From the NCBI GenBank assembly GCA_963969395.1, contig OZ017798.1:26032173-26096172 (forward strand): DNA of 64,000 nucleotides, given 5' to 3'. Every line of letters starts with the position of its first letter. Position 1 is the first letter of the stretch. Below the pieces are notes generated by a model that saw only the letters and a list, made by a program, of their open reading frames with translations, was not told where the DNA came from and did no database searches. Shown piece by piece: positions 1-64,000 of the stretch. Position numbers and translations under genes: made by a program. The DNA is from Pseudoscleropodium purum (lineage: Eukaryota; Streptophyta; Bryopsida; Hypnales; Brachytheciaceae).

Positions 1-2680
1 TTAGATAATTTTGCAAATTAATCAATCTAAATTTTATATTCTAATTAAAAATCCTATTAAAATCAATAAATGATACAATATAAATCATGAATTAAACAAA
101 TCTAAAAGGATATATTAGTCAATTGAAATGAATGAAAAAATGTCAATGTTTTTATAGAAAAATCTATATTAAACTAATATAGAAATAGTATAAATGTTTA
201 GATCTTTAGACAATAATGTCTTTTAGTCTTTATATAAGAACTTCAATATTATTATTCAACAAATAATTACATATGTTAATTTATTAAAATTAAAAAATTA
301 AATTAAATTAATACAAACATTGTTCACATTTTATCAAAAATAATGAAAATGATTTTGCAAATCTTGATAGTAGAAGTATTATGTAATATAGAAATTAGTC
401 TTACACAAACTAAAAAAAATTCAATTTTTGTTTTTGAAATACTTAAAAATTAAAAATTAATTAATAAAATTGAATAATTAAAAATGGTAGTAAAAATAAT
501 TCTAAATCACTATCAAAAATTAGAAAACATTCTATTCGTTTTAATGAACAAATAAATTATGTACAAAATTTGTGTGTGTTATATTGTTATGTATTTCAAA
601 GATTATTATTTTTTAAACTTTCTAGCTCATTAACACTTATACTCATATTGCAACAAACAATCAAATCTTTATTACAATGTAATTTTACCTTATAAATAAA
701 TAAGTCATTGAAAGTTTGTAATCAATATCTAAATTTAATTAAGAAAAAAAATCCTAACATGTTTTGTGCATAAAAATATATGTAGGAATTTTATTATAAT
801 TGTTTTAGAAAAAAATTCTTTTACTACAACAATTTTTTTTACCTAATATTGGTTTATGTATTGCATCTAGTGAAGTATACCATCCTAAATATATCTTTGA
901 ATATAAACATAGTGAAAGAACTTAATTTTTCAACATTTTTGTTGATCATCCTTGATATGAAAAATTTACTCTTATCATAAAATACCAAAATTATAGAATT
1001 TAAGGCTTAAGAGTCATGATTTGACTACAAATATTCAAAACATTTTTTTGCAAAGTGACATAAAATTTTACAATAATACACGGTTGAATTTTTTTTCACT
1101 GAAGTTTTTTAAACAACTTACAATAAACTAATGTAAATAGTTCTAACACTTTCCATCTAAAATGAAATCATCTTTATCAATTTTCTCGCTATTTACTTTT
1201 GTTTAAATATTTTTGTTTAATTTGCCCTCTATCTACTATCAATAAACTAATATTGTTGTTTACCTAGGACAAGGCCTCACGGTCACACCGCTCTTGTTTT
1301 GTTTTGTGCACAATGCTAAATTAGCAGTCTCAAGTTGTTCTAACTGACAAGGCAAGAGATATTAAATTTCAAAGTTTGAATTATTACACCAGAAATTATA
1401 AAATTTGTTGCAGAGAGACATAGTGCCATTAGGCTCTAATTTAGCAAAGTATGAAACATTTTAACTGCAACACTATTGCACCAATACTTTTTCTTTTTTT
1501 TAAATTAATAATATTTTTTTCTCTTTGTTTTATTTTTCTATTTATTTTTTAAAATTGTTTGTTGATACCCTACTTTTATTTTCAAAATTGTTTGTCAATA
1601 GGGAACCAAACCATTTCTAATCAAGGACCATTCCCGTCATATAGGCTATGGTCTTTCCAATCAACAAGAGAAAGCATGAGATGAATTATGGCACAATTTT
1701 CAATGTAGTTGTGGTGTATTATCATTGGTTGTAGTTTTAATTGATTTTGCAACCAACCCATGGTTGGAAATAAGAAACCCTATATGACAAGAATAGGTTG
1801 AATTGAATCTTCAACTAAAAAACTAATGGTAATTAGGTTTTGAAAAATAAAATTCTGAAAAATACAAAATCCTTCTAAACTCTATTTTTGTACATGGAAA
1901 TATTTCTCCATTCAAGAAACCTATGCTCTGGATAATTGGATATGCATAATTGCTTAAGTGGTTGGAAATCAGTAGGCTCCTTTAGTTTTGCTATTTTTCA
2001 AAATTGTTTGTCAATATGGTACCAAAATTGATAACACACATGATATTAATTGTTGAATGCTCTAGATGATTTGCCATATTTAAAGAATTGAAAATTGAGT
2101 ACAAAAAGACATAGGATTAATTTAGATATCACTTTTGTGGCAATTACAAATACTATATACCAATGGTTGTGGCAACAACACATGGCATATTGTTTTAAAC
2201 CAAAAAAACAATACATTTTAGTTTCATTTTTATGAAAATTACATAGATAGGCAATTAAACAAGTGGTGTGACCTTGATTTATATATACATCACTTCCTAG
2301 ATACCATTGTGAATTGACTATATTACTATATTACAAATGCATTCTACCTCTACATATTAGGTGGACAATTATATTTTTTTCTATACCTTTTTCTAAAAGT
2401 AAGTCCTTCAAGTTCAAGTTTGCAACTTCATAATAGTGACTTTTCTAAAATATGTTATCACTTTGATTGATGAAAATAAGGCATTGTCTAGATCACGATT
2501 CTTCACGTGACACGCATGGAGTGTGTTCCCTAATGTTAAAGTATTTATTCATGGATAGAACCTTGCCACCATTGTTCTTTCTCCCTCGAAAAGAGGCAAA
2601 CATTGCCAAGCATTTCTATAAATTAAAAAACAATAAATAAAACATCTCATTTGCCCACCCACCTTTCAAAACCAAAACCA
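1..2680. other. AT-rich intergenic sequence, no gene seen
   Basis: I see no coding region, RNA gene or element with definable ends here. The sequence is strongly AT-rich with many homopolymer runs, as in decayed repeat DNA. Confidence 0.6.
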
Positions 2681-2689
2681 ACTTTTTTT

Positions 2690-2900
2690 GACATGGATAT
2701 GGTATATAGAATATATACCAAATATATACATGGATATAGATATAATATATAGAATATGAATGCCTAATATAGAATACTAATATGATACAATATACAAAGG
2801 TGGGTATTAATATAGGGATATAGAGTATGAAATTATATTGTACAACACATGGATATAGATATATGTATGGTATATAGGATATGCATGATTATCCCATGTC
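2690..2900. repeat. Imperfect ATGGATATAGATATA-type repeats
   Basis: The words atggatata, tagaatat and gatatagata recur irregularly over about 200 bp. A short (TA)n run follows near 2971-2986. This is simple-sequence DNA with no coding content. Confidence 0.6.
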
Positions 2901-3085
2901 GATTGTAGTCTAATAAGTTCTTAATAAATATACATAGAAAGCCATCAATTAACTCACAAAAATAAAATTATATATATATATATATTAAGTCATTCATTCA
3001 TTCATTCACTTAATATGTGAGTGAAGTTAGTGATAGTCATAATGCACCTAAAAGATGCAAACATGATGTTTTTATTTCAATTCTT

Positions 3086-3101
3086 CCCCCCCCCCCCCCC
3101 C
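3086..3101. repeat. poly-C tract (16 C)
   Basis: An uninterrupted run of 16 C stands out in an AT-rich background. A shorter C run is at about 22181-22189. Confidence 0.85.
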
Positions 3102-3109
3102 TTTTGGAA

Positions 3110-6100
3110 AATTCAATAGCCGTCAATTTGCATTCAAGAAAAAACCCTAAATGTTGTCGATTTGATCTTCTAAAAAACCAAAGCAAGTTATGCCTGTAAA
3201 ATAAACGATTGTGGCCATTCAAAATTGAATACAAATACAAAATGCAAATGTAATTACATAGTATAGGTATGATTTTAGACTACAAAATATTGATACAAAT
3301 ATGCTCATAGAATATGAATACAAAATACAAATATAGAAGACATACATATTTTTAAGAAATTAAAAAAACTAGACATATCTCATATGATTTGCAATTTCTA
3401 CAAATTTTCTAAAAATAAAAATTAGGCAATTGAAGTAGATTTCAAAAGTTGAATTTGTGAATTTATAAATTTATGTCACATAAAGGATTTGCTCTAAGTT
3501 TTATTCAAAAGTTTTACAACCAATAGGAAAATTAGGTGTGTATTTCTTTGTTAAAATTTGTAAAAGCTTAACAATCAATGAGATAATGCTACATATATCC
3601 CTTTTGGAAATCATGTATGATTTCTCTCAAATTGACTCTTTTGTCAATATGCACGTAGAAAATGCAAACATCTCTTGGGTATTAATTCATTCATCGCACT
3701 TGGAAGATAACATCATTTTTACAATCACTATGCACTCAAAAGAGATAGACATTGCTTGCACTTCTTGTAGTATAGAAAATAACAACTAAGAAAAAATATA
3801 AGAGAATAGGTTCTTTTAGAGGAAGACTCAAATTAGCTAAAGTTGTGTGTAGCTAAGGTCACTCATAGGTGACATGACATTTTATTTAAGAAATAATATG
3901 CTAATTTGACTCATAAAAGAATGTCACATTAAAAATGTTTGCATATATTTCATAAAAGAGATCTATGAATAAAACTAGAAATGTGTTTATTGTTGATAAA
4001 TTTAAAAAACAGCTTATGGGATATAGAATCTTAATTCTTTCAATGCACATTACTCATAGCCATAATCAATTTTCATATAATTGCATTTAAATTTATAATC
4101 AAGCCATAGTCTTAATTTCATAATCAATATCCATATCCTTTTCATTTAATTTTTATAAATTCTTTCATTAAGTCTATCACAATACTCTCCTCTCAATTAA
4201 TTTCATTTTCATATCAATTAAACATTGATGCACAAAACTTAATAATCTCAAATAACTATTTTCTCTCATTTATTCTTGTTTGCACAATCTTAATTTATAA
4301 AATAGAAAACATTACAAATCACCACCATATGATATTAATTATCATATTATAATTTTAAAATCACTCACAATTATTCTCTCTTAAAATATATTTGTTCTTT
4401 CATTCATAATCTTCATTCAACTACATAGCTTGAGCTATCAAACACTTAGCCATTTTGCAATAGTCAATTTAGATTCAATATTAATATCATACTATACACT
4501 TGTAATAAATTTTTCAATGAGACGTTCTTCAATCTAACCTATCTATTGGCTTTGATTGCAAGCACATGCAACTAATATGTCATGTGACATGGCATCAAGT
4601 GTGTCACTATGTCAAATGAATGTAGTTTAATCTTGTTTGGAAACCTTAGGTGGGACTTTAAGTAAAAGCTAACTTTTACTTTATGTAGAATTATAAAAGT
4701 TAACTTTTATTTACCTTTATCTTTATCAACTAGGGTGAGGTACTTAAAGTGTTCAGGCTCCCTTGATTTGGCATTTTTTGCCAAGTGAAGTCTTGTACTA
4801 GATGTTTTGAGAGAGAGAGAGAGAGAGAGATATTGTTGTTGAAATTTGTTCAATTTTGATATTTACTTTTTAGTAAGGTTTCACTTTCTCTTGCATTTGC
4901 ACTCTTAGATTCTTTTTTTATGGAGTGAGAGATAGCTTGCCTTGTATGCATTCAAATCTTGTATCTAACTATGCCTCATGTGTACAAGCCTATAGTTATA
5001 TAACTTGTCATGGTTGAGATTTATAGTTTGCCTATATATTGATGTGCAATTGTTTTTGGAATGCCAAGTAGTCGAAGTTGGAACAACATTCCTCCACTAC
5101 TCCCTCCCATGGCGGACCCTACATGCATTGATTTGCTTCAACAAGAGATGAGCTTACTTTAAGAGGATTTGAAAGGATTGCACTTACTTTCAAAGGATTT
5201 GAAAGAGCCTTATCTAAAGTGGTGTGCCAACAACCTCATAATTTGCATAGGGGAGATACGGAAATGGACAGTCAAGAAATGTAGAATTGAGAGTGGAAAT
5301 GGCAAGCACTTGTACGATCCTGATTTCCAACACCTTCATAGTAGTAAAAGCTACTACAACATTGAAGATGTAGCATCAGATTTTGGAGGTACAACAAATG
5401 TGTACTCTCATTCAAAATGATAATTAAGACACACTTCTCTTCATTACAAGCATTAGAGGATGTGTTGTGGTCTAGTGAGCTAACAATCAAGGTCTATCCA
5501 ACGTTGAGAAATTCTCATTTTGACCAATGCACTACTAATGATCACTATTCAAGAATTAAACAATTTTTTGGGATAATTTCAAGGATGCTTGATACAAGCT
5601 AATTTTGAGCTTTTCAACTTGTTTGGATTGTTATATTTGGATTGTTCATAGTGTTAGGTTTTAAAGGAGTGGGTACTTAGTGTATTAATAGTTGTGGAAA
5701 AATCAACTCTATGGTCAAGAACAACATTGTAATGAGGTGCCAATTTTGGCCTTTATTGACAATGTTGTTTTATGGATTTTGTTTGGATTTTGCTTTCCTA
5801 TTGATGTAGGTTTATGTCACTCGATCTATTGTGTATTACAATCTTTATTTACATGACAAATGTGATATAAGCATTTAATCTCATTTTATGATCTTTTAAT
5901 TTTGTCGTAGAAAAATAATTGAGAACATTGGGTGGATTAAAAATAAGCTTAGAAAAGCAAAGTAAATTTCTAAATGCATCGATTCATTTCTTAATTTGAA
6001 GTCTCTAAAAGATGTATTACAAAAAAGAATTTGGATAAATAATTTTGTATTGGAGGCAATTGCATGGCATCATTGGTGCACTAATGTCCTAATATATTAT

Positions 6101-6610
6101 TTCTCATTGTTTTAAAAAAAAAATTTAATTATCACCTATTAAATTGCAAGTTTGTAACCTACTATTTTGGAAAAAAAATAATATGGATAGACCATCATAT
6201 CATTTACTTAAAAAAACAAATTTTTAAAGAAAATAAACTTTCATAGTTCAAATGAGGCACTTTAAATGAGGCATTTAGTAAAAGACTAGTGCATTGCCAT
6301 GCTACTCTAAATTTAAAAATTTCAAAGAAAAATAGTTTGTAAATGGAATTATCAGCTCTAAATTTTCTTAAAAGAGACATATGCAAAATGTTATTGTTAA
6401 GTATATTATTTCTATCTTTAATTAGTTGGATTATTTTTCAACATATATATTTTTGATGTTCATTATTTTTCTACATTAGTAATTTTTTGATGATTTAAAT
6501 TTTTGATTGTAGTTATAAGTGAAAAAGGTGCTTTTTATAATGAAAATCCAAACATAAAATTGAAATTGACTCCTTTTTTTTCAAAGTATTATCACTCTTT
6601 AGACAAATCA
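3110..6610. other. Gene-free AT-rich stretch
   Basis: Short open frames near 3538-3789 and 5169-5602 show no motif I recognise and have no supporting start or splice context. The 5.05-5.6 kb part is slightly less AT-rich and could be a relic of a coding exon, but I cannot name it. Confidence 0.5.
4809..4830. repeat. (GA)11 microsatellite
   Basis: A perfect GA dinucleotide run of 22 bases. Confidence 0.9.
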
Positions 6611-6620
6611 TTATTATATG

Positions 6621-6839
6621 CACTATAAGAAACTCATGTTTAGGTGATGAGGCCTAATTTTTTTAAACACATTTTAGTGGACATCCTATGCAACAAATTC
6701 ATGTTTTTATGTTAGTAGAAATATTCAACATAACGTTAATGTTGACATAAAAATATGGGTTTGTTGCATGGGATGTCTACTAAAATGTGTAAAAAAAAAA
6801 TTAAGCCTTATCATCTAAAAGATGAGTTTTTTTATAGTG
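6621..6839. mobile_element. CACTA-type foldback MITE
   Basis: The element begins CACTATAAGAAACTCATG and ends with the near-complement, so its first and last ~100 bases form one long hairpin. It is flanked by ATG on both sides (6618-6620 and 6840-6842). A 3-bp target duplication with CACTA ends is characteristic of the CACTA (CMC/EnSpm) superfamily. It is 219 bp with no coding capacity, so it is non-autonomous. Confidence 0.85.
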
Positions 6840-7739
6840 ATGAAAGGTTCTAGAATTCTATATCTTAAAGACAATATATTTTGAAAAATTAAAATTTCAA
6901 TAGGATCTTGGTATAAATATAAATTAAATTTTGGTCTTTTTAATTTTATAATAATTTAATGCTAATTTTTTTAAATGATTTAAAAATAAAAATATTATCA
7001 ATTAGTCAATAGTGCTCATTGAATGTGCAAGTGCACAAAAAGTTGTCTAAAAACTACTCGACCATAGCATGCAAGCACCTTCAATTTATAAACTAAAGTT
7101 GTAGATACAATTGAATTTTGCATTACATGTGTACAATTAGATTTACAGTTGCTATCATTAATATTTACAAAATAGATTTAGTAGCTAATTTTTTAAATTA
7201 CAGAATTAATTGCATCCTTGATATTTTCAATTTCAGATTAGTTTCTTTTTGCAACGGATTTGCAATTGTAAAGTTTTAAATACGACTATTTATGGTTTCA
7301 AGCTTTCATGAATGGAAAATCTTAATTGTTTTATAAATGAATTTACAAATTTAAATTCTAATATTTGAGGTAATTTTTTAAATGTAATTGTAGTTCAATA
7401 AGTTGGTAGGCACTATAAAAAGAATCATTTTAATCATTTTGGAGGATCTAGACTCGTGAGGACTTCATTTTTCTTTAATAACTAGTTTTTGTATTTTTAA
7501 TGTAGTTTAATTCATATGGATACATATTATAGAAATTGAATTGATATAATTTGAATAAATGAAATTATGAATAAGGTGATTTATTCTTAAGATAATGTGT
7601 TTTATCCTTTGATCACAATGTGACTCATTTATTGAGGTATTTTTTTATACATAAAGCGAAGCAAGGGGATATAAGTAGATTGAATTTGTTCAATATATAA
7701 AATTAGTCTTTTAACAAGTGTGGAGTATATATAATTCCT

Positions 7740-8600
7740 AAATACCCAAACTATGGTTTTTGGCAATATAGCAATTTTGGCAACTCACTATAAATAGAAT
7801 TTTTATTTTTATTTGAAATTTTCACACAATATGTGCCCAAGTAGTAGCTTTAAGGCCCAACAATTTTCATAACTTTTGACTACATCATTAAAAAATTATT
7901 GTATGATATGTAATTTTCAATGCTCAATGGGCAATCTCATTTTCAAAAAAAATATTTTTTAAGAAATAAAAATTTGAAATTGATTTTCTAGATTTATATA
8001 AACATGGGAAGCTTTGAATCGTTCAATTTTGATTAATGAGATGAAAGTTGTGAGGAGTTTTAGTTTGCAGGTAATTATAGAATCTCTATTTTAAAATAAA
8101 CTTTGAAATCCTTTAATTAACTCAATTTTTAATTCAAAAAAGAAAAGAAAAGGATGTGGGTTGTTTATTATAACATTACAACCATTGGGAGTGGCAATTT
8201 TTAATTTTGTAACTAAATTCGTAACAATTAAGTATTTTGAATCAATCTATTTATTATTTTTCCTATATTTTATACAATTCCAAATGATCTAAATTTTTTC
8301 AAGAATGTAGCCAACTTGCCTTGAAGAATGAATCCAAAGAAGAACCACCATTTTGAACATTTTTTCATGCAAATAAAACCTTGTGAAGTACAACTGTCCA
8401 TTTTTTTGTAAGGCCCAAAGAAAGATTTTTGTCACTTCAAATACTAATATCTTACCATCTCTGCAATGAAAAATTTTGAACTTTTTTCCATATCTTTTTA
8501 AACAAGCACACTCCAAGAACCTATAGTTACATGCATCTAAAAATGGATTTTTTTCCTAAAATTTGGTACTTGTACTAGAAATAACAATTTTAGAGCGTTT
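7740..8600 (-). repeat. Dispersed repeat family F, inverted copy
   Basis: Read on the minus strand, this segment matches 16240-16695 and then 17380-17560. Shared words include the lead-in to ggcaagttggctacat, then aatggttgtaat, then the tttaggggttaa-adjacent part. The 16-17 kb copy holds about 680 extra bases. The element's ends and class are not defined. Confidence 0.65.
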
Positions 8601-9479
8601 TTTCTTCCAAAGATTCTGGACATGTCCAAAATGACATAAACTCAATGGAAACTAACTTACTATAAGTATAAGGCAAGGTTGACACATTGATGCCGAATAC
8701 TTAATTAGAATTTCTAATTCAAGAATATATTCAAAAAAGTCAAAACTTTCAAAGCCAAACTCTAAAAGCCCCTTGCTATCAGGGATATGAAAGAGGAGAA
8801 GAGAAATTCTTTATAGACATTGCATAGTAGGAGGTAAAACAACCCATGTGGGATGTAAATGGTGAGGATTAGTAGGAGTTCAATCTTCATATTATCCCAT
8901 ATCTTTTGAGGGTTCATGAAGAATAAGGGATTTCATTATTAAAACAACCTCTATACCTATTACTCTCACTTTGCATTCAAAGGTTTATCAATTGGATTTT
9001 TTCAGTTATTGTATGTTACCCATTCATGCCATTGTTATTGTTCTAGTACCTTATTTTCTCTGCAATGTGTAGACCATGCTAAATACGTATAATAGTTAAT
9101 TCGTTTTTTCCATCATAGTATATTAGGTAGTACATGCAACAATAATTTCGTTTTATTAGGAAGAATGGAGGTTGAAACCTAACCTACTATCCCAATTCAT
9201 AAGCTTAGTTGTCCTCCCACTCATGGGTTGATTGCACAATTTTCCATTGCAATGTAAACAAAAGTACGCGTATTGCCCATTTATGAGAAAAAAACACTCA
9301 TATCAAATCATATCTATTGGTCAACATTTTCAAATCACTTAAAATTTAGTTCATATGAAACATATTCCTTGTCCACAACTTCTATTAAATTTTGGGCAAA
9401 AATATGCAAATGTCCACTTACATGTACTTGCCCAAAATTGGTATGTTGCCAAATTCTATAGATTGATCTTTCAAGGGTT

Positions 9480-10430
9480 AAAATTGTCATATCTATTGTT
9501 AAAGGTAAGAACTCTTAAAATCATTTTTTTGCATATTTAACCATAGGATCTTGCACTAAACTTGTGTACTAACTACATAGATTGCAAGATATTTGTATTT
9601 AAAGTGAAAAAATGAGTCTTTTGCACCTTGCTTGACTACATTTTTAAACTTTGAATCTTTATAGATAAAACTTTTTGTACTATTGATTTTGAATTTCTAA
9701 ATTTTTATATTGAAAAAATTTAATTGAAAATCTGAAAATATATGTTAAATTTTTTTATTTTTTATTCATTAAAAATTTATTAAATAAAAATAAATTGAAG
9801 ATTGAAGGGATAACTAAACGGCCATTAATAGCTCCAAAATGGAATTGAAACACACTAATTTCAATGGTGAGATTGTTCTAGCATAAGATCATCCAGTCTT
9901 TACTTGGTAAAACCATTTTTTTAACAAATTGTAAAATTGAATTCAAAAATAAATCCTTAAAGTTTTGTTTTTTAAAAAGATACACTAATTGCCTCAAAAC
10001 AAGATTTTCCATAACTTTCTCGTCACTAATTCAAGTGGAATGAATCAAAGCTTTGCATGTGTATAATTATACAAATTTATGAGAATTTTTTTTTAATTAA
10101 AAATTTTTGTGGTTGATTTTTTTCTACCTAGTTAATTAAAATTTGGAATTATTATATCATAATTTTTGCTTATAGTCACTAATTGAAATAAAAATTATAT
10201 TCCTAGCTAATGTATTGTTCTATCTTTACAAAAAAATTTAGATAATTACAACAAATATTGAGATCATAAGAGTTGTCCAAAATCTATTTTGTCCTCTAAG
10301 GGGACAATTAATGTGATTTTAGAAACTAAGGACTAAGCATTCAAATTTTAAACAATAAATGAACACAAATATATTCTAAACGCATAAAAACGAATTTTTC
10401 CATTCATTAATTTATTTGAAGATTCTTGTA
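9480..10430 (+). repeat. Dispersed repeat family F, forward copy
   Basis: Contains the family core (ataggatcttgcactaaa, then tagattgcaagatatt). Its downstream part matches 40080-40640, for example taaaaattatattccta and the stretch around ttcaagtggaatgaat. No coding frame is evident. Confidence 0.6.
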
Positions 10431-11940
10431 TTAGTTCCTTAACCCTTAATGATATAGATTTTGAAGACTTTGCTTTACAATTATTCTATAATTCAAATGG
10501 GATTATTAGTCTAGCTTCAAGAAGTATCTTTTTTCAATTTAAAAAATGATCCTTTCAAAAACAACTTGAATAAAAAAGTAAAACAAAAATCTTTTGAACC
10601 ACTTTAATGTAAACATAATATTTTTAACTCAAAGGAAAAAATTTTGGTAAAAATAAAAAATATTCAATCTTCCATCAATTTTAGAAGAATTTTTAAAATT
10701 TTTGGCTTCAAATTTTATTGAAATTTTTTGGTTTATATACAAGGTGATTTAATTTTATGGATATAATCTATGAATCATATTTTACAATCATTGTTTGAGA
10801 ATCATCATTAAGTTATTATTCTAAATTGTATTTTATAAAACATCTTCATAAATTTGAAAATCTAGACCATCCCTTGATCTTGAAGGGATTAAATTCAAAA
10901 TTTTAATTTTTTAATCTCTTACATTTCATTTATTTAAATCATAAAAATATATAATTTTTTATTTTTAAGATACTTGACGATAATTTTCATATTTGAAAAT
11001 TTGAATAAATTTATATATCAAATTAAACTCTTCAACTTTCATTGTTTGCTTTTGAAAACTTCTAGTGGCTCTTAGTGGTGTAGGTGACTATTCAAAGTCC
11101 AAATAATGATGAAAGGTCATTAAAAAAGAATAGACATAAATGGCTCCATAACATCATTTTTTCCTAATAAACTCTAATGATCTTGTGAGTTGCTAAGTAC
11201 ATCAATTACAAAGTCATTACAAAGAATACATTATATGTAAGGCCTATATACAATATACTTCATGTTTTATTGGAATCAAGATTCCATACAACCAATTCCA
11301 CTTGTCATCTTGCGATTGGATTGGAATAATGTGAATTCCTAAAATTCTGTTGTGGAAATTCAATCTCAATACTTACTTATTGAATAAGACCTTCACATAT
11401 AATAAGCAAAATATGCAAAATTTCAAAAAAAAATTTAGGTGCAATAATCCTTAAAGATTTGGAAACTCCAATTTTCAAATGTGCCATGGCATTTTTAGGG
11501 TATTTGACACAGAAGGTTTATGAATTAGGTATACATTATTGAAAAAAATTGTATTAATGTTTGATTGTATCCAATGACACATGACACTTCGAATTTGGAT
11601 CAATGATGTACCTTCAATATTTCTTGTAAGTTATAAAACTGTCACATATTCAAACGTGTACGATGTTGTATTCAAACATGATAAGGTTTAGATGTCAAAA
11701 TTACATCCCAAAGAAAGATATTCATTGTTGAATTATAAATCCAAACACATACATCTTGCCATACTATAGTACATAAAATTGTTACATATTCAACATGTAT
11801 GGTATGGTATTTGAGCATGATTAGGTTTGGATCTAAAAATGCCATCTAAATGAAAGATCATAATTGTTGAAGTACCAATCCAATGATGTATATCTTATAA
11901 TATTTTAATTCATATAAATAATAATTCATATTCTACCGGG
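10430..11940. other. Intergenic sequence upstream of the MYND gene
   Basis: AT-rich sequence without a recognisable gene. Two diverged copies of an ~125-bp unit are visible at about 11640-11750 and 11760-11890 (words acatattcaaacgtgta / acatattcaacatgta, then aggtttagat and aaagata). They may be a local tandem duplication upstream of the promoter. Confidence 0.45.
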
Positions 11941-11957
11941 AGTCAAATACAATACCA

Positions 11958-11963
11958 TATATA
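11958..11963 (+). promoter_or_regulatory. Candidate TATA box of the MYND gene
   Basis: TATATA in the context ccatatatacgg lies exactly where base composition changes from AT-rich intergenic to GC-elevated transcribed-looking sequence. It would place transcription start near 11990. Position and composition are the only support. Confidence 0.4.
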
Positions 11964-11989
11964 CGGTTCCCCACAACCCTTTCCGTACC

Positions 11990-13808
11990 TTCTTTGTTTT
12001 GGGGTCCGTCACTGGACCACCACCTGTGAGAAGAAGTCGGCCAAGCCGACTGTTCTAGAAGAAGGCAAGAAGCCCGAGCTCTACCGACTCCAAGCTTACC
12101 CTAAAGCAAGCAGCATTTGCCCACCATCGCCAGAGCTTGGATTTCTGGCACTGGCCGTCTCGGCCTTTTAATTCGCCATTCTCCCCGCCCGCCATTTCCA
12201 CTGCTTTAGAGTTTTTCTGACGCTCATTTCTTCGGAGTCGAGACTTGCGAATTTGCTTGCCGTTCTCTGGTGCGTTGTGGCGCTTGTTTTGGGCAGTTCG
12301 ATGATTGGGATTTATCGGATTGCTGCGGTTAGTTTCCTCTTCCTTCAAGCTGTTTTCAGCGTCATGATTGTTCCTTTTCTTTCCTTGCGCGCTTTGGTTG
12401 GTGAATTGGTCACTATGTAGGTCTTTAGGGTTTGTTGAATTTGAGGTTTTTAGGGCTTGAGTGCTCATAGAATCTGTCTCTTAAGGTTTGCGTTTGGTCT
12501 TTTAAGCTGCAAGCGTGAACTTCGTGTGCCCCTTCGTTTGAAGATAGTTCTTTCCTCTTGTCGTTAGTGAACAGTATTGGGATTCCGTCAAATCCGCATG
12601 TGGCGGGGTTAGTCTTCAGCTGAATTTTTGGAGGTTTTAGGGATTGAATGCTGAAATCGCTGCTTCCTTGTGGTTTGCCGTTCGCCCTCTAGAGCTGGGA
12701 GCGTGAACATTTTCTGCGACTCCTTTTGTTTGTGAGCATTTGGGATTTTGATAAGTCACTACGTGCTTTAGCGTCAGCTAGGTTTGAGTTTCTGGGAGCG
12801 GGATTTGTGCATATAGATTGTGTATTTTCAGAGTAAGTGAGTGTCGAGTGTTGGTGGCTGCTGGTTGGTGCCTGAAATATGAGCTCCGTAGGGTGAGAAG
12901 AGCCCTGTCTTTGCACCTTCTGAACGTCTACCATGAGTGGTGGACCAAGAATGAGCGGTTGCTTGGAAGAGAGTCGTACTGCTTCAATCACAAGTTGCTG
13001 GATTCGGTGGACTGGGTCATGGGTCAGCATTTTTGAGAATATTTTTGGAGCGGGTTACTGTTTTCAGATGGTTGGCATCAAGTTCTGGAACAGTCGGTTG
13101 TATCTTTGACCGGGTTGCGAAGTGAATTTGACGTTGGATTTATTTGTCGGTTGTAGTCCCTGGTCTGTATTCAGTGGTTGTTGTTTGTCATAGTTGGGAA
13201 AATGAATTGGCGAAACAGTATGTAGGCGCTGGCGAAAGGGGTTTCGGCAGGCTAAGGTTCGGCTGAACATGACTGTCTAGGTTTGTTTCGCGTGGAATTA
13301 ACGTAGAGGATACAGTTTGCGTCACTTTAAGCATTTTAACCACTATGTAAAATTGTGATTTGGGGAGAATCCGTATAGTGCCCTGGAGAGATTACTTTGG
13401 GTTCAAGAGGCAAGGCTGTGGAGACTAGATTTTATCACTATCCGTGAATTTCTTATGCAATCATTTGTAGTGGGAGGTTGAGGAGCTCTTTAAAGTGAAC
13501 AACCCCATTTCCATTCGAAGTATCTGTGGCCATAGCCATTTAGCTAAGTCATGTTTATTCTTCTTGCTACCAATCCAACCAAGTATATGAATAGATGCGT
13601 TGCTGTTGGTTAGTGTTGGAGACGGTAACTCCGGAACGATTTTAGTATTCTCTAACTCTTAATTTTCAATTTTGGGGTATGTCGGTAGAGGTCATTGTGA
13701 TTGGATTTTGATGTGAAGGAGGGTGTTCTGTTTCAGGAAGAGCTTGAAGTAGCTGGCGAAGGAGGAGTATTCGATTGAAGCAAGATTGTGGGAGGTAGTG
13801 CAATCCCG
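11990..13808 (+). other. Long 5' leader region of the MYND gene, probably with an intron
   Basis: About 1.8 kb of GC-elevated sequence precedes the coding start and has no long plus-strand coding frame of its own. A good 3' splice site (gttctgtttcag, AG at 13735-13736) lies 72 bp before the ATG, which suggests at least one intron in the 5' UTR. The stretch 13290-13620 is similar to 63340-63680, so leader sequence is shared with a second locus. The donor site and the exon boundaries are not resolved. Confidence 0.5.
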
Positions 13809-14669
13809 ATGAAAGGGGCTCGTCGGTGCGGGCATGTGGAGCATGCCTTCGAGGACACTGGAGAAGACGACAGTGACGTACACGATCGTTTCGCAGGCGT
13901 CAAAGCTGCACTACTAGCGCACCGTGAGAAGCTAATAGCTGCTGCGAAAGCGGGAAAGTCTCTGGATAGTGACACCAGAACCGGTGCCCAGTACAATTTC
14001 ACGGCTTATGATGGTGATCAAGACTCAGCTGCAGCGCTGTCTGCGTTGTCCGTGAAAGCTTGTGCACATTGCAATAGTGGCGGGAAATTGATGATCTGTA
14101 CAGGATGCAGGAATACATATTACTGCTCTCGGGAGCATCAGAGTGCTGATTGGCGCAATGGCCACAAAGAGACTTGCAAGACGGGAGGCTCCCGACCTCC
14201 GACAACAGCTCCGTCACCTCCTCCCAGAGAGATATTAGAGCCGGGAGAGAGGCCCCTCAGCATAGAGATGCTTGAATTGGCTGAGTTGTTCAAGTCAGTT
14301 CATAAGGACATGCCAGAAGAAAACAAAGAGGGTGCGCTTCGGAAGGTTATTCATGTGTGCGAGTTAATTATAAAGCGAGGCAATCCGGACAATATTCCTA
14401 TCCCTCAAGTATTCTACATGCTTCAGGAGGCCCGACAAATGATTCGCCCCTTTGTAGCTGAGAGAGAAGGTAGAGAAGCTAGAGAAGCTAGCTTAGGCCA
14501 AATTGAGCCTCAGTCCGAGCCTGAGGTGAAGCTGAAGCCTAAGGTTGAGTCCAAGCCGAAGGCCGAGTCGACATCGCGTGTCGAGACAAGTGCCAAGCAA
14601 CAGTCTGGAAAGCATACCACATCATCGAAAAAGAAGTCTGGCAAGAAGGGAAGACGACGAGTGCCATGA
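13809..14669 (+). CDS. MYND-type zinc-finger protein
   Basis: An uninterrupted frame of 286 residues encodes a MYND zinc finger at residues 85-123. The ligands are in order C85, C88, C97, C100, C106, H110, H119 and C123, with the hallmark YC-x3-H-Q-x3-W segment. The sixth ligand is His where many MYND fingers have Cys, a variant I believe occurs in plants. MYND fingers bind two zinc ions and usually mediate protein-protein contacts. The N-terminus is acidic and alanine-rich; the C-terminal ~50 residues are Lys/Ser-rich and basic, with a KKKSGKKGRRR tail that could act in nuclear targeting. The frame also opens from a GTG at 13788, but ATG 13809 is preferred because the frame upstream hits a stop at 13776-13778. 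The partner and pathway are unknown. It is the only clearly intact host gene in the window. Confidence 0.85.
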   Translation: MKGARRCGHVEHAFEDTGEDDSDVHDRFAGVKAALLAHREKLIAAAKAGKSLDSDTRTGAQYNFTAYDGDQDSAAALSALSVKACAHCNSGGKLMICTGCRNTYYCSREHQSADWRNGHKETCKTGGSRPPTTAPSPPPREILEPGERPLSIEMLELAELFKSVHKDMPEENKEGALRKVIHVCELIIKRGNPDNIPIPQVFYMLQEARQMIRPFVAEREGREAREASLGQIEPQSEPEVKLKPKVESKPKAESTSRVETSAKQQSGKHTTSSKKKSGKKGRRRVP

Positions 14670-15300
14670 AGGCTTTCATGCCGTGTGTTCCTAACCGTCA
14701 GTTCCTTGTTCTGCTAGCTAGTGCTAGTTCTGAGCTACTTCCAAGTAGCTGACGATTTAGGCCATCCTCTATGCCAGACGATTTGCATTGTAAAAAGGAT
14801 GCCAATCGGTTATGTGCCCCTCTCGAACGTTTGCCAACAAATGTGGCCAGGTATTCTTGCGGTACGCTGTTCACTGACACGAATTCAGTCCATCAGGGAG
14901 GAATTTGTTGTGTATTATTTTGGCTCCTTTTGCATGCTTCGACAGACGACACGGTTCTTGCTCCTTACTGAAACTAAATAGCTAAAGCAGGTCCACTATC
15001 CATATAATCCTTGACTGTATCCCAGGTCGGCGTTGTTGACCAACTTGTTAATTCGTAATGGCATTTGCTTGGTTTCTGAACAGCCACTACTGATTTGGTT
15101 CCAATGTTTCTAGCTGACAGGCTGCTGAGTGTTCCAGTTTTCTTTCTGATCTGGTGTAGGGCTTCTGATATGAATCACGCTTGAGAGGAATTATCAATGA
15201 GAACTATCATGTAACTCTCAATCACTTCAAACTATGGGAGGCAACCCATTCAGGACCGATGTCCCATTCTGGCAAGGTAGGCAAGGTAGGCTGTTCTCTT
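14670..15300 (+). other. Probable 3' UTR and flank of the MYND gene
   Basis: GC-elevated sequence continues for about 0.6 kb after the stop codon before AT-rich repeat DNA resumes. No strong polyadenylation signal stands out, and small frames here have no recognisable products. Confidence 0.4.
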
Positions 15301-16240
15301 TCTATGCAGAAAAGATGAGCAGTGATTAATTATGGTGCAGTTATGGCATGGTTACCGGTGTAGTTGTGGCACATTGGCACATTGTGATTGGCTACAAGAC
15401 TCAATATTGCAATCAACTTTTGGTGGATTTTGCAACCAGCCCTTAGTTGGAAAAATGAAGGTCTATTTCACCAAAATGGGAGAAAGCCCATCTTCTGCTC
15501 AAAAATTCATGCTAATTTTGTTTTGTAAAAAAAAATCAAGAAAAATTATGGAAACCTCCCACTATCTATCTCTACACATGGGAAAATTTATCCATTGAAG
15601 AAATCCACCTTCAAGATATGTGAAATTCTTGAAGTGGTCAAAAATGGGTTGTTGATGTTAGCAATGCACTAGAAACAAGAGTTGCTAGTATAATGTTCAA
15701 TATTGGATATTTAAACCCTAAAAGTACAGGCATCTAAAATGGGGATTTGCCTTAGTCGACCTTATTATAACTTTCATATATATAGTTTTAAATTAAGAAA
15801 ATGGAATTGACCAAGTTTTGGTTCTATTCTATTTTAAATTTTTGAAAAAAATTAAAAAATTGAAACAATTATAGCAATTGCAAGGGCTAAGTATTGGAAT
15901 CCAAATTACACAATATTGTGTATAATTCTTTTGAATTCTCTTTGATAATTTAAAAAATTTCAAATAAAAAACTTATATTTTTCATTCTAACCTTCATTTA
16001 TAATAAAAATTCTAAATTATTCTAATATATTCTAATTGAGATGGTTTTCTTTCCACCTCTTAATTTAAAATATTACAATTATTTGACTTTTTCATCAAAA
16101 TTTGTGAAAAAATCAACATTGATAGAAAATACGTCTTCTTATAAGTGAAAACATGTCAAGGTTTTATACATCAATTATATAATAGAATAAATTTAAGTTA
16201 ACAGTTAACCCCTAAATGTTTTGACTATGCTTTCACTTAA
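15300..16240. other. Gene-free AT-rich stretch
   Basis: Repeat-like sequence without a recognisable element end or coding motif. Confidence 0.5.
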
Positions 16241-17570
16241 ATTCTCCAAAACTACCATTTCTAATACAAGTACCAAATTTTAGAGAAAAAAATTTTTTTT
16301 GGATACATGTAGGATCTTGTAGTAAATTGTCTCAAGAAGATGTGGAAAAAATTCAGAATTTTCCACCGTGTAGATTGCAAGATATTAGTGTTTGAATGGA
16401 CAAAGTTCATTTTTTGGACTTGTGAAAAACTGGGCAGCTACTATTCTTAAGGTCATATTTGTATGAAAAAATGTTCAAAATGGTGGTTACTCTTTGGATT
16501 CATTCTTCAAGGCAAGTTGGCTACATGCTTAAAATTTTTCAGACCATTTGGACTTGTACAATATATAGGGAAAAAATAGTAAGTAGAAAAAAATAGAGAA
16601 TGATTCAAAACATTAAATTGTTAAGAATTTAATCACGAAACTAAAAAATGCCAATCCAATGGTTGTAATATTGTAATAAACAATCTACACCCAATGTTAT
16701 TATTTTTTTCAAAAATATTGAAACTTGAGGTAACCCCTAAATGTCGAAGTTTTGTTTTAAGTTTCTTAGAATTTACTCTATATTGAACAAAATGTCATCA
16801 TTTTAATAAGCTGTATGAATTTTTTTGAATTGTAACTATACAAATTCAAACTAGACATGTTAGAGATCTCATAGGAAAAGAAAACACAACAATATGACCT
16901 ATGGAGAGAAAGATTATAATGTTTGACCATGAGGGTGTTAAAATTGCAAAAGTGATATGAAGTCTTTTGATCCTCTTTTTACAAGTCAAATCTAAAAAGT
17001 TGGTGACCAAAGAAATATATGGTTAAAGGACCCAACATATATAAATCCAATCAATTTATGGCTTTTTAAAATCTATTGTATAATATTTTTAAATGAATTT
17101 TAAATGTGATTTTTTCTCCAAGATTTGGTGTATTTGAGGCTCATTTCCAAGAGCTCTGAACACTACAGGAAGTCAAGATTGCAATGGGTATCTTTCACAA
17201 AATATTGAATAGAAAAATCATCATTATTTATTTTCAAAATCAAATTTTTGATGCTAAAACTAGACTTCAAGAAAAACTTTCCAAAAATATAAATTTCTAA
17301 AAATAGCAACTGAATTAGATTTTATTTAACTTCAAAGTTTTGCAAACACTAGATTTTGGTGCCACGGGCATTTAGGGGTTAAACAAAGGACTTCAAATTT
17401 TATTTTAGAATAGAGATTCCATAACTACTTATAAATTAAAAAACCTCATAACATTCATCTCATTAATCAAAATGGAATAATTCAAATCTTTTCGCAAAGA
17501 AGTAAATCTAGAGAATCAATTTCAAATTTTTATTTAAAAAAAAAAAATTTTAAGAATTTTTTGAGCTATT
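16240..17570 (+). repeat. Dispersed repeat family F, forward copy
   Basis: Carries the full family core: accatttctaatacaagtac, then taggatcttgtagtaaa, gatgtggaaaaa, tagattgcaagatatta and ggcaagttggctacat. It is the inverted counterpart of 7740-8600, with about 680 additional bases between 16700 and 17380. No coding frame is seen. Confidence 0.65.
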
Positions 17571-17778
17571 CGCACTAGCAGTGCTATTATGTGAGTGTGT
17601 AAGCATGAGCCTATGAGGATTGACTAGAGATTATGTGAGTGTTGACTTTATAATTTTGAAGAAGCAATTGAAAACTTAATAATATTTTTCAAAATAGATT
17701 TCATCTAAAATTTTTGGTCAAATTTATTATTTTTAGTAAATTTTTGTACTTATTAATATGAACCCGTGATAGTGTACC

Positions 17779-18009
17779 CAGGGTTGACAGGTCGGTCGGA
17801 CGTCCGGACGCAGATGCTGTGTCCGCAACGTCCACTGACATTCACAGACGTCGTCCGCCCGTCCACCCGTCTGCCCGTCCTGTCCGCCCCGTCCGCCCCC
17901 ATCCGCCTTTCGACGGCGGGAGGGACGCTGCGTCCGCTGGCGTCCGTGCGTCCGGACGTCCGGGTTACGGACGCTATTTTGGGGCGGACGTAGAGATTCG
18001 TCAACCCTG
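17779..18009 (+). mobile_element. GC-rich hAT MITE copy 1
   Basis: A 231-bp GC-rich block in AT-rich DNA begins CAGGGTTGAC and ends GTCAACCCTG. Identical 8-bp repeats AGTGTACC flank it (17771-17778 and 18010-18017). Eight-base target duplication with CAGGG termini is the hAT signature. Its right end matches the right end of the 10.2-kb hAT element (ctattttggggcggacgt). Its Arg/Pro-rich frames are by-products of CGTCCG repeats, not genes. Confidence 0.93.
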
Positions 18010-18160
18010 AGTGTACCTATTATCATGGTTATGTAGAATTCATATGAAAATCATAATTTTTAGTGTTGTCTGAAATATTAAAAGTATACCTTATGAAAAT
18101 GATGAACTCAATTGATTTCAAAGATGAACGGCGATGGAAATAAGTTTAGACAAAATATTG

Positions 18161-18890
18161 GTTGATCATTGTTTATATAGTAACATGGATCCTTTGGGGG
18201 CTTATGGAAGGGTATCAATAATTTTCTCTTGATGCATTGTTATTGGACTTGTTTAGATTTTAGAAAGAAAAATTTGTTGATAAGACTTATTTTTATATTT
18301 AATAATCTTTGTCATAGTGAATTTTATTTTAGTTGATTATTGTCTTGTAGGCTCGTAGCATCATGGATCTTCTCAAGGGCCATAGGAGGGTATCAACACT
18401 TCTTTCTTGATTTACAAATTAGTAGACTTGTTTAGATTTTTAAAAAGAGAATTCATTGATAGGAATTCATTATATGTAGAAAGAACTTAGTGACACCAAA
18501 TTTCATTTTTGTTGATCACTATCTTATAGTAGTTTGGATCTTCTTTGGACTAATGAAGGATATCTCTATTTTTGTCTTGAAGTGTTGATAATCAAACTTG
18601 TTAAGATTCTGGAAGAAAACATTTGGTTGATAGGAATTATTTTTGTAAGGAATGAGCTTAGTTACACCAAATTGTGGATTAGTTGATCATTCATTTGTCC
18701 TCTTGTAGGTTCTCTTGAAGGTCCAACCCTTCTATCTTTGAATAATCACTCCCCTGTTGCTTGGGAACTCTTGGTGCCAAGAGGTGGATTGAACACTTGC
18801 CATGTTGATGTGCTATTTATCGAACTTTGCTAAATTTTAAGAAAAAAATTGATTATTATTTAGGATTCATTTGAAATTGACTGGGGTTGT
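18161..18890 (+). repeat. ~175-bp tandem repeat, about four units
   Basis: The word gttgatcatt or a variant starts at 18161, 18332, 18511 and 18682, giving spacings of 171, 179 and 171. Each unit continues with ggatc-ttct/cct, then an atcaa-tttctcttga-like word, cttgttagatt and attgataggaatt-like words. The units are well diverged from one another. Confidence 0.7.
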
Positions 18891-19210
18891 TCCATTGAGA
18901 TTATGATCAATCTCTTCTTGTATTTGGTCTCCCCATGGCACCAAGGGAAGCTCCTAGCTATAGAAACACCTCCTCCCAAAAAAACCTTTTTAAAAAGAAT
19001 TTAAATTTATTCTCTTCACAACTAGTGAGCTCTCCTTGACTCCGAAAAGAATCCAACTGTAAGACAAGAATGGTTATAAAAATTAAAATCTCAATGGAAC
19101 AACCTCAATAAATTTTAAACAAATCCTAATTAATTACCAATTTTTTTCCTTAAAATCTAGCAAAGTCAAATAAGTAGCACATCACTATTGTTCAAGGAAC
19201 CATGGTAATA
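18790..19210. repeat. Inverted repeat around a ~150-bp spacer
   Basis: The sequence at about 18790-18920 (gatgtgctatttatcgaact, then tgctaaattttaagaaaaaa, then gttgttccattgagatt) recurs in reverse complement at about 19070-19210. The two arms can fold into a long imperfect stem. The left arm overlaps the last tandem unit. Confidence 0.65.
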
Positions 19211-19301
19211 AACTCATGGTAATAGGTAATAAAATTTACCAAAAATAATAAATTTTTATCAAAAATTCTAAATGGAATCTCTAAAAAAGTATATACTCAA
19301 A

Positions 19302-19628
19302 CAGATTTGACGAATCTCTACGTCCGCCCCAAAATAGCGTCTGGACGTCCGGACGCCCGAATGCCAGCGGACACAGCTTCCCTCCCGCCGTCGGAAGGTG
19401 GACGGGGCGGACGGGCGGGGGTGGACAAGGTGGGGCTGGGCGGATGGGGCGGATAGGACAGGGCGGGGCGGGGTGGACGGGGCGGACAAGCGGACGGACG
19501 GGGCGGACAGGCGAACGGACGGGCGGACGGGCGGGTGGGACGGACGGGGTGGACGGCGTCTGCGAATGTCAACGGACGCTGCGGACACAGCGTTTGCATC
19601 CGGACGTCCGACCGTCCTGTCAACCTTG
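19302..19628 (-). mobile_element. GC-rich hAT MITE copy 2 (reversed)
   Basis: A 327-bp GC-rich block with termini CAGATTTGAC and GTCAACCTTG, slightly mutated from the family consensus. The flanking 8-mers are tactcaaa (19294-19301) and tgctcaaa (19629-19636), one mismatch apart. The end carrying cgtccgccccaaaatagcg is on the left, so it lies in reverse orientation. The middle is tandem ggcggacgggg-type sequence. Confidence 0.88.
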
Positions 19629-19639
19629 TGCTCAAAGGC

Positions 19640-21600
19640 TCACAAAATAGCAACCCTATTGCATGCACTTTGCTAAAAATGACATATCATACAATAACTT
19701 TAAATCATGTAGTCAAAAGTTATAAATATTTTTGTACCTTAAACCTATTCCTTGGGCATATGTTGATATGTTGTGTGAAAATTTCAAAGAAAAAAAGAAA
19801 AAATTAGTTTGTAGTGAGCTGCTCTAAAATGCTATGTTCTCAAAAAAGCATGCCATTTAGGACTTTAGGGGTTAAATTTGACTTGAAGGTCATTGCTAGT
19901 GGGGTTTTAAGTGAAAGTTTTTATAACTAATTTATTTTCACTTTTAGCCATCAAAATTTTAAAATGTTAAATTTGGCTCACACATAATGTTTGACTATTT
20001 TGCAATGGATCTAGTCTTCTAGAGGTTCAAGTTTTCACTTAACTAGATCTTCTCCAAGGCTACTTTGTTTTGTTTTCTAATTTAATCATTCCAAACAAGT
20101 GTATTGACATAAAGCTTGGTACTATAGAATCAATATTTGAATTGTGATATATATACCATTTATCATGTCATAATTGACTACTTTAGAAGTGGTGAAAAGA
20201 TATTATGAGATGCAAATTATAGAGCAAAAATTTAATGATGACTTTCAAACTAATGTTTTAAGATGTGATCCATAAATCATATCCATATTTTAAAGCAAAT
20301 GTTACACAAATTAATATTTTCCAACAAAATTTGAAATCAAAATTTTAAAATTAATTTTAAAAATGATTACTCTTTCATCCCATTACTCCATGCTACACTC
20401 TTTTGCCATCAAAGATCCAAAGTCAATGGCAATGTTGAATAAATCAAATAGTTTGACCAAGGAGAATCAAGAAACACCAATGTTTTGGGAGAATTGCTAG
20501 TTAGTTCATCGTTTGCTAGTGGAATTGGGAAAAAATATAGTTGCAATTTGAAAACATTGGATCCCCTTTGTAAAAAAATCTATAATAGTTCTATTTAGAA
20601 TAAAAAAACAGAGAAGAAATGAGACTTGGTACTTGAAAACCCATTTCAATATGGAAATCAAAGGAAATTGATTGGTAAAACTCAAAAAATATCCCAAATT
20701 TTAGAAGACATGTCATAAAAGTGCCACCATAGTTTATAAAAATGGATTGCTTGAGATTAGGAGCCATTTCAAGAAGAACACAAAAAGCATGGCCATTAAT
20801 TTTCCTATAAAATTATAGGAGAGATTTCAAAATTTGTGATCCCAACCTTCTAAGTCCTTTCATAATTGAAAATTACAGAAAGACCATTCATCCAATGTGA
20901 ATTTTTTGGTTGATGCTTTATGTTGAGGAAAAATCTCCTCATAAAAAATTATAGGGATAAAGGCCTTTTCGAATCCTCTTTAGTCTCCACCTTCTATATT
21001 GAATTTTTTTCTTAGACTTTCTTATTTAAAGGGTATTTTCTTATGCAACAAATTCTCATCATCAATAATATTGACACATCCAAGTACATAAGTTCAATTC
21101 TCTCCTATAAGTCAATCTTTGCATATTTGGAATCAAAGTCCTTCAATTAGCTAAAACAAGTCATGAAATACAAAATACAAAATTTTAATAAAATTAACTA
21201 ACCTCAAAATAGAAACAAAAAGCAAAGTTGTACATTCTACCAAGAAATCTCTTGAAGGAAGACTTTTTACTTATACTAAGAAACAAATCATCTAAAGGCA
21301 AGATACGCACCATAGGTAGGAATAGAGGAGGACAAAAAAAAAAAGAAAAGGAAAAGCAACAATTATCCAAAAATAATCCAAAATTAAAGTTCTATTCAAT
21401 GCCTCAAGCAAGATTGAGTCAATTTTTAGCATACACAAAGATAGAATTAGACACCAATTAAAGGCATTGTGGAGAAGGTGACATAGAGACAAGCAAAGTA
21501 GGATTGAATATTAGAAGCAATATATGGAGGGAAGTGTCATAGGGACTAAACTAAGAATAGAAAAGACGTGAATTACAAAAACCAACAAAATGAGTCACAA
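19640..21600. other. Repeat-derived gene-free sequence
   Basis: 19640-19900 resembles the reverse complement of about 7740-7960 (acatatcatacaataa, tgtagtcaaaagttat). The remainder is AT-rich with no supported feature. Confidence 0.45.
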
Positions 21601-21659
21601 GAATGCAAAAATTGAAAAATGAGTCTTAGTTGCTGTGAGAGAATTGCATGCCTTAACTT

Positions 21660-22900
21660 TTTGAATAGGATTGCTAAAGTTTGAGCAAGGAGCAACAAGT
21701 ATTGAGCAATGAGCAATAGCATTTGAGTGGTAGAGTTTTTATTTATTATATTTTTAGATTTTATAATTGCTATTAATTCTACAATTAGAAATGAAGTTAA
21801 AATTTTTTTTAAATGGATGTAGATCACTTATTTCATCCATTGCTTTGGATGGATGAAGATGATGGCAAATGAATGTAGATGAAAGTTGGTGGATGAAAAA
21901 AAAATTGGCTCTAAATTTTTCATATTGAATGAAATCAATGGCATCATAAAGCATCTAATTTAAAGATGGATATTAAGGCACATTCATTTGATGTAAATGC
22001 AATTGATGTAAATTGTTCACATTGTAATGTACACATCAGCCTCATGTAGAGTCCTAAGAGCCTCTTTGGTTCCAAAGAGGATTTTAGAAAGACAATAATC
22101 ATAAGCATGGATGGCTTGAATTAGATTGGTGAAGTCCCAAACACACATGTATTTTCTTTTGGGTTAGCAAATTCCCTCCCCCCCCCCCTAATACTCTTCC
22201 CAAACATTCCTACATGAATCAATTGAGTAGTGAAATCTTCTTATATACCACATTTGCAAGGAGTCCCTAAGAGCCTCCTTGGAACCAAGGAGGCTCATAG
22301 AGAAATGACAATATAGAGTAAGGATGGTCAAAAGGCCTCCTTAGATTTAAAGGAGGCTTATAGTTGTAGAGACAACACTTATAAGCCTAAATACCTCGTT
22401 GGTTTTGAAGTAGCTTATATATTTGCAAGACATAAGCACATTTAGACCCATAAGCTTCCTCAATTCCAAGAAGGCATTTAATGAGCTACCAAAATCTTAA
22501 CAATTTGGAAATTGAAGACTAAGATCGATTTATAGGAGGTTTAAAGGATGAAACGAGAAAAAAATGTGATTCTTTATTTGTCATTGGATCCAAAGATCTA
22601 AAGGTGCTAAAGTATGAGTAGAGAGCAAGAAGTATTGAACATTGAACAATAAATAGTAAGCATTTTTAGAAAAACTTATAAAAAATTTAAAACTTTTCAT
22701 TATATGATGCCTATATCCATGGTTTAGGATTTAAAAAATATGGCTATAAATGAGTCTAAAAAGTATGAATGGGGATGAATGAATTTGGATGAATTTTTTG
22801 TAATTGACTTTGTTGGATGAAATACATGTGTTATTCATTGCATAAGATGATAGATAATTATTGAATGGGACTAAAAATTTGATTGTTTAAAATAAGGGTT
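21660..22900 (+). repeat. Composite repeat: two direct copies of sequence A around GAGCC hairpins
   Basis: Sequence A (gtgctaaagt-tgag, gcaacaagtattga, gcaatgagcaatag) starts near 21672 and recurs near 22606, about 930 bp apart. Between them are palindromes such as GAGCCTCCTTGG AA CCAAGGAGGCTC at 22271-22296 and weaker ones near 22058 and 22335. An inverted counterpart lies at 40.68-41.91 kb. It could be a tandem repeat unit or a short LTR-like element; no proteins are encoded. Confidence 0.6.
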
Positions 22901-25670
22901 AATGTCCAAGTATCTTCAATCAAAAGTAGATAGACTTTTGGAAACTAAAGACTTGTATTTACATGGCATTATAGAACCATTAAAAAAAAAACATGGTTTC
23001 CAAGTAAAATTTATATTTTCTTTCAAACATTAATAAAGTCTAAAGTTTACTAAATTTATTCCTATACTAACACTAGCATTTATGAGTTCTATTTGTACAT
23101 TACCATCTAAAAAAAATCATAAGAGGGGATTTTAGGGCAACAAAAGCCCATTTCTAGTTTGTTTCCTTTGTTGTTTCCCTCATAGCAAAGGAACAACTAG
23201 CTATTAGAAAAAAAATTCAAAATAAATAAATAATTTGATTAATTAATTCCTAAAATGAAAAAAAAGTTGAAATTTTTTTTTTTTTTTAGATCTGATGTGA
23301 CTCTCTCCACCACGTTAGACTGCATTTTTGGCAACATTCCCTACATTTTCAGGGCTGGAGACCCCACAATCTTGTATTGTCTTCAAATCTCAAGTAATGT
23401 AACCATCATGTTGCTAATTGATAGAAATAGATTCAATCCCCAAATATTCTAATTATTAGCTATGAACTAAATCTTAAATATTTACACTATATATGGAACC
23501 TCAATTGTATGCATTGACCCTTAAAGTCCCAACATCCCAAAGTCCTTACAAAGACTCTTGGAATTTAGGATAGGCTCGTGTGACCTCAATTCTTGAAATG
23601 ATTTCCTGAAACTTTTTTTAAAGGTAGAAAATCACATCAACTTTTTAGAAAAATAATGTTTATTTCAATAGTTTCCTAGCTAGGAACAAAAGTTATACCA
23701 CTCAAAGTTCATAATATAGTTTGAGGGGCAACACCAAAAAATTCACAAAAAATTGAATTTTTTTAATTTTTAATTTTTTTTCTCAAAGATCGTATTTTTG
23801 TTTACATGTGAAGCTTTGATTCATTTTATTTAGTCTATTATAAATTAAAAAAGTGACGGGCAATCTTGTTTTTTTGGTTCTTCTTGAAAAAATAACTTAT
23901 AGAATTCATTTTGAAAAATTGTTAGATAGGATTGAGTTTGCTTGGTAGAACAATCACACTATTGGGATTATTGTATTTCAATTCTATTTTAGAGATATTA
24001 AAGATTTAGTTTTTTGTTCAATCTTGGACCTAATTCTACTTAAGAGTTTTTTAACAAGTAATGACTAAGTATTTTTTCTAGAAATTTTTTTCCTAGACTT
24101 TTGACTTAATTCTTCAATATAAAAAACTCAAAATTCAAAATCAGTAGTACAAAAAATTTAAGTTAAGAAGATTCAAAGGCAAAAACTCCAATGAAGCCAG
24201 GTAATAAAAACCTTAATTTCTTCTTTGTAAATGCAAATATCTTTCAAAACTACACAATCAAAGTTTTTGAAATTTCTTCCAAACATTTTTTTATAATAGT
24301 CTAATGCAAGATCCTATAGTTAGATATGGAAAAATAAAAATTTAAAATTTTTTTACTCATTGAAATAGAAATGGTAGTTTCGAGTGTTTTTTGATGAAAA
24401 TAAGGCCTTTAGACTTTAGAGGTTAAGCCACCACTAAAAATGAATAAGATTTACCTCACATTCAAATAATATTTGCAAAAGAATATAAGAAGATTAATGA
24501 TAGAATAATTTCTTCATAAAAAAGATAAATTTTTATAGAAGAAATAAAAATTCAAAGATCCTTGACTCTTTGAAGGAGTAGCATATTTTTGCAAAAAGGT
24601 TACATGATACAATCCAATCCTTTCTCTTGCTCTTTTTGTACATGCCTTCAAATTTCTTCTTAAACTTCTTATTATATGTTTCTCTTTTTTGGATTGAGCT
24701 TTTATTGGAATATCTTTGTCTTTTTCTTTCTCCTCAAAGAAATCATAGAACTTGGTTAAGGTTTAAGGTGGAAACATAGTTTGCTTAAACTGAGCTTTAA
24801 ACCAAACTTGTACTAACTTGTCATTAGTTGGAGATGAATAAATATTCACGGGATCAAAACATTCTTAGATAAGAACAAGAGTAATTGAAATATTAAGGTG
24901 AAGCTTAAATACTAAATAAAGTGAGATTTTTTTTGAGAGAACATTTGAAGGATGTTGTATCAATATATGCAATAATGCATTACCTTCTTTATGGGGTTTT
25001 GCCAAAGAAATTGTATTGTCTAAAAAAAATTGGAATTGTTGTTCGAAAAGAATATTACAGATGATCTTAAAGGATATATTTACAATCAAAAGAACCAATC
25101 TAAATGAGGAATTTACTAAATAAATTTGAAGGCCAACTTTAACATTATTGTACTTTCAAGTCATTTATCAATTTTAATAGTTTTTTCCTATAGATTTAAA
25201 TATTCATGAATCATCTTCTGTAGGTATTCTCTACTTTAGTACTTTTGATATTTTAAAGAAACATTTTGACATGTTAAGTGGACATGGGGATTATACTTTT
25301 AAATTTTTAATATATTTTTTTATAGAAAAAAATACTTTTTTATACAAAATTAATATAGAGTGTACATCTTACATCATTGAAGGACTTAGTAATATCCATT
25401 TTGAAAGAATGTAAAAATAATATTGTACATCTAAAATAAAAATGTATCTTAAGATGAACTTTATCTTTATAAGAAATAAAATTTAGAGATTACATTTTGT
25501 AAAGAAGATATTTATTTTAATATATTAGAGGTCTAAAGTTTAATAAAATCTTATTTTTAATACATTTTAAATCATTATAGCTTAGTCTTCAAAAAAATAT
25601 TTTGACTCTACTGCATTCTAGTACTAAAACAAATACAAACGCCACATAAATCAATGTAAAAAATTGAGCT
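22900..25670. other. AT-rich stretch without genes
   Basis: Apart from the family F fragment at 24160-24430, I see no element ends or coding motifs here. Confidence 0.5.
24160..24430 (-). repeat. Dispersed repeat family F, inverted copy
   Basis: On the minus strand it reads aaactaccatttctatt, then tataggatcttgcattaga, matching the other family F copies. It is diverged and shorter than the 16-kb copy. Confidence 0.55.
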
Positions 25671-25899
25671 TTGCTAGTGGTGCAGGTGGCACCAACAAAA
25701 GGTCCTTAGGACCCAAGAGGAACCTTTGGCACTAAAAAGACATTACAGGATTTTTTGGGGTCCGGAAAGGCTACGAGTTCCTAGTCGTTCTTGGACCTTA
25801 CGAACTGACTAAAACCTGCTACCTAATGTGGCAATGCAACTGCCACATCAACTTCCAAAATGATAATAAAAAATTCAACTTTGTTTTTTATACTAAGAA

Positions 25900-27400
25900 T
25901 TTTTTTTTCAAAATAAAATTTTCATACAATCTAGCGTTCGTTGTGTTGTAGGGGGAATTGCGGGGGCTAGGTGCTTGAAACGGCCCTGTGGAACCTAGAA
26001 AATCCTCTAATGACTCCTTGATTTTGAGGAGCCTTCTTTGAGTTCTAAGAAAACTTGTTTGAGAAAGCCCTTTGGCACTAAAAGAAAGACTCCTCGGAAT
26101 TGAGGAGCCTTCTTTGAGTTCCAAGGAGCCTTCCTTGAAGAGCCTTTTGGCACCAAGGAAGGGTTCCTTGATTTCAAGGAGCCTTTCTTGAGTTCTAAGA
26201 AGACTTGTTTGAAAGAGTCTTTTGGCACTAAGGAAAGGCTCCTCGGAATCGAGGAGCCTTGTTTGAGTTTTGAGGAGCCTTCTTTAAAAAGGCCTTTGGC
26301 ACCAAAAAGGGCTCCTTGATTTCGAAGAGCCTTTTTTGAGTTCTTAAAAAAACTTGTTTAGGAAAGCTTTTTAGTACCAATAGGCTCCTAGGAATCGGAG
26401 GAGCCTTTTGGGGATTCAACAGAGCCTTCATCTGGTTCAAATGAACGCTCTTTGGGTTCAAAGGAGTCTTTTATTAGGTTTAAAAGGAGTTTTTAAGTTC
26501 AATGGAGTATTTTTAGGTTCAATAGAACTTTTTTTGAAAAGCCCTTTGGCACCAAGAAAGAGCTCCTTGATTTCAAGGAGCCTTCTTTGGTTCTTAAGAC
26601 AACTTATTTGGGAGAGCCCTTTGACAAGAAACACGGGCTCTTCCAAACTTGAAGAGCTTTCATTGGGTTCAAAGGAGCCTTCCTTGAAGGATCCTCTAGC
26701 ACCTAGAAAGGGCTCTTTGATTTCACGGCACCTAGAAAGGGTTCTAAGACGACTTGTTTGGAAGAAGTCTTTGGCACTAAGAAAAGGCTTCTTAACTTCA
26801 AGGAGCCTTTCTTGGGTTTTGAAGAGACTTGTTTGGAAGAGGTCTTTGGCATCAAAGAAATGCTTTTCAAAATCCAAGGAGCGTTCCTTAGGTTCAAAAG
26901 AGCTTTCTTTGGAGAGTCTTTTGGTACCAAAAAAGGGCTCCTTGAATTCAAGGAGCCATCTTTGGGTTAGAAAGATCCTTTGTTGAAGAGCCTTTTAGCA
27001 CTAAGGAAGGGTTCCTTAGAATCCAAAGAGCCCTCTTTGAGTTCAAAAGAACCTTCTTGAGTAGAGCTATTTAGCACGAAGAAAGGGCTCCTTGGATTGA
27101 AAGAAGCCCTTTGGCACTAACAAAGGTTCCTAAGATTTGGGGAGCTTGGCTAGGGAGAGTCCATTGATATTAAAAATGGAATTATAAGAAAAGCCTTTTA
27201 TGGCATGAAGAGTCTAAGTAATTATGACGCATAAAAAGAATTAAGGAAAAATCTCTTTGTATTTAGAAGTAAATCTTGGGATCCAAGGAGCCTTCTAATG
27301 TCATACCAAAAAAATTAAGAAAAAGCCCTTTTGGCACCAATTGAAAGAAAGCCTTCCTAAGGCTCTGAAGAGTCTTTCCTTAGCTTTGAAGATCCTCACA
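25900..27400. repeat. Degenerate tandem array of hairpin-forming GGAGCC units
   Basis: A unit of about 55-80 bp is repeated a dozen or more times. Typical content is ccctttggcaccaagaaagg, then a palindrome of the form GGCTCCTTGA-TT-TCAAGGAGCC, then ttctttgagttctaag. A perfect 22-bp palindrome with half-site GGCTCCTTGAA is at 26936-26957. The array decays towards 27.99 kb, where single ctttggcaccaaaaaa words recur just before the hAT element. The overlapping frames on both strands are repeat by-products. Confidence 0.8.
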
Positions 27401-28010
27401 ATGAATCAAAGCTCTTCAAATAAACCCCCTCAATATATAGAGGGAGGGAGCTTTGACATAAAAATTGGCTCCTTGAATTTGAGGAGTGATATGTAGAATT
27501 TAAATAAAAATAATACTTTTGAAGAAAAAAATTGAAATCACAATTCTAATCATCCTCCTAATTAATAGAAAGGAGGCACTTTGGTGTCAAGAAATCACTC
27601 CCCTTATCTAATAAGTCTTCTATTGTATAAATTCTTTTTTAAAAATAATTTAGGATTAAAAAAAATCATAGTTCAAATAACTTTCCAAATTAATAAAAAG
27701 AGGGTCATAAGGCATGAAGAATTGGTTCTTTGGATAGGAAGAGCCATTTGGTGAAGAAATTTATTTATTTTAATTTAAAAAATGAAATAAAATTAGAGTT
27801 TAATTAACCCCTAAAATTACTTGAAAGAAGGTCCTTTGACACCAAAAAAACAACTTGTTGGAATTGAGGAGCCATTTGTTGAATAAAATGTAATAATTTC
27901 TTTTAGCAAAAAAACATAATTGTAGTTTTATGAAACCCTCAATTAATAGAGGGAGGGTCCTTTGGCACCAAAAAATGGTTCCCCATATCTAAAGAGTTAT
28001 CTATTAGCTA

Positions 28011-28018
28011 GTGGTAGT
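28011..28018. other. Left target-site duplication of the 10.2-kb hAT element
   Basis: GTGGTAGT immediately precedes the CAGGGTTGAC terminus. It is identical to the 8-mer right after the element at 38239-38246. Confidence 0.93.
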
Positions 28019-28256
28019 CAGGGTTGACACGATGTCCCCAGGTCCGGGACGTCCGGACGCGGACGTTGTGTCAGTAGCGTCCGCTGACATTCGCGGTCTC
28101 CGCGGACGCAACGTCCGCCGGGACCGCCCCGTCTACCTATCACCTCGTCCGCCCCGTTCGCCCCATCCGTCCCACCTGTCCGCCCTGTCCGTCCGCCCCG
28201 TCCGCTTTGACGGCCCTATTTCCCCCGACCGCCCTACCCAAACTGCCCCGCGGTTA
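28019..28256 (+). repeat. Left GC-rich subterminal region of the hAT element
   Basis: The first ~240 bp are built from CGTCCG/CCGCCC words. It shares the block ggacgtccggacgcggacg followed by gcgtccgctgacattcgc with the left ends of the MITEs at 33324 and 48261. In hAT elements, subterminal repeats are transposase-binding sites, so these repeats may be such sites; that role is inferred. Confidence 0.7.
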
Positions 28257-28651
28257 CTTCCTTAATCTTTAAACAATTAAATGTTAAATGAAGTGCAATG
28301 ATTCGCAATTTGTCATTAAAACAATGTCTCTTATAAGTTGAAAGATTATAAAGTTTGACCATGAGTCCATGATAGTCTTGAAACTATGAAAAAATTCCAA
28401 TTCATTTTTAGAAGGCAAACTAAAAAAGTTTATGACTTCAAATATATATATACACTATTTAAAAAATCGAGATCAACACAAATACAAACATAATTAATAT
28501 GGACAAAATATATTGAATTTAATATAGAATACCATATATTGTGCACATTTGGCTAATTGCACATATAATTTTTTTCATTCCAACTCTATATTTCTAAACT
28601 AATTTTTAATGCCTATATAACCTATTCAATTACTACTTCTGCACTACCAAT

Positions 28652-30141
28652 CTAATATAAATGGCGGAAATGTTCATCTGGCATCGGCCAACGATATGTA
28701 TTAGAAAATCGCGTAATCACATGGGCCAAACTAGTATTTTCATCGTCAGTCTTCGAAGAATGCGCTTCAAGTAAGCATAAAACACTTTTGCAAAGTCATG
28801 AAAGGCAAATTGTGTCGCACTAGGTGTTTAAGTAGTAAGTTGAAATACGCCTCTGACATGTTGTTTCCATTCATCTGCCGAGCAATTTTTCGAATGGCAT
28901 ACTCTTCCGACTTACGTGAATACATCGGAATGACTTCCACATCTGCACCTACTTTATGCAAATATGTAATACGTGGATCCACCCACCATCTCCTCTACAA
29001 AGTGTTTCATCTCATCTGCTGATGTGAATGTGTACAAAGACTTCATTGGCTGAGAAGCTAAGGTGGTCATGCCCCAATCGCAAACTCCAATGTACACACG
29101 TGACTCATCCTCTGGAAAATGCAACAAGATGTTGTCCGGAGAAAGATCATTGTGCAAATGTCCAGCAAGATGCACTGCATACATTATATGCATAAAGGCC
29201 CATGTCAGCTCCGTGCGCTTTTTCCAATATCGTCCTAAATGGTGAGCTTTTAAAACCTCCTCTTCGGTTGGATTCGTATACATCAAACGGATTTGAATGT
29301 TGTTTGGAAAGTCCTTATCCATATTCAACATTTGTCGAAGAATTCCACCATTCCACCAATACGCATAACCTTCACACGTCATTCCATGCACCGCAGCAAA
29401 CCGTATCACACTCACGTGTGGAATTCGAACAGCCATTGATTCGTTTTGATGTTCTAACTTTGCAAGATCAGGTCGAGTTTGGTGGTGAATGGATTTCTTC
29501 GCCGCAAACTTCCAATGAGGAAGTATTCCTGGACATCCTTCAATACGGACCTTTCGAATCGTTGCATATCCACCTTTCATCGTTCTATCATCAACAGCAA
29601 TCACGCGTGCTGTATCTGGAAGTGCTATGAGGTGCCGTTTGTTCCTTTCCGCTTCAGCAACTCCATCATTGCTTTTCCACCAATCAATTGAACCAACTCG
29701 ATTGTGTTTTTTGGCGAATGGAACACATCGCCCCCTAAATAAGTCCGCTTTCATAATCACTTCTTCAAATTGGGCGTCATTGGGTCGATATTCCTTGCCA
29801 TATTTAACCAAAATGACTTTGGAATTCCACAAAGCGTCATGAACCTTGTTCTCCAAACATTTGGTGAAGTGCACTTTATCCATCTCGTCATGCTACTTCG
29901 GAACATTCAATGCATCCAACAACATCTAGGTCATGTCTACCTTGAATTTAGACACGCACTCCTCTTGATATCTGGTGTACTTATTGTCTAAAGACAATGT
30001 TGTTTCCGATTCATAAAATTGAATGATGTGCTCAATCATGAATTTTTTGTATTCCTCTAAAGGACTTTGGCGAGCTACCTCCAAGTTTGATGGTCCCTCT
30101 CCATGTTTAAGCTTCGCAACCTTCTTCTTCCCCTTCGTCAT
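28652..30141 (-). pseudogene. Protein kinase-like gene carried by the hAT element (broken)
   Basis: Read leftward from ATG 30141, one intronless frame of roughly 495 codons encodes a protein kinase-like protein. In the longest intact piece (ATG 29883, 309 residues) I see a glycine-loop-like GGYATIRKVRIEG (104-116), FAAKK with the likely beta-3 Lys K129, a candidate alpha-C Glu (E144 or E148), the catalytic loop HNDLSPDN (244-251) and DWG (269-271) in place of DFG. The N-terminal ~70 residues are basic and lie before two in-frame TAG stops (29926-29928 and 29893-29895). Frameshifts near 28980 and 28770 precede the last segments, which end at TAG 28652-28654. Catalytic residues are kept, so the ancestral protein was probably an active kinase; substrates are unknown. 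It may be element cargo or a captured host gene, and I cannot tell which family it belongs to. Confidence 0.75.
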
Positions 30142-30329
30142 CGTGACAAATGAAATTGATATAGATCAAATTTTTTAATTTGAAATTGAATTCACGCGCA
30201 AGTGTCCAAAAAATTGGCAACAAGGAGGCCCCAATAAACCACTCTTGCCTTGCCTCGGAAAGGAGCCAATGGAGGATGAACCACCAAGCTCTCCGCTCCA
30301 CCTTGCATTTACAAGGGGCAAAGCAAAAG

Positions 30330-30775
30330 TGACAATGCGGACGGCCCGTCCGCCCCCATCGGACGGCCCTAAACCATCCGCCCGATCGGACGGGCCGGGG
30401 GTGGCGGACGGATCGGCCGTCCGCCTCCCCGAAACCCTAGAACCCTATCCATCCGATCGGACAGCCATAGGCGGACAAATCTAGCGTCCGCCCGATCGGA
30501 CGGTCCGGAGGGGTGGACGCATCGGTCGTAACGGGGCGGACAGGGCGGACGCCAGATCGGACGGACAGGGTGGACGGAAGACGGGGCGGATGGGGCGGAC
30601 AAGGCGGACGCCGGATCGGACGGACAAGGTGGACGGAGGACAGGGCGGACGGGTATCGGAGCGGACGGGGGTCTGGGCGGACGGGGCGGACAGGTATCGG
30701 AGCAGACGGGGTCTGGGCGGATGGGGCGGACGGGTATGAGGGCGGACGGGTACGAGGGCAGACGGGGCAGTTTGA
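30330..30775. repeat. Internal GC-rich array of GGCGGACGGG units
   Basis: About 450 bp of CpG-rich sequence, dominated by ggcggacggg, ggatcggacgg and gtatcggagcgg words. It begins about 190 bp upstream of the kinase-like gene's start codon. It resembles the element's ends but has no terminal CAGGGTTGAC here. It could be a promoter-proximal CpG island or a remnant of another element end. Confidence 0.65.
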
Positions 30776-30807
30776 CCCTAAAGTGACCCTAAACCCATAT
30801 TTTGCAC

Positions 30808-30816
30808 GATAAATAG
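30808..30816 (+). promoter_or_regulatory. TATA-like motif beside the GC array
   Basis: GATAAATAG follows the GC-rich array in plus orientation, with accctaaaccc just upstream. The same arrangement (GC block, accctaaa, TATA box) precedes the transposase gene at 34.1 kb. No coding frame follows here, so if it was a promoter its gene is gone or displaced. Confidence 0.3.
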
Positions 30817-30879
30817 AGGTCTTCATGGCACTGTATAGTTCAACTAATTTTTCATTCATTCAATGTAAAATTTGAAATT

Positions 30880-33315
30880 AAAAAAGGTTGCCTTCTTTTA
30901 TGACCAAATTTATGAATTCTTGGTAAATGATATTTTTGTACAAAGATATGAGCTAAAATGTGCTAAAATTCACGAAAGGATTGCGACGTTTAATATAAGT
31001 ACCCAAATATTCACGTTGCATTGTGTATAAAGCAATTGTAAGAAGGTAGTTGAATAAAAATTCTACTATTAAATTGAATTAGTTGACGTCTAATCACTTA
31101 GTAAATCGCTAAATCGCTAAATGTCCAAGTCTTTGCAAGTGTGTTTTGGCTATCGAAAAAGAGCATGGACTTATAGTTATCTCTAATGAAGCAAATTGTT
31201 CTTTTTTCAAAATCTAACGGTATAGATGTTTAATCCCTAAAGTTCTTTTCACTAAAAACACTTCAAAACTGCCATTAGTAGTGCAAATACCAAGTCTTGG
31301 AAGAAAAATACTTTTGGGCATATGTAACCATAGGATCTTGTAGTAAATTAGTTGGAAAAGATGTGGAAAAATTTTTAGACAAATCCACCATTTGGATTGT
31401 AAGATATTAGATATTGAATGTTTTATTTAAGGGGGCTATTCAATTATGTCTATTAATGAACAATTGATAGGCTAACAAACCTAACTTAGCATGTATTTTA
31501 ATATTTGTTGCAATTGTTTTAGGAATATTATAACATAATACTATTATAATATTCTTATAAATGATATAGTACTAAATCATTTCAAAATCAACAACATTCG
31601 AACACAATCTGTCAATCTTGTCTTCCATACTCCTTTAATGATATATATATATATAAATATATATACATATATAAAATATATTAGATAAATCAACATGAAC
31701 AAATCAATGATTATATATTTCATAGATCTATTCTTCATCAATCAAATAAGAGTGCATGTTCAAATATAGACAAAGATGGTTTCTCCATTTATTCCCAAAA
31801 ATTAAATAAACAAATAGAGAAAGATATGAAGTGAATGTTACTTGGAGAATTGAAGGGAAAGAAATTGAAGTACTCAATTGCATTTTATTAAATTGGAAAA
31901 TTGCATGTGGATGGCATGAATTAATCTTCATAGATGCTAAACTCATACGAGTTGCATTTCAACATTTATGATTTATGCAATTAATTGAATTGAAAGCTTT
32001 CGTAATTACATTTTCAAATTTTCGATTCAATCATTCAAATTTGCAAGAGTGATTTATGATAGATTTATAACTTTAAATGTGAAAGCATTCAATGCCTTTA
32101 CACGTTTGTTCATCAATATATTAATTTTAAATAAATAATATATATTTTTTATAACATATGCATAAACCATTGCATTAAAAAAAACAAAAACTAAGAGCCA
32201 AACCAAATAGGCTGGTCAAATGAAGAGAACAAGAGAATAAGAGCCCTACGAAAAAGCAAAGGAAAAAAAAGAAAATATCAAAAGGATTCAAAGAAAGGAG
32301 CAAGATGCATTCTTGCAAGACCGTAGAATATATAATGATTTCAAAATCCAAACACAAATATATTTTCTATTTCAATGAGAGTCAAAAATGAACTACCCTG
32401 CTCTCAAAGATTGTACAATGTACACGCTATACAAAATGAACATATAACAGAAAGAGTAGAAGACATCATTTATCATGATTGAAAACTAAAATGATTTTTT
32501 CTTTCTATGTAGAATATTTTATGAAATGTAACAATGTATTTAATTATCATAGTAATTGGTAGAAATCTTTATGCAATACATAGAAATATTTCATTTATGT
32601 GGAGTTTTTCATTTATTTAGGATTAAAATTGAAGTATTATACTCTACAAAGTACAAACCGAAAACAATATCATATACCTAAGTTCAAAAGTTTGCAATTG
32701 TTTCGTGAATTCATTTTGAAAACTCAAACGAAGAAATATTTTATAATCAATATCTTGTTCATTTGAATCATTTCAAAAATCGAATTCCGAATTCAATTCC
32801 TATTTATAATAGAAATTATGTTTGTCAATTTTTTAGATCTTTAAACAATGAACCCTCTTTTTTAAAATTAATATTTAAAAACATCTGAAATAAGAATATT
32901 GGAATTACCCTTCAAAATAAATATAGCACATGTATAAGTGTATAATGTATTCTACTCAACCAACTCAAGTAACGAATTTTTCTATGTTTTTAAGGAAAAA
33001 TATAGCCATATATGATTTGAAAGTTAAAACATTGATTCTTTTTCTTTGTTTTCAAATCTAATCAAAATTGCATTAAAAAATATGAAAGACTCGATGTTCA
33101 TTTCAAGATCGTGATGCACTTCTAATTAGAAAACACAACCTTCCATTAAATATCATGAGGTTGAAATCCATTAAACTGTTATTCTAATTATGTATTGGGG
33201 CCTTTTTTTTAAATTTCATTTGCTTACGATGAAAAAGGAATTGATTATTTCTGCAAAACATTTGATTTCCTAATGAACTTTAAAAAAATCATCACCATCA
33301 TTAGATCTTCTCAAA
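30880..33315. other. AT-rich filler inside the hAT element
   Basis: This 2.4-kb interval has no coding motif. It includes a family F fragment at 31230-31430 (aggatcttgtagtaaatt, gatgtggaaaaa, ggattgtaagatatta). Part or all of it is probably a later insertion into the hAT element, but I could not find its ends. Confidence 0.45.
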
Positions 33316-33323
33316 ACCTATTT

Positions 33324-33637
33324 TAGGGTTGACAGGACGTCCGGACGCGGACGCTGTGTCCGCAGCGTCCGCTGACATTCGCATCCCGGCGGACGCAGCA
33401 TCCGCCTGTCCCCCGTCCGCCTGTCCGCCTGATTACGGCCGTCCAATCGACGCGCGGACTGATCTGGTCCGCACGATCTGGGCGTCCGCCTCGGGCCATC
33501 CGCCCTGTCCGTCCGCCTCGCCCTGCCCGTCCGCTTTCCGACGGTGGTCGGGACGCTGCGTCCGCTAGCGTCCATGCGTCCGGACGTCCGGAAAATGGAC
33601 GCTATTTTGGGACGAACGTTGACATTCGTCAACTCTG
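33324..33637 (+). mobile_element. GC-rich hAT MITE copy 3, nested in the parent element
   Basis: A 314-bp GC-rich block with termini TAGGGTTGAC and GTCAACTCTG. The flanking 8-mers are acctattt (33316-33323) and atctattt (33638-33645), one mismatch apart. Both ends match the corresponding ends of the surrounding 10.2-kb element. The independent target duplication shows it is a separate insertion, not part of the parent's structure. Confidence 0.88.
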
Positions 33638-33734
33638 ATCTATTTAGAAGGATAATATGAGTAAATAATCCAAACATATTCAACTTAACCACATTCCTCG
33701 CATTCGTAAAACAATTTAGGGGAGAAAAGAAAAG

Positions 33735-33782
33735 GTTTAGGGTAATTAGGGTATAGAGTAATTAGGGTATAGGGTTTAGAAT
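33735..33782 (+). repeat. Short TTAGGG-like repeat
   Basis: About three diverged copies of an aattagggtatag word. It resembles telomere sequence only loosely. Confidence 0.4.
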
Positions 33783-33944
33783 TTACATTTTTTTTAAAAT
33801 AAAATGATAAATCAATTACATTGATCCTCATTTAGCAGTGATTATTAGGCGGGTTTTTTTTGGAAATGTTACCGCTCTTTTTGAGTAGTATCGGCCTCAT
33901 AGGATGCTCTAATGGACAGCTGGGCGAACGTCGTCAACGGTCAG

Positions 33945-34092
33945 TGTTTAAGTGGGGCGGTCAGCGTGTCCAAAGCGTAGACGGTGTCGGAAGGTGGACA
34001 GTGTGGATAGTCCCGTCCGACCGCCCGTCTGACCCGTCTGGCGTATCCGCCTGCCCTGTCCGCCCGTCTGCTTCAGCCCCGTCCGGGCCGTT
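33945..34092. repeat. GC-rich block upstream of the transposase gene
   Basis: CpG-rich sequence with gtccgcc and cgcccgtctg words like those at the element ends. It lies directly upstream of a TATA box, so it may have been part of the transposase promoter. Confidence 0.5.
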
Positions 34093-34146
34093 GCTTGTTT
34101 TTGAATGTAAACCCTAAAAATGAACCTTTAATTTTCTGGAGAGGAC

Positions 34147-34152
34147 TATAAA
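34147..34152 (+). promoter_or_regulatory. TATA box of the hAT transposase gene
   Basis: TATAAA in the context gaggactataaatg lies about 250 bp before the first candidate ATG (34399) and just after a GC-rich block. It would place the start of transcription near 34180. Confidence 0.5.
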
Positions 34153-34398
34153 TGTTAGAAGATAAGCTTTTGTATTCACTCTCGAAAAACCGAACGCTAA
34201 GATTTCCAAGGGCTATGAGCTTCAATTTATTGAGTCTCTTGCTTGGTAATGCATAGTTCGGTGGACGGGGGCTTTGATTTCCAAAGCTTTGTGTGACTAA
34301 TTTCATTGATATTGTATACATTGTCACGTTGTGGGTTTCAAATTTAAAATATTTTATTGGTTTCTTTTGAAATTGAGGTAAAACATACACTTGTCAAT

Positions 34399-36783
34399 AT
34401 GGTGGCCAAACCGACGGGGGATTTTTTTCCTTGATTTAGTGTGCAAGAGGGTGGTAAAGTAAAATGTAGGCTTTGCAAAGCGATCATGTCAAAGAAGCTC
34501 AGCCGTATGTTCAGCCACTTAAGCTATTCTGGGCCTGGAGGTGTACGTGATAAAGGGGTGAGCCTTTGTCTACAATTATCAATGGTAGTTCGAGATTTAT
34601 TTCGGCATTGCGAAGGAGTTTTTCCAAAACGTGTTGTAATGGACAATGTGGATGGCAACCCTGGCCCTTCAGATGTCCAAGAGTTTTCGGCCGGAAAGGC
34701 TGTGTCACATTTTGACCACGAAGACTCTTGTCCAGTGTCCAAAGAATTGGTATCAATGGTATGTACCACAACTGAAATGACTTTGAATACAGAAGCTTCT
34801 CATGAACGTGAAACCCCGAGGGCATCCAGTTCTAGGCCTCAGAGGCAAGGCAGCTTAGTGAATGGGTTTGAAGAAGGTTATAAACGCAAATTACATTCAG
34901 TGTGGGCAAATTTTTTTTATTCGGCGAACATACCATTTTCCGTGGCTTGAAATCCAGCTTTTAAAGAAGCAGTGAAGAAAACGGCTGCGTTCGGTAGACC
35001 ATACATTCCTCCCTCATACCACGACCTTCGGTACAAATTGTTGAATGAGGCGAAGACCAACATTCAGACACAGTTGAATGCACGAACCGAAGATAGCATT
35101 CGAAAATTTGGAGCAACATTGTCCATTGATGGCTGGAGCTCAGTGACTAATTGACCTCTCATCAATGCCATGCTTGTATCATCCACAGGTGAAGAATTTC
35201 TTGGATCTGTAGATACAAGTGGTTGTGAAAAAAATGCGGAGTACTTGGCAACTGTGTTGGAAAAGTTCATTGAACAAGTGGGGTCCAAGAACGTCGTGTT
35301 AATAACTACGGATAATGCTCCCGTGAATCCGTCCGCATAGGATGTAATATCTGCAAAATATCCTCATATTTTTTACCAAGGGTGCATGGTACATACATTG
35401 AATTTATTGTTGAAGGATTGGGCTGCACAGAAATGGATTGCTTCCAAGTTGGATAAAGGAGTTCTTGTAGCTAAATTTATCAGGAAGAGACATATGCCGC
35501 TAGCTCTATTGCGAAAGTACTCGCCAAATCTTAGTCTCTTGATGCCTGGGGATACAAGGTTCGCCTCTAAATTTATCATAATGGAGCGTTTGACAAAATT
35601 GAGAGGAGCATTGGAACAAACGGTGGTAGATCCGCAATGGGTTGAGTATGTACATACTCTCAAGAAGAAACGTGGAGCGAAACTCCAACCAAAAGACTTG
35701 GCCTTAGCGGTGAAGAAAATTGTTCTTGATGACCATTTTTGGAATCGGTCGATCAATTATGTGGAGATGGTTGAACCAATCATATGTGCACTCCGCGATT
35801 TGGATTCAAAATTACCATGCATGGGGAAGGTGTTGCATATCATGAGGAAGTTAGAGAAGCACGTGAACGGATTACAAAGTCCACCATTTTGTTTGCTAGA
35901 AGAACGTGCAATTCCATTGGTACAGTCTTTTTATGCCCGAAGAAGAATGGTAGACAATGATCTCCAATCAGCCGCAGCTCTTTTGAATCCATACCTTCTT
36001 TATGACAAAGAGCTAGCGGATGACGCAGATGCAATGTCAGGATGTAAGAAAGTTTTGGAGAGAATATGTAAACCGGATGAATATGCAGCAGTGGTGAAGG
36101 AATTTGTGGCTTTTCGACACAAGGAACCTCCATTCCACAATATGTTGAATCCGGGAGATCAAATGTTGTCTGCACATGCTTGGTGGGATTTTGAAGGTGC
36201 ATGTGGCAAGTTTATAGCTCCATTAACGAAGAGGATATTGGCTCAACCGGTGTCATCATCTTCATGTGAACGGAATTGGAGCAATTATTCTTTTGTTCAC
36301 AACAAATCTCGAAATAAATTGAAGCCGAAGAGAGCAGCAGATTTGGTGTACGTGTATACCAATTCCAAAGTATTAAACGCATTGAAGAAAAAAGATGAAA
36401 AAAAATGGTATAATGATAATATAGATCCGATGGAATCAGAGGATTCAGATAGGCCGACGTTAGAAGACGATGATGACGAGGATTTGGAAAGGGCCCTTTC
36501 AGGTGTAGATGGCGGGGATGACTTCAATCGTGTGACAGCATGGGGAGATAAAGACGTTATGGAAGGCTTTCCCGATTTGGTGAATGATACGCATGATTAT
36601 CATTTAAATCGCAAGGATGTCGTTCCCGACAATGCAAACGATGCATATGCCTTTTGTGAAGACGAGGACAATGTAGGGGTACAGGTGAATCTACCTTCTT
36701 TAACTGCATATTGCAATGGAATGGGATTTTTGAATAGCAAAAACATTCTATCGGAAAAGGCAACGCTATTGTCAAAGAGGTGA
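34399..36783 (+). pseudogene. hAT transposase (BED finger, RNase H-like core, hAT dimerisation domain), broken
   Basis: One reading frame runs from ATG 34399 to 36783 and is interrupted only by stops at 34432, 34948, 35152 and 35338. In order it encodes a BED-type finger (VKCRLCK followed by H and C ligands, about 34460-34565), the first catalytic Asp in LSIDGWSS (about 35121-35144), the second in TTDNAPVN (about 35308-35331), and the C-terminal hAT dimerisation region with WWDFEGACG and SSSSCERNWS, which holds the catalytic Glu. hAT transposases cut and paste elements with 8-bp target duplications, which this element shows. Two of the stops are TGA codons where family members commonly have Arg, as expected from CGA-to-TGA deamination. 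This copy cannot make a full transposase, but a related enzyme probably mobilised the MITEs. Confidence 0.9.
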
Positions 36784-37763
36784 AAATCAATGAGAATGCT
36801 ATTGGTGATGATGGGAAAAATGAAGAAGTTCTAATTTCTCAATCTCCATCTGTGGCATTAAATGTAGTGCAAGGAAACGACAAAAGAGAAGATGCGGTCA
36901 TGGAGGTGGATGTTCCAAAAGATGTGGGCAACAATAGTGGTGATGAAGGGGAACCAAATATTGCGGTATAGAAAAATAGTGATTCACTTGGGATGGCAAT
37001 CACAAATTTGACAATTGTGAAGAGTGATAAAGGAAAAGAGCCAATAAAGTCAATTTTTGAAGTACCGAGATCTAGTGCTCTTTCACCAATACCGTTGAAG
37101 TTTGTTAGCACACGATTGGTCAGATTGGATGATTCTTAGAGCTTTGGATATGGAAAACGCCTAGTGAACATTTCCAAAAAAATTTCTACAAGCGGTAATC
37201 TACGGAAAGTAGCGTCATCACCTACAAGCCTAAGTGATACAGATAGTGATTGGATGCCATTGGCATCTTTGCGTGATCGTATTTTAGGAAAAGGAATGGC
37301 GCAAGAACCCATCAAGTCAACAAACGGCACTCTATTACTTCAAAAGAAAGCCAAAGTGGAGATAACCGTTCATGGACATGTCGACCCTACATCGAGATTG
37401 ATGGTTCAAGAATTGAGTAAGGTGAAAGCGAAAAGAGAAATGCAACCTTTTGCTATCTCTCCAATGAAGAATAGGACCCCTCTTGATGAAAATGTTGCTA
37501 CTTTGTCAAATAGAAAGAAAAGAAAGGTTCCTATTCAAAAAGCCTTTAATCGTTTTGTCAAAGTAAAAAAAGAAAAATTAAATTCGAAAGAAGGAAGTAA
37601 ACCTATTTCGAGAGAAGACTTGAAGGAGACAACGATACTTGATTCCAACAATGAAGATGACTCTGACAATGAAGATGACTCCGATAATGAAGATTTTGAA
37701 TGGAGAGCTGCAGGAGAGAATAGTGGGGCTGAGGTTAAAGGAGATGTAGATTGGCGTCCATAG
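36750..37763 (+). pseudogene. C-terminal extension or second frame downstream of the hAT transposase
   Basis: After the transposase frame closes at 36783, a frame shifted by one base continues with no gap (reading NAIVKEVKINENAIG) for about 325 codons to TAG at 37761-37763. TAG stops interrupt it at 36969-36971 and 37137-37139. The product is rich in Lys, Ser and acidic residues, with a DSDWMPLASLRDRI segment and an acidic repeat (DDSDNEDDSDNED) near the end. I recognise no domain. It most simply is a long C-terminal extension of the transposase separated by one frameshift, but it could have been a separate protein. Confidence 0.55.
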
Positions 37764-38098
37764 GAATTGTAGAGATGTGAATTTAGATGTTTGATTGTTT
37801 AGTTGCTCATGATATATGGAGCTCATGTTGACAAATGACAATGATTTCTCAATCATTTTATTATAAAATTGTTTGTTTATTGATGATATACATCTCGCTG
37901 AATTTTAAAGTGATTTTGTTTCTAAATCAAAATGAAATTCAACAAAAAAAATTAAAAATATATTTCATATTTTAGCTTTTACATAAATAGTGATATACAA
38001 CTCTATTGAATCACAATTGCAATATAAGAAAAATCAAAATCAAAATGACTTCACTCTCAATCTCTCATTGGTGAAAACAATCAAAACAAAAAACCCAA

Positions 38099-38238
38099 AA
38101 CGGGTTTTCTAAGCCGCCTGGCCCCGCGCGTCCGCCTTCCGACGGCGGGAGGGACGTTGCGTCCGCTAGCGTCCGTGCGTCTGGACATCCGGAAAACGGA
38201 CGCTATTTTGGGGCGGACGTAGAGATTCGTCAACCCTG
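38099..38238 (+). repeat. Right GC-rich subterminal region of the hAT element
   Basis: The last 140 bp are GC-rich and end cgctattttggggcggacgt, then agagattcgtcaaccctg. The same end is found on all five MITEs in the window, with small changes. Confidence 0.85.
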
Positions 38239-38246
38239 GTGGTAGT
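38239..38246. other. Right target-site duplication of the 10.2-kb hAT element
   Basis: GTGGTAGT follows the terminal GTCAACCCTG. It is identical to the 8-mer at 28011-28018. Confidence 0.93.
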
Positions 38247-38249
38247 TGG

Positions 38250-40000
38250 CTGTAGTCTAGATTTAGCGGCCCTATTTTAGGCTCCATTCTTTCCCTATGG
38301 CAATGGATAGTCACATGTATTTAGAGGTGGTTAAATAATGATAAATCAGAGTAAGTGACAATTGCCTTACTAGACAAATCAATTCAAGGTGGAAGTAGTA
38401 TTTGGCATCCCAAAGATGACTCAAATCAATTGAAAAATTGTAAACATCAAAAAATACATACAAATGGGTTAAATTCATTTGAACCATATTGTAAGATTGG
38501 TTGTCTAATTTCCATGAAGTTACCTTAAAGTTGTTTCCAAAAAGTTACCTTAAGGGTCTTTAAACTAGCCGTGGAGGAGTGAACAAAACCCTATGAGTAA
38601 AAATGCAAAAAATTTCCTTCATTTATTTATGAGATGTTTATAACAATTCTACTTATGTTTTCTATTTTCCTTGGTATTTTAATTCCTAAAGGAAAATTGT
38701 CCGTTGAATGGACAATTGTAAATCTAAGTAGGTTCTAATGAAGTCAATTTTGGTTGGATGTTCACAAAATTTTGACAAAAGGTGTAGGCATGTACTTCCT
38801 TAGTGACAATATAATATTTTTTTGATTGGATGTCTAGGTTAAGAGTTATGTTGTCCTAAATTTCTTTTGTAGCTTGGGCAATTTGGATATCTTTTGCTAA
38901 AACACTCATCAACTTTTGAAATTTGGCATGTATATAACTAATAAAATATAACATACCGTTGTCCAAAAAAGTTTCAATCTTCAAATCACAATCTAAAAGG
39001 AGTCAAATCTATGTTAGAGCAGTTTCGTGAAACAAAAAAATGTTTTTTTTTAACTACAAGCCCTATTATCTTGTAATCTGTGAAGTTAAAGTTCTTAAAA
39101 GTTTTCCCGCATATTCCAAATGTATGTCTTTTATTTTTCACCAATTGGATTGCACATAAAATCATCAAGAAATGACTAGTATATTGCCAATTCACTTAAT
39201 ATCCTTGTATTGTAGGGTGATTTTGAATAAGCTAAACTCTATATTTGCTTTTAAAAATTTTCTTTAGTGAACCTAATATCATATATTTATAAATGGTAAA
39301 AATCCTCATTTTTTAGTAGAGAATTTTTTTTTATTCCAATAGGGTTCAAAATCTACAAACATCATTTCACAAGAATTAAAAAAAGTTTTATTCTCACTTG
39401 AAAAGTTACAATCTTTCAATACACACCATCAAATGGAATGAAATCTCTTCTACATATTGCCTTACCTATTTAGTACACTTTTAAATGGTTGGTTTTCAAA
39501 AAAATATTAGTTTCTGATTTTGGACAATGCATCAAAAATTGGTAGTTTTGAACTTTTTCACTTTCCAAACACCCTTTAGTCTTCACAGATTACATAAAAG
39601 TCATCTTTCTACTACATTGTCTTTTATTAGTCAAGTATTTGCAATCCCTATAAAAAAATTTAGGAAAAATAATTGGGCCTAATTCAATGCAAGTTCCAAA
39701 GAAGATACTATAGATAAATTTTCCATAATTATTTGAATGGTGTTCCAAGGTTCTTAGGGACCTTAAGGTATCTTTAGAGCTTCAGAAGACTTTTGCCAAA
39801 ATGTTAGCTTCTATTTATGATAATTTTAAATTCCATATTATCCAATTCAAGAGCAAGTTCCCATTTTTTCTATACATTAATTCCTTAAATGTTTATAATT
39901 GTTTTTTAATTTTTGGAGGGGATTTTGATAAGAATTTTTGTTGACATGATTTTCTTTAGTTGGTCTTCTATTATCTAAATTTAAACAAAGAAAAAATAAA
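38250..40000. other. Gene-free AT-rich stretch
   Basis: No coding motif or element end is visible. Confidence 0.5.
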
Positions 40001-40640
40001 TATTGCTAACCTCTAAAGCCCCAAACCAATTTTCTACCCTAAACCACTCAAAACTACCATTTCTATTGCATTCATCCAAGAAATAAAAGAAAACATGTTT
40101 CTTAAATATAATTGTACAATCTTGTGCTACACTTAATTCAAATCATGCGATCACTAATTTGATGATGTCTCATTGTATAAATTAAAATATATTTGCATTC
40201 AAAGTGAAAAAAAAAGTTTTTTCCAAGAAGATGCTTTTCTTGAACCCAAAACAAGAAGCTCTATACCTTTCACACCATTGATTCAAGTAGAATGAATTAT
40301 AGCTTCCTATTTAGGTAGAAATATAATCTATAGAAAAAAACTAATAACAATTTTATTTTAATTTTTTGTGGATTTTTTTACTACTTAATCTTCTATGTTT
40401 CGAGGTTATTGTGGTATAACTTTTGCTTTTGGATCCCAAACGAAATAAAAATTATATTCCTACTAGAAAGCTAATAAATTTTTCTACCTTATGAAAAAAT
40501 TTCAAAAAGTTTCATTAAAAATGGAGCTCATGGAAAACCTACCCCAATTATAATTTGTTCATTGTAGGGACAATGGGACATCAAGGGTTAAAGAACAATA
40601 CAATGACTAAAGTATCTAATTTTCAATAAGTATATATTTG
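40000..40640 (+). repeat. Dispersed repeat family F, forward copy
   Basis: Starts with aaactaccatttctattgca and continues collinear with about 9500-10420, including the ttcaagtagaatgaat and taaaaattatattccta words. It is diverged and has no coding frame. Confidence 0.6.
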
Positions 40641-40679
40641 ATAGTAAGGTTTAGGCATTCCACATTTAAAAGTCATACA

Positions 40680-41910
40680 AAAATGGATGGGGAGAACCAT
40701 AGGATTGTATGGCATATATTACAATGTGCAAATTAGGCCATCTCTAGATGGATGATGAATGAATGATATAGGTGAACTTCATTTACACATCATCTCTATG
40801 GTAGTACTCTTTTTGTTGCGGGATAGGCTAGGCTATCATTTTTGGCCCTACTTGCAACATTTGAATGCTAAATCAACTACCTTAAATAAAGTTTTTTTAA
40901 CAATTTGACTTTTTAAATTCTATTTTTAGTCATTTATATTTTGATAATTTTGACATTAATATTTTGGATCTGACATCACTATTTATGACTCTAATATGCC
41001 TATTTTTAGTAAAAAATCTTAATGAGTCCTCAAATTTAAACACTTGTCACTCAATGCTCTATATTCACTGCTCTAGCATTATTGTCCAAGGATGTACACA
41101 TTATTAGAATAATTAACAAACATGCATCTTTAATAAAGCAAAATTCAAGTTCCAAAGAGATTCGTTGTAAGAAAAAAAAGTTGAATCCCAATTTATGGAA
41201 GAAAGCCTCTTCAGCATTGAAGAGTATCATAAGGAGGTGGTGAACAAAAATTGTCTACAAAGTCAATATTCTTAGATGAAAGGTTCTGAAATCACCAAAA
41301 AAATTAATGAACCACAATAGAATAAATTTTAACATTTCTCCAAATAAACCTTAACAATATTCTTTAGTTCTAGAGAGCCCTAAATCATAGCCAAACTACA
41401 ATGTAGGATTAGTTGTTATATTTCTCCAAATGAACTTGGAAGGTGCTATTTGGTTTCGAGGAGCCTTAAGTCAGCTTCAAAATAGTTAATAGAATTTTAT
41501 CATCAATAATGCAAATCTGAATGATTTTTGAAAAAAATTGTTTTGGGAAAAAGAATATTTTAAAATTACATTATATTTTTTAGAATATATACTATAATAT
41601 GAAAATGGAACCTTTTTTGGATGGATGATGAATGGATGATATGGATGAAATTCATTTGTACATGGATGAATGGATGTCTCTTTATACAATATTTGATTGC
41701 AACATTGATTATTTTAAATACAAAATTTGCAAATTATTTAAAAAAAATTTAGTTTCTAACATCACTATTTTTAGATCTAACAATACTATTTATTACTCTA
41801 ACATGTCTATTTTTAATTAAAAACCTTTTAGTGAACACTTAAATCTAAATGCTTATTGCTCAATGCTCCCCGCTCGTTGCTCAATGCTCACACTCTAGTG
41901 TCGTTGACTT
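40680..41910 (-). repeat. Composite repeat A, inverted copy
   Basis: On the minus strand, two copies of sequence A (words gagcattgagcaataag and gatggatgaat-type runs) lie about 815 bp apart, near 41060 and 41870. GAGCC-type hairpin words sit between them (about 41190-41480). This matches the organisation of 21.66-22.90 kb in the opposite orientation. Confidence 0.55.
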
Positions 41911-44900
41911 TTCGAATGCCTCTTTGAGGTTGTTCACAATATCTAGATTTTTTGGCTTGAAGGATCAATCATATATCAATATTAGTCAAAATTTGGGGCA
42001 TGATGAAGTTTGTGTTCTTAGCTATAATTGAATATCTGTAGTTGATGCAAAACTTCATTGCATGTGTATTGATTGCTTTATCTTCAATTGAAATGAAATG
42101 AAGCTAGGTCAAAAATGGTGGAATGAAGTTAGGACAAGTTTGGAATTTAATAAGAAACAATATGAGAGTTGAAAAGGTCCATTTTGCTACCACAAGGTCA
42201 AAATCTATAGAAAATTCAATGTCTTTCTACATCACAACCACATATATTAAGAATTTGAATGGAAATTACTTAAGGTAGGATAAGTTGTTTTCATTGGAAA
42301 TATTGCTTCTAGAAATAGGGGAGAAAGAGATATGGATTTCCAAAGGGCAATTGATTCATTATGACATTAGCAAGGGCCTAGGAATTGTTTGAAGTTGGTG
42401 CATATAAGGTTCTTTAATTATTAGAGCCCAATTTTCTGTAATCATAGCCATGGCTGACAAAGTGGAATAGGCAAGGGACTTTTGCAACAACACAACATTG
42501 CAAGTATCTTTGGTGTTGGCATTAGATGACATTTGAGTCCTCCAAAAGACTACAAGTTCCCGACTGTGAGAACGTTGTGCACAGTTCAAAAATTCTATTG
42601 TTACAATACCCTAAGCCTATTTCAAATCGATCGAGTTCAAAAACCTTATAGATATAAGAAAACAAAATAACCTCTCATATTCCTTCTCTTCTTGAGAAAC
42701 GCTTATGTTCTTGTTGTAATGTTGTTGGTGACATTACAAAGAAGGCATTTTGATCTTCGAAGTTTAAAGTTTAAAGTTGTCTCAAAAAGAATTAGAGCAT
42801 ATAATATGTCTTGAAGGAGGTGTTCAATACAACATGAAGGTGTTTACTTTACTTGTACTAGAAGACATTATAGAAATCAGACTATTAGATTTAGGCAATA
42901 TGGCACAAATATAACCATCAACAAAAACCTATGTAGCCTTGAAGTCTTGCTAAGCTCCATTATACCAAACTAAAACACCAAAATGACTCGAAAACATATC
43001 AAAGATGCAAATTGTAAGATTTAGTTGTGTAATTGTATAAAAACACAACTTTATATTTGTTATAATCTATTGGCAATTGCCCTTCTTGTAGATTACCTTT
43101 AGAACTAGTCTTTATAAAATTTAGATACTTTTCAAGACATATCAATTCATATATTACATAGGACAAGTTGGAGTCTTGGACATCCTTCATATTTAGCCAT
43201 TCAATACCATAGATACAAGACTATAGAAATTAAGAATCTACTTGCCATAGAACCTCTCTTCATTCAGAGATTTCTTATTGGAGGTGACCAATGAATTTTG
43301 AAAACAATTTTAATACTCCAGAGTCTCAACTCTATTTTGCAAACTATGGGCGAAAAATCACAAAATTTGAACCTCTTTGTAGATTCTATGCCTTAGTAAT
43401 TGTTTGTAGATGCTTCAAAATAGAATATTGTAATCTAGATTTTGCCTACTTTGCAAACATCCAAGAATATAGTATAGGGATTCAATATCCAAGGAATGAT
43501 CAAATAGTTTAATATATTGTGGCTAAAGTCACATTTACAAATAGAAATAACTTACAATTTCAATTCTAAATGGGAATAAAGTTAAATATTCCATTGATTT
43601 TAGGAATAAGAATCACTCATTATCCAATAATTAGTTTCTGTCCGATATAGATGGATGCAACAATACAAGTATGTAGTCTTTGTCTGATTATAGTGTAGGG
43701 CTCAAACATGAAGCACACTTAAGCAAGGGAAAATATAACATATAGCTTAAAGCATACAAATCTTCATTTCTTGTTACATTTGCTTAAAGCATAGGCTCAC
43801 AATATTTGTTTAAAGCGTCATTCATCACTCAGCAAACCACAGTCAACATTAGCAATTCCATCCACACTTCAATGTTTCAATATTGCTTATAGCATTTCTA
43901 TACTAAATTGCTTTGAGCCATTCTATCAAAATAGTTTACTTCAAACATCTTCTCAATTCACTGTAAGACTATCCAATTGCTTTAAGCATTTGTAAACACA
44001 TGTTTGTAACCTTTAGTAATTCTCAATCATACTTCTTTAAGTCTTTAACAAATTGAATTCAGTCACATAAATTCTAATATAGCTTCAAAAGTCTATAACT
44101 TAGAACATAATTATCCAATCTTTGGAAATATATGCAAATACATACAACATCCAATCACTAGAATTTCTACACAACTCACACTCATAGTCTAAGAATTCTC
44201 CAATACATATATATAGTATCCAACTTGAAGCCATAAATCTATTCCAGTACACAACACTTAAAGTTGACTCTCAATAGATTCAATGTAAAACACTTAAAGT
44301 GTACAACACTCCTAGATTTGCTTTAAGCACATACAAAGACAAATACATGCTTAAGTGTATATAAATTGGTTCAACCATTCAAACAACATACCAATTAAAA
44401 TTTTTTAGCTACAATCCTTCCACTCAACAATTGCTCTAAGCTTCAACAAAATTACACACAGTCCCAATTGTATACAAACAACCAATATGATTCAATCAAA
44501 ATTAGAAACACAATTAACAACAACTTTAAGCACAAATAATCAATAATTTACTCACAAAAAATTACACACAAAAAATAAATGTTCAATCATTGGGGCTTGA
44601 ATCTAATCTAAATACACTAAAAAAGATGCCCAATCACTAGGACTTATATACAATTTACAAAAATATGTTTAAAATTTTTATTACACAAAAGATTGTTCTT
44701 AGAATATCAATAAAATTGGAAAATTTCAACACACATGTAGAACAACAAAAAATCTAGAAGGAGAGGGGGAGAGAAAGTGAGAGAAAGAGAGAGAGAGCGA
44801 GAGAGAGAGAGAGAGACACAGAGACACAGAAACATAGAGAGAGAGCTAGAGAGAGAGAGAGTAAGTGTTTAGGCTTTAATTTAACACCTATCAACTTGAA

Positions 44901-45290
44901 GCATCTTTCCAATTCCACCTCATTTAAACCATTAAGAACTCAACACTTGCACACTTTTAGGTTCCCACAACAATACTTCAAGTCAATACATCTAAGCTCC
45001 TATCACCATATATTCTTAAGACCAAGTCTCATTTAGATTCTATTCACACAACAAAACAAAACAAAAATGTTTATTTACAAATTTCACAAAACTAAAAGCA
45101 AGTTTACAACCTCAAAGTGTTCGAAGATTCTTTTGCAATAAGTCCACTATTCACTGAAACCTACTTTCAAAGGTAGTATCAAATGTCAAGGCAATTCTTT
45201 TTTTAAGATAGCCAAGGATGATGAAACACAATAACACATGACATATATTTTCAAACAAAAATCAAATGCAACATGCAAACTAGGTATTTC
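41910..45290. other. Gene-free sequence with a GA-rich tract
   Basis: No coding motif recognised. A GA-rich microsatellite lies at about 44758-44862. The AC-rich, TTA-poor stretch 43.7-45.2 kb resembles 50.6-51.85 kb in composition, but I could not align them with confidence. Confidence 0.45.
44758..44862. repeat. GA-rich microsatellite
   Basis: About 100 bp of gagaga runs broken by cacaga and ctaga words. Confidence 0.8.
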
Positions 45291-45309
45291 CAATATATAG
45301 AAGTAAATT

Positions 45310-46135
45310 GCAATTATAAAGCAATTAGCTTATAGATTCTTAGCAAATGCATAAGATGAATATATACAATTGGTGGAAAATACAACAATGGAATCATTGA
45401 AAAAATTTGTTTATGCAATATGACAAATTCATGAGAACCGGTATTTGTACAAACCAATTCATGAAGATATAATAAAAAGAACAAAAGTAAATCAAAGAAA
45501 GATTGGCCAGGTATGTTTGGATTGCTCAATTGCATGCATGTTGATTGGAAGAATTTCCCTATGTACAATATAGCATGGTCAATTCATTGACAAAGATGGT
45601 AATTACTCAATCATTCTAGAAACTATGTGTAATCAACCATTGTAGATTTTGCATGCTTTTTTTGGCATGTCTGGAACCAACAATGAAATAAATGTTTTAG
45701 ATATCAATCTAGTCTTGCATAATTATCTTGAAAATCAAGCTCATGATCTTAGCTTTGAGGTAAACAATAATCATTATACAAGATATTATTTGCTAACAAA
45801 TTCAATTTATCATTTTATCCACTATGGAGCATTTTTGTACAAACCATCCATGGAGCAAAAGAGGAGAAAAAAATGCATTTTACAAAAATGCAAGAAGCTA
45901 CCAAGAATGACATTGAACGTTGTTTTGGTGTTTTGCAAATAAAGTGGGATATTATACAACAATTAAATAAGCAAAGGAAATTAGGAATAATTGAAGATAT
46001 AGTTATGGTATATATTATTATGTATAGTATGATTATTGAAAATAAAAGAGATGATGAACTTTTTCTTGTTGATTGTGAGAGGAGTAATGCCACTACTTGT
46101 AAAATATGGTTTGACATTTGTTGAATGTTGTGAAG
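45310..46135 (+). pseudogene. PIF/Harbinger transposase remnant
   Basis: Pieces of a plant PIF/Harbinger (DDE_4-type) transposase can be read in order across three frames. They are a DEYIQLVENTTMESLKKFV segment (about 45355-45411), a YLYKPIHEDI segment (about 45442), a LNCMHVDWKNFP segment (about 45522-45560) with the first Asp region, FFGMSGTNNEINVL (about 45658-45700), and KNDIERCFGVLQIKWDII (about 45905-45960) with the Glu region. Frameshifts near 45510 and 45870 and several stops make it non-functional. I did not find its terminal repeats. The family makes 3-bp TWA-type target duplications, which could help locate its ends. Confidence 0.85.
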
Positions 46136-46534
46136 ATTAAAGACAAGTGAAGATTGAGTGTGAGATAAAAAGCACATTTAATTTACCAAGCTTTAATTGG
46201 ATGGAGTCTTTTATTTTACTACTAAACTTGGTTGATACATTACTAGAATACCTCATGTTCATTTTGAATGTTTGGCAAATGTAATTGAAGGTTTTGATAG
46301 AAGCAATTGTAAACCTCAATCACTTCAATTATAAACCACAAATACAAATTTAAGAAATGTGATTTTTACTAATATGGAATATCCCTCATTTGAATGATAT
46401 TTTATAATATATCTTGGCCAAAAATATAACTGGTTATAGTCACATAATGTTCATATTTATGCCAAAAATGTGGTTTTGTACTTTTAAAAATATGACTATA
46501 TTCAATTATAAAATTAATAGTAACATCCTATAAA

Positions 46535-46654
46535 AACTACCACATCAACCCAAAATATGACTAGTAGGAGTTATATTCCACACCAACAAAAAATATGATT
46601 TACAAGAGCCATTATTCATATTAATAGAGAATATGAATGATTAGGATCATATGC
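46535..46654. repeat. Left part of a ~38-bp minisatellite
   Basis: Units of the form attccacaccaacaaaaaat, then atgatttacaagagccat, repeat about every 38 bp. The array resumes at 55893-56015 on the other side of the copia element. Confidence 0.6.
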
Positions 46655-46852
46655 TATTAGATCATATTAGTCATATCTAATCAGCTTAGCATTATAGATT
46701 TAGAGTATGTTGGACAACCGCACTTTAAGGGTAATATAGAGTTGTACCTATTCAAATTCCATTTAAACCTTCCTCCTCTTGTAATGTTATATTATTATTA
46801 TGAATACATTTACCTGCATTCATCTTCCATCTCTGTATGACTAAATCTTACA
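46655..46852 (+). repeat. 5' LTR of the copia element
   Basis: Matches 54499-54623 plus 55821-55892, sharing for example gcttagcattatagatttag and the ttcatcttccatct end. It ends in ...tcttaca directly before the primer-binding site. Confidence 0.88.
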
Positions 46853-46864
46853 TGGTATTAGAGC
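46853..46864 (+). other. Primer-binding site
   Basis: TGGTATTAGAGC directly follows the LTR. It differs by one base from the usual plant copia site complementary to initiator tRNA-Met (TGGTATCAGAGC). Confidence 0.88.
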
Positions 46865-47189
46865 ACGTAGCAATCTGACCATGTGTTTTTCTTTTACTCT
46901 TAGAACCGAATGCTCTAGAGTAGATGTATTTGACTTGTTAATTGTTGAAGAAGAAACAACCTAAATTGAAAATCACTTATACATAATCAGTGTGTTCTTT
47001 CAACTTCCTATTGCACCAATTGAACCAAAATTTGTAGAAGAGCAACAAATGGTTGAGCAGTAGTTGTAGGTAGCAAACATCACATATGGGGTTGTACAAG
47101 TAACATCTTGTTACATTGAAGCATTAGCACAATTTGATGAGTTGAACTCTCATTTTTTTCGTTAGAAAAGAAAGTGATTCATCATATTT

Positions 47190-48030
47190 TTTTTAAAATC
47201 ATGGCTTCCACTATCATTAGCTCAACTTCCTAAATTTATTCAATCCCGGCTCTTAGTGCAAGGAATTATGCAACATGGAACATCAAACTTGAGATGCTTC
47301 TCATTAGTTCTAAATTATAGAGTGTTGTCGATGGCACCAAAATTGCCCCACTTCCAACAATCCTGCAAGCTTTACAGTCTAGAAATTGAAGGATTCCAAA
47401 GCTCAATCAAATATTTTATTTCACTATGGTGAGAAGTAGTTAATCTCTCTTCACCTACTTATTACTTCGAAAGTTTTTTGGAACCACATCAAACAACTTT
47501 ATAAAAAACCAAACAAAGCCTCATAAGTTCATCTTCATAAACAATTGTGCCATATGCAAATGAGTGAATCTGATGATGTTATAAGTTTCCCTGAACAATG
47601 GCAATCCATACTGCAAGAGGTTGCTATTTTAGAATGTACATTTACAAATTTCCAACAAGTTAATTTATTACGTGGTGCATTATCCAATTCATGGAGTGCT
47701 TTTATAACCACTCAAGGTGGCATTCCAAATTTTTCATTTACTAATTTAATTTCCAATATTCTACAACAAAATCCAATCAACTTACCTAAGTCTAATGTTG
47801 CACAATCAAGTGCATTTTGTAAAAGGAAAATTTATCAGAGCTTCTCTTTCCAAAAATGGTTGCTTTTAGAAGTCATTTTTTTCTTAGAATCCTTCCTTAA
47901 GTCTATTCTCTCAACGTCCTTCATTTTCAAACTAACAATCTATGGCACCGATCATCTACCACTATTGTGGTATTTTGGGTCATAAAGCCCCTAATTATAG
48001 GAAGAAAAAAAGAGATACATGTATTAATTC
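47190..48030 (+). pseudogene. Copia gag remnant
   Basis: The start resembles copia gag (ARNYATWNIKLEMLLISS, about 47257-47310) and is followed by a UBN2-like segment (HKQLCHMQMSESDDVISF at about 47530-47590; LLRGALSNSWSAFITTQGG further on). A zinc-knuckle relic reads YCGILGHKAPNYRK near 47960, where the first and last Cys have become Tyr. Stops and frame changes break it. Confidence 0.8.
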
Positions 48031-48099
48031 AAAACCTTATGTTAATAATATTATGATTGATGATCCAATCCATTTGTTTTGTGCAATGGATATTCTAGT

Positions 48100-48170
48100 T
48101 TTTTCTCAATCTTGGTACTTGGATTCAAGTGCTAGTCATTACATGTCATCCATGAAGATACTATTTTGAG
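48100..48170 (+). pseudogene. Copia protease active-site remnant
   Basis: SWYLDSSASHYMSS matches the aspartic protease motif WxLDSGASxHMT of copia polyproteins, with Ser in place of the Gly of DSG. A hAT MITE interrupts the gene about 90 bp downstream. Confidence 0.75.
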
Positions 48171-48260
48171 ATTACCAAATTTTGGACTCACCATGACTTA
48201 TTCTATTGGAAAATAATAGCTCCCATAGTGCCATTGGTTTTAGTTCCATACTTTTACAAC

Positions 48261-48568
48261 CAGGGTTGACAGGACGTCTGGACGTCTGGGACGTCCGGAC
48301 GCGGACGCTGTGTCCGCAGCGTCCGCTGACATTCGCGTCCTGGTTGACGCAGCGTCCGCCTGTCCCCCGTTCGCCTGTCCGCCCGTCCGCCCGATTACGG
48401 CCGTTCGATCGACGCGCGGACTGATCTGGTCCGCACGATCTAGGTGTCCGCCTCGGGCCGTCCACCCCGCCCCACCCGTTCGCTTTCCGACGGCGGTTGG
48501 GACGCTGCGTCCGGACGTCCGAAAAACGGACGCTATTTTGGGGCGGACGTTCAAATTCGTCAACCCTG
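48261..48568 (+). mobile_element. GC-rich hAT MITE copy 4, inside copia
   Basis: A 308-bp GC-rich block, CAGGGTTGAC to GTCAACCCTG, flanked by identical TTTACAAC 8-mers (48253-48260 and 48569-48576). Its left ~90 bp closely match the left end of the 10.2-kb hAT element and its right end the right end. It inserted between protease and integrase. Confidence 0.94.
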
Positions 48569-48799
48569 TTTACAACTCCTTTCAAGACAAATGCTACTTA
48601 TATATATTGTTTATTCTCAAACTCGCCAAGAACTTACTATCCGTGACTCAAATAACTACTATTGGACATACAAGTGTCATATATACTTATGATCAATGTA
48701 TCATCACAACCATTTTACTAGCCTCAAATAAAAAATTGATTCTCCATATTCATAAAGATGGGAATCTTTTTTCCCTCTGAACTAGTGTTGAACCTTTCA

Positions 48800-49545
48800 A
48801 CTTTGGTTATATTGTAACTAGTCTATCTAAATCTGAGCTTGAAACAATCCAATGGAATTATCAACTTGGCTATGTAAATATTCATTCTTTAAGTACCATA
48901 TTTAATCGTTCATTGGTTTTCAGCTTATATTCCATTAAGAATTCGCTCTCTTTTTATAAAGGTTGTCTTTACGGAAAGTAAAGAAAAGATCCTTACTCTA
49001 AAGACCTCATCATTTGGGCTATTTGAAGTTTTGGCATTAATTCACACGGACTTCTGTCAACCAATGCATATCCCATCACTAAGGAGAGCAATCTACTTTC
49101 TCCTTTTTGTGGATGATTTTTCTAGATATACTCATGTTTCCTTCAGAAGAAATCTGCTGCCATGACTCATTTTTTACAATATAAAATACTAGCCAAACAA
49201 CATACTAATAAAAAGATTCTTATACTTTGTTCAGATAATGGTGACAAGTTCACCTCCCATCAATTTTACAAATACTCTCAAGATAAAGGCATTCAAAAAC
49301 AATTTACGAATCCATATAATCCTACTCAAAATGGAGTCTCAAAAAGGTAAAATAGGATGGTGGTTCTCAAAGTACGCTCAAAGTTGTCCAATTAAGTAAT
49401 TCCTTTTGGACTGAAGCACTTCAGACTTCTTGCTACATACCTTCAAAATTGCTCTTATACTTCAACACTTGACAACGTGACTCCTTACAAATTTTGAATA
49501 GGGCTAAAATCTGATCTTTGACAACTCAAAATTTATGGGTGTCCT
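48800..49545 (+). pseudogene. Copia integrase remnant (5' part)
   Basis: The integrase core is readable: an HTDFCQPM segment with the first Asp (about 49037), FLLFVDDFSRYTHV (about 49100-49140), and CSDNGDKFTS (about 49230-49260) with the second Asp, followed by PYNPTQNGVSKR with the region of the catalytic Glu. The frame then continues to a YGCP motif where the 2.34-kb insertion begins. Stops are scattered through it. Confidence 0.8.
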
Positions 49546-51885
49546 TGTAGTATAATTTTTCTAAAACAAAACCAAGGCAATTCCAAAAAGGTTCGTTTGG
49601 GGGGGAAAGCTGAAATTAGCTTAGTGTTTTAATTAGCTAATGTCACTTTGTAGGTAAATCTTTTTTTTTTTAGGATTCAAACATGTTATTGGTCTCAATG
49701 GGTTATATTAGTAGGAGTTGGGATAAAGTGGTTTTCTTCTATTTTCCTCACACTAGTAATCCATCAATTAGCAATTTCTAGGTTTTTATCCCACTATGTC
49801 CATGAAACTATCTTCTCAAACAATGTTAAAGTAAATGGGTAAAAATCGATAGTCAAATTTGATTGTCGTTTTTCAATAGTCGTAAAACAATAGCCATAAT
49901 GTTAATATTCATTTTCGATCATCGTTTAGCAATGGTCATTAATCAATGGTCACTTTTGACAATTAGTCAATTGATAGTCACTTAGCAATTGTCAACTTCA
50001 CATACAAAAAATAATCATTACATTTAAATTTAAAATTGTACAACCATAAGGTAAAATGCATACAAAGGAATGTATCAACAATCTATGGTGAATTTGAAAT
50101 TGAAAATATAACTTGCAATAACTTGACTTAAATGGGAATACAAAAACTATACACAAGGTATAACAAACTATTTCATAGTTTTTTTTTTTTTTTTTTATAT
50201 CTTCTAACTCAAAATTCCAAAGTTCAAAACTAAAGAAAACCACTGTTGGATACTACGACTACAACATTAACAATATTTAAATTGCCAAAATCCACAATTG
50301 GTTGTGATAGGGATTCTATCCACGATAGAAATTCTTGGCCTTCAACTGCAATTTCAACCACACAAGAAAATATTAAGCACTAATATACTTTAGTAATTTA
50401 CGAAATCAATAGTCACATATTCAACATGATCATATCAATAGGTGATTTAGTAGCATAGCTACTCAATAATCAATAATCGATAGTCATCCAACAATATTCA
50501 TTTGCAATTGTCGTTATTTTATGCTTCTCATAACAATTCAATAGTCAATGAACCAGTAAGCAATAATCAATAATTGATAATCTCTTGAGTTTAAAATCAA
50601 GTTATTACAACGACACTCGTTTCATCAATAATCTTTTGTAACCAGCTCAATTCTGTATCATCAATAATCACTTATGTTTAAAATTATTCTTCATTTAATC
50701 AAGAAACCTAAGTCTACCAGTCCCAAAGGACCGGTAAAATTCCTTCACTTCATCTTCACATGTTGTAATCCAATATTTGCATCGACTTTAGGTATATTAA
50801 CTAATTTATTAATCTCACAACTTCTCTTCAACAATGCCTCAAATTAATTTAATTCCCTAGCTTCATTCTTAATTGATTACGTAATTAATTTGACTCACAA
50901 ACTCTCTTGGAGTTTGCTTCCTTAATAATTATTTATAAAATTAAACTCTCAAAATTATCACACAATACTCCGCGGTTATTCTCTCCAATGAAAATCAAAT
51001 CTATATGTGTTCTAAATTGCTTGCAATCAATCACTTGGCAATGAATACTAAGAATAAATTATTATTAATCAATTGGCCAACTAGATCTTTCTTTAAACCA
51101 CAAAACACTATGATAATTAATTAAAAATTTTCACTCTTAAATTGTTTCCACAACAAAGTACAATTTAATTTTCTAATTAGAAAAATTATTTGTATCACTC
51201 AATTTTGTCAACAAAAACTACAAAGGATTACAATAAATGATCTCACAATATAACTCTCTTAAAATGAACAATTAATTCTTTAAGCAATTACAAATTTCTC
51301 TTTACACTCTAAATCGATAACCAACAATTATCTCTCCAATTCCCTTGTCAAAGATATTAAGAATCAATTTATAAATTAACTCCTCACAATTAACACTCAA
51401 AGAATGACAAGTGATAACACAAAAATTATCCTCCACGATGATTAATACATTTCAATTACTCTCCAAACTTCACTTACATTTATAAAAATATCAATTACAC
51501 TTAATTAATTAACACATACACAATTGCCCTCATGGCAAAGCACAAATAATAACACAAAATTAATTAGCCTAAGCTCAAGCTATGAACACTCAAGAACATA
51601 CAATAATAAATTCACACAATAGCACATGAAAAACAATGAATGCTAGAGAGAAAGAAAAGAAAACAAAACAAAACAAAAACATTTTTACCAAAATCAAGAT
51701 TTGAAAAGACATGAGAGACAACCCTCCCAACTCTAACTACCTTAACTAATTCAAATTTCATTCATTCAAAATAAAATCAACAAACTTAATTCATTTCCAT
51801 TCTTTTGAAATTCTCCTTTTGAAATTTAACCGCATTCACACAATAATTTAAAAATAAACAAAATAAAAGGATAAAAGTTCTCACA
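49546..51885. mobile_element. 2.34-kb insertion of unknown class in the copia element
   Basis: The copia coding sequence breaks at a conserved GCP motif (49545) and resumes at AYAHLAPRKCHKLDTK (from about 51889). The interrupting DNA starts TGTAGTATAATT and ends TTCTCACA, with gtcct (49541-49545) and atcct (51886-51890) on either side. TG...CA ends with a 5-bp duplication suggest a retrotransposon-like insertion, but I see no LTR pair and no coding domains. The first part holds many repeats of words like caatagtca, and the second part is AC-rich. Confidence 0.55.
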
Positions 51886-54380
51886 ATCCTGCTTATGCTC
51901 ATTTAGCACCTAGAAAATGTCACAAACTTGATACCAAAACAATGAAATGCCTTTTTATTGGCTACAATAATCTTATCAAAGTCAAATGGTATCGACTATA
52001 TCATCTTGATATTCAGCATATATTCTTAAGTTGTGATGTCATCTTTTTTGAAGATCATTTATTACTTGGGGGGTTTTATCCATCCATTGGACCAAGTATT
52101 TCTCCAACTATTGGTTCCGATGATTCTTATTTGGTTCTTGGTCCAGTTTCACAGGTCCACTATACAATTCCTAATTAAAATACTTAATTCTAACAATCTG
52201 TCCAATGATTCCATACCATTGAGCCCTAACCATGATTCTAGTGCTAACTTTGATGTTGCAACCTAAAAACTGAACCTGCAAGTTCGACATAAGACAAACA
52301 TATTCCATCAGAACCTTATCTCTCCCCTCATCTTCAAGCTCACTTGCAACAAACTCAATTGAACTCTTCATCTTTCCCACGGACTTCATAACACCATAAT
52401 AAAGGCAAATGGAATTCAACAAAATTTCAAGATGAAAATAACTATGTTTATAATTTTGAATCAAATTTCTAAACCTACTTCAATTAGTGATGCCCTTTCT
52501 AGTGATGATTTTTCACACTATAAGCAAGCAATGGATAAAGGATACAACTCTTTAATTCAAAACCAAACATGGATAAAGGATACAACTCTTTAATTCAAAA
52601 CCAAACATGGATATTAGTAGATGTACCTCCACATCGTTATGTTGTCATCATTAAATGGTTATTTCATTGCAAATACAACACAAAATGGATCTTTGGCCCA
52701 CTTTATTGCTCACAACTTCTTGATTACTTAGAGACATTTTTTCCTATTATAAAAATGACTTTTTAATGTCTTTTATTGGTACTTGCTATGCTTCACAACT
52801 ATCATATTCATTAGATGGATGTTGTTACAGCCTTCTTAAATGGTGTATTAAGGAAAAAACATACATTTCTCAACCAGAAGGTTATATTATACCTGGCAAT
52901 GAGAAGAAGGTTTGCTACTTACTTAAGTCACTTTACGGCCTTAAGCAAGCACCTTGGTTGAAAATGATTTATTTGATACTTTTCTCTTGAGTACAAGATT
53001 TCATTGGTATTCTACAAACACTAATATCTATATTAAATGGACAACATCAGACTTATTATTGATTGACTTATACATCGACGATCTTATTATCATTTTTGAT
53101 GACGTTCAATATCTATATGCCTATAAAGATTCACTCTCTTAGTGCTTCTCTATGCCTAACAACTACGACATTCAATATATTTTGGGTATCCAAATTTGTT
53201 GGGATCGTCATACAATAACTCTCAAATTAACTCAAGAAAAATATACTACTAATTTGCTAAGTAAGTTCAATATGATGAATTGTCATCTTATTAGTACACC
53301 CCTTGCAGTTGGCATGCGTTACTAAAGAAGTAAGTGATACCTTAACTCATGTAGAGGTTGAATTTATGTCTACAATACCTTATTCTCAAGCCTTTGGCAG
53401 CCTTCAATATTTAGTAACAATGGCTCAATGGGACCAGAGTTGACAAATTTCAACATCCGCCCCAAAATAGCGTCCGTTTTCCGGACGTCCGGACGCTGGT
53501 GGACGCAGCGTCCCGACCGCCGTCGGAAAGCGGACGGGCGGGGCGGACGGCCCGAGGCAGACGCCCAGATCAGTCCGCGCGTCGATCGGACGGCCGTAAT
53601 TGGGCGGACGGGCGGACGGGTGGACAGGGCGGACAAGGCGGACGGGGGACAGGCGGACGCTGCGTCCGCCGGGACGCGAATGTCAGCGGACGCTGCGGAC
53701 ATAGCGTCTGCGTCTTGACGTCCGCGTCCGGACGTCCTATCAACCCTGAATGGGACCTCACACTTCTTGTAAATCATCTGGCCCAATTCATGGTGAAGCC
53801 AACTTTTGTACATTAAATAGGTGTCAAACGTATTTTATACGATCTTTGTGGCATAATTAGTCATGGACTTACCTATCAAAGGAGCTATTTTTAAGGAATC
53901 TTATCATCACATTTTGGTCAACTAGAGTGATGTTGATTGGGCCAACGATCTTGATATACATCATTCTACCTCAAGCTATATATTTCAACTTGATTCATTG
54001 TGTGTCCTCTCTTGGCAAAGCCATAAGCAATCAATTGTTGCTTTATCCACGATGAAAGCCAAATACATTGCAAGTGCTAGTGCTACAAAAGAGCTTATGT
54101 AGCTGCAAATTCTAATCCAAGAGCTTAGCTACTCACTTCATCTACCAAACATTGTCTATTGTGACAATCAATCTTTTATTGCCTTAACTAAGAATCCCAA
54201 ATTCCATAATCAATCAAAATTTACTAATACACAATATCACTTTTTGCACAAGAAAATTATGAATAAAATTCTTGGACTCCATTTTATTCCTACTTTTGAG
54301 ATGTAGGTAGATATTCTTACAAAAGTGTTATCCAAACTCAAACATCACAATTGTCTTACTAGACTCGGTCTTGCGGCATA
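51886..54380 (+). pseudogene. Copia integrase end, reverse transcriptase and RNase H remnants
   Basis: From the CHKLDTKTMKCLFIGY linker (about 51915-51970) the reading goes to RT. It includes LIQNQTWILVDVP (about 52587), KTYISQPEGYIIPGNEKKV (about 52857), LKSLYGLKQAP (about 52924-52956) and YIDDLIIIFDD (about 53070-53102), which corresponds to the YVDD active site. RNase H follows (DWANDLDIHHSTSSYIFQLD, about 53935-54000; VALSTMKAKYIASASA, about 54033-54082) and the usual C-terminal tail. A MITE separates RT from RNase H. A ~40-bp tandem duplication (ggataaaggatacaactctt repeated) occurs at about 52531-52610. Confidence 0.85.
53435..53748 (-). mobile_element. GC-rich hAT MITE copy 5 (reversed), inside copia
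   Basis: A 314-bp GC-rich block from CAGAGTTGAC to ATCAACCCTG, flanked by identical AATGGGAC 8-mers (53427-53434 and 53749-53756). The ccgccccaaaatagcgtccg end is on the left, so it is reversed relative to copy 4. It separates RT from RNase H. Confidence 0.94.
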
Positions 54381-54487
54381 TATACACTGCAACTTCATCA
54401 CATTGATGTAGTATGAGTTCTAGCCATATTCTCTACATCAACTTGCTATAGTTTTAAATTTGAACTACTTTAACGACTTGATGCAGT

Positions 54488-54498
54488 TGAAAAGGGCA
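54488..54498 (+). other. Polypurine tract of the copia element
   Basis: tgaaaagggca lies directly before the 3' LTR, where plus-strand DNA synthesis would start. Confidence 0.7.
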
Positions 54499-54937
54499 TG
54501 TTAGATGAAATTAGTCATACCTAGTTAGCTTAGCATTATAGATTTAGAGTATATTGAACAATCGCACTTTAAGAGTAACATGAAGTCATACCTATTCAAA
54601 TTCCATTCAAACCTTCTTCTTATCACTACTAAAAAAACTATGCCCAAATTAACAAAACATCAACAATTTCTTGTTTATTTGGATAATGTAATGTCCATTT
54701 TCACAAGTTTTTGTTAATTGTGCCTAAATTAACAAAATAGTTTCATTTTTTTGTTGATTTGGACAATGCAATTGTCACATAAACAAAAATTTGTTAATTT
54801 TTTTAGAATCTTTTAGATTCTTTTGAAAAATTTAAAATCTTTAAGGATCTTTAAGAATCTTTGAAAATCTTTGGGAATCTTCAATATACAATGTTTTAAG
54901 AATAAAATAACTACACAATTTGGTGTCTATTAAAATC

Positions 54938-55280
54938 AGCGGACTTTAGGGGCAATTTTCACATCTTAAATGGTCTTTTTTTTTTAAACTTTGAACTAAC
55001 AAAAGTTGTAAAATTGAGCTATCTTTTACTTCCAACAAATAGTTTGAGATTTAGATCTTCCAATCAAAAGTTATAGACAAAAATTAGAGAGGGGTGAAAA
55101 TGGACATTTCTTTTTACATTTTAAAACACCTTTTCTGATTTTTGTCCATAACTATTAAAAAATTGAAATCTCAAATGGATTGTTGTAAATGAAAGATAGT
55201 TCAATTTTGCAACTTTTATTGATTCAAAGTTTAAAAAAAAAAATTTGTTTACAAAATGAAAATTGCCTCAGAAGTCTGTT
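54938..55280. repeat. Large inverted repeat inside the CACTA element
   Basis: The left arm (about 54938-55100) and right arm (about 55120-55280) are complementary around a centre near 55110. For example, cagcggactttaggggcaat pairs with attgcctcagaagtctgttg, and aactaacaaaagttgtaaaa pairs with the ttttgcaacttttattgatt side. Confidence 0.7.
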
Positions 55281-55373
55281 GACTTGAAGTGATTGTAGGA
55301 AAAAAAAAAGTAAAAATAAATAAAAAAGTAAAAAAATAAATTTTTGCACCTCTTATGATCATGTGAAATTATA

Positions 55374-55439
55374 AGTAGTGCAATGGTTTGAATTTTGACC
55401 TCATTCATGAGGTCCAAGATTCAAACCACTGCACCACTT
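55374..55439. repeat. 66-bp hairpin inside the CACTA element
   Basis: Arms of about 30 bases (left ending ttttgacctc, right starting gaggtccaag) flank a 6-base loop, attcat. A second small palindrome, ccacatggtggccgccatgt, lies at about 55542. Confidence 0.75.
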
Positions 55440-55892
55440 GTAATTTTTCCATGAATCATCCATGAGGTTTAAGGTTTAAACCTTAGTTGTAACATTTGCC
55501 ACATAGATTATCCACATGGCACCTGCATAGCATTATGGCCATCCACATGGTGGCCGCCATGTGGCAATGCTATATTTACGTTTTGGATTGTCATGTGGCG
55601 GCTTGGGAATGGTTACTTATATATGGAAAAAAGATTCAAAAAAATTTTAATAAAAAAAATTGGACCAAATCAAGAAAAGAAATTAACATTTTTTTGTTAA
55701 TAAATCAATACTTTTGTGTTCAAAAGTATCCAAATTAACATGTCCAAATCAACAAAGAAAAATCAACACTTTTGTATTGAGTTTTGTTGATTTGGTCACT
55801 ATATTTTTCTACTAGTGTATAATGTTACATTATTATTATAAATACACTTACTTGCTTTCATCTTCCATCTTTGTATATGACTAATTCTTACA

Positions 55893-56015
55893 TATTCCAC
55901 ATTAACAAAAAATAGGATTCACAAAAGTCATATTCTACATAAGCCAAAAATAGAAATCACCAATCATACTCCACATCATCCAAAATATGACTACACAAAG
56001 TTATATGCCACATAG
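55893..56015. repeat. Right part of the ~38-bp minisatellite
   Basis: Three to four units start attccacattaacaaaaaat, attctacataagccaaaaat and actccacatcatccaaaata, spaced 36-38 bp. They continue the array interrupted at 46654. Confidence 0.65.
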
Positions 56016-56019
56016 GAAT

Positions 56020-59000
56020 TTTTTCTTAGCTTGGATAGCTCAAGAAAAATTCAAGTCTCTAAGGGTAGTCAAGATATATGCCATGTTGGCAAAATGCACC
56101 TAATTATACATCAAATCTACATGACTATAAATATGACTCATTGAAAATATAACAAGTTAATAATGATTAGATTATAAGATCCAATCATATCACGTGTCAT
56201 TTACAATTATTTTTGTAAGAGTTATATTTTGAGATTTTGCAACTCATTGTAGTCATATTTTGCAATTATAAAATACATGTTTTGTTATGATGTGACATGT
56301 CAAATTACATAGAAATTCAGTGATGTAGATATGAAAAAGCTAATATGGCATGCCATGTCAACATACAAGGTCCACCTATGTTATATTTCTAGATGCATCT
56401 AGGATGTATAGATGTTTTTATAAACATTACTTTCGGCAACATCATCTTTATCGCCTTGCAATTGAAACTTATTATCGCATGTTATCCAATGTGCAATTTG
56501 TTACATTTCATCAAAAGGCTTGACCTCTAGCAAATGAAGGAATTAGTTTGTCAAAATCCTTGTCGTTCTGCAATTGAACCATATTAAAGGGGAATTAGGT
56601 ATAGTGTAGTGCCCTCTATCTATCTTTAACCTTTGTTTGGCACTCAACTTTCTAATTGCATTGATGTAGTTTGTCAAAGAAGAACACTTGTTACCAATGC
56701 AAAAGAAAAACAAATGAATTGGCGTAGACCTTTCCGTCTATTTGATTGAAGTTTGCCGAGCTGAAGCCATACTTGTGTCGTTGAATGCTTTGGAATCGAA
56801 TGTCTTGCGTCCCCCTCATCTAGTCGCATAGTAGAGTAGTTGCAAGAAACACTTCACACTTTTTCACCAAAAATGCAATTTTTGACCATAGGACTAACAA
56901 TCTACTAATATTGTGTATAGGTAGCATCCCGACAAATCTAAACCGTCAATTTAGTACTATGTAGTACTATAGACTACTACAAGGTACTACAAAAGCCATT
57001 GGAAGTAAAAAAAAATGGTAGAAATGGGATCTGTGGACCTTTTCATTTTCAATAATTCAAAAAAATTCAAAAAATTCCATAAGAAAAAACATTTTGCTAA
57101 TTCTTGTAGAAATTTTCTTTCCCTCTTTGTAGCCTTTACACATATACACTACCAACATGTTGCTATTTTCATAAGAACTCATTGATCGTTAATCCTTATA
57201 ATGTTTGTAGACCTCCAACATGTCTAATTTCTAGCTTCTAGTTTGCATTTTGGATTAAAAAAAATAGATCTAAAATTTTTCAAAATGGCCAATGTAGACA
57301 TCCAATTGAAATCAAATTAAAAATAATAAACTAATTTATAAAGAAAAAAATGGTTTGTAGCTACTATATGTACCTTCATTCCAAATTTCATGCCAAGTGA
57401 ACAAACAATGCAAAAGTTATGAGCAAAAAAACACTTGTTTGAGGGCAAGGGCACAAGAAATAGGACAAGTGTTTCTTGTAATCACCCAACAACATTACAA
57501 TGTAGTGGTTTTGATAATCCAAAACCAAGATTTTGGATTATCCCACATACGCTTGGATGGCTTCCAATGGCCTTCTATTCACAAGACCCCCACGAAGTTG
57601 ACGAGGAAAATACTAATTGACATTATTTAGAGTATTGGTCTAAACAATTGCATACAATACCTTGACACCATATATGAAGGCAGTAAATGTCCACATTGAT
57701 GTCCTTTAATTGATGTCCATTTCTACAAAAATAAATTGATACAACATCTACTCATACATTAGCATTAACATCAACATCATGAGAGACATCAACATGTACT
57801 TTTACATGACATCTCATAAAACATCTAAATATCTGAATGTGATATAAAATTCTACTTGTAATACAATTCTTGTGATTTACATATTCCACATGGTTTGTCT
57901 TACCTCCTACCACCCCACTTGTATAAAGAGGTCACCTTTTCTTCTCTTTATACTCACATTAAGTGGCTTTTGAAGCCATATGACATACTTTCCAAATATG
58001 GTGTATTTTGTATGGTATATGGTGTATTATGTATAATATATTGTATTGAACAATATGAAATACACATAAATATTATGTAGGACACTTGACTTTGATTGTC
58101 AATATTATCATATTGAATATTGCCTTCAATCACATGAATGTCAATAGGTGACATCATTTTGTTCTCTTAAATCATATTGGAGGTTGCAAGAGGTATTCAT
58201 GGTGAAATGTGGACATCCACAATGATGTCACAAAACATCTAGATGTTGAAGTTGACTTCTTAAAAAACGTCTCCAAAACATCTAAATGTCTAAATTGACG
58301 TCTAAAAAATGTCTAAACATCTAAAATTAATGTTTCCCAAAATAATACTCCCTTTGTCTCCAAATGATCTTTCTCTTGGCCTTTATTTTTGGTCCCAAAA
58401 TTATCTTCTTGTTGCAATTTGTACATTGCAAATTGGTCAAATTTGACTTTCAATTGCTATTTAGGACCAATAAAAACAAATTTGAGTTATAAATTCTCGT
58501 CTATTTGTGCAATCATCAATCAAAAGACAAATGAAATGATTGAAGGGGGTAATCAACATTATTTGTTCTTATTATTTGCATCTTTTAGAGTATTGCCTTA
58601 TTGAAGGAAATGAAGCTCTAGAAGATAGAAAATAGGTCCACACATAGCCTTAGGCTTAACTAAATGCCCACAAAATGTTGATTGCATATTCAACAATTAA
58701 CCGCCTCCTAGTGTTCTTTGAAATGCCCAAAAAATTCTACTTTTCAATACTCCAAAACTACACTTTGAAAAGGATTCCAAAAATCAAAGTTTATAGGACA
58801 ATAAGAGTGCATCAAAATCTACTTAAAGCACAAAATGGGTATTGAAAATGTTATTTTTAGCCTTAATCTAGAACATTTTGTTCAATAGGAAGATCATTTT
58901 GGGATGGAGGTAGTATTATAATTCTTAGACAACAATAAACTATGCTAACTAGGCATGCCACATCATCTTTGTTGGATTCCATGTCACTTTTTCCTCCACC

Positions 59001-62000
59001 GTGTTAAATGCCACCTCAGATGCCATGTTGTAGACATGAATGGATGAAAACATTCCTACATGACTATCCAAGTGTGTGTGGTGCTTAGGTGGCAGCCACA
59101 TGGTGACCTTTGAGGACCTTGTTAACTCATATTTTTTGGGATGTCTGGTGGAAAACATTTAATTTTGGGCCCATTTGCAACAACACAATTTTTTGGACGG
59201 CCATGTTGATATTGAAAAATGTCATACATGACATGCAACCATTAAAATCCTAATATAAAAAAGGGATTTTTTTAAAATGGTTTACAATGAAGGTGGTCAC
59301 AGTCATGAAATTTGAGAAGTAAGGGAGTTGACACAAACCTAAATGATTCAAATGCCCAAGTACTAAATTTTCTACAAGTGCTTGCTTATGGCATGGCAAT
59401 TGTGTAGACATGAGTGGCTAAGATAGAGGTATTAAGAGGACTCATGATGGCATTGAAATAGAGAGAAGTATTGAGAGGATCTATGATAGTTGTAACAACT
59501 GTGAGAGGGAGAAAAAAAAGAGCCGGAACATTGAGGGAGAGAGAACTAAAAAAGAGAGATGTAACAATAAGCAAGGATGAGAGAGAGGGAGAAACAAAGT
59601 TACAATAAATAGTGAAATTAGGTTTTCCCACACTAATTAATTGAAATTCTATACTATATAAATACATATAGTTATTGTAGAACAATGCAATAATGTAGGA
59701 AACATGTGAATTAGAGAGAATAAACCCTAATTCAAAGGAGAATAAGATCTTAAAGAGTTCATTCCAAGTCCCACAATAAGAGCCACAAGATAGTAGTTTC
59801 TTCCTTCAATATTCACATGTATTTGACCATTTATGTTGGAAGCAAAAGACGAGTTTGGACTTATAAACTACATTATTGTATGAAATGTTATAGTATGAAG
59901 AATTTATTTTTTGTCACTTTACACTTAGAAATCTAGCTATGGATCTTCAAATTCAAAATTCATTTTCTCATTTTTAATGAAATTTTCAAAATCTTCATGT
60001 AGAATGGAATTTAGACTTTAAAAGCTTCATTTTTTTAGTTGTTGGTTCATCACAAACAAAAACAATTTTTTAAATGTCAAAAATATCCAAAATCAACCCC
60101 ATTTTTAGGTTATTCAAACTATGATTCCACAAAATACATTGAAAAACATTTAGAATCCCCTTTAGGCTTCCATTGAGATCCAAATAATAAAAATGTTACT
60201 CAATTTATTTCTTAGGTTGATTCTAGATGTTGTTACATTATGTGTTCAAATCAAGTGCTTTCCTCCTAATGAAGTGTATAGCCTTGGTGTTACTTACACT
60301 TGGCCTTAGGGCCTTGGCAAAGGATCTAAGGTGAACTAGCTCTTAATATATATGAACCTTCAAAATAGATTGGGTTATAGTTTCTCTTACTATATTTAAA
60401 GATTAAATTTGTCAAAGAAGTATTAAAATAAAATTTTAGTGTCAAGTTTTGAAAGATTCATGTTACAAGATGACATATAGCATTTTGGAGGGATAAACAT
60501 GATTTAATTTAAGGTAGGGATATTCATTAGAGGAGATTCACCTAGTCTAGAGGGTTGTGAGTTCTCCAGAGTTTTCAATCCGTCGGAACTCACGACAATT
60601 GCTATATGACATGGTAGAACAATTGCCACATTATTTTTTAAATATTTTTTTTTCAACTTTTTTTTTCATTTTAAGAATTTCAGATTTTTTTTGATAGCTT
60701 GGTGTTCTTTAACTACAAGGGGAACTACGAGTAAACAGGTCTTGAAATGTCCCTCCTGCCTCCCCAAAACTCTAATGCCAAAGTGTTGAGTGCCTAAAAA
60801 TACCACTTGATAAAATACTCCCATAAAATATTTCTTATAAGTCAATGTGTACCTACTTTAGTATTTATGAAAATGATTTTAGGGCATCTATCAAAAAACT
60901 TTTGGATCCCTTGTAAACATTGCATACATATTTGAATAAAGCATTCTTAGATATATTTTAACTTCCATAATTTGAGTGCTTAGGAAACCATTAGTGTATA
61001 GGCTAAATCATATGAATGTAAAACACGCGTGGTCCAAAGAATCATAATAGTATGGCAAGTGAACAAGAATGTCTTTCGAGAAGGGCTAAATTAAAGAGGT
61101 TTGGTTGTGTATTGAAATCTATTTTCATTTAGGATTAAGATTATCTAAATATTTGACCAATTTACTAAATTGCACAATGGAAAAAGTGACAATTTTAGGT
61201 GTTTTTACCTTATGTTGATTTTAACCCTCACATACAATATTTTTCTCTCTATTCAAATCAAATGAAGCACAATCACTAGAACAACATTTCTATTTTGGAC
61301 CAATGTTAAAAAATTTTGGTAGCTAGTTCAAAGGTAGCTAATAGAATTGGGAAAAATTTGGTTGAAATTTAAAAACATCTATGGAAACTTGGTGAAAAAA
61401 TCTATTAAATTTCTATTTAGAACAAAAATAGAGAAAGTATCCAAATTCAGTATTTGAAAAACCAATTCAATATAGGAATTGAAGGAAAATAAATACGGAG
61501 TAAGGTAAATCTATCCATAATAGTCAAATGATCCATGATAGACATCTAGGAAATGATTCATCATGGTTTTTTTTCGAGTTCACTAGGAAAAAAATGAGCC
61601 TTGTAAAGAGCTATGAGTCCCAAACAATAGAAAATGAGCAAGGAATATAAGTTGAAAAAAATTCAAATTTATTTATTTATTTTTGGCCAACAAGTTGCAC
61701 GGTTTGGCTGGTGCAGGACCATTCCATTCCAATATTTTTTTAATATTATAAATTTTTTTAATATTAAAATCAATATAAAGTTACAAATTTTTTAGATTTG
61801 ATGTAGCATGAATGCAATCATGTCAGATTTTCTTTTTCAAGATTATTATTTTAATATTTATTTATTTAATTTTTTAAATATTTCATATTTTAATTTAAAA
61901 AAATATTATTTTAATGCTGAATTTCGGCCATTGTTCCTCTTAGGGTTGTGAGTTCTGTTGTTGGGAACTCCTCAAAGGGAAGCAACATTTTTGAGGACTG

Positions 62001-62380
62001 ATTTTTTTCTTAATGTGTGAGATTTTGGCTACCATCAATTTCTTACATGTCACTAATGGAATGATTAATAACCTCTTTAAGAACTTCCAACTTTTTAGTG
62101 TGAATTCTTTGTAAGATTTAATTTTTTAGGTCTTGCATAATAGAAAATATTATGGTTGCTTTAGGTGAGTAAGATGAGCATTGTGGATCCAAATTTTGTT
62201 GGTTGTGAGGTAGTTTACAAACTCCTTTAGGCCATGATGCACTTAACACTTCAAAAATTGTTGGCAAATTTATACTTTATTGAAAAAATATAATTTCAAT
62301 TGCTCTCCTTGTTTCTCACACTTATCTTTACATGGAAAAAAATTTGAAAACTTTAGTAACACTATGAAACCAAACTCCTA
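56020..62380. other. Gene-free AT-rich stretch
   Basis: No coding motifs are recognised over about 6.3 kb. Short aacatctaaatgtct words repeat near 58210-58330, and purine-rich GA tracts lie near 59480-59600. I found no element with matching ends. Confidence 0.5.
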
Positions 62381-62389
62381 ATTCTGTCC

Positions 62390-64000
62390 GTCACAGGCTG
62401 TTTTACCTTAGTAAAAGCTCCAAAAAAATCCCCAATACTGCAAGTTTTGGACTTAGTACAGGTCAGATTCAAGTCCAGAGAGGTCAGAATTTGTCAAACG
62501 GAGCGAAATTTTAGAAACGCTGTGCTGGTCTGCTAGAGCCCTCCCTTGTCCTTTTATTATCTGCCGTGGCAGAAAGGGATTTGCACTCCCTGGAGGCGCA
62601 ATGGGAACTGGCAGCTGACCGTCTGGATAAGAGAACTTGGATTCCAACATGGCCCACCAATCTCTCGCACTCTCCGTCTTTCAGTCCCCAATCTCTCTCT
62701 CGTTGTTGTCTAGGACATTCAAGCTTGTGCAGCTCATCACTTGCGACATCAATTCGCAGTCCCCTGCTTGGTGGCCTTCAAATCGTCAACCTTTGCAGTT
62801 CTTTATAGAGCTTTCGCTGATGAGTTGTGAAAAATTCCGGAAGTGGCTGTTCTTCGATCCTTCAATTGCCGTAGGGATCGAGGACGCCTTCTGGGTGGGC
62901 TGGTAGCAATGCGAATGGGAGGCGGGGACTTTCAAATGGTCGCTGTTTCTTGAGTGTTGGCGGAGGGTGGGGTCCAAGAGCTCTCCTTTTGGTTGTTCCG
63001 AAGTGAGTGAGAATTTCCATTGCGATCGTCGTTTGGGTCTTGTCTGATGGTTTGATGACTTTCGTTTGGTTTGGTGTGTGTGTGAAGGCTGGATTGTCTG
63101 TGTTGGAGAGATCGAACCCTAATAAGGGTTGAAGGGTTTGGGCACGTGAAGCTCCTTTTATGTTCGAATGCCTGATTCGTGTGGATTGTACTGTAGGGTC
63201 GGAGCCATGGCGTATTCTTGCTCGGCAGTGGGGCTTGTTGCGTGTGAGCCTCTGCAGGTGAGCCTTCACTCGGTTCCGTGTGCTTTGATTTCAAGCATTG
63301 TAAATGACTTGAAGAAACTCTTGTTACGATTCAGGGTAGTATCAGAGAATTCTAGGTTGAGGATACTGTTTGTGTTTAGTTTAGGCAGGTTAGCCAATAT
63401 GTGGGAGTGTGCTTTCATTAGGAGATCATGCAATCGAGCTCACTGGAGAGATCAGTTTGGATATTACTTGAGATTGAAATGTTATCACTCTGTACGAATT
63501 TCTTATGCAATCATTCGATGTGGGATGCTGAAGACCACTATTGAAGGGATAGTAGACAATCATTTTCATTTAAAGATTGGTGGGAATAGTTGTCTAGCTA
63601 ATCAAGCTTATACCACTTGCTAATTGAAGGTCACCCGAATGTATGAATAGATGAGTTGTTGTTGGGAACGGGGTCGGTCAAGAGGAGACAAGATCGGTTC
63701 CCTAAATGTTTTTGTATCTTCTAGCTTTTTTTATTTTATATTTTATACACAGTATCTTCTAGCTTACAATGCATACTGCAGATCTCCAGAAAGTGCACCA
63801 ACAGTAAAAACGAGAGTCATGAGCGGACGGGGATCATGGCTTTGGCCCCAATCAACAAATTTCGAAGTAGGCCAAAGTTTGGTGCAAGCCAGTTCTCTGG
63901 TGTGAGGAGATGGGAAGCGGGAGGGCTTCGGGGATCTCCATCAACGAAAGTAGAGATGGTGCGTCGACCTCTTCTTAGAGGGAATTCTTCGAAACTAGTG
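62390..64000 (+). other. Second gene-like segment, related to the MYND gene leader
   Basis: Base composition rises sharply at about 62.4 kb, as it does at 11.95 kb. The part 63340-63680 aligns with 13290-13620 in the same order: gaggatac-gtttg, then ggagagat, tatcac, gaatttcttatgcaatcatt, then tatgaatagatg-gttg. It is most simply the 5' leader of a paralogous gene running off the right edge, or a pseudogene copy. No MYND coding sequence is present within the window. Confidence 0.55.
63208..63257 (+). CDS. Possible first coding exon of the second gene-like segment
   Basis: An ATG in a strong plant start context (gccATGGcg) opens a 17-codon stretch reading MAYSCSAVGLVACEPLQ. It ends at a good 5' splice site, CAG|GTGAGC at 63257/63258. 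It lies upstream of the segment shared with the MYND gene leader. The product is unknown, and this could equally be an upstream open frame. Confidence 0.25.

Follow-up and report, generated by a model that had tools for sequence, protein, structure and literature searches.

The element in the window

The window, by which we mean the whole stretch of 64,000 nucleotides that was analysed (C42:26032173-26096172 in the genome of Pseudoscleropodium purum, 313 Mb in 52 contigs), contains at 28019-38238 a transposable element of 10,220 bp. As the earlier note had described, the element has perfect 10-bp inverted ends, CAGGGTTGAC (28019-28028 on the + strand and 38229-38238 on the - strand), and is flanked on both sides by an identical 8-bp duplication, GTGGTAGT, with 8/8 bases in agreement. 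We take CAGGGTTGAC to be a short inverted end of the hAT type, going by the consensus for such ends, and the duplication has the 8 bp of a hAT target site. Within this one pair of ends a kinase-like gene on the - strand and a transposase gene on the + strand lie in divergent orientation. The features are as follows.

28011-28018, no strand: left target-site duplication GTGGTAGT, from the end-pair scan
28019-38238, no strand: whole hAT element (10,220 bp, with a nested 314-bp member); perfect ends, duplication 8/8
28019-28250, + strand: left terminal and subterminal GC-rich region with 12 CGGAC/GTCCG words
28655-30141, - strand: kinase-like gene, intronless, broken
30142-30790, - strand: kinase gene leader and GC-rich upstream block with 25 CGGAC/GTCCG words
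30791-33323, no strand: AT-rich spacer belonging to the element; 95.6-96.9% identity in 4/4 copies over the stretch read
33324-33637, no strand: nested short family member, duplication 7/8; absent from 4/4 other copies read
33901-34150, + strand: transposase gene upstream region, GC-rich, with a TATAAAT site
34399-37763, + strand: hAT transposase gene, broken
38114-38238, - strand: right terminal region
38239-38246, no strand: right target-site duplication GTGGTAGT, from the end-pair scan
17779-18009, no strand: short family member, duplication 8/8
19302-19628, no strand: short family member, duplication 7/8
48261-48568, no strand: short family member, duplication 8/8
53435-53748, no strand: short family member, duplication 8/8

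With at most one mismatch, the end motif occurs 14 times in the window, against 1.7 expected. A scan of the window for end pairs (at most two mismatches, less than 15 kb apart, at least 6/8 duplication bases) gave seven pairs, namely the 10,220-bp element with its 8/8 duplication, five short relatives of 231-327 bp with 7/8 or 8/8 duplication bases, and a pair of poor quality at 1079-13908, which has 6/8 and is probably due to chance. Of the 145 CGGAC/GTCCG words in the window, 67 lie in the element (25 of them in front of the kinase gene), 65 in four other family members and 13 elsewhere. All nine GC blocks that peak at 0.65 or above are within family members, and the four blocks outside them peak at 0.55-0.57. 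The block before the kinase gene and that before the transposase gene also match each other, with the same orientation towards their respective genes (E 1e-5, in low-complexity sequence).

The claim of a hAT transposase is borne out by a Pfam scan, in which the dimerisation region Dimer_Tnp_hAT is above its cut-off with E 3.5e-8, and by 76% identity to P0111. DUF659 and BED fall below the cut-off in the broken window copy, while DUF659 is far above it in the relatives P0111, P0112 and P0182, so that, counting the DUF659 of these relatives, the BED, DUF659 and dimerisation regions of a hAT transposase are all present. In the transposase gene there are six stops, and the frame changes once. The kinase gene, which runs without introns from 30141 down to 28655 and is colinear with the 499-aa protein P0001, is interrupted by two stops in frame and two frame changes. 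The window copy of the element, having both genes broken, is dead.

Two forms of the family in the genome

In the genome as a whole we find at least 127 copies of the kinase (127 scored among 1,388 candidates), all at 88-92% identity except the window's own, and at least 89 copies of the transposase (89 scored of 1,013 candidates). We examined 29 further kinase copies with 1.5-kb flanks, and in 27 of these the family end lies 0.8-1.0 kb beyond the kinase, as in the window. On the far side 24 of them were followed, four being read over 7.0-7.5 kb and 20 by means of 2-kb stretches; these are the best-scoring copies, so that older or kinase-less copies may be under-sampled. Transposase DNA is present on the far side in 18 of the 24, and 13 of these 18 have both ends, 9.5-10.1 kb apart, with 7-8 of 8 duplication bases. 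The four copies read all contain the spacer, the transposase and the other end, are 92-97% identical to the window element, and are flanked by the duplications TTTGAGAG, GTTCTAGG, CCTCATAT and TTACTTAG, each 8/8 and all different, their lengths being 9,851, 9,739, 9,639 and 9,496 bp in that order. Among the 20 copies that were probed at the expected far end, 14 have transposase DNA at this point, from the 3' part of the gene in 13 and from the 5' part in one, nine of the 14 with duplications of 7-8/8 and two with 6/8, and the other six comprise L010, where we see the spacer only, and five copies of a second form described below (L012, L013, L019, L022 and L027).

The reverse direction gives the same picture. 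A divergent kinase lies within 15 kb of 23 of the 89 listed transposases, with 19 of the pairs 4.9-5.3 kb apart, whereas random placement gives a mean of 1.1 and a maximum of 6; three further kinases lie near listed transposases in another orientation. Since the lists hold only the best-scoring copies, we also turned to ten transposase copies for which the list gives no kinase partner; kinase DNA is in place in eight of them, and in two the stretch probed shows only the spacer. No copy with the transposase and both ends but without the kinase was seen, ten transposase copies having been probed from that side. Full-length copies lacking the kinase were what the earlier note had named as evidence against its reading. 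It had proposed to look for other copies with these ends and 8-bp duplications and to ask whether the kinase keeps its place beside the transposase, and such copies are what we find, their duplications being different and the two genes divergently oriented. The same two genes thus stand between the same ends in many copies. That the kinase was captured once, in the window copy alone, has next to no probability and is refuted, because the same organisation recurs in copy after copy with different duplications.

The second form, which we call form B to distinguish it from the transposase-bearing form A, accounts for five of the 24 followed kinase copies and keeps the ends, the kinase and the spacer of form A, with two other genes in the place of the transposase. 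In L012, L019, L022 and L027 an extra stretch of about 2-2.5 kb lies between the kinase upstream block, at window 30503, and the spacer, from window 31183 on, and in it gene X, with 377 open codons, has the same direction as the kinase. Gene Y follows past the spacer and the first part of the transposase upstream region (window 33640-34033, 85% identity); its 666-codon stretch contains a RING-like finger (E 1.6e-5, below the Pfam cut-off), and gene X is related to the start of gene Y (37% over about 105 residues, E 1e-20). In L013 the listed gene Y is 4.7 kb away. No transposase was found in form B elements within the stretches read. A complete copy of form B, L019/L064, measures 11,744 bp and has ACTCAAAC on both sides, identical. 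Gene Y itself is present in at least 67 copies (67 scored of 853 candidates) and forms 18 divergent pairs with the kinase, 12 of them at 6.4-6.9 kb, against a mean of 0.2 and a maximum of 2 by random placement; only one of the 127 listed kinases is paired with both transposase and gene Y. When four gene Y copies without a listed kinase were probed, gene X was found in 4/4 and the kinase in 3/4.

It might be asked whether the arrangement is a composite of two elements, one with the kinase and one with the transposase, which by nesting or fusion came to look like a single element because of the outer ends. Nested members do exist, as at 33324-33637 and in the form B copy L012, which ends inside a transposase-bearing copy, and in the window the kinase lies between the two arms of a 10-bp inverted pair that has a 5-bp repeat, at 28411/30895. 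The latter pair would give the kinase insertion boundaries of its own, which the earlier note had named as another refuting case. The pair is significant against mononucleotide shuffles but not against real-sequence controls, pairs of that type occurring also in 48 of 320 control placements, and we reject it. Moreover, the four copies read agree at 92-97% identity in spacer, both genes and ends, and a composite that had been amplified whole would today simply be the element. We consider this explanation very improbable. It is thus nearly certain that the family has two forms with a standing kinase. Form A runs, as seen in the copies read, from one end through the kinase (leftward), the AT-rich spacer and the transposase (rightward) to the other end, over about 9.5-10.1 kb; in form B, gene X lies behind the kinase upstream block and gene Y downstream of the transposase upstream region.

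The kinase and its conservation

That the gene opposite to the transposase on the - strand is kinase-like, as had been claimed, is supported by a protein search that returned 109 matches. They include a protein of the moss Ceratodon purpureus (52% identity) and one in a MAG labelled 'Bacilli bacterium' (76%), the latter probably a contamination. In the 51 of the 109 relatives that have at least 390 residues, to which our residue survey was confined, K, E, H-N-D and N are kept in 51/51, and the D-W-G motif keeps its Asp in 50/51 and its Gly in 47/51, so that the catalytic Lys, Glu, HxD, Asn and DxG of protein kinases are all found among these longer relatives. The position of the catalytic-loop lysine is occupied by Ser in 45, Thr in 5 and Leu in 1. 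The AlphaFold model of P0001 (pLDDT 81.7, pTM 0.63) predicts about 170 residues of helices followed by a kinase fold, and in the comparison of this model with the PDB kinases fill 50 of the 50 rows shown, which is consistent with a protein-kinase fold. The best viral fold match of the model has E 3.3e-7 and the best PDB match E 9.0e-8, values that come from different libraries and indicate a common fold only, so that they speak neither for nor against an origin of the kinase from giant viruses. In Pfam the window kinase scores below the cut-offs; among seven relatives scanned, P0075 passes PF00069, P0029, P0058 and P0075 pass PF07714, and four pass neither, while the precomputed Pfam annotation gives PF00069 for many of the 109 matches.

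The earlier note had called for a check for intact copies, and the kinase frame is indeed at least 480 aa long in 15 of the 29 own-genome copies, being shorter in the other 14. The median dN/dS of the kinase is 0.40 over 104 of 105 own-genome pairs (one was dropped for low dS), and for the transposase six pairs give values of 0.36-0.45. For 11 kinase copies of equal length (54 of 55 pairs) dN/dS is 0.45 in frame and 0.52 and 0.83 in the wrong frames, so that mutation bias accounts for part of the low value. Recent purifying selection on the kinase is thus likely, though dN/dS alone is not decisive; as far as sequence comparison can tell, the conservation among distant relatives is the stronger argument for selection.

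These data bear directly on the main alternative, in which the kinase rides along passively: an ancestor would have picked it up a single time, and it would since have been amplified between the ends with no effect on transposition. The shorter frames in 14 of 29 copies and the in-frame dN/dS, which is little below one of the two wrong-frame controls, would be expected of a passenger, and such a passenger has been published, as far as the available parts of the source go, in the histone H3 gene of a fungal hAT (PMC6710886). By contrast, the retention of the kinase in both forms of the element, the invariance of K, E, H-N-D and N in all 51 distant relatives, the element-type repeats upstream of the kinase gene and the long open frames in 15 of 29 copies argue against it. 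We regard the passenger explanation as a real possibility, of roughly one chance in three.

Proposed role of the kinase, known systems and relatives elsewhere

Based on these results we propose that the element in the window is a dead member of an abundant hAT family whose elements have the kinase as a standing second gene, and that this kinase has a helper role; we hold the statement as a whole to be moderately probable. That the kinase helps the element at all is the part that we favour with some reserve, and if it does so, help with transposition or with evasion of silencing is most likely. In the proposed mechanism both forms, and the short derivatives too, would be moved by the form A transposase. 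This transposase may bind to the blocks rich in CGGAC/GTCCG that lie at the ends and in front of the genes, by analogy with transposase-binding repeats in other hATs, and the blocks would in this way tie the expression of the genes to it. The kinase in turn, and of this step we are least sure, might phosphorylate either the transposase itself or some host factor in control of timing, repair or silencing. That transposase-less elements keep the kinase would fit an action on the host cell, or one on transposase molecules made by other copies. The wider proposal, that a non-RD (H-N-D) kinase is in a branch of plant hATs an element-encoded helper common to a transposase-bearing form and to a transposase-less form with further genes, one of them RING-like, seems to us evenly poised.

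DNA transposons with a transposase and a second standing gene are known in MuDR and PIF/Harbinger, which resemble the present family in this respect and differ in that they belong to other superfamilies and that their second gene is not a kinase. Ac/Ds of maize is 4.6 kb long and has the transposase alone, whereas the present family is about 10 kb and has the kinase in addition. The likeness to Ac/Ds consists of short inverted ends, subterminal repeats and short derivatives (on Ac/Ds see PMC3260210). In maize and rice, Pack-TYPE hAT elements lack a transposase and contain fragments of captured genes (PMC8903248, available parts); they share with our family the non-transposase coding sequence between hAT ends, and form B is non-autonomous in that sense, but form A has a transposase gene, with none found in form B in the stretches read. 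A close case is a hAT of about 9.5 kb in Pseudocercospora fijiensis, with DUF659, 8-bp duplications, an intronless histone H3 gene and many copies; the captured gene is a housekeeping one, and its copies are inactivated by RIP (PMC6710886, available parts). The P. fijiensis element agrees with ours in DUF659, in the duplications, in a length near 10 kb, in an intronless host-type gene beside the transposase and in copy number, and differs in that our family has a divergent kinase, whose frame is long in 15 of 29 copies, and includes a second form that lacks the transposase.

The suggestion that the organisation is unusual for a hAT therefore holds for the standing kinase between defined ends and not for the presence of a host-type gene as such, which is already published (PMC6710886). 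We found no hAT with a kinase gene in the open-licence PMC literature, among the matches listed from titles and the beginnings of abstracts. In so far as these partial sources allow, hAT cargo is already published (PMC6710886, PMC8903248) and the standing kinase in a hAT is new; the family goes further than the published cases in that it has an enzyme as a standing component and a second form lacking the transposase. We have here a high-copy DNA transposon of a eukaryote in which a kinase gene is a standing part, and whose sister elements keep the kinase while other genes replace the transposase. Regulation of transposition or of host silencing by a transposon-encoded kinase becomes directly testable, and, if our proposal is true, a DNA transposon family would possess its own signalling proteins, perhaps of ubiquitin type as well, controlling its mobility or the silencing by the host.

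The kinase also has points in common with the FunK1 kinases of fungi, a divergent multi-copy family in which serine replaces the catalytic-loop lysine (PMC3203195, available parts), the same replacement being seen here in 45 of 51. FunK1 is fungal, and in the available parts of that article it is not described as part of an element. At a threshold of E 10, four of five kinase relatives scanned have no match to the Pfam fungal kinase, and the fifth, P0075, reaches E 0.039 and 13.1 bits where 24.1 are needed. Note also that kinase genes found in many copies in genomes of this sort may belong to transposons.

Finally, we note the relatives outside this genome. The kinase P0027 and the transposase P0112 (57% each) are both on contigs of 27,639 bases, for which a crude jitter test gives a chance of 0.05 or 0.009, and a second genome thus probably has kinase and transposase together. 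For the other 24 of the 25 kinase matches on contigs of at least 5 kb, none of the 75 transposase matches listed is on a contig of equal size. P0012 and P0124, on contigs of 3215, are short and come from different sources and were dropped as evidence of linkage. Viral contigs searched with the kinase ORF, the transposase ORF and the alignments of both gave no relatives; one viral contig from a DNA pattern search (L002) has two weak protein matches (E 7e-4 and 0.007), which we take as chance. Genome contigs gave nothing with the kinase alignment, in a scan that may leave out the window's own genome; with the transposase alignment, where the own genome is perhaps likewise not covered, they gave one contig of a Halorubrum MAG (L001) with hAT fragments and, among the matches listed, no kinase. 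The deeper branching of the kinase and transposase trees disagrees, at weak forks. On long ENA contigs, in a comparison that leaves out two further transposases and four further kinases, six kinase clusters have mutual identities of 81.6-88.5% in 13 of 15 pairs (one pair has 55.7% and one no match), and nine transposase clusters have 85.7-91.8% over 36 pairs.

Genes X and Y of form B

In form B, the members of the family that have genes X and Y in place of the transposase of form A, the hAT ends enclose the kinase gene together with genes X and Y, which are located on the following stretches.

L058:3-1133, minus strand
L062:1059-1697, plus strand
L043:2-1999, plus strand

Gene X is related to the start of gene Y, and gene Y carries a RING-like finger. 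No transposase was seen in form B within the element stretches read.

Relatives under prokaryotic names

Two protein relatives come from records named 'Bacilli bacterium': P0002, close to the window's kinase (76%), and P0246, which is related more distantly, to the transposase (43% identity with P0113), with both probably representing plant contamination in MAGs. Contamination is also the probable origin of the eukaryotic hAT transposase fragments that adjoin a CA repeat on a Halorubrum MAG contig (L001:1-3590).

Paired copies in the own genome

Among the matches listed in the kinase, transposase and Y searches, copies of equal score in opposite orientation, 4-70 kb apart, recur pairwise, as in these examples.

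C45:21388287/21400739, transposase
C46:391635/405501, transposase
C1:12223226/12240504, transposase
C1:41126865/41147174, kinase

Either large segments have been duplicated in inverted orientation, or the pairs are an artefact of the assembly.

Other features of the window

26009-27114, array of diverged direct repeats (~1.1 kb, 66-82% alike), with open reading on both strands
54930-55288, 6621-6839 and 18806-19184, imperfect palindromes (68-78%)
31237-31432, 16231-16398, 8436-8602 and 24211-24412, AT-rich repeat
13779-14669, plus strand, open stretch of 296 aa

The palindromes could represent further elements, of a foldback or MITE-like kind. One of the four places of the AT-rich repeat falls in the spacer of the element at 28019-38238. 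The cysteine pattern of the open stretch resembles that of a MYND finger.
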